IMG/VR virus record: IMGVR_UViG_3300028920_000277
Location: 1 to 23,117 of that record
DNA: 23,117 bases
DNA from: a virus
Strand: one strand, 5' to 3'
Part shown: one piece after another, positions 1-23,117 of the stretch
Layout: each line of letters starts with the position of its first letter
Position numbering within the stretch: the first letter of the stretch is position 1
Program-made: the position numbers and the translations under genes
Notes under the pieces: model-generated
Databases searched by the model: none
The model's input: only the letters and a program-made list of their open reading frames with translations
Told to the model about the DNA's origin: nothing

Positions 1-1
1 A

Positions 2-889
2 CTGTTCGGCACGTTGCGCGGCGAGTACGACGGGCACGTGTGTAAGGTGTTTGGTAACGCGGTCAAACGCGAATACTGGTTGCGGTTCGCACTTCTGGCG
101 GGTGTAACGCCGTCCATTCACGGCGACCGACACGCGACCCTGGGCGAACGTTTCTTGAAATTCGAAATGATGCGTGGTTCCGATTGGGACGCCGACCGCG
201 AAATACGCGCCGCCATTGGGAACATTGCCAGGGAATCGGCAATGGAAACGGCATTGGTTGACGTGACCGGGCGTTTCCTTTCCCAGAAAGTCGAACGCCT
301 GGGCGCGTTGCCGCCGTGGGTCGTCGACCGTGTCGTTGCCCTGGCGCAATTGATTGCCGCATTACGGGCGAACGTCGAACGCGAAGTGTACGGCGACCAA
401 CGGTTGAAGTACCGACCGCAACGTGAAGTCGGAACTAGGTTGGCAAAGCAACTTGTGAAGTTGGGGCAACTGGTCGCAATCGTGGACGGAAAAGACGTGA
501 TCGACGCCGAAGTGTATCGCTTGGTGGAACGTGTCGCGTTCGACACGGCAATTGGTTTTCACCTGGACCTGGTGCAAGCGTTGATGCACGAAGGCGGCGC
601 GGCGACGCGTGAAGAAATCGCGGAAGTCGTCGACCTTCCGTACACGACCCTGTCCCGTTCCCTGGAAGACCTGGCGTCGTTGAAGGTCGTCCGCCCGCAC
701 AAACGCAAACGACGTCGCGGCGAACGCGGACGCCCAGGCACAACGTACATTGTTGCCGATTGGGTCGCGGAACTTTGGGAACGCGCCGCCGTCGGTGCGG
801 ATCATGTAATGCGTGGAATGCGTGTACGTCGTCGTGTCGCGGGAAACCGGGTCAAGGTGCGAAAGCGTGGTTTGACCCCTGGAAAATGA
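2..889 (+). CDS. Replication ATPase/helicase-like protein, C-terminal part (5' truncated by window)
   Basis: The reading frame is open from base 2, so the gene starts outside the window; about 295 residues are visible. The first 50 carry a pattern (YDG, then VFG, then LLAGVTPSI, then LGERFLKFEM) that I associate with the end of the ATPase core of phage primase/helicase-like P-loop proteins, where the invariant LGERF...R part lies near the sensor/arginine region. Residues about 195-245 look like a winged helix (TREEIAEVVDLPYTTLSRSLEDL, split helix-turn-helix) followed by a very basic stretch (KRKRRRGERGR), fitting DNA binding. The Walker motifs would lie upstream and are not seen. It probably acts in phage DNA replication; an alternative is a regulatory ATPase. 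Family assignment is from memory of motif patterns, not a search. It is the last gene before a regulatory spacer and a tRNA. Confidence 0.6.
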   Translation: MFGTLRGEYDGHVCKVFGNAVKREYWLRFALLAGVTPSIHGDRHATLGERFLKFEMMRGSDWDADREIRAAIGNIARESAMETALVDVTGRFLSQKVERLGALPPWVVDRVVALAQLIAALRANVEREVYGDQRLKYRPQREVGTRLAKQLVKLGQLVAIVDGKDVIDAEVYRLVERVAFDTAIGFHLDLVQALMHEGGAATREEIAEVVDLPYTTLSRSLEDLASLKVVRPHKRKRRRGERGRPGTTYIVADWVAELWERAAVGADHVMRGMRVRRRVAGNRVKVRKRGLTPGK

Positions 890-953
890 TTTGGAACGCG
901 TGTTGAGTGAAAACGCAAAAGTGCAAAATACGCACGCTAGAAGGCGCGTACGC

Positions 954-967
954 AAATTGCAACAATT
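954..967. promoter_or_regulatory. 14-nt repeated element, copy 1 (AAATTGCAACAATT)
   Basis: AAATTGCAACAATT occurs here and again, identical, at 4937-4950. Its core is an interrupted dyad, AATTG-CAA-CAATT, like a small operator. Both copies sit outside genes, one before the tRNA and one before the terminase genes. A shared operator or promoter element is inference; AATTGC words are also common inside genes here. Confidence 0.35.
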
Positions 968-973
968 GGTCGG

Positions 974-1128
974 GGTATTTTTCTCCAAAGTTAGGGGGGG
1001 TAAGTGTGTGAAGGGGGTATTTTTCTCTATCACGCCTGACCTATATTTGAAATTTGAAACAATAGGAAAAACAACAGTGGGACAGGGGGTACATACCTTC
1101 ACCCCCCTAAATGTTGGAGAAAAATACC
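974..1128. repeat. Long imperfect inverted repeat with repeated GGTATTTTTCTC boxes
   Basis: The arms at 974-1004 and 1097-1128 are near-perfect reverse complements over about 31 bases: GGTATTTTTCTCC, a few mismatches, then a run of seven G against a run of six C. A third copy of the box, GGGGTATTTTTCTC, lies in direct orientation at 1014-1027, so the spacer holds two direct copies (972-986, 1014-1027) and one inverted copy (1116-1128). The stretch is clearly richer in A+T than the genes around it and has no believable gene. It could be a set of protein-binding sites, a large RNA hairpin, or part of an origin; the sequence alone does not decide. Confidence 0.6.
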
Positions 1129-1147
1129 GCGAATTGTGCAACAAAAA

Positions 1148-1221
1148 AGGGCGGTTGCGTAACGGTAGCGCGTCGGGTTTTGGTCCCGACGGTCGGGGTT
1201 CGATTCCCTGCCGCCCTGCCA
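1148..1221 (+). tRNA. tRNA-Gln (anticodon TTG)
   Basis: A complete 74-base cloverleaf folds by hand. The acceptor stem AGGGCGG pairs with CCGCCCT, with a weak A1-U72 end, discriminator G73 and an encoded CCA. The D stem is GCGT/GCGC, the anticodon stem TCGGG/CCCGA around loop TTTTGGT, and the T arm CGGGG-TTCGATT-CCCTG. The loop gives anticodon TTG, which reads CAA. A weak first acceptor pair and G73 are known features of glutamine tRNAs. The genes in this window favour CAA over CAG, so the tRNA plausibly supports translation of the phage's own messages. No integrase or repeated tRNA end is seen, so I do not read it as an attachment site. Confidence 0.93.
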
Positions 1222-1244
1222 ACTTGGAAAGGTAGGTGGTTGAC

Positions 1245-1637
1245 ATGGCACTTTCGATTTTCGAACGCGGGTACGATCCCCGGCGCAACGTGTATCGGTT
1301 GCACGTGTTGTTCGACGACCACGAATACACGTTGTACGTGAAGGCATACGCGAAGGTGGAAGCGGACCGAATGCGCCTTGACGGCGAGTCGGACGGGCGC
1401 GTGTTCAATCACCTTTTGATTGCGAGTCGGAACGAATCAAAGCGACGTGCGGCGGCACGCCTGGTCAATAGCGCGGTCGACTTGCGGCGGAAGTTCAAGA
1501 CGGGCGACCGGGTCGTGTCGAAGGTGACGGGCATTCGCGGGGAAGTGTCCATGTCGGGCGACGAATTTGTGCGGGTGCGCCTGGACGGCGGGGACACGGT
1601 GTTGGAACTCCACATTTCCGAACTGGACTTCGAATAA
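1245..1637 (+). CDS. Small protein with C-terminal SH3/KOW-like beta domain, unknown function
   Basis: 130 residues. I chose ATG 1245 over the in-frame GTG 1236 because AGGTGG sits just upstream at 1234-1239. The N-terminal half mixes charged strands and helices and matches nothing I know. The last 45 residues (from FKTGDRV, through GIRGEV, to VLELHISELDFE) have the look of a small SH3- or KOW-like barrel, a fold often used to bind nucleic acid or protein; this is pattern inference. It is the first gene after the tRNA, 23 bases downstream, and starts the chain of overlapping small genes; its TAA stop shares a base with the next ATG (TAATG). Function unknown. Confidence 0.75.
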   Translation: MALSIFERGYDPRRNVYRLHVLFDDHEYTLYVKAYAKVEADRMRLDGESDGRVFNHLLIASRNESKRRAAARLVNSAVDLRRKFKTGDRVVSKVTGIRGEVSMSGDEFVRVRLDGGDTVLELHISELDFE

Positions 1638-1879
1638 TGGTGCGCAAGAAATCACAACGGGCGTACCTGGTGTTGCGGTGCAACACCGAAGGCGGTACGG
1701 TCGACATGTACGGCACGACGGTTCAAGTGTTGTTGAAAAACAAGGAAGACAAAGTGTTGGGCATGTGTCCGGTAGTGTCCACGAAGAAACGGGCGCATGA
1801 ACTTTCCGACGGTGGGCGATACGAAATTGTGGAAATACGGTTGGGCGTATCTGATTCGGAACGGCGGGTTACGACGTGA
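1637..1879 (+). CDS. Hypothetical 80-residue protein
   Basis: 80 residues, basic at the N-terminus (VRKKSQR), then alternating hydrophobic and polar residues suggesting a small beta protein (YLVLRC, VQVLLKN, YEIVEIRL). No motif I recognise and no membrane segment. Its ATG overlaps the previous TAA by one base and its TGA overlaps the next start codon (GTGA at 1876-1879), so it is probably translated by coupling with its neighbours. Codon choice (TTG, CAA, GCG) fits the rest of the phage. I can support it as a gene by position and codon use only. Confidence 0.7.
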   Translation: MVRKKSQRAYLVLRCNTEGGTVDMYGTTVQVLLKNKEDKVLGMCPVVSTKKRAHELSDGGRYEIVEIRLGVSDSERRVTT

Positions 1880-2559
1880 AGGCGCGAACGTTTTTCCGTT
1901 GGTTGTTTGCGGTGTACCTGGTCGCGGCGTTGGTTGCGTTGCGGTGCGTCGTGTGCGTCGGTGGTCGTGCGGTTGACGAAATCAAATCGCCGGTCGTCGA
2001 AGTGAAGGCGCGCGACCTGGGGCGTATGCGCGGCGTGTCGACCAGGCGTCCACGAAAGAAACCGGAAGTCGAATACGTGGACAGGTTAGTGTTGAATTAC
2101 GCGCACGACCTGACGTACCACGTGACCGGGTATACGCGGTTTTCGGACGCGGGCGACCCCTGGCGCAAAACGTACGCGTCGGTGAATTTTCTGCCTGGTG
2201 GAAAGTTGTTCAACCCGCGCAAACCGTATTTGAAGAAATGGACGAAGCTACACGACGCACATTACACGGTCGCGGTGCCGGTGAAGTGGCGACACCTATT
2301 CGAAGACCGCGTGGAATTGCCGGACGGCACTTGGTTTCACCGGTACCGGATTTGGTGCGACGGATACACGCCGCCGGGTAAGTATGCAGTACCGCGTGAT
2401 CGAATCACGGCGCACGACCGGTTTGATTTTCTGTTTACGTCGCGCAAGGGCGGCAAGGGTCCGACCGCGCGGGCATACGCTTTCACGTCGAAAGCGAAGA
2501 CGTTTGAAGTTTGGCGATACGATTGGGTCAAGGTGCCGAAGGGTAATGCGGATAAATGA
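1876..2559 (+). CDS. Membrane-anchored protein with possible 3D/double-psi-barrel-like domain
   Basis: 227 residues, starting at GTG 1876 inside a GTGA overlap. Residues about 6-28 form one hydrophobic segment (FFRWLFAVYLVAALVAL...), a signal anchor or uncleaved signal peptide, followed by a basic linker (RRPRKKPE). The remaining 150 residues are rich in Trp, Tyr and Asp and include VTGYTRFSDAG, YTVAVPVKW, RIWCDGYTP and HDRFDFLFTS. The order of a YT-turn, a VAVP strand, a Cys-Asp and a final RFDFLF loosely recalls 3D-type double-psi barrels of cell-wall lytic proteins, but key residues are not clear and I hold this only as an idea. If right, the protein would act in the envelope and could be part of lysis. 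Otherwise it is an unassigned membrane protein. It ends in an ATGA overlap with the next gene. Confidence 0.7.
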   Translation: MKARTFFRWLFAVYLVAALVALRCVVCVGGRAVDEIKSPVVEVKARDLGRMRGVSTRRPRKKPEVEYVDRLVLNYAHDLTYHVTGYTRFSDAGDPWRKTYASVNFLPGGKLFNPRKPYLKKWTKLHDAHYTVAVPVKWRHLFEDRVELPDGTWFHRYRIWCDGYTPPGKYAVPRDRITAHDRFDFLFTSRKGGKGPTARAYAFTSKAKTFEVWRYDWVKVPKGNADK

Positions 2560-2819
2560 AACAGACATATGTTATTGATAAAGGCGTTACCATTCCGTTT
2601 ACCGGCAAGTGGGCACAACTTGCCGACATAATGGACGTTGGCGATTCCGTATTATTGAATACGCGTGACGAAGCGTGCGGGTTGTGCCGGGCAATACGTA
2701 AAGCAGGTTGGGAAGGAAGACAACGGAAGGAAGGCGACAAATTTCGTGTTTGGTTACTCGACGATGTAACCGCGTTGTCGTTAGGCGGACACGGTAATGT
2801 ATTTGAGGATACGAAATGA
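2556..2819 (+). CDS. Small phage protein with MDVGDS motif, unknown function
   Basis: 87 residues, ATG 2556 overlapping the previous TGA. The layout (KGVTIPFTG, then MDVGDSVLL, then a helix with charged residues, then KFRVWLLDD) resembles a widespread group of small phage proteins built around an M-x-V-G-D-S motif and a final VRVW strand, whose function is not known to me. There is no membrane segment or metal site, although a C-x-x-C (CGLC) lies mid-protein. This gene and the next are visibly more A+T-rich than their neighbours and use codons such as TTA, GTA and ATA more often, which suggests a later arrival than the flanking genes. It ends in another ATGA overlap. Confidence 0.75.
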   Translation: MKQTYVIDKGVTIPFTGKWAQLADIMDVGDSVLLNTRDEACGLCRAIRKAGWEGRQRKEGDKFRVWLLDDVTALSLGGHGNVFEDTK

Positions 2820-3103
2820 CGACGAAAAAAGTTGCGCGTAAAAAATCACTTGCACGTTTGATTGGCGAATGTCTCGAACGTGACTTTGCTTGGATGGTTT
2901 TTGTATCGGACGACGCCGCGTCCGAATGTGAGAAATGCAATCATGTAGGTGGAAAGTATGACAGATATTGCGTGCGGTGCGGTTCGAAAATGACAAAGAG
3001 ACACGCACAATACACCGACGGTACGAACGCCTTGAAACGGGCACTATGTCACGCGTTGAAAGTGCGCGGTGAAAAAATAGTTTCGAAAGAACGGAAAGGG
3101 TAA
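2816..3103 (+). CDS. Small zinc-ribbon-like protein
   Basis: 95 residues, ATG 2816 within ATGA. The N-terminus is very basic (TTKKVARKKSLAR). Two C-x-x-C knuckles, CEKC and CVRC, lie about 14 residues apart at the centre and would bind one zinc ion as a short zinc ribbon. The C-terminal part is a basic helix (ALKRALCHALKVRGEKIVSKERKG). Such small ribbons usually bind nucleic acid or act as protein adaptors; which applies here cannot be told. Like the preceding gene it is A+T-rich compared with the window. It is the first of three Cys-knuckle proteins in this cassette. Confidence 0.75.
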   Translation: MTTKKVARKKSLARLIGECLERDFAWMVFVSDDAASECEKCNHVGGKYDRYCVRCGSKMTKRHAQYTDGTNALKRALCHALKVRGEKIVSKERKG

Positions 3104-3107
3104 CGAA

Positions 3108-3506
3108 ATGACAGTCACGGCGTGGTTGTTGGCGGGGTTGGTGGTGTTGCTTATGGTGTCCGCGTGGGGGGTGCGGCGGTCGTACTGGAAGGTCATTCGG
3201 CAACTGGAAGCGGAAATTGAGGAACGCCCGAATATCTATTTTGTGAATTGCGAATTTCCGCACATGAAAAAACCAAAGTCGTTGCGGTTGGACAAGATCG
3301 ACCCTGGTTGCAAAGCGTTGTTGGTGTTCCGGCATGACTGCGACGAAATGCGTATGGTTGATCGACGGCGTATCGACATTCACGAAATCGCCCGCGAGTA
3401 CGCCGACAAATTGTTGGACCGCGCGAACGAACCGTGGTCGGCGGAACTCCACAAACAGGTATCGGATATCGTGAACTACCTGGCGCACGGAAGGCGGTTG
3501 AAATGA
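3108..3506 (+). CDS. Membrane-anchored protein with N-terminal transmembrane helix, unknown
   Basis: 132 residues. ATG 3108 follows AAGGG at a normal ribosome-site distance and is four bases after the previous stop, the first non-overlapping junction of the cassette. Residues 4-22 form a clear transmembrane helix (AWLLAGLVVLLMVSAWGV) followed by Arg-Arg, then a likely coiled stretch (YWKVIRQLEAEIEERP) and a soluble domain with a strand-rich centre (NIYFVNCEF, KALLVFRHDCDEMRMV) and a helical end. Topology is probably N-out or N-in single pass with the bulk in the cytoplasm (positive-inside rule, Arg after the helix). I recognise no family. The stop overlaps the next ATG. Confidence 0.72.
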   Translation: MTVTAWLLAGLVVLLMVSAWGVRRSYWKVIRQLEAEIEERPNIYFVNCEFPHMKKPKSLRLDKIDPGCKALLVFRHDCDEMRMVDRRRIDIHEIAREYADKLLDRANEPWSAELHKQVSDIVNYLAHGRRLK

Positions 3507-3697
3507 CCTGGTACGAATGGGCGGCGGTTGCGTGGGGGTGGTTCGGAATGTTGTTGGCGGTTGCGTTCCGCGACCAGGTCGTGCGGGTGGGCGTGCGTGA
3601 TCGGTGGTGGTGGTACCCGGTCGTGGTAGTGATTTGGCCGGGTTTTGTGTTGGTGTACATTTTCGACAAGGCGATTGCACGGGGGAAGTTCAAATGA
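3503..3697 (+). CDS. Small two-helix membrane protein
   Basis: 64 residues from ATG 3503 (ATGA overlap); a longer in-frame opening from GTG 3434 lies inside the upstream gene and is less likely. Two hydrophobic segments are visible, residues about 5-22 (WAAVAWGWFGMLLAVAF) and about 36-57 (WWWYPVVVVIWPGFVLVYIF), joined by a charged loop (RDQVVRVGVRDR). Size and two-helix shape would allow a holin or antiholin, but a better holin candidate lies at 9067-9432, and the position among zinc-knuckle genes argues for something else. Unusually rich in Trp. Function unknown. Confidence 0.7.
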   Translation: MTWYEWAAVAWGWFGMLLAVAFRDQVVRVGVRDRWWWYPVVVVIWPGFVLVYIFDKAIARGKFK

Positions 3698-4086
3698 CGG
3701 CGCACACGCGGTGTTGGTTGGAATGCGACGGGGGTTGCGGACAAACGTTCGGTTTGATTGGCGAACACGACAACCGGTACCAAAAGTTGTCGACGTTGCG
3801 CAAGGCGGCGAAGACGGCGGGTTGGTGGAAAAGTTCGAAGGGCGGGAACGGTGAACGGGACTTGTGCCCGACCTGTCAACCCGTGCGGGATCACCGAAAA
3901 CGCGTGAAGTACCCGGCGGCATTCATGGTCGGCGACCTGGCGTTGTGTCACCGGCATAAACGCGAAGTGTTGTTGTTGAATGGTGCAAGCGGGTCCGCGT
4001 CGAAGTCGTCACCGTTGCCGCACGATTCGAAGCACGAATACGAATGCGGTATGTGTCGGCACGAACACGAAGGGAACGGCAAATGA
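3694..4086 (+). CDS. Cys/His-rich zinc-binding protein
   Basis: 130 residues from ATG 3694 (ATGA overlap); the in-frame opening upstream to 3604 is only the shadow of the previous gene. Metal ligands are many: C-x3-C-x3-C near the N-terminus (CWLECDGGC), CPTC at the middle, a C-H-x-x-H cluster (CHRHKRE) and CGMC followed by H-x-H near the end, enough for two or three zinc sites. The rest is basic and helical. The arrangement of an N-terminal C...GCG...W domain followed by C-P-x-C recalls small phage zinc proteins of unknown role. Second of the three Cys-knuckle proteins here, translationally coupled on both sides. Confidence 0.75.
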   Translation: MTAHTRCWLECDGGCGQTFGLIGEHDNRYQKLSTLRKAAKTAGWWKSSKGGNGERDLCPTCQPVRDHRKRVKYPAAFMVGDLALCHRHKREVLLLNGASGSASKSSPLPHDSKHEYECGMCRHEHEGNGK

Positions 4087-4454
4087 AACCGGGTTGGTAT
4101 TGGTTTTGTGGTACGGTGGACGGTACACCCGTTCCCGTTGTTGAAGTGGTGCGGTGTGACGACACGCACGAAGGCGTCGTGTACCGTGCCGGGTATTCAC
4201 GCGTGTACAAAATGCACAATTTCAAAGGGCAATGGTCGGGACCGGTGGAAAAACCCGGCGAAGGCACGACATACGGTGCGAAAGGTCCGAACGCATTTTA
4301 CGAATGCCGAAGACTGCTTGACGCGGACGGCGTGTTGTGCCCGAAGTGCGGTAACAACATGATAAGCCATAAAAGCGGACGTGTGACAGTGCACCGGTGT
4401 TCGAAATGCGGCGTGGTCGCATACGACGAATTTGCCGACCTGGTGTCGGAATGA
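4083..4454 (+). CDS. Zinc-ribbon protein with N-terminal PGWYW domain
   Basis: 123 residues from ATG 4083 (ATGA overlap). The N-terminal 60 residues start PGWYWFCGTVDGTPVPVVEV, a compact beta arrangement I associate with small phage proteins that begin PGWYW; no role is known to me. The C-terminal 45 residues are a textbook zinc ribbon, CPKCG...CSKCG with 18-20 residues between knuckles (LCPKCGNNMI, VHRCSKCGVV). Zinc ribbons of this kind often contact nucleic acid or polymerase, so a transcription or replication adaptor is possible, but that is inference. The stop overlaps the ATG of a 32-codon membrane peptide. Confidence 0.78.
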   Translation: MKPGWYWFCGTVDGTPVPVVEVVRCDDTHEGVVYRAGYSRVYKMHNFKGQWSGPVEKPGEGTTYGAKGPNAFYECRRLLDADGVLCPKCGNNMISHKSGRVTVHRCSKCGVVAYDEFADLVSE

Positions 4455-4549
4455 AAGTTGATTGGACACGAACGGCGGGGTGGTTGGTCATACTCGCGGT
4501 CACGGTTTTGTTTTGGTGGTGCGTTATCAGGTGGGTTTGTTGTGTGTGA
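4451..4549 (+). CDS. 32-residue single-helix membrane peptide
   Basis: A short open frame starts at ATG 4451, inside an ATGA overlap, and stops at 4547-4549. It encodes 32 residues: a short polar N-terminus (MKVDWTRTAG), one hydrophobic helix (WLVILAVTVLFWWCVI) and RWVCCV at the end. The overlap of exactly the type used by all neighbouring genes is the main argument that it is translated. Single-helix peptides of this size occur in phages as regulators of host membrane enzymes, antiholins or toxins; nothing here picks one. Too short for certainty. Confidence 0.5.
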   Translation: MKVDWTRTAGWLVILAVTVLFWWCVIRWVCCV

Positions 4550-4562
4550 TTCGTTCGAACGC

Positions 4563-4937
4563 ATGTCGCGCAAACCGAAGCACGACCACGGACCCCGGCA
4601 CCAGGTCAACCCGCCGGTGGTCAACGTCGGCGACCAGGTCGGTACCCTGGACGAACTCGCCCACGTAATCCGCGTCGGTGGTTGGCGCAACGTATGCGTG
4701 GTCGGACGTGGTGACGTCGCGCCGCGTGTCGTGAAGGCGATTCGAAACAAGGTTGGACGAACGCACGTGCGCTTTGACGGCGTCAACGAATTACGCGACC
4801 TGGTCGTGTTGGTCAACGGTGCCCTGGTGCCCGACGACGCGTCCGTGTCGCCGTGTTGCCAGGTCGTCGCCGTCCATGTGCCGCCCGGCGGTTGTGCCGT
4901 CTTTTGGTCGTCGCCGGTCGACTTTCGCCAGAAATAA
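4563..4937 (+). CDS. Hypothetical protein, last gene of small-gene cassette
   Basis: 124 residues from ATG 4563. No clear ribosome site precedes it; in-frame GTG 4542 is an alternative that would overlap the preceding peptide gene. The N-terminus is polar and basic (SRKPKHDHGPRHQ). The rest alternates strands and helices: VVNVGDQVGTLDELAHVIRV, NVCVVGRGDVAPRVVKAIRN, HVRFDGVNELRDLVVLVNG, VVAVHVPPGGCAVFW. This looks like a small alpha/beta fold, but I cannot name a family and see no catalytic signature. It is the end of the cassette; a 156-base spacer with a possible control element follows. Confidence 0.65.
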   Translation: MSRKPKHDHGPRHQVNPPVVNVGDQVGTLDELAHVIRVGGWRNVCVVGRGDVAPRVVKAIRNKVGRTHVRFDGVNELRDLVVLVNGALVPDDASVSPCCQVVAVHVPPGGCAVFWSSPVDFRQK

Positions 4938-4950
4938 AATTGCAACAATT
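4937..4950. promoter_or_regulatory. 14-nt repeated element, copy 2 (AAATTGCAACAATT)
   Basis: Identical to 954-967, starting at the stop codon of the previous gene, at the left end of the only spacer before the terminase genes. The spacer 4951-5093 holds no gene I can support; possible promoter boxes such as TTGAGC (4961) and GATAAG (4982) are weak. If the element is an operator it would control packaging/late genes. Confidence 0.35.
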
Positions 4951-5093
4951 CGGAAAATGATTGAGCATAACTCCGTGTGTCGATAAGGGGTTGTGTTCGA
5001 TTCGGGCGCATTTCGCCGCCAGGGCCGAACAAAAAGTGGTTGTACGCGTAAGTCGTTTGGGCGACGGTAATTGCGTCGAAGGTGGGATACCGA

Positions 5094-5597
5094 ATGGCGA
5101 AAGGCAAACGGGTTGTAAAGCAACCAGGGAACACCCGAAAGGCGAAGTCGACGGGACGTCGTGCGCCGCAAAAGGCGTCGAATGCAAAAGCACGTTCGAA
5201 GAATTCGGCGAAGCGGAAACGAAACCCCGCCGATCACCTTGAACAATACAAATGGCAACCAGGTCAATCCGGCAACCCGAACGGTCGACCACCAAACCCA
5301 TTGTCACTTACCAACAGGTTACGACAACACCTGGACGAACCCGCGTCCAAGTACGAACACGTGTGCCGCATTGCGGACAAGTTGGGCGTCATGGTTCACG
5401 ACAAAACTGTTGGCGATGTTCTCATGGCGGCGGCAACCATGCACGCGATTCTATCTGACCGGGGCGCGCACTTATCAATCATTCTCGACCGTGTCGACGG
5501 CACAACCAAACAGGCACCCGCAAAAGACCCCGCCGAACAGGCGGCGGACGTCCAGGCATTTCTCGCGGACGCCGAAGCGTCGGTGGGCGACGTATGA
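5094..5597 (+). CDS. terS: Terminase small subunit-like protein (DUF5681-type N-terminal motif)
   Basis: 167 residues. ATG 5094 is chosen over in-frame GTG 5082 because GAAGGTGG at 5078-5085 is well placed for it. The first 45 residues are very basic. Residues about 54-75 read QYKWQPGQSGNPNGRPPNP, close to the F-K-P-G-Q-S-G-N-P-x-G-R-P motif of DUF5681, a domain regularly found just before large terminase genes. A helical region follows and the end is Ala/Asp-rich. The likely role is recognising the packaging site on phage DNA and loading the large subunit; the motif and the TerL neighbour support this, while DNA binding is inferred. The TGA overlaps an ATG that opens a 13-codon mini-frame leading to TerL. 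Confidence 0.75.
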   Translation: MAKGKRVVKQPGNTRKAKSTGRRAPQKASNAKARSKNSAKRKRNPADHLEQYKWQPGQSGNPNGRPPNPLSLTNRLRQHLDEPASKYEHVCRIADKLGVMVHDKTVGDVLMAAATMHAILSDRGAHLSIILDRVDGTTKQAPAKDPAEQAADVQAFLADAEASVGDV

Positions 5598-5635
5598 CCT
5601 GGCACACATTGTCGCCGTCGCCCTGGTGGTGTTGA
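5594..5635 (+). other. 13-codon mini-ORF bridging terS and terL
   Basis: ATG 5594 overlaps the terS stop (ATGA) and opens a frame MTWHTLSPSPWWC that stops at 5633-5635, two bases before the ATG of terL. It could hand ribosomes from terS to terL by termination-reinitiation. It may equally be chance; there is no protein-level evidence. Confidence 0.3.
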
Positions 5636-5637
5636 CC

Positions 5638-6966
5638 ATGTCCGTGTTGACTCCCCGTTGGTCGCAACTTCGGTACCACCCCGAACAGAATAGGTGTTGG
5701 AAAAACACCGCCAGGTTCTACGTCAACCCCGCCGGTCGCCGGTCGGGCAAAACCGAACTGTTGAAGCGACGTGCGATTGTCAAGGCACTACGGGCGCGAC
5801 ACGTTGATTGGTGGGGAATACTCGCCGCGCCGACGCACTTACAGGCAAAGCGGATTTTCTGGCGCGACATAAAGGCGTTAGTGCCTGACCGATTGATCCG
5901 CGACAAGTCGGAAAGCGAACTGACGTTGACATTCGTACACGGTCCGCGCCTGTCGGTCATGGGCCTGGACGCACCGGAACGTGTCGAAGGTTCGCCCCTG
6001 GACTTCGCGGGCGTCGACGAATTCGGAAACATGAAACCGGAAACCTGGGGCGAGCATTTGCGCCCGGCGTTGTCCACGCCAGGAAGACCGCCAGGGGAAG
6101 CGGCGTTTATTGGAGTGCCCGAAGGTCGCAACCATTATTACGACCTGGCGCGCCGTGCCCAGGCAGACACGACCGGCGTATGGGCATACTACCATTGGGT
6201 TTCCGCCGACATACTGGACCCCGAAGAAATCAAACAAGCGAAACACGACCTGGACGACCTGACATTCCAACAGGAATACGAAGGGTCGTTCGTCATGTTC
6301 ACCGGGCGGACGTACTATCCTTTCGCCGCCGCGACACATACCGAACCCCTGGAATACGACCCGCGCGCCGACCTGGTGTTTGCCTTCGACTTCAACGTGT
6401 CGCCTGGTGTCGCCGCCGTGATACAGGAACAGGAATACGGCGGACGGAATCGCAATTGCGCCGACCATGTATCCGGCGTGATTGGCGAAGTGTGGATTCC
6501 GCGCAACTCTAATACGCAATTGGTTTGTTCGCGCCTGGTCACCGATTGGGGGAAGCACAAGGGGCGCGTGTTGTGCTATGGTGACGCGACCGGCGGTGCC
6601 AGGGGAACGGCGAAGACGTCCGGCACCGATTGGGAATTGATCGAAGCGGCGTTGCGTCCGACATTCCGTGACCAATTGCACTTCGAAGTCCCGAAGGCGA
6701 ACCCGTCCGAACGCGCCAGGGTGAACGCGGTCAACTCGCGGTTGTGTTCCGCCGACGGCACCGTGTCCCTGTTGGTCGACGGGGAAAAGGCACCGCGCGT
6801 TGTGCTTGACCTGGAAGGCGTGCGGTGCGTTGAAGGTGGGTCGGGCGAGATCGACAAAAAGGCGGACAAGACCCTGTCCCATATTTCCGACGCCCTGGGA
6901 TACTACGTCGTACGGGAATTCCCAATCGACAAGGGCGGGCCTTTGATGCGAAGGCGGATCACATGA
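5638..6966 (+). CDS. terL: Terminase large subunit
   Basis: 442 residues. ATG 5638 is the best start; the frame stays open upstream to 5161 but that part overlaps terS in another frame and has no protein-like composition. ATPase motor: Walker A GRRSGKT at residues 33-39 and Walker B FAGVDE with D127 and catalytic E128. Then comes the LTFQQEYEGSF element (209-218) that commonly marks the linker in phage terminases. Nuclease domain: three acidic metal ligands in the usual order, FAFDFN (D251), CYGDATG (D316) and SHISDALGYY (D418). The enzyme packages DNA into the prohead through the portal and cuts concatemers. Length is in the normal range of short TerL proteins. Its TGA overlaps the next ATG. 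Confidence 0.95.
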   Translation: MSVLTPRWSQLRYHPEQNRCWKNTARFYVNPAGRRSGKTELLKRRAIVKALRARHVDWWGILAAPTHLQAKRIFWRDIKALVPDRLIRDKSESELTLTFVHGPRLSVMGLDAPERVEGSPLDFAGVDEFGNMKPETWGEHLRPALSTPGRPPGEAAFIGVPEGRNHYYDLARRAQADTTGVWAYYHWVSADILDPEEIKQAKHDLDDLTFQQEYEGSFVMFTGRTYYPFAAATHTEPLEYDPRADLVFAFDFNVSPGVAAVIQEQEYGGRNRNCADHVSGVIGEVWIPRNSNTQLVCSRLVTDWGKHKGRVLCYGDATGGARGTAKTSGTDWELIEAALRPTFRDQLHFEVPKANPSERARVNAVNSRLCSADGTVSLLVDGEKAPRVVLDLEGVRCVEGGSGEIDKKADKTLSHISDALGYYVVREFPIDKGGPLMRRRIT

Positions 6967-7352
6967 CCGACAACGAATACCGCGTCGGCGTGCGACACGT
7001 ACACGACGTCGACAAGGCGGCACGTGAACGCGCCAGGCAAACCGTCAAGGTCGAACTGGAACGCGAGTACCACGTGGTTTGCGTTGACCGGGCGACCGGC
7101 GAACCTGTCGAACTTCCGGCGGAATCGAAAGTGTGGATTGTCCGCACGGACCCGACCATGCCAGAAGTGTTGTGGAACGCCGGACTGTGCGCCCTGGAAG
7201 CGTATGCCGCCGCCCTGGACGACGACGCGCCAGACGTTGCGTCGGACATACGCAAACACATTGTGTTGCACCGGACCGCGCGCGACGCCTTCCAGGCGAA
7301 CCGGGAAGACCTGGCGAATGTTGACGACACCATTTGCGAAGGGCGGCGGTAA
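6963..7352 (+). CDS. Hypothetical protein after terL
   Basis: 129 residues, ATG 6963 in an ATGA overlap with terL. Mostly acidic and basic helices: an N-terminal helix (VDKAARERARQTVKVELERE), a short strand pair around VVCVDRATGEPVEL and KVWIVRTDP, then helices rich in Ala and Asp (VLWNAGLCALEAYAAALDDD). No membrane segment, no Cys motif, no family I recognise. It opens the accessory block between terminase and portal, and its TAA shares one base with the next ATG. Function unknown. Confidence 0.72.
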   Translation: MTDNEYRVGVRHVHDVDKAARERARQTVKVELEREYHVVCVDRATGEPVELPAESKVWIVRTDPTMPEVLWNAGLCALEAYAAALDDDAPDVASDIRKHIVLHRTARDAFQANREDLANVDDTICEGRR

Positions 7353-7549
7353 TGTCATATTGGCAAACCGAAACGTTGGAACGCGGACCCGACGAACAGG
7401 AATTGCAACCGGTCACCAGGTACGCGGAAACCGACGACGTGTTGTCGTGGTTGCGCCAGGTGCAAGCGGACGAAGCACCGCGAATAATCGTTTACCGGTC
7501 GCACAAGTCTATTTCGAAAGCGGAATACGAAGCGGGGGTCGGATCGTGA
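7352..7549 (+). CDS. Hypothetical 65-residue acidic protein
   Basis: 65 residues from ATG 7352 (TAATG overlap with the preceding stop). Acidic and probably partly helical (DDVLSWLRQVQADEAP), ending with IIVYRSHKSISKAEYEAGVGS. Nothing recognisable. The TGA overlaps the GTG start of the first of three paralogous genes, so it may be expressed together with them. Support comes from position, overlaps and codon use. Confidence 0.62.
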   Translation: MSYWQTETLERGPDEQELQPVTRYAETDDVLSWLRQVQADEAPRIIVYRSHKSISKAEYEAGVGS

Positions 7550-8046
7550 CGAAACTTCGGGTGGAAGGTTTGATTGAACAAGGCGTGGTGTACCGCACGT
7601 CGCATATATTCGCGGCGGTCGCACCGACCGGTATCGTATACGTGTTGATCCGCACGCCAGGGGTGCCAGGTGCGCGTGTGCGCCTGGACTACGCGGTGTT
7701 GTCAGAAGTATTCGCACGCCTTCGCCTGTACGAAGGGCCGGACATTTCCGCCGTCGGAACATCGTTGACGGCAGTCAACATGCGCCGCGACGTAACACGC
7801 CCGGCGGAATGCCTGGTGTATCACACGCCGACAATCGGCATCGGTGGACCTGGTACCGAACTTGACGTTGACGAAGTACCGGGCGGCAACAACGCACCAG
7901 GGTTTCCCGTGGGCGGTCGGTACTTGGACCCTGACCGCGAATGGGTTTTGAAACAGGACACCGACTATTTGTTGTCCATCGAAAATGTGGCGGCACTGGC
8001 GGGCGACGTGAACGTGGTTCCGACCTGGCGCGAAGGGGACGAATAA
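7546..8046 (+). CDS. Paralogue 1 of three: probable virion beta-protein, 166 residues
   Basis: 166 residues from GTG 7546 (GTGA overlap). It aligns along its whole length with the next two genes. Shared landmarks are an N-terminal EGLIEQG...Y helix, then HIFAAV, a strand-rich middle with a YE-turn (LRLYEGPDI), an N-M-R-R-D stretch, VYHTPTI, DPDREWVLK and a final YLLSIEN. The pattern suits a compact beta-sandwich. I have the impression that proteins with this YE...N-x-x-R...P-T-x...ILK...YL-x-N pattern are common in phage structural modules, so a capsid-surface or other virion role is likely, but I cannot name it. This copy is the most divergent: it has a longer Gly/Pro loop (PGGNNAPGFPVGG). 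Its TAA overlaps the next ATG. Confidence 0.78.
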   Translation: MTKLRVEGLIEQGVVYRTSHIFAAVAPTGIVYVLIRTPGVPGARVRLDYAVLSEVFARLRLYEGPDISAVGTSLTAVNMRRDVTRPAECLVYHTPTIGIGGPGTELDVDEVPGGNNAPGFPVGGRYLDPDREWVLKQDTDYLLSIENVAALAGDVNVVPTWREGDE

Positions 8047-8546
8047 TGGGAAATGAAAAGGGACGCACGGAAGGATTGATCGAACAGGGCAAATTGTGGA
8101 TTGCGCAACACCTGTTCGCCGCAATCGGCGCGGGCGTGTCGAAGTTCGTTCACGTGAAAACGGGCGACGCGCCCGCCTTGCGCGTGTTCATGGACTATTC
8201 CGTGTCGGCGTTGTTCGAAACGGACGTGTACCTGTACGAAAACCCGACGTTGACCGGGGACGGAACGCCGTTGACGAAGTACAACATGCGGCGCGACTAC
8301 GCGGGAAACCCCGCGTTCGCCCAGGTGTTTCACACGCCGACCATTTCCGCCAATGGAACACAACTCGATTTGCACAAGGTACCCGAAGCGGGACAAACCG
8401 CCGGGTTGGTGTCGGGCGTATATGATCCCGACCGCGAGTGGATACTGAAAGCCAACACGTCGTATTTGATACGCGCGCACAATCGGGGTGCCCTTGCGTC
8501 GTTGGGATATACGACGGTGATTTTCCGCGAAGGGGAGGTGTACTAA
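8046..8546 (+). CDS. Paralogue 2 of three: probable virion beta-protein, 166 residues
   Basis: 166 residues from ATG 8046 (TAATG overlap), preceded by AAGGGG at a good distance. Landmarks are shared with both neighbours: TEGLIEQGKLW, HLFAAIG, FVHVKTGD, DVYLYENPTLTGDGTPLT, NMRRDY, VFHTPTISANGTQLDL, DPDREWILK, SYLIRAHN. The segment PTLTGDGT is shared almost exactly with paralogue 3, and NMRRD with paralogue 1, so it sits between the two in similarity. No signal peptide or membrane segment, as expected for a protein assembled in the cytoplasm. Likely virion role by company and fold pattern; identity of the part is unknown. Confidence 0.78.
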   Translation: MGNEKGRTEGLIEQGKLWIAQHLFAAIGAGVSKFVHVKTGDAPALRVFMDYSVSALFETDVYLYENPTLTGDGTPLTKYNMRRDYAGNPAFAQVFHTPTISANGTQLDLHKVPEAGQTAGLVSGVYDPDREWILKANTSYLIRAHNRGALASLGYTTVIFREGEVY

Positions 8547-8547
8547 C

Positions 8548-9048
8548 ATGTCCGACCAACTACAACGGGCGGAAGCGTTGATTGAGGAAGGGCGCGTGTA
8601 CAATGCCGCGCACCTGTTCACCGCAATACTCGCGTCCAATTCCAGGTATCTTCACGTGCGTACGCCGTCGGCGGACGATACCGACTTGCGGGTGTTTCTG
8701 GACATGCAAACGGTATCAACGATTCTTTCGACGTTAACTTTGTACGAAACCCCGACCCTGACCGGCGACGGAACGGCAATCACCCCGCGCAACTTCAAAC
8801 GTGATTCCGGCGACAATGCCCTGACGGAAGTATTCTACACGCCGACGTTTTCGGCGAAGGGCACGCAAATAATCGCGCGTTGGATTCCCGCCGCGTCCCT
8901 GGCGGGTTGGGGGTCGCGCGGGTACGACTCCGACCGCGAACTGTTACTGAAAGCGGGTGAGTCGTACCTTTTGGAAATCACCGACATTGCCGGACAACCA
9001 TACGAAGCGTCAATGGCGGCGGTGTTTTGTGAACGGGTCGTGTACTAA
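8548..9048 (+). CDS. Paralogue 3 of three: probable virion beta-protein, 166 residues
   Basis: 166 residues from ATG 8548, one base after the previous stop, with GGGGAGG upstream inside the preceding gene: the strongest ribosome site of the three. Landmarks: RAEALIEEGRVY, AAHLFTAIL, YLHVRTPS, LTLYETPTLTGDGTAIT, a weaker N-F-K-R-D, VFYTPTFSAKGTQI, DSDRELLLK, SYLLEITD. Equal length in all three copies argues for repeated gene duplication under a structural constraint. A 66-base-or-shorter neighbour gap does not exist; the holin-like gene starts 18 bases downstream. Role as for the other two copies; possibly subunits of a hetero-oligomer on the particle. Confidence 0.78.
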   Translation: MSDQLQRAEALIEEGRVYNAAHLFTAILASNSRYLHVRTPSADDTDLRVFLDMQTVSTILSTLTLYETPTLTGDGTAITPRNFKRDSGDNALTEVFYTPTFSAKGTQIIARWIPAASLAGWGSRGYDSDRELLLKAGESYLLEITDIAGQPYEASMAAVFCERVVY

Positions 9049-9066
9049 CCTGGAAAGGGAACAGGC

Positions 9067-9432
9067 ATGGACAATTTCGCGGCGATACTTGAACTGGTGT
9101 TGAAGATTTTTGGCGGCGCGTTGTCGGTACTGGCGACCGGGATTGCCTGGAAGCTACTTGGCAAGGTTGGGATACAGAAGACCGCCGAACGCGAATCGCT
9201 TTTGCGCGGGTACGTCAAGGAAGGCATAAACCGGACCGAAGCGTGGGCGAACGAAAACGGTAAAAAGGGCAACGACAAACTGGTGCATTGCCTGGAAGTC
9301 GTGAAGACCCTTGCCGGTGCCGCCGGTTTGAAGAAATGGGCGGACGACGTACTGGTGTCGAAGATCGAAGCGCAACTGACACACAACGCCGCGAATGGTT
9401 CGGGTGTTGGTTCGGTGTCAACGGGAGAGTGA
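9067..9432 (+). CDS. Holin-like protein (LLH-type pattern)
   Basis: 121 residues from ATG 9067, with AAAGGGA upstream. Residues about 5-30 are a hydrophobic helix (AAILELVLKIFGGALSVLATGIAW), followed by a charged amphipathic helix (KTAERESLLRGYVKEGINRTEAWA), then GKKGNDKLVHCLEVVKTLAGAAG and VSKIEAQLTHN. One membrane helix followed by a GxxK...A-rich helix ending in an IEA element is the pattern I know from the LLH group of phage holins (superfamily 6). A holin forms membrane holes to let lysin out at the end of infection. No lysin is recognised next to it, so the call rests on shape. The TGA overlaps a GTG that opens an alternative frame. Confidence 0.6.
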   Translation: MDNFAAILELVLKIFGGALSVLATGIAWKLLGKVGIQKTAERESLLRGYVKEGINRTEAWANENGKKGNDKLVHCLEVVKTLAGAAGLKKWADDVLVSKIEAQLTHNAANGSGVGSVSTGE

Positions 9433-9641
9433 CACAATGGCAAAGCGAAGCGGAATACAACGGACGATTGGTACCGCGTACGGTGCGCGTGACGGGCACG
9501 GACAGGGGCGCGGAATGGCGGGTGGTATGCGACGTAATCGCAACACCGGTGGATGTTCCCTTGGTGGACCTGGCGGTGGTAAAGGTGGTGGACGCGGCAA
9601 GGGACGCGGTCGTACGACATAACAAAAGGTTGACCGCATGA
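9429..9641 (+). CDS. Alternative/overlapping frame, 70 residues
   Basis: A frame from GTG 9429 (GTGA overlap with the holin-like gene) to TGA 9641 (ATGA overlap with the next gene) encodes 70 residues that look like an ordinary folded protein: TQWQSEAEYNGRLVPRTVRV, GAEWRVVCDVIATP and VDLAVVKVVDAARDAVVRH. Its junctions match the coupling style of this genome at both ends, and codons such as TTG, GTG and GCG fit. Against it, no ribosome site lies at a proper distance. It overlaps the Gly/Arg-rich frame for that gene's whole length. Confidence 0.35.
   Translation: MTQWQSEAEYNGRLVPRTVRVTGTDRGAEWRVVCDVIATPVDVPLVDLAVVKVVDAARDAVVRHNKRLTA
9437..9622 (+). CDS. Gly/Arg-rich small protein
   Basis: 61 residues from ATG 9437, ten bases after GGGAG at 9423-9427. 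It begins MAKRSGIQRTIGTAYGARDG, then a basic glycine-rich tail (GMAGGMRRNRNTGGC, GGPGGGKGGGRGKGRGR). The tail resembles low-complexity Gly/Arg/Lys peptides seen in some phages and could bind nucleic acid. It overlaps almost completely with a second open frame (9429-9641). I prefer this frame because its own ribosome site is well placed and because after its TAA an AAAAGG site follows at the right distance for the next gene. Either frame, or both, could be real. Confidence 0.55.
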   Translation: MAKRSGIQRTIGTAYGARDGHGQGRGMAGGMRRNRNTGGCSLGGPGGGKGGGRGKGRGRTT

Positions 9642-9841
9642 AGATCGTTGCAAAGGTCGCCGCCTGGTTGTTCGGGTTGTTGTTCCGCGAATGGAAGAAA
9701 CCGCACGAAGGCGAAATGGTGGGCGGCGGCAAGACGACCAGGGACGACGTCAACGGTTCGGTGGACGACATGTTGGACGACGACACGAAGATTGTCACCA
9801 GGCGCACGACGCGCCCAGGCAACCAGGGGGACGAAGGTTGA
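9638..9841 (+). CDS. Small protein with N-terminal hydrophobic helix
   Basis: 67 residues from ATG 9638, eight bases after AAAAGG. Residues 1-16 (MKIVAKVAAWLFGLLF) form a short amphipathic or membrane helix, followed by a charged, probably flexible tail (REWKKPHEGE, DDMLDDDTKIVTRRTTR). It could associate with the inner membrane and take part in lysis, given the holin-like gene upstream and the lipoprotein-like gene downstream, but no spanin features can be claimed. The TGA overlaps a TTG start (TTGA). Confidence 0.62.
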   Translation: MKIVAKVAAWLFGLLFREWKKPHEGEMVGGGKTTRDDVNGSVDDMLDDDTKIVTRRTTRPGNQGDEG

Positions 9842-10260
9842 TAGTCAAACTGCCTTCCGGTCGTTGGCAACTCCGGTCGAAGGACGGTGCGCGCGTGTTG
9901 GGCACGTTCGACACAAAGGCCGAAGCGGAACGCCGCGAACGCCAGGTTTTGTTCTTTTCCAGAAGACGCAATCGCCGTCGCCGTCGGTCGTCGGTCCAGG
10001 TGGTGTTCCTGGCGTTTGCCCTGGTGTTGTGTTCGGGGTGCCTGGGCGGACTGCGACGACATGAAATCGTGAAGCACCCCGACGCGCCCATGTTGATTGC
10101 GGAAACGCGCGGCGGGTACGTGCGGGTGTTCGTGTATCGGAAGGCGGACGCGCGCCTGGTTGAATACGGGTGGGTTCGCCTGTCAACCGTGAAGGGTTGG
10201 ACCCTGACGAAATACGATTGGGAAGCACGGGCGGCGAAGGATAGAAACAATGGTGAATGA
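9838..10260 (+). CDS. Short phage motif followed by lipoprotein-like segment and C-terminal domain
   Basis: 140 residues if translation starts at TTG 9838 (TTGA overlap). Residues 3-40 (VKLPSGRWQLRSKDG, LGTFDTKAEAERRERQV) match a short basic motif I have seen in many phage proteins, of unknown role. Residues 41-52 are almost all Arg, then a hydrophobic segment (VQVVFLAFALVL) ends in CSGC, an imperfect lipobox with Cys68 as the possible lipid site. The remaining 70 residues form a soluble domain (PMLIAETRGGYVRVFVY, VEYGWVRL, GWTLTKYDW). TTG 9949 would give a normal lipoprotein with a basic N-region, so two products are possible. A Rz1-like outer-membrane role is conceivable only from position next to the holin-like gene. 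Its stop lies inside the start of the portal gene. Confidence 0.6.
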   Translation: MIVKLPSGRWQLRSKDGARVLGTFDTKAEAERRERQVLFFSRRRNRRRRRSSVQVVFLAFALVLCSGCLGGLRRHEIVKHPDAPMLIAETRGGYVRVFVYRKADARLVEYGWVRLSTVKGWTLTKYDWEARAAKDRNNGE

Positions 10261-11689
10261 AGGCGCGGCGAAAAAAGACCAGGTCGACACCACGTCGGCA
10301 CAATACGACGACATGTGCGACAAGTGGGCATTGGTGTTCGATTTGATAGCGGGTACACGCCGAATGCGTGAACGTGGTCAAAAGTGGTTGCCGAAGGAAA
10401 CACGCGAAGACAACGACGCGTACGCCGTGCGCCTGGCGCGGTCGTTCCTGTACAACGCGACGAAAGACACACGCGACAAGTGGGTTTCGCGTCCATTTTC
10501 AAAACCACTTACCCTTCAAAACGCCGATACCCTGGACGACCGGTTGAAAGATATCCAATGGGACGCCGACTTGGCCGGGCGTACCCTGGACGCCCTGGCG
10601 TCGGACCTGTTCGAAAACGCCTTGGAAACCGGCAAGTGTCACCTGTTGGTCGACTATCCTTCCGTTTCGTCCGACCTGTCGTTGGAAGACGAAGAAAAGT
10701 TGGACCTGCGACCGACGTTTGTTCAAATCCGTTCGCAAGACCTGTTCGCCTGGCGTGCCGAACGCCGCCCGAATGGCGAACCCCGGTTGACTCAAATTCG
10801 TTGGCGGGAAAACACTGTCGAAGCGGACGGCGAATGGTCGGACCGGATCGTGGAACGTATACGTGTTATGACGCCGACCACCTGGGAAGTGTGGGAAAAG
10901 GTCACGACGAAGACCGGCGAAGAATACCAACAGGTGTCGGAAGGTACGCACACGTTCGGCGAAATTCCCCTGGTCACGGCGTATTTTAACCGTGCCGGTT
11001 TCATGGTTTCGGAAAGTACCCTGGATGACATTTCTTGGTTGAACCTGGCGCACTGGCAATCGCAGTCCGACCAACGAAACATATTGCGGTTCGCGCGCGT
11101 CGGAATGATTTTCGTCAAGGGACTTTCGAAAGACGAATTCGAAGCGGGGTTGACTGTCGGTCCCAATGAAATGATTGCGTCGACGAACGACCAGGCGGAC
11201 GCAAAGGTGGTCGAACATTCCGGCAAGGCAATTGCCGCCGGTCGACAAGACCTGTTGGACCTGGAACAGAAAATGGAAGTATTGGGCGTTCAACCCCTGG
11301 TCAACCGCGCAAACCCGACGGTGATCGGACAGGCAATCGGCGAAAACAAGTCCGTGACCGTAATCCAATCATGGGTCCGCGTAATGGAAACCATGTTGGA
11401 AGACGCGTACGAACTGGCGGCAACCTGGATCAAGGCGGACATACCGGACGACTTCGCCGTGGACATATTCAACGACTTCGGAATTTCCCTGGACGACACG
11501 CGCGAAGTCGAAGCGTTGTTGAAAGCACGCGTCGCCGGGGAAATCACGCAACAAACATTGTTGAATGAACTGAAACGGCGCGGCGTGTTGTCCGACTCGT
11601 TGGACGTGGAAGACGAAGTCGAAGCGACGACGGAGGAAGACGCGCGCGGCCTGGACGTAAACGTGAATCTGGAAGGTGAAATCGAATAA
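10250..11689 (+). CDS. Portal protein (DUF4055 type)
   Basis: 479 residues from ATG 10250, with GAAGGA eight bases upstream. The N-terminal part carries the pattern WLPKE...YAVRLARSFLYNATKDTRDKWVSRPFSKP, followed by a central region with LLVDYP, YFNRAG and a LNLAHWQSQSDQRNILRFAR helix, which I know from DUF4055 proteins, now understood as portal proteins. The C-terminus is very acidic. Twelve copies would form the ring at one capsid vertex through which TerL drives DNA and to which the connector binds. Position just before a Mu F-like gene, scaffold and coat agrees. Separation from terL by 3.3 kb is unusual. The TAA shares one base with the next ATG. Confidence 0.88.
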   Translation: MVNEGAAKKDQVDTTSAQYDDMCDKWALVFDLIAGTRRMRERGQKWLPKETREDNDAYAVRLARSFLYNATKDTRDKWVSRPFSKPLTLQNADTLDDRLKDIQWDADLAGRTLDALASDLFENALETGKCHLLVDYPSVSSDLSLEDEEKLDLRPTFVQIRSQDLFAWRAERRPNGEPRLTQIRWRENTVEADGEWSDRIVERIRVMTPTTWEVWEKVTTKTGEEYQQVSEGTHTFGEIPLVTAYFNRAGFMVSESTLDDISWLNLAHWQSQSDQRNILRFARVGMIFVKGLSKDEFEAGLTVGPNEMIASTNDQADAKVVEHSGKAIAAGRQDLLDLEQKMEVLGVQPLVNRANPTVIGQAIGENKSVTVIQSWVRVMETMLEDAYELAATWIKADIPDDFAVDIFNDFGISLDDTREVEALLKARVAGEITQQTLLNELKRRGVLSDSLDVEDEVEATTEEDARGLDVNVNLEGEIE

Positions 11690-12810
11690 TGGTCGTCACG
11701 GGCAAACACATAGTCGCGGACGCGGTCAAGACCGCCAACGACGAATTGTTGGAACGCGCGATTTTGCACGCCGTTCGTATGCAACGCCTGGAAGCGAACG
11801 AAGCACGCGTGATATTCCGTTTTCTGGACCGCGAAGTGTTGCCCGATATTACCGCCCGCCTGGCGTCCATGATGCAACGAATAAATGGGCGCGGGTACGC
11901 GTCAATTCGTACGCGCCAGGTGCGCGACCTGGTCGCCGCCCTGGACAAGATTACCGCGAAGGGTTTGGGCGACGCACGCAAGTTTACGATAACGCGCCTG
12001 GAACGTATCGGACTTTCCGAAGCGGAATGGCAAACGAAGTTGTTGGACGAACTGTTGTCGCCCGTCGGGATCGAAACGACGTTGCCCACGGTCGGATTTA
12101 TCCGCGAGGCAATCAACGCGCGCCCATTCCAGGGCAAGCTATTGTCCGAATGGTTCGACGACCTTTCAAAATCGGTTCAACGCGACCTGGAACGGCAATT
12201 AAAAATTGGACTGATCGAAGGCGAATCAATACCGGAACTGACCCGGCGCGTTCAAACGGCGACACTGGACACCGCCAGACGTAACGCGGCGACCATTGCT
12301 AGGACGGCGACAAACCACGTCACGACACAGGCGCGCGAAGCGGTATACCGTGAAAACGAAGACGTAATGAAAGGCGTCGAATGGGTTTCCACCCTGGATG
12401 CGCGTACGACCGAAACGTGTATGGCACTGGACACGCAAGTATTCCCGATTGATTCGGGACCGCGCCCACCGGCACACATGAATTGCCGGTCAACGACCGT
12501 GCCTGTTTTGAAGTCGTGGAAAGAACTTGGAATTGACCTGGCCGAAGCACCGAAAGGGACGCGTGCGGCATTCGGTGGCGAGGTGCCCGAATCCATGTCG
12601 TACGGTTCGTGGTTGCGCAAACAGTCGGTGTCAGTACAAAACGAAGCGTTAGGACCGACCAGGGCGCGTTTGTTCCGCGAAGGGAAAGTGAAAATCGACC
12701 GTTTCGTGGGCAACGATAGGCAACCGTTGACCCTGGAACAGATACGCCGCCGCGAAGGATTGTCGGCGGACGACGTGAAAGTGAACCGCACCAGGAAGGG
12801 CGGTAAATGA
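11689..12810 (+). CDS. Mu gpF-like minor head protein
   Basis: 373 residues from ATG 11689 (TAATG). The N-terminal 190 residues are mainly helical. Residues about 200-273 contain the Mu F signature: IARTATNHVTTQAREAV, WVSTLDARTTETC (232-244) and PPAHMNCRSTTVPV (260-273), with the Cys/His-rich arrangement typical of this domain. The tail (SYGSWLRKQS, FREGKVKIDRFV, PLTLEQIRRREG) matches the usual end of such proteins. Family members are minor capsid proteins bound to the portal and needed early in head assembly; some carry ejected or toxic C-terminal domains, but none is present here. ATG 12807, within its final TGA, opens a 19-codon mini-frame. Confidence 0.9.
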   Translation: MVVTGKHIVADAVKTANDELLERAILHAVRMQRLEANEARVIFRFLDREVLPDITARLASMMQRINGRGYASIRTRQVRDLVAALDKITAKGLGDARKFTITRLERIGLSEAEWQTKLLDELLSPVGIETTLPTVGFIREAINARPFQGKLLSEWFDDLSKSVQRDLERQLKIGLIEGESIPELTRRVQTATLDTARRNAATIARTATNHVTTQAREAVYRENEDVMKGVEWVSTLDARTTETCMALDTQVFPIDSGPRPPAHMNCRSTTVPVLKSWKELGIDLAEAPKGTRAAFGGEVPESMSYGSWLRKQSVSVQNEALGPTRARLFREGKVKIDRFVGNDRQPLTLEQIRRREGLSADDVKVNRTRKGGK

Positions 12811-12866
12811 TACACGCGCGGGAAGCGCACAACAGGGCGGGAAGCCCAGGGAGGGTCAAGAAATGA
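12807..12866 (+). other. 19-codon mini-ORF bridging head protein and scaffold genes
   Basis: ATG 12807 overlaps the stop of the Mu F-like gene and its frame (MIHAREAHNRAGSPGRVKK) ends with a TGA that overlaps the scaffold ATG, so both junctions are ATGA. It also covers the scaffold's GGGAGGG ribosome site. It may serve coupling of translation, or be chance. Confidence 0.3.
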
Positions 12867-13687
12867 CTCTGAAAGCGATTGTGGAAAGTGTCGACGGTTT
12901 GGATGAAGCATTGCGCGCCGCGTATGCGCCTGGAACGGGCGAGTACGAAGGCAAATTCGTTTTGCAAGTCGAACCGGTCGGTACCTTCGAACTGTCCGAC
13001 ACCGGCGGTTTGAAATCGGCACTGTCGAAGGAACGTGCCGCCGCCGCCGACGCCCAAAAGGCGTTGAAGGCATTTGAAGGGATCGACGTTGCGGCGGCGC
13101 GGGACGCGTTGTCGAAGGTCAAGGAAATGGACGGGTGGGACGCCGACAAAAAGTTGGCGGAACACAAAGCGAAGTTCGAAGCGGACACCGAAGCGAAGTA
13201 CGCGGCGCAAATGGCGCAACTTCAACAGAAGCACGAAACCGAAGTTGCCGAACGCGACCAGTTGAACAACCGCCTGTTGGACAACGTCAAACAAATGTCG
13301 GTTGTCAACGCGGCGCGTGCCGCCCTGGCCGAACACGGCGGGTCGGAACTGTTGATGCCGCATATCGAACGCCAGGTGCGAACGGGGTTCGACACCGAAA
13401 CCGGCAAACCGTCGGTTGAAGTGTTGGACGCGGACGGCAACGTGCGCCTGTCCCCCGCTTCGGGATCAACCGCGCCCATGAACATTTCCGAACTGGTCGC
13501 AACGATGAAAAACGACGACACGTACAAAGCGGTGTTCGCCGGGTCCGGTGCCAGTGGTGGCGGAACGGTGGGCGGTGGAGTCAAGACCGGACCCGACGGC
13601 AGAAAGACCGTAAGTCGGTCCGACCAGGCGGCAATCGACGCGAATATTGAAGGTATCGCGTCGGGCGACGTGGTGGTGGTCGACTAG
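12863..13687 (+). CDS. Head scaffolding protein
   Basis: 274 residues from ATG 12863, with GGGAGGG upstream. Residues about 48-160 are highly charged, Ala-rich and helical (LSKERAAAADAQKALKAF, AEHKAKFEADTEAKYAAQM, QQKHETEVAERDQLNNRLL), typical of a coiled coil. The C-terminal 60 residues are Gly/Ser-rich, then ELVATMKNDDTYKAVFAG and a basic patch (DGRKTVSRSDQAAID). Composition, size and position directly before the coat gene are those of internal scaffolds, which shape the prohead and then leave or are degraded. No protease motif is seen in it, and no separate head protease lies in the window. A 65-base spacer with GGGAG at 13740 leads to the coat gene. Confidence 0.88.
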   Translation: MTLKAIVESVDGLDEALRAAYAPGTGEYEGKFVLQVEPVGTFELSDTGGLKSALSKERAAAADAQKALKAFEGIDVAAARDALSKVKEMDGWDADKKLAEHKAKFEADTEAKYAAQMAQLQQKHETEVAERDQLNNRLLDNVKQMSVVNAARAALAEHGGSELLMPHIERQVRTGFDTETGKPSVEVLDADGNVRLSPASGSTAPMNISELVATMKNDDTYKAVFAGSGASGGGTVGGGVKTGPDGRKTVSRSDQAAIDANIEGIASGDVVVVD

Positions 13688-13752
13688 CGGCAACACGCGG
13701 GCAATGGTGTTCGCGTGGGTTTTGTAGAGTGACAACAACGGGAGTTTGAACA

Positions 13753-14913
13753 ATGGCGAACACGCTTACAAACATTATGCCCAAAATCCTTGCGGCGGGC
13801 CTTATGGCTCTGCGGGAACGGGCGGTCATGCCGCGCCTGGTCAATGCGGATTATTCGCGCGACGCGGCAATGAAGGGAAACACCATCGACGTTCCGGTGC
13901 CGGTCGCACAGACGGCAACCAACGTCACCCCGGCGGCGGTCCCGCCCACGCCCGGCGACACCACGCCCGGCGTCGTGCAGATCACCCTTGACCAGTGGAA
14001 GAAAACCAACTTCCACCTGACGGACAAGGAACTGACCGAAATCGACCGCAACCGGCATTTCGTGCCAATGCAAGTTGGCGAAGCGGCGCGCGCCCTGGCG
14101 AACGCTATCAACGCCGACATTTTCTCGAAGTACGTTGGCGTGTACGGGTACGCCGGGACGGCGGGAACGACCCCGTTTGCGTCGACCGTCGGTGCCGCAA
14201 CGGCACTTCGAAAGGTGCTGAATGAACAACTTTGCCCGCTTTCCATGCGGCGCGGTGTTGTCGACTTCGCGGCGGAGGCGAACATGCTTGCCCTGTCGCC
14301 TTTCAGTGACGCCGAAAAGGTCGCAAGTGCCGGTGTCAAGATCGACGGCGAGATTGGCCGGAAGTTCGGGCTTGATTGGGCCGCCGACGACGCGGTGCCT
14401 TCGCACACGGCGGGCACGATCACGACCGGACTTGCCGCAAAGGCGGCAACCGCGCAACCTATCGGCACGAAGGCTGTTGTTTGTACAACCGCCGCCGTGA
14501 CGGGTGCGTGCGCACTCCTGGCGGGTGACATTATTACGTTTGCCGGTGATACGCAAACGTACGTGCTGACCGCCAACGCGACACAGGCAGTTGCCGCAAC
14601 CGACGTCACGGTGAATGTTGAACCGGGACTGAAAGTTGCGCTCGCCGGTGGTGAAGCGGTCACGGTGAAAGCCGACCACGTGGTAAACCTTGGTTTCCAC
14701 CGCGACGCGTTCGCACTTGCAATGCGCCCGATTGCGCAAAGCACGTCTGAACTGTCCCTGGGCAACGAAATAATGGTCATGCAAGACCCGGTGACCGGCA
14801 TTCCGCTTCGCCTGGAAGTCATGCGGCAGTACAAGCAGGTTACGTGGGAGTTTGACGTACTTTGGGGTTCCGCCCTGGTACGTCCCGAACTCGCCGCGCG
14901 TCTTGCGGGGTAA
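13753..14913 (+). CDS. Major capsid protein, P22 coat type
   Basis: 386 residues from ATG 13753, eight bases after GGGAG. The first 140 residues follow the P22 gp5-like coat pattern closely: MPKILAAGLMALRERAVMPRLV, KGNTIDVPVPVAQ, DQWKKTNFHLTDKELTEIDRN, ALANAINADI and YGYAGTAGTTPFAS. Residues about 222-310 (DIITFAGDTQTYVL, ATQAVAATDVTVNVE, GGEAVTVKADHVVN) correspond to the inserted I-domain, and the HK97-like fold resumes with GFHRDAFALAMRPI. Copies of this protein form the icosahedral shell. Codon use is unlike the rest of the window: I find no TTG leucine codon, but CTT, CTG and CTC, and it contains several of the few GCTG words. This fits selection for very high expression or a separate origin. 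Confidence 0.95.
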   Translation: MANTLTNIMPKILAAGLMALRERAVMPRLVNADYSRDAAMKGNTIDVPVPVAQTATNVTPAAVPPTPGDTTPGVVQITLDQWKKTNFHLTDKELTEIDRNRHFVPMQVGEAARALANAINADIFSKYVGVYGYAGTAGTTPFASTVGAATALRKVLNEQLCPLSMRRGVVDFAAEANMLALSPFSDAEKVASAGVKIDGEIGRKFGLDWAADDAVPSHTAGTITTGLAAKAATAQPIGTKAVVCTTAAVTGACALLAGDIITFAGDTQTYVLTANATQAVAATDVTVNVEPGLKVALAGGEAVTVKADHVVNLGFHRDAFALAMRPIAQSTSELSLGNEIMVMQDPVTGIPLRLEVMRQYKQVTWEFDVLWGSALVRPELAARLAG

Positions 14914-14931
14914 GGTGGCGTAACGTGATAC

Positions 14932-14971
14932 AGGCAACCCGTCGTCCGTTGGCGTTCGGCGGGTTGCCTTT
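14932..14971 (+). terminator. Terminator-like hairpin after coat gene
   Basis: AGGCAACCCG (14932-14941) pairs perfectly with CGGGTTGCCT (14960-14969) across an 18-base loop that can itself form CCG/CGG pairs, and TTT closes the element. The U run is short, so it may only partly stop transcription, giving more coat message than downstream connector message. It lies 18 bases after the coat stop. Confidence 0.6.
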
Positions 14972-15039
14972 CACCAGGAAACGCCGACCCCGTGCGGTCG
15001 TGGGAAACGGTCGCCGCGAGAGAATAAGGAACAGCCGAC

Positions 15040-15375
15040 ATGGCATACGTGAAAACGGTTGAAGTGGAAGGCGAAGCGGGACGGATTGTCGTCAACCTGT
15101 CCGACGTCGATTCGTACGTTGAACGCGGGTACAAAATCATCGAAGGCACCGAAACGTCCGGCAAGGGTCCGAAGAATGACGGCAACGGAAACGTTCCCGT
15201 CGACGCACCCGCCGACGCGGACGACGCCCAGGCGGTGACGCGTGACGACGTCGACAAGATGAAGTCCGCCGACCTGGAAAAACTGGTCGCGGACAACAAC
15301 CTGGACGTCGACCTGTCCGAACTGAAAAAGATTGGCGACAAGCGGGACGCCGTCGCCGACGCCCTGGGACTCTAA
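15040..15375 (+). CDS. Small acidic head protein with C-terminal HeH/SAP-like helix pair
   Basis: 111 residues from ATG 15040, after AAGGAA. The first 35 residues form strands (VKTVEVEGEAGRIVVNLSDVDSYVERGYKIIEG, here split by charged turns), the middle is an Asp/Ala-rich linker, and the end (SADLEKLVADNNLDVDLSELKK, DKRDAVADALGL) looks like a helix-extended-helix or SAP/LEM-like motif often found at the end of small phage head proteins. Position between coat and connector suggests a head-associated part; no function can be assigned. Confidence 0.72.
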   Translation: MAYVKTVEVEGEAGRIVVNLSDVDSYVERGYKIIEGTETSGKGPKNDGNGNVPVDAPADADDAQAVTRDDVDKMKSADLEKLVADNNLDVDLSELKKIGDKRDAVADALGL

Positions 15376-15404
15376 CCAGGTAGCGGGATCGAAGGGGAAA
15401 CGGA

Positions 15405-15941
15405 ATGGCATTAGTGGTCGAAGACGGAACCGGACTTGCAAACGCCGATAGCTACCTTTCGGAAGCGGACGCGACAAGCTACATTACGACGCGTCTTCGC
15501 GCCACTAATGCCGACCGTGTCGCCTGGGAAGCGGCGACGTCAACCGAAGCGGAAGTGGCGTTGCGTGCGGCGACCGTTTGGTTGGATACGACGTTTCGGG
15601 AACGGTGGAAGGGTGTTCGTATAAACGAAACAATGTCCCTGGCGTGGCCGCGTTACAACGTGACCGACGAAGACGGTTACGCCTTGGATACCGACGCCGT
15701 TCCCCAGGTGGTGAAAAACGCGTGCGCCGAAATGGCGGCGCGTGCCATATCGGAAGACCTGTTCACGGATGAAACGACGCCGGGTGCAATCAAACGCACA
15801 ATGGACAAGGTGGGACCATTGGAAACCGAAGTGGAATACGCCGGGTCCGCGTCGCAACAAAAGGCGTACACGAAGTCGGAAACCATGTTGCGCGGCGTAC
15901 TGGAATTTTCCGCCGTAAACCGGCGCGTGGAAAGGGGTTGA
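15405..15941 (+). CDS. Head-tail connector (adaptor), DnaT-like domain family
   Basis: 178 residues from ATG 15405, seven bases after AAGGGGA. It begins MALVVEDGTGLANADSYLSEADATSYI, a start I associate with the phage family named after a DnaT-like single-stranded DNA binding fold, and continues with ALRAATVWLDTTF, SLAWPRYNVTDEDGY and VPQVVKNACAEMAARAI. The helix bundle with the WPR turn is that of head-tail adaptors such as the gp6/gp15-type proteins, so the likely place is the ring under the portal. The database name suggests ssDNA binding, but position argues for a connector. Followed within four bases by the closure gene. Confidence 0.8.
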   Translation: MALVVEDGTGLANADSYLSEADATSYITTRLRATNADRVAWEAATSTEAEVALRAATVWLDTTFRERWKGVRINETMSLAWPRYNVTDEDGYALDTDAVPQVVKNACAEMAARAISEDLFTDETTPGAIKRTMDKVGPLETEVEYAGSASQQKAYTKSETMLRGVLEFSAVNRRVERG

Positions 15942-15945
15942 ACCG

Positions 15946-16320
15946 GTGACGGTACTTGACGACAAGTTGGTGCCGAAGGCTAAGGAACTGTTGACGAAGT
16001 TCGGGCGCACGGTGACGTACCGCACGAACGCGGCAACGTTCGATCCCGTCAATAGTACCCTGACCGGTGGTTCAATAACGAATACGTCCGTGTTGATCGT
16101 GCCGCCGTTTCCATTCGAACGAAGATTGATTGACAACGACAAAGTGGTGGAAGGGGACATGTTGACGTACATTGCGGCGAAAGACTCGCCCGTGACGCCC
16201 GCCCTGGAAGGCATTTTGATTGACGGTGCCCAGGAATGGCGCGTCGTTAGTGTCGACACGATATACACCGGCGACGAACTGGCGTTGTGGAAATTGCAAC
16301 TAAGGGGCGGCGCACAGTGA
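15946..16320 (+). CDS. Head closure / head-tail joining protein
   Basis: 124 residues from GTG 15946, after AAAGGGG. A helix at the N-terminus (DDKLVPKAKELLTKFG) is followed by a beta-rich body (RTVTYRTNAATFDP, TSVLIVPPFPFERRLID, EGDMLTYIAAKDS, QEWRVVSVDTIYTGDE, WKLQLRG). This is the shape and place of stopper/closure proteins that seal the DNA-filled head: after the adaptor and before the gp10-like tail completion protein. Sequence families here are diverse, so the call rests mainly on order and secondary structure. The stop overlaps GTG 16317 (GTGA). Confidence 0.75.
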   Translation: MTVLDDKLVPKAKELLTKFGRTVTYRTNAATFDPVNSTLTGGSITNTSVLIVPPFPFERRLIDNDKVVEGDMLTYIAAKDSPVTPALEGILIDGAQEWRVVSVDTIYTGDELALWKLQLRGGAQ

Positions 16321-16724
16321 CGGACACCTTGGCAACAAACGTTGTTGAATTCAACCGGGTTGTGGAAAATGCGTTGACGCAAATTCCGGCGGACCTGGTC
16401 AAGACGGCAACGAAAAAAATTGCCCTGGAAGTGTTGCGCGGCGTCGTCATGTTGACGCCCGTTGACACGGGACGCGCGCGGGGAAATTGGCAAACGGAAA
16501 TTGGCGTAATACCCGAAGGCGAACGTCAATCGCAAAACCCGGTCCAAGACGGCACCGCGATTCTTGCAACGTTGCAACCATTCCAAACCGTGTACCTGGC
16601 GAACAACGTTCCGTACATTCTGTACCTGGAACAAGGCACCGAAAAAATGGCACCGCGCGCAATGGTCGCACGTACGGTCGCGCGCCTGGCGCAAGGGTAC
16701 GCGGGCGGGGGGAATATAGAGTGA
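16317..16724 (+). CDS. HK97 gp10-like tail completion/neck protein
   Basis: 135 residues from GTG 16317 (GTGA). The motif LTPVDTGRARGNWQTEIG (residues about 46-64) and the later VYLANNVPYILYLEQGTEKMAPRAMVARTV are hallmarks of the HK97 gp10-like family: P-V-D-T-G-R-x-x-x-x-W, then NN-x-PY...LE-x-G-x...AP-x-M. Members act at the head-tail junction or tail completion. The frame also opens upstream inside the previous gene, but the overlap start fits the gene style. Its TGA overlaps the next GTG. Confidence 0.87.
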   Translation: MTDTLATNVVEFNRVVENALTQIPADLVKTATKKIALEVLRGVVMLTPVDTGRARGNWQTEIGVIPEGERQSQNPVQDGTAILATLQPFQTVYLANNVPYILYLEQGTEKMAPRAMVARTVARLAQGYAGGGNIE

Positions 16725-17143
16725 GCGCAACGCTATACGTCGACGTGACGAAGGCAATTCGAACGAAGGTGCAATCGGACATTGTCACCGGACTTTCGTT
16801 GCCCGTTTCGTATGACAACGACAAGGGATTTGTCGCACCGGAAAACGCGGCCTGGTCGCGTGTTTCGATTGCCTTTGACGACGCGGGACGTGTCGACACG
16901 GGTTCACCTGGCGCGAACAGGCACCGCGTACAGGGAATGGTCATGGTGCAATTGTTCCACCCGTTAGCGGAAGGTATGAAGGAAGGATACACCAATGCCG
17001 ACGGGGTGAAGGTTGCGTTTATTAGTGCCAACGTGGGCGGCGCGGTTTTCCGTACGCCGCAAGTTTTGAACGTGGGACGGGCGGGCAAGTGGTGGCAAAT
17101 CAATGTCCTATGCCCTTTCTACATTGACGACGTCGCCAACTAA
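16721..17143 (+). CDS. Tail terminator protein (DUF4128-like)
   Basis: 140 residues from GTG 16721 (GTGA). The pattern of an N-terminal helix (VDVTKAIRTKVQSDI), VSYDNDKGFVAPENAAWSRV, then GMVMVQLFHPLAEGMKEGY and WWQINVLCPFYID matches the tail-terminator type commonly filed as DUF4128. The tail terminator caps the tail tube once it reaches full length and then joins the head. Position between the gp10-like protein and the tail tube protein agrees. The long open frame upstream to 16487 is an out-of-frame shadow of the previous gene. Confidence 0.82.
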   Translation: MSATLYVDVTKAIRTKVQSDIVTGLSLPVSYDNDKGFVAPENAAWSRVSIAFDDAGRVDTGSPGANRHRVQGMVMVQLFHPLAEGMKEGYTNADGVKVAFISANVGGAVFRTPQVLNVGRAGKWWQINVLCPFYIDDVAN

Positions 17144-17161
17144 CAAACGGAGGGTTTTTCG

Positions 17162-18322
17162 ATGGGTGACGCAAACAGGGTACGACTTTCGTACGTGGAG
17201 GAAGTGACTTTCGGCGTTACGCCGTCGGCGAACCTGACGGACGTACGCCATACCGGGGAATCGTTGGGCCTGGACACGTCAACGGTGACGTCGTCGGAAA
17301 TTCGTTCCGACCGTCAAATCGTGGACGTGGCGCGGTCGTCGATCCAAGGCGCGGGTGATATCAGTTTCGAAATGTCGTATGGCGCACACGACGACTTTTT
17401 CGAAGCGGGTTTGCAGTCCGCCGGGTGGTCGTCGCCAGTGACCGCCGGACCCGCCGCGACGTTTGCGGTGGTTGCCGGTTCGGGCGACTATCAGATAACG
17501 GACTCCGGTTCGGGGTTTGGTTCGTTCGTGGTCAACCAGTGGGTAAAGGTGTCAGGTTTTGCAACCGCCGCCAACAACGGTTACGGTAAGATTACCGCCG
17601 CCGCCGCCGGTGCAATCACGATCAAGGGCAACGGCAACGGCGTCAACGAGTCCGCCGGTGCAAGCGTTACCGTGGTAATGGGCGCGCAAATCGTAAACGG
17701 CACCACGGAAAAGTCGTTCAGTATCGAAAAACATTTCGAAGACCTGACGACAACGTACGAACTGTTGCAAGGCATGTCGGTTGACGCAATCAACCTTTCG
17801 GTTGTTGCCGACCAAATCATAACGGGTTCCGTTTCGTTCATGGGGAAAGACGCCCAGGGCGACACGTCGTCCGCCGGTACCGGGTACGTTGCCGCGCCGG
17901 ATAACGAAGTAATGAATGCCGTGGACGACGTGACGCGAATCCTGGTCGACTATGCCGACTTTGCGTCAACGCAAATCACATTTGCGACCGTCAACAACCT
18001 TCGACCGAAAAACCAAATTGCCGAACTTGGACCGATCGACATTGGTTCGGGAACGTTCAACGTGACGGGTACGTTGCAAGCGTATTTCGAAGACAACACC
18101 GAAATGGATCAATACCGCAACTTCGACAATGTGTCCATTTCAATCGTGTTCGAAGACGGCGCGGGCAACGCGTATGTGATCGACCTCCCGCGCGGCAACT
18201 TCACGTCGGGCCGGTCGGTTGCGGGTGGTGTCAACACCGACGTAATCGCGGACATGGCGTTTGAAGCGTTCCGCGACCCGACGGAAGATATCACCATGCG
18301 CATTGCCAGGTTCGTAGGGTAA
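17162..18322 (+). CDS. Major tail tube protein
   Basis: 386 residues from ATG 17162, six bases after GGAGGG, the best ribosome site in the tail module. The start (RVRLSYVEEVTFGVTPSA, RHTGESLGLDTSTVTSSEIRSDRQIVDV split by turns) and the GDISFEMSYGAHDDFFEAGL segment are characteristic of long siphophage tail tube proteins; the end (GGVNTDVIADMAFEAFRD, MRIARFVG) is also typical. Rich in Gly, Ser and Thr, as expected for a beta-barrel tube subunit. A middle region of about residues 95-180 rich in Gly/Ala may be an inserted Ig-like domain. Many copies polymerise round the tape measure. Leucine codons include TTG, unlike the coat gene. After its TAA comes a structured 197-base spacer. Confidence 0.92.
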   Translation: MGDANRVRLSYVEEVTFGVTPSANLTDVRHTGESLGLDTSTVTSSEIRSDRQIVDVARSSIQGAGDISFEMSYGAHDDFFEAGLQSAGWSSPVTAGPAATFAVVAGSGDYQITDSGSGFGSFVVNQWVKVSGFATAANNGYGKITAAAAGAITIKGNGNGVNESAGASVTVVMGAQIVNGTTEKSFSIEKHFEDLTTTYELLQGMSVDAINLSVVADQIITGSVSFMGKDAQGDTSSAGTGYVAAPDNEVMNAVDDVTRILVDYADFASTQITFATVNNLRPKNQIAELGPIDIGSGTFNVTGTLQAYFEDNTEMDQYRNFDNVSISIVFEDGAGNAYVIDLPRGNFTSGRSVAGGVNTDVIADMAFEAFRDPTEDITMRIARFVG

Positions 18323-18325
18323 GGC

Positions 18326-18523
18326 GTGAAATGGGGCGTTTACACGCCCAGGAAGGGGTCCAGGTGGCGCGCACGCACGACTTTTCGCCGAATAGGGGTC
18401 ATGGCACCCCTACGTCGAAACAGGCGTGTACGCGCATTGTTTCACATTTGCATGTTCCGCCGGTATGACCAGGTCGGCAATGGGTCGACCTGGTCGCCGG
18501 GGAAGGAAGGGAAACAACCATGA
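18326..18523 (+). other. Short basic open frame in spacer before tail chaperone gene
   Basis: A 65-codon frame runs from GTG 18326, three bases after the tail tube stop, to a TGA overlapping the next ATG (ATGA). It is rich in Arg and Trp, has codons unlike the neighbouring genes and covers three hairpins, so I think the stretch works as RNA structure rather than as a gene. The ATGA end is the only point in its favour. Confidence 0.2.
18334..18495 (+). promoter_or_regulatory. Three hairpins in the leader of the tail chaperone gene
   Basis: Perfect stems: GGGCGT/ACGCCC (18334-18339 with 18344-18349, 4-base loop), TAGGGGT/ACCCCTA (18393-18399 with 18406-18412, 6-base loop) and GACCAGGTCG/CGACCTGGTC (18467-18476 with 18486-18495, 9-base loop). 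None is followed by a U run, so simple termination is unlikely. The last lies just before the GGAAGGAAGGG ribosome site of the gene at 18520 and could control its translation or define a processed 5' end. Confidence 0.5.
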
Positions 18524-18954
18524 CGGAAGACACGAAGAAAGCGGGCGGCGGTTTCAAACTGTCGGAACTTCGCACCGACGTTTCGAAATCTGAGGAAGGC
18601 GTTTGGTGCGACGTCGGCGAAGGGTTCGCAATCAAGGTTGCGCGAATCGGGCACCCGAAATACCAGGCGTATATTGCCAAACTGACCAAGCCGCACACAC
18701 GGCAAATTCGCCGCCAGGGAATCGGCGCGCCGATACTCCGCGACATTCAACGGAAGGCGACGGCGAAATACCTGTTGCTCGATTGGCGCAACCTTCACGA
18801 CGACGACGGGAACGAAATTCCGTATTCGGAAACGAAGGCGTTGGAACTGTTGTCGGACCCGCAATACGACGAATTTCTGGAACTCGTTTTGGAGTACGCG
18901 CAAGACACGGAAATATTCCGCGCCGAAGACGAAGCGGACGCGGAAAAAAACTAA
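18520..18954 (+). CDS. Tail assembly chaperone, short product (gpG-like)
   Basis: 144 residues from ATG 18520, after GGAAGGAAGGG. Lys/Glu-rich and helical after a beta start (GVWCDVGEGFAIKVARIGHPKYQAYIAKL split by turns), with PQYDEFLELVLEYAQDTEIF near the end. Place between tail tube and tape measure and the frameshift at its end identify it as the short form of the tail assembly chaperone pair, which holds the tape measure during tube assembly and is absent from the finished particle. The final codons are GAA AAA AAC TAA, a classic A-AAA-AAC slippery site at 18945-18951, so a fraction of ribosomes should slip back one base and make the long product. Confidence 0.88.
   Translation: MTEDTKKAGGGFKLSELRTDVSKSEEGVWCDVGEGFAIKVARIGHPKYQAYIAKLTKPHTRQIRRQGIGAPILRDIQRKATAKYLLLDWRNLHDDDGNEIPYSETKALELLSDPQYDEFLELVLEYAQDTEIFRAEDEADAEKN
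18945..18951 (+). promoter_or_regulatory. -1 ribosomal frameshift site A AAA AAC
   Basis: Seven bases in the right phase (zero-frame codons AAA AAC, then TAA) match the strongest known class of bacterial -1 slippery sequences. Slippage continues as CTA AGG TGC in the -1 frame, which is open to 19370. A stem GTTGGG/CCCGAC (18967-18972 with 18989-18994, one G-U pair) may lie downstream as a stimulator; this is less sure. Confidence 0.85.
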
Positions 18955-19373
18955 GGTGCGTTGTTCGTTGGGAAATGGAATGGGGCGACCCGACCAAACT
19001 CAAGTTGTTAGAAAAAGCGCAACGCCTGGGCAAGCGGGTTCGTGCGTTGGAAGATCGCACGCAACTTCACGAAGACCTGGCGTTGGCGTGGGAATGTTTC
19101 TTGGACTTGAACCGGTGTCGGCAGTTGGGATACGTGACACCGCAACCCATACCGCTTTCAGAAGTCGTCGCGTGGTTAGACTTGCACGCGGTCGACGGTG
19201 ACGAACAACGTGTGTGTTTTTCTAGATTGGTGGCGTGTGCAGACGCCGAAGCAATGGCGCACTTTACACGCGAAACCGAAAAGGAAATGGACCGCAAGTC
19301 GAAAGAGGTGACACCCGGTGGCAACGTTAGTAGTCGCAATCGACGCGTCGAAGGCAAAACGCGGCGCACGTGA
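18951..19373 (+). CDS. Tail assembly chaperone, frameshifted extension (gpGT-like C-terminal part)
   Basis: The -1 frame adds 140 residues to the 144 of the short form, giving a fusion of about 284. The extension starts LRCVVRWEMEWGDPTKL and is helical and Cys-containing (ALAWECFLDLNRCRQLG, LSEVVAWLDLHAVDG, CFSRLVACADAEAM). In lambda and most siphophages such an extension is made only by frameshifting and contacts the tape measure or tail tube protein. An independent start at ATG 18975 is possible, but no ribosome site precedes it. The last 56 bases overlap the start of the tape measure gene in another frame. Confidence 0.85.
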   Translation, partial: LRCVVRWEMEWGDPTKLKLLEKAQRLGKRVRALEDRTQLHEDLALAWECFLDLNRCRQLGYVTPQPIPLSEVVAWLDLHAVDGDEQRVCFSRLVACADAEAMAHFTRETEKEMDRKSKEVTPGGNVSSRNRRVEGKTRRT

Positions 19374-22041
19374 ATTCGAAAACGCCGGGCGTGGTATTCA
19401 AACGTCCGCCAGGCGAACCGCAAATGCGTTGAAGCAACCGCGCGACGCAATGAACGGTTTTGCGGCGAGTACCACGGGCGCGAAAGCGGGCGCGGGTGCC
19501 CTGGCGGCGTCGTTGAAACGCCTGGTCGCCATTGTCGGCGGGCTTGCCATTCTTCGCAAGACTGTTCGCACCATTGCAGAATTTCAAACGGCAATGGCAA
19601 CTCTGCAAGGCGTGTTGCGCGCGACCAGTGAAGAAATGATGGAGTTGGAAAAGACCGCGCGGCGCATGGGCGCGACGACCGAATTCACCGCCGCCCAGGC
19701 GGCGGAAGGTTTGTTGTTGTTGGGTCGTGCCGGTTTTGAAACGCAAGAAACAATCGCGGCATTACCTGGCGTGCTTGACCTGGCAACCGCCGGTGCAATC
19801 GGGTTGGGCGAAGCGGCGGATATGACCGCGAAGACCCTTCGACAATTTGGATTGCAAGCCGACCAGGCGGGCCGCGTCGGGTCGACCCTGGTTGCGACGG
19901 CGAACCTCTCCAACACAAATATTTCGCAGTTGGGCGAAGCATTAAAAATGGTGGGTCCGCTTGCCGCACAAGTCGGAATGGACTTGGAAGAAACCGCCGC
20001 AATCCTGGGGTCACTCGCGGATCGTGGGTTGCAAGCGTCACTCGCGGGCACGCAACTTCGCGGCGTGTTGTCAATCCTGTTGGAAGACACCGAACGCAAC
20101 CAAAAGGCATTCGCCAAATTGGGCGTCGAAATGTCGGAAGTTGATCCGACGACGCGAAGTCTGACCGACATTTTCCGGCTGTTGCGCGCACGCGGCATGG
20201 ATGCCGCCGCCGCCGTCGAAATATTCGGACGGCGTAACGCGGTCGCGGCGTTGATACTGTCCGGCACCGTGAAGTCGACGAAGGAACTTGAACAGGCAAT
20301 CCGCGACATGGACGAAGCGGCGAAGGAAAACGCCGAATTGATCCGCAACACGTTACAGGGCGATTTGAACAACCTCAAATCCGCATTCGACGAACTGATA
20401 TTGGCAAGCGGGGATCGTGGGTTGGCGGGCGCGTTGCGCGGACTTGTCCAGGGCATGACCGCATTCGTGCGTTTGATTGCGGGCGTTGACGGTGCTATGA
20501 AGGACGCGTCGGTAGCAACCTGGTTGGTCGTTGCCGCTATGACTGCCCTCACCGCCGTACTGGTGAAATTGCTTGCCGTGAAGATCGTTGCCGGGTTGGT
20601 CATTCTCAAATCGACGTTGCTTGCCCTGGCGACCGTTGCGGCAACGGCGGCGACGGCACTTGCAACATTGTTGGGTCCGGCGTTGTTGGTGACTGCAAGT
20701 GCCGCCGCTAGTCTCGCGGTCGCCCTGTCGCCGTTGTTGGTCGTGGTCGCCGCCCTGGCGGTTGCGTTCGCCGCGTTCAACCTGGGCGAATGGTTGTATA
20801 ACGACTTCCCGAAGGTACAGACGTTTTTCAACGAAGTTGTGGCAATCCTTGGTAAGTTCAAAACCGACGTCGTTTCAACGTGGGAATTTATGACGCGCGG
20901 TTTGGTACTGGCAATGGACAAGGGATTGACCGCAATGGCAAAGGCAATCGACAAGTTCATTGGCGGTAATACGTTCAAAAAACTTCGCTTGGGAATTGCC
21001 GCCCTGGGCGGTCCCGGTTCGAAGGAACTGGAACAGGCGGTTGCGGGTCGCGGCGGCATGCTTTCGTTCCTTTCCGGTGGCGCGTTCAAGGGTGTAGCAA
21101 CCGAAGCGGAAAAAGAAATCGACCGCCTTACTAAAAAGGTGAATGCACTTCGGGAAGCGTTCAAAGCGGGCGGACGCGGCGCGCCCGACGAACAGGAAGT
21201 GTTGCGCGCGGAAATCGAATTGTGGGACAAGCGAATAAATCGCGCAAAATCATTCGCCGAACTCACCGACCTGATAGGTGCGAAAAATCGCGCCGGTCGT
21301 CGCCTTATTGATTTGAACACGCGCAACATTCAAAAGGACGTTCAAAACGACATAGACGCGCGCGAACGCGCCGGGGAAACGGCGGGTGGTTTCGGCGAAT
21401 TCCTCAAAAACAAATTCGGCGGTGACAGTCAAATACACTTTTTCTTGCGCGATATCACGGGCGGATTGATTGACTTTGTGACCGAATTCGAAAACAAGAT
21501 ACCGAAGACGGTTGAAGGCACGGAAGAAATGGAAAACGCCCTGGCGAAAATGCGCGAAGAATTGAAAAAGCTACGCGAAGAGGAAGACCGCAACGCGCAA
21601 AAGGCAAAAATGTTGGGCGACGTATACAAAGGCGTGGGCAACGCAGTTGCCGACACGTTCGAACGCGCGGTGTTCGAAGCACAGTCCGCCCAGGACATGC
21701 TTGAAAGTATGTTGCGCGACATATCCCGAATCGCGTTCCGAATATTCGTCACGAATCAACTTGCCGGTGCAATCGCGGGCCTGGCACCGACGTTCGGAAC
21801 AACCGGTGGTGCAACGACCGGAGGTGCGCCGGGTGGCGGTGATATCCAATCGCCGCAAACACAATTGAACACTTCGGCGTCGGCGGCGCGCATGGTAACG
21901 GGCGCGGTCGCGCCCATGACCACGGCACCGGCACCCGTCCAAGTTGTTCAGAATATCACGACGCCGGACGCAAACAGTTTCCGCCGGTCCAAATCCCAGG
22001 TCGCACGTGACGCACGCGACGTAATCAGGGGGACAATCTAG
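19318..22041 (+). CDS. Tail tape measure protein (TP901-type core)
   Basis: 907 residues from GTG 19318, after GAGGTG. Residues about 85-345 form the conserved core of TP901-type tape measures: FQTAMATLQGVLRATSEEM, MGATTEFTAAQAAEGLLLLGRAGF, ALPGVLDLATAGAIGLGEAAD, ILGSLADRGLQASLAGTQLRG and an end near RNTLQGDLNNLKSAFDEL. Residues about 395-490 are a long hydrophobic stretch of several helices (VATWLVVAAMTALTAVLVKLL and following), probably the membrane-inserting part used during DNA entry. The C-terminal 250 residues are charged coiled coil and then Gly/Thr-rich. It sets tail length; by the usual 0.15 nm per residue a tail near 130-140 nm is implied. The TAG stop shares a base with the next GTG. 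Confidence 0.95.
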   Translation: MATLVVAIDASKAKRGAREFENAGRGIQTSARRTANALKQPRDAMNGFAASTTGAKAGAGALAASLKRLVAIVGGLAILRKTVRTIAEFQTAMATLQGVLRATSEEMMELEKTARRMGATTEFTAAQAAEGLLLLGRAGFETQETIAALPGVLDLATAGAIGLGEAADMTAKTLRQFGLQADQAGRVGSTLVATANLSNTNISQLGEALKMVGPLAAQVGMDLEETAAILGSLADRGLQASLAGTQLRGVLSILLEDTERNQKAFAKLGVEMSEVDPTTRSLTDIFRLLRARGMDAAAAVEIFGRRNAVAALILSGTVKSTKELEQAIRDMDEAAKENAELIRNTLQGDLNNLKSAFDELILASGDRGLAGALRGLVQGMTAFVRLIAGVDGAMKDASVATWLVVAAMTALTAVLVKLLAVKIVAGLVILKSTLLALATVAATAATALATLLGPALLVTASAAASLAVALSPLLVVVAALAVAFAAFNLGEWLYNDFPKVQTFFNEVVAILGKFKTDVVSTWEFMTRGLVLAMDKGLTAMAKAIDKFIGGNTFKKLRLGIAALGGPGSKELEQAVAGRGGMLSFLSGGAFKGVATEAEKEIDRLTKKVNALREAFKAGGRGAPDEQEVLRAEIELWDKRINRAKSFAELTDLIGAKNRAGRRLIDLNTRNIQKDVQNDIDARERAGETAGGFGEFLKNKFGGDSQIHFFLRDITGGLIDFVTEFENKIPKTVEGTEEMENALAKMREELKKLREEEDRNAQKAKMLGDVYKGVGNAVADTFERAVFEAQSAQDMLESMLRDISRIAFRIFVTNQLAGAIAGLAPTFGTTGGATTGGAPGGGDIQSPQTQLNTSASAARMVTGAVAPMTTAPAPVQVVQNITTPDANSFRRSKSQVARDARDVIRGTI

Positions 22042-22994
22042 TGGGCTTTCACGACGTACAGTTTCCCGACGACATAGCATACGGGACACGCGGCGGACCT
22101 GGTTTCCGAACGGACGTTGTCGAAGTGGATTCGGGCGCGGAAGAAAGAACCGCCAGGTGGACGCACGCCAGACGGCGATACGACGTCGCGTACGGCACCA
22201 GGCGGCACGACCAGTTGTCAACTTTGATCGACTTCTATTACGCCAGAGAAGGTGCGGCGAATGGTTTTCGGTTCAAGGATTATCACGACTTCACAACCGC
22301 CGCCAATCACCGCGACGCGCCCACGGCAAACGATGAAATAATCGGAACGGGCGACGGCACGGAAACCGATTTTCAGTTGGTCAAACGATACACGTCCGGT
22401 TTCCAAACGTACGTCCGCACAATCGAAAAACCCGTGTTCGGTACGGTACTGGTTGCCCTGGACGGAACACCGCAAGGGTCGGGGTGGACGGTGGATACAA
22501 CAACCGGCATTGTTTCGTTTTCGGTCGCGCCCGCGTTGAACGTGTCCGTATCCGCCGGTTGCGAATTCGACGTGCCGGTACGGTTCGAAGAAACAACCGA
22601 CGAATGGTTGGCGTTGGATTATGACGACTACTCGTTTGGTTCCGCCGCGCCGGGCCTGGTGGAACTGGTCAACGAATCGCAAGACCAAGGGGACTTTTTT
22701 TACGGCGGCGCGTCGGTATTCACGATCACGCAAGACCATTCGTTGTCCATTGGACAGGGACGCGTCCAGACGTTCGACCCGCAGTCGTCCGGCCTGGATT
22801 TGATATTACCTGATTCAACGAACCTTCCAGGGGGCGGACCGTATTTCTACCTGGCGAACGTAAACGGTTCAAACGCATTGACGGTAAAAGACCACCTGGG
22901 CGCGACGGTTGGTACGTTGGCGGCGTCAAATACCGGAACCCTGGTTATATTGTCCGACGACGGCGCGGGAACAAAAACGTGGTACATGATGTAA
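22041..22994 (+). CDS. Distal tail protein (DUF2460/TIGR02217 type) with extra C-terminal domain
   Basis: 317 residues from GTG 22041 (TAGTG overlap). Residues 1 to about 212 match the DUF2460 pattern: FHDVQFPDDIAYGTRGGPGF near the start, RRYDVAYGTRRHDQLSTLIDFYYAREGAANGFRFKDYHDF (in parts), IGTGDGTETDFQLVKRY, and DVPVRFEETTDEWLALDY near its end. Members sit at the tail tip and begin the adsorption apparatus; they are common in gene transfer agents and alphaproteobacterial phages. Residues about 218-317 form an added domain (FFYGGASVFTITQ, GRVQTFDPQSSGLDLILP, VKDHLGATVGTL, KTWYMM). This resembles the R-x-Q-x-x-D-P domain of phage surface proteins, and the same domain opens the next gene. The extension is unusual and could be a decoration or receptor-contact module. 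Confidence 0.87.
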   Translation: MGFHDVQFPDDIAYGTRGGPGFRTDVVEVDSGAEERTARWTHARRRYDVAYGTRRHDQLSTLIDFYYAREGAANGFRFKDYHDFTTAANHRDAPTANDEIIGTGDGTETDFQLVKRYTSGFQTYVRTIEKPVFGTVLVALDGTPQGSGWTVDTTTGIVSFSVAPALNVSVSAGCEFDVPVRFEETTDEWLALDYDDYSFGSAAPGLVELVNESQDQGDFFYGGASVFTITQDHSLSIGQGRVQTFDPQSSGLDLILPDSTNLPGGGPYFYLANVNGSNALTVKDHLGATVGTLAASNTGTLVILSDDGAGTKTWYMM

Positions 22995-23007
22995 AGGCGA
23001 ACGCCGC

Positions 23008-23117
23008 ATGGTAACGCGTGCAAAATTCTTCGGTGGTGCAAGCGAACAAACATTGTCGGGCAATGTCACCCTGGCATATGGTTCGGCGCGTGTACAGGTG
23101 TTGGACCCTGGCGGCAC
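23008..23117 (+). CDS. Tail protein starting with R-x-Q-x-x-DPGG domain (3' truncated by window)
   Basis: ATG 23008 follows AAAGGCG and opens a frame that continues past the right edge; 36 complete codons are visible. The text AKFFGGASEQTLSG...LAYGSARVQVLDPGG lines up with the C-terminal domain of the preceding protein (FFYGGAS...SIGQGRVQTFDP). The domain is one I associate with phage virion surface proteins in which D-P-G-G-x-x-R-x-V-x-L-P follows; the rest lies outside the window. By position it is probably part of the distal tail or a fibre. Confidence 0.65.
   Translation, partial: MVTRAKFFGGASEQTLSGNVTLAYGSARVQVLDPGG

Follow-up and report, generated by a model that had tools for sequence, protein, structure and literature searches.

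A Long Inverted Repeat with Three Identical Boxes behind a Putative Primase-Helicase Gene Fragment of a Tailed Phage: A Candidate Hairpin-Type Origin of DNA Replication

In the Sulfolobus plasmid pRN1, a stem-loop of 100 bp starts 54 bp behind the gene for a primase-helicase that carries a winged helix at its C terminus (PMC4234260, PMC3869888). Deletion work has shown this stem-loop to be needed for replication, it is functional when moved, its structure is conserved and its sequence is not, and a similar stem-loop has been reported behind a replication gene of the Bordetella phage BIP-1 (PMC4234260, PMC3869888). The alpha protein of phage P4 combines a TOPRIM-type primase, a helicase and a C-terminal winged helix in one polypeptide, and repeats are bound at the P4 origin (PMC4234260), and in SaPI and SCCmec origin repeats lie directly downstream of a helicase gene whose product binds them through its C-terminal domain (PMC7581432). 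For most environmental phages the origins of replication are unknown, and if these origins are marked by long hairpins behind primase genes, a simple scan would locate them. We describe here an inverted repeat with three identical boxes in an environmental phage sequence and compare it with similar elements in other phages and with the systems named above.

The DNA that was analyzed, referred to below as the window, is a whole virus record of 23,117 bases, and because genes for terminase, portal, scaffold, major head, tape measure and tail proteins were found in it, we regard it as a fragment of a tailed-phage genome. Comparison of nucleotides 1-12000 with named phages by megablast yielded no matches, an Rfam search of the window matched the tRNA alone, and a single-sequence pattern search found no relatives of the gene that follows this tRNA. 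The element under study occupies the spacer between the end of an ORF at position 889 and the tRNA-Gln gene at 1148 (Table 1). The initial annotation had described the spacer as the part of the window poorest in G+C and as bordered on one side by a tRNA, and both statements hold, the lowest GC content of any 400-nt block being that of 801-1200 (0.487).

Table 1. Features of the window that bear on the inverted-repeat element
Feature	Position	Strand	Remark
Putative primase-helicase, C-terminal part (295 aa)	2-889	+	N-terminal part beyond the left end of the contig
Predicted winged helix for DNA binding at the C terminus, proposed to read the element	560-754	+	Weak HTH matches; model
Whole inverted-repeat element, proposed replication origin	955-1142		66 nt past the stop codon at 889
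Left arm, best core	970-999	+	28 Watson-Crick pairs with 1102-1132
Box 1, GGTATTTTTCTC	974-985	+	Exact copy; pairs with box 3
G7 run	994-1000	+	Opposite C6 at 1102-1107
Box 2, GGTATTTTTCTC	1016-1027	+	Direct copy in the loop, 42 nt after box 1
A+T-rich part of the loop, candidate unwinding element	1041-1075		
GGTACATACC	1088-1097	+	Recurs at L182:5739, in the second long IR of record G040
Right arm, best core	1102-1132	-	Partner of 970-999
Box 3, GGTATTTTTCTC	1117-1128	-	Inverted copy; pairs with box 1
tRNA-Gln(TTG)	1148-1221	+	Neighbor of the element
Probable small terminase gene (terS)	5082-5597	+	Position; tblastn matches in 5 terminase relatives
Large terminase gene (TerL)	5656-6966	+	phrog_2, PF03237

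The inverted repeat and the direct repeat that accompanies it are real and far beyond chance. The best gapped core of the inverted repeat has 28 pairs, 2 mismatches and 1 gap, with 102 nt between the arms; the longer segments 970-1010 and 1092-1132 are 78% complementary, and in the computed folds the pairing stretches outward to about 955-1142. The inverted-repeat (IR) score of the element, 22.0, is the maximum for the window and was never matched in shuffled DNA, the top scores being 15.5 in 60 block shuffles of the window and 14.5 in 2000 shuffles of the spacer, none of which contained a direct repeat of 14 nt. The long inverted repeat with three boxes claimed in the initial annotation is therefore confirmed, as is its mention of a direct copy between the arms, with the correction that boxes 1 and 3 are the ones that pair and that box 2 lies in the loop, at an offset from box 1 of about four helical turns. 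At one mismatch, a search for GGTATTTTTCTC across the 23,117 bases returned the three exact boxes and nothing else, and at two mismatches it returned one extra match. The GC content of the loop is 0.40 versus 0.58 for the window, with a minimum of 0.17 over 30 nt.

The gene in front of the element had been annotated as a replication ATPase. That it encodes a replication protein is borne out; on the evidence of sequence relationships it is the C-terminal fragment of a putative primase-helicase, the primase and ATPase parts of which are deduced from relatives. Taken alone, ORF 2-889 gave only weak helix-turn-helix matches under the curated cut-offs (at 560-754, HTH_20 with E=7e-4 and an Lrs14-type HTH with E=4e-6); relatives were found neither by single-sequence patterns nor among named phages. 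In viral contigs, 14 related primase loci were recovered. The ORF at L096:8815-10887 (record G024), which is 38% identical to ORF 2-889 over the shared part, has matches to a CHC2 zinc ribbon and to TOPRIM and is preceded by a gene for a family A DNA polymerase, and six additional relatives examined by pattern all contain EGxxD, three of them also showing a Walker A motif (GxPGxGKT type). An AlphaFold model of ORF 2-889, computed from 14 sequences, has a moderate mean pLDDT of 69.9, with values of about 71-93 (mostly >80) across a winged helix in which the protein is predicted to end. Foldseek related the model to winged-helix proteins and regulators and, weakly, to Orc1/Cdc6 initiators, with every E > 0.001. 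A first scan of genome contigs found no relatives of ORF 2-889 and a second found one, L245 (VRUK01000029.1), in which no strong IR occurs close behind the gene. L245 is a contig of a Planctomycetota MAG, its gene product is 32% identical to the window's primase fragment, and it offers a hint as to the hosts of this primase family.

Among viral contigs, the exact direct pattern of two boxes was found only in the unrelated contigs L007 and L008, and the exact inverted pattern was found in none. With TerL of the window as the query, relatives of the window were collected, and in 34 such terminase-relative records the box at one mismatch gave 12 scattered matches in 11 records, without a cluster. 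Random recurrence across the genome and lack of conservation in close relatives had been named in advance as findings that would speak against the element; the box is not scattered in the window, and it is not conserved in the relatives. The initial annotation had offered an origin, an operator cluster and an RNA switch as possible functions, inclining toward the origin because of the adjacent ATPase, and the comparisons set out below lend support to the origin, from other phages and from pRN1, and, in the types of stem mismatches, none to the RNA.

A scan that is independent of sequence, run on 1.37 Mb of relatives in which some records overlap (L031/L032, L070/L096), detected 16 IRs with a score of at least 17 and a loop of at least 30 nt; shuffled DNA yielded none in a comparison that covered the relatives other than L001-L003, L007, L008 and L087-L095. 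These results suggest that in such elements the structure recurs and the sequence changes. Seven of the 13 near-complete terminase-relative records have exactly one IR of this strength and six have none. When ten proteins that flank eight strong IRs were scanned against PHROG families, a replication protein proved to be the neighbor or the nearest long gene in six cases (L073, L038, G023, G005, G028 and G021) and not in two (G024 and L107). Iterated 8-mers were considered as a general mark of such elements and were dropped, since they took first rank only in L038 and L032 and the window was unremarkable in this respect.

The association was tested more fully in another primase family, that of L073, L038 and G023. 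IRs with a score of at least 12 lie within 350 nt past the primase stop codon at 15 of 17 loci, and IRs with a score of at least 16 at 11 of 17, against 9 and 2, respectively, of 169 control ORF ends in the same loci. Without the two seed loci and one look-alike, the counts are 12/14 and 9/14 (p about 1e-11 and 2e-10), with the score thresholds and the 350-nt limit having been picked once the first examples were known. The 17 loci, each with at least 300 nt past the stop, were drawn from 23; L223, L225 and L228 were dropped as duplicates, L237 had 172 nt past the stop, and L241 and L243 had no stop. A panel of primase-IR distances was built in part from genes that had come to notice next to an IR, and since the distances in it are for that reason not independent, the 17-locus test is the better guide. 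Long IRs near which no primase was found occur in G024, G016, Ab18, DoCa10, MW202657, G019 and L045.

Some of the non-coding regions in these phages are recorded as observations in their own right. Phage DoCa10 (L115, 1471-2143) has a gap behind the large terminase gene with two inverted repeats, and in the Stenotrophomonas phage QDWS359 the stretch that matches this gap overlies tRNA-Ile and tRNA-fMet. In Pseudomonas phage Ab18 (L113, 30795-31720) a gap of ~930 nt before terS contains a large hairpin, the stem of which is preserved by two-sided changes in Abidjanvirus relatives; for an Ab18-like phage, a 933-bp non-coding region is mentioned with no function assigned to it (PMC5418858). Rfam searches of eight relatives returned hammerheads and tRNAs only; six matches to type II hammerhead ribozymes lie upstream of the terminase genes on the minus strand of L032 (1627-7424) and three in L031, with one long inverted repeat near the L032/L031 matches.

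The primase family of the window itself, tested as the window plus 14 other loci (L104 and L111 among them being almost the same), behaves differently from the family just described. None of the 14 other loci has an IR with a score of at least 16 in the 350 nt behind the primase stop; an IR of 12.0 occurs within this distance at two of them, a count not significantly above that of the controls. Since these 14 loci have no strong IR behind the primase gene, the adjacency seen in the window could, if considered alone, be a coincidence. Elements similar to that of the window occur in the family away from the primase gene, at 3.9 kb in G035, at 2.1 kb in G044 and on other stretches of the records in G037 and G040. 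In L104 and L111, direct repeats arranged in tandem, each unit measuring about 30 nt, lie about 262 nt past the primase stop and might be iterons.

Strong IRs with paired runs of G and C are found in 5 of the 15 records of this family (the window, G035, G037, G040 and G047) and in 2 of 41 other records (G028 and MW202657; p = 0.012), and in 2.23 Mb there are just two instances of GGTAYRTACC close to a run of G4 or C4, one at 1088 of the window and one in the second long IR of G040, both of these comparisons being post hoc, made on sequences that had already been seen. When the G-run condition is lifted, GGTACATACC is encountered in L007, L010 and L139 as well. The two related long inverted repeats of G040 (L180:5024-5207 and L182:5687-5890) are about 40 kb apart and share the outer arm GATTAAAAACGGG. 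Record G037 has an inverted repeat of ~300 nt with long runs of G and C (L170:13134-13437), another strong repeat 0.4 kb off on the same stretch and a third 10 kb off.

We consider it probable, with moderate confidence, that the element is an origin, or one of several origins, of phage DNA replication, that it is of the hairpin type and that it is read by the primase-helicase encoded next to it. Support for this reading comes from the improbability of the repeat in shuffled DNA, from the neighboring primase-helicase fragment with its predicted winged helix, from the IRs behind replication genes in other phages, from the precedent of pRN1, from the paired G/C runs in the window's own primase family and from the balance of stem mismatches described below. 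Weighing against it are the 14 family loci that have no strong IR behind the primase gene, the long IRs near which no primase was found, the IRs just upstream of terS in several relatives, the greater stability of the sense strand in 14 of 20 elements, the weakness of the GC-skew support and the moderate quality of the protein model. In the mechanism that we envisage, the winged helix would recognize the boxes or the arms, helicase hexamers would gather at the dyad, which might extrude as a cruciform, and the A+T-rich loop would melt; the exposed single strand could then receive a primer from the protein's own primase part, which a DNA polymerase would extend. Cumulative GC skew, proposed as a check in the initial annotation, is uninformative in the window, where it is nearly monotonic, and weakly positive in other records. 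In 16 records the IRs were associated with the skew minimum by Fisher's test (p = 0.019) and not by the KS test (p = 0.26), which amounts to weak support; the IRs closest to the minimum are those of G014 (239 nt) and G040 (440 nt), and no association with the skew maximum was observed in these 16 records.

Of the other explanations, an RNA element, such as a terminator, a processing site or a structured leader located where the replication operon gives way to the tRNA and later genes, fares best, and we regard it as unlikely. The RNA fold of 960-1145 is strong (-71.6 kcal/mol, z = -6.3) and better on the plus than on the minus strand (-75.8 versus -63.6 kcal/mol), the sense strand is the more stable one in 14 of 20 elements, and in Abidjanvirus the stem of an analogous hairpin upstream of terS has been kept through two-sided changes at 10 of 73 pairs, a pattern that fits either DNA or RNA. 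Selection for pairing in RNA would, however, favor G-T mismatches on the sense strand, and the stems of the 20 elements, oriented by gene, contain 17 G-T and 15 A-C mismatches, a balance to be expected if the element acts as DNA and not as RNA; the core stem of the window has neither type and is therefore silent on this question. Nor was any site resembling an intrinsic terminator found at the element on either strand, where the loop measures 102 nt, or any Rfam match in the window besides the tRNA, and two placements in relatives also speak against this reading, the IR of G005 lying between two replication genes and one of those in G014 upstream of the primase gene.

A packaging site (pac or cos), at which the small terminase would bind the inverted boxes and packaging would start, appears to us quite improbable. 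Five distinct relatives (L073, L038, L032/L031, L041 and L069) do have a strong IR immediately ahead of the region of the small terminase, at 709-1009 nt upstream of the TerL match, and the IR of Ab18 lies in the gap before terS; in L073, L038 and L069 (record G023), however, this gap is at the same time the one right behind a primase gene, and the IRs of G005 and G021 are flanked by replication genes and lie a long way from the terminase. In the window, the element is ~4 kb from the probable terS, with the tRNA and small genes in between, and 4.6 kb from TerL. The ORF at 5082-5597 is presumed by us to be the small terminase gene from its position and similarity, and it had no PHROG family match. 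Sites of the lambda cosB type carry R boxes on either side of a spacer that has to bend, and the window element differs from them in not adjoining the terminase genes.

The probability that the element is an operator array, on which a phage regulator bound to the three boxes would govern how the tRNA and late genes are transcribed, seems to us equally small. The boxes are identical over 12 nt and intergenic, and the first two would lie on the same helical face; against such a role, the pairing runs well past the boxes, there are no further copies near other promoters of the window, and a search of 800-1350 found no sigma-70-like promoter. We consider a neutral duplication, or a small mobile element bounded by terminal inverted repeats, to be highly improbable, for although inverted arms flank a non-coding core and a 7-nt direct repeat, GCAACAA, was read by eye on both sides of the element, there is no second copy in the window, exact two-box patterns revealed no relative in viral contigs, and similar IRs of unrelated sequence recur beside primase genes.

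If the element is a replication origin, it might belong to a larger class. We propose, tentatively and with less confidence than we attach to the origin itself, that hairpin origins directly behind primase or primase-helicase genes may be widespread and largely unlisted in tailed phages, that they may accompany several unrelated primase types, TOPRIM primases included, with a stem code private to each lineage, and that origins might be predicted from structure and gene position in cases that comparison of sequences does not resolve, the window being a TOPRIM-type case with boxes. A search of the open-access PMC literature found no report of the hairpin-behind-primase layout with TOPRIM primases. 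Should the proposal be correct, the pRN1 model, which in the accounts cited above rests on an archaeal plasmid family and one phage group, could be put to the test in many phages and for a second type of primase.

How the element compares with the described systems can be summarized by first considering the direct repeats. SaPI and SCCmec share with the window the position of repeats behind the gene of an initiator helicase, and differ in that short direct repeats are enough for them (PMC7581432). With P4 alpha the likeness lies in the protein, in which a TOPRIM primase and a Walker A motif (known for the window from relatives) are combined with a winged helix (predicted in the window), although a PDB sequence search with the window protein gave no match to P4 alpha; the P4 origin differs in consisting of iterons without a single long hairpin, whereas the window has just three boxes. 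For pRN1, our IR scanner returned the stem-loop as the top match, with inner ends at 5104 and 5163 (published limits 5084-5183); in the stretch of BIP-1 that was examined the best IR, which may not be the published stem-loop, was 26628-26689, about 0.5 kb behind the replication gene that ends at 27177 on the minus strand. pRN1 and the window have in common a long stem-loop close behind a replication gene (54 bp and 66 nt, respectively), a large loop and a replication protein with a C-terminal winged helix, which in the window is predicted only. Recurrence of structure without sequence, as described for pRN1, was seen in phages for the other primase family, and in the family of the window 0/14 loci have a strong IR behind the gene. 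The arms and loop measure 30/31 and 102 nt in the window as opposed to 21 and 58 in pRN1, and the window adds the boxes. pRN1 and BIP-1 have an archaeo-eukaryotic primase with an SF3 helicase, in contrast to the zinc ribbon and TOPRIM domains found in relatives of the window protein, whose own N terminus is missing. Because the element would work in the same manner with a primase that, judged by these relatives, is of a different type, we classify it as a putative variant of the pRN1 type.
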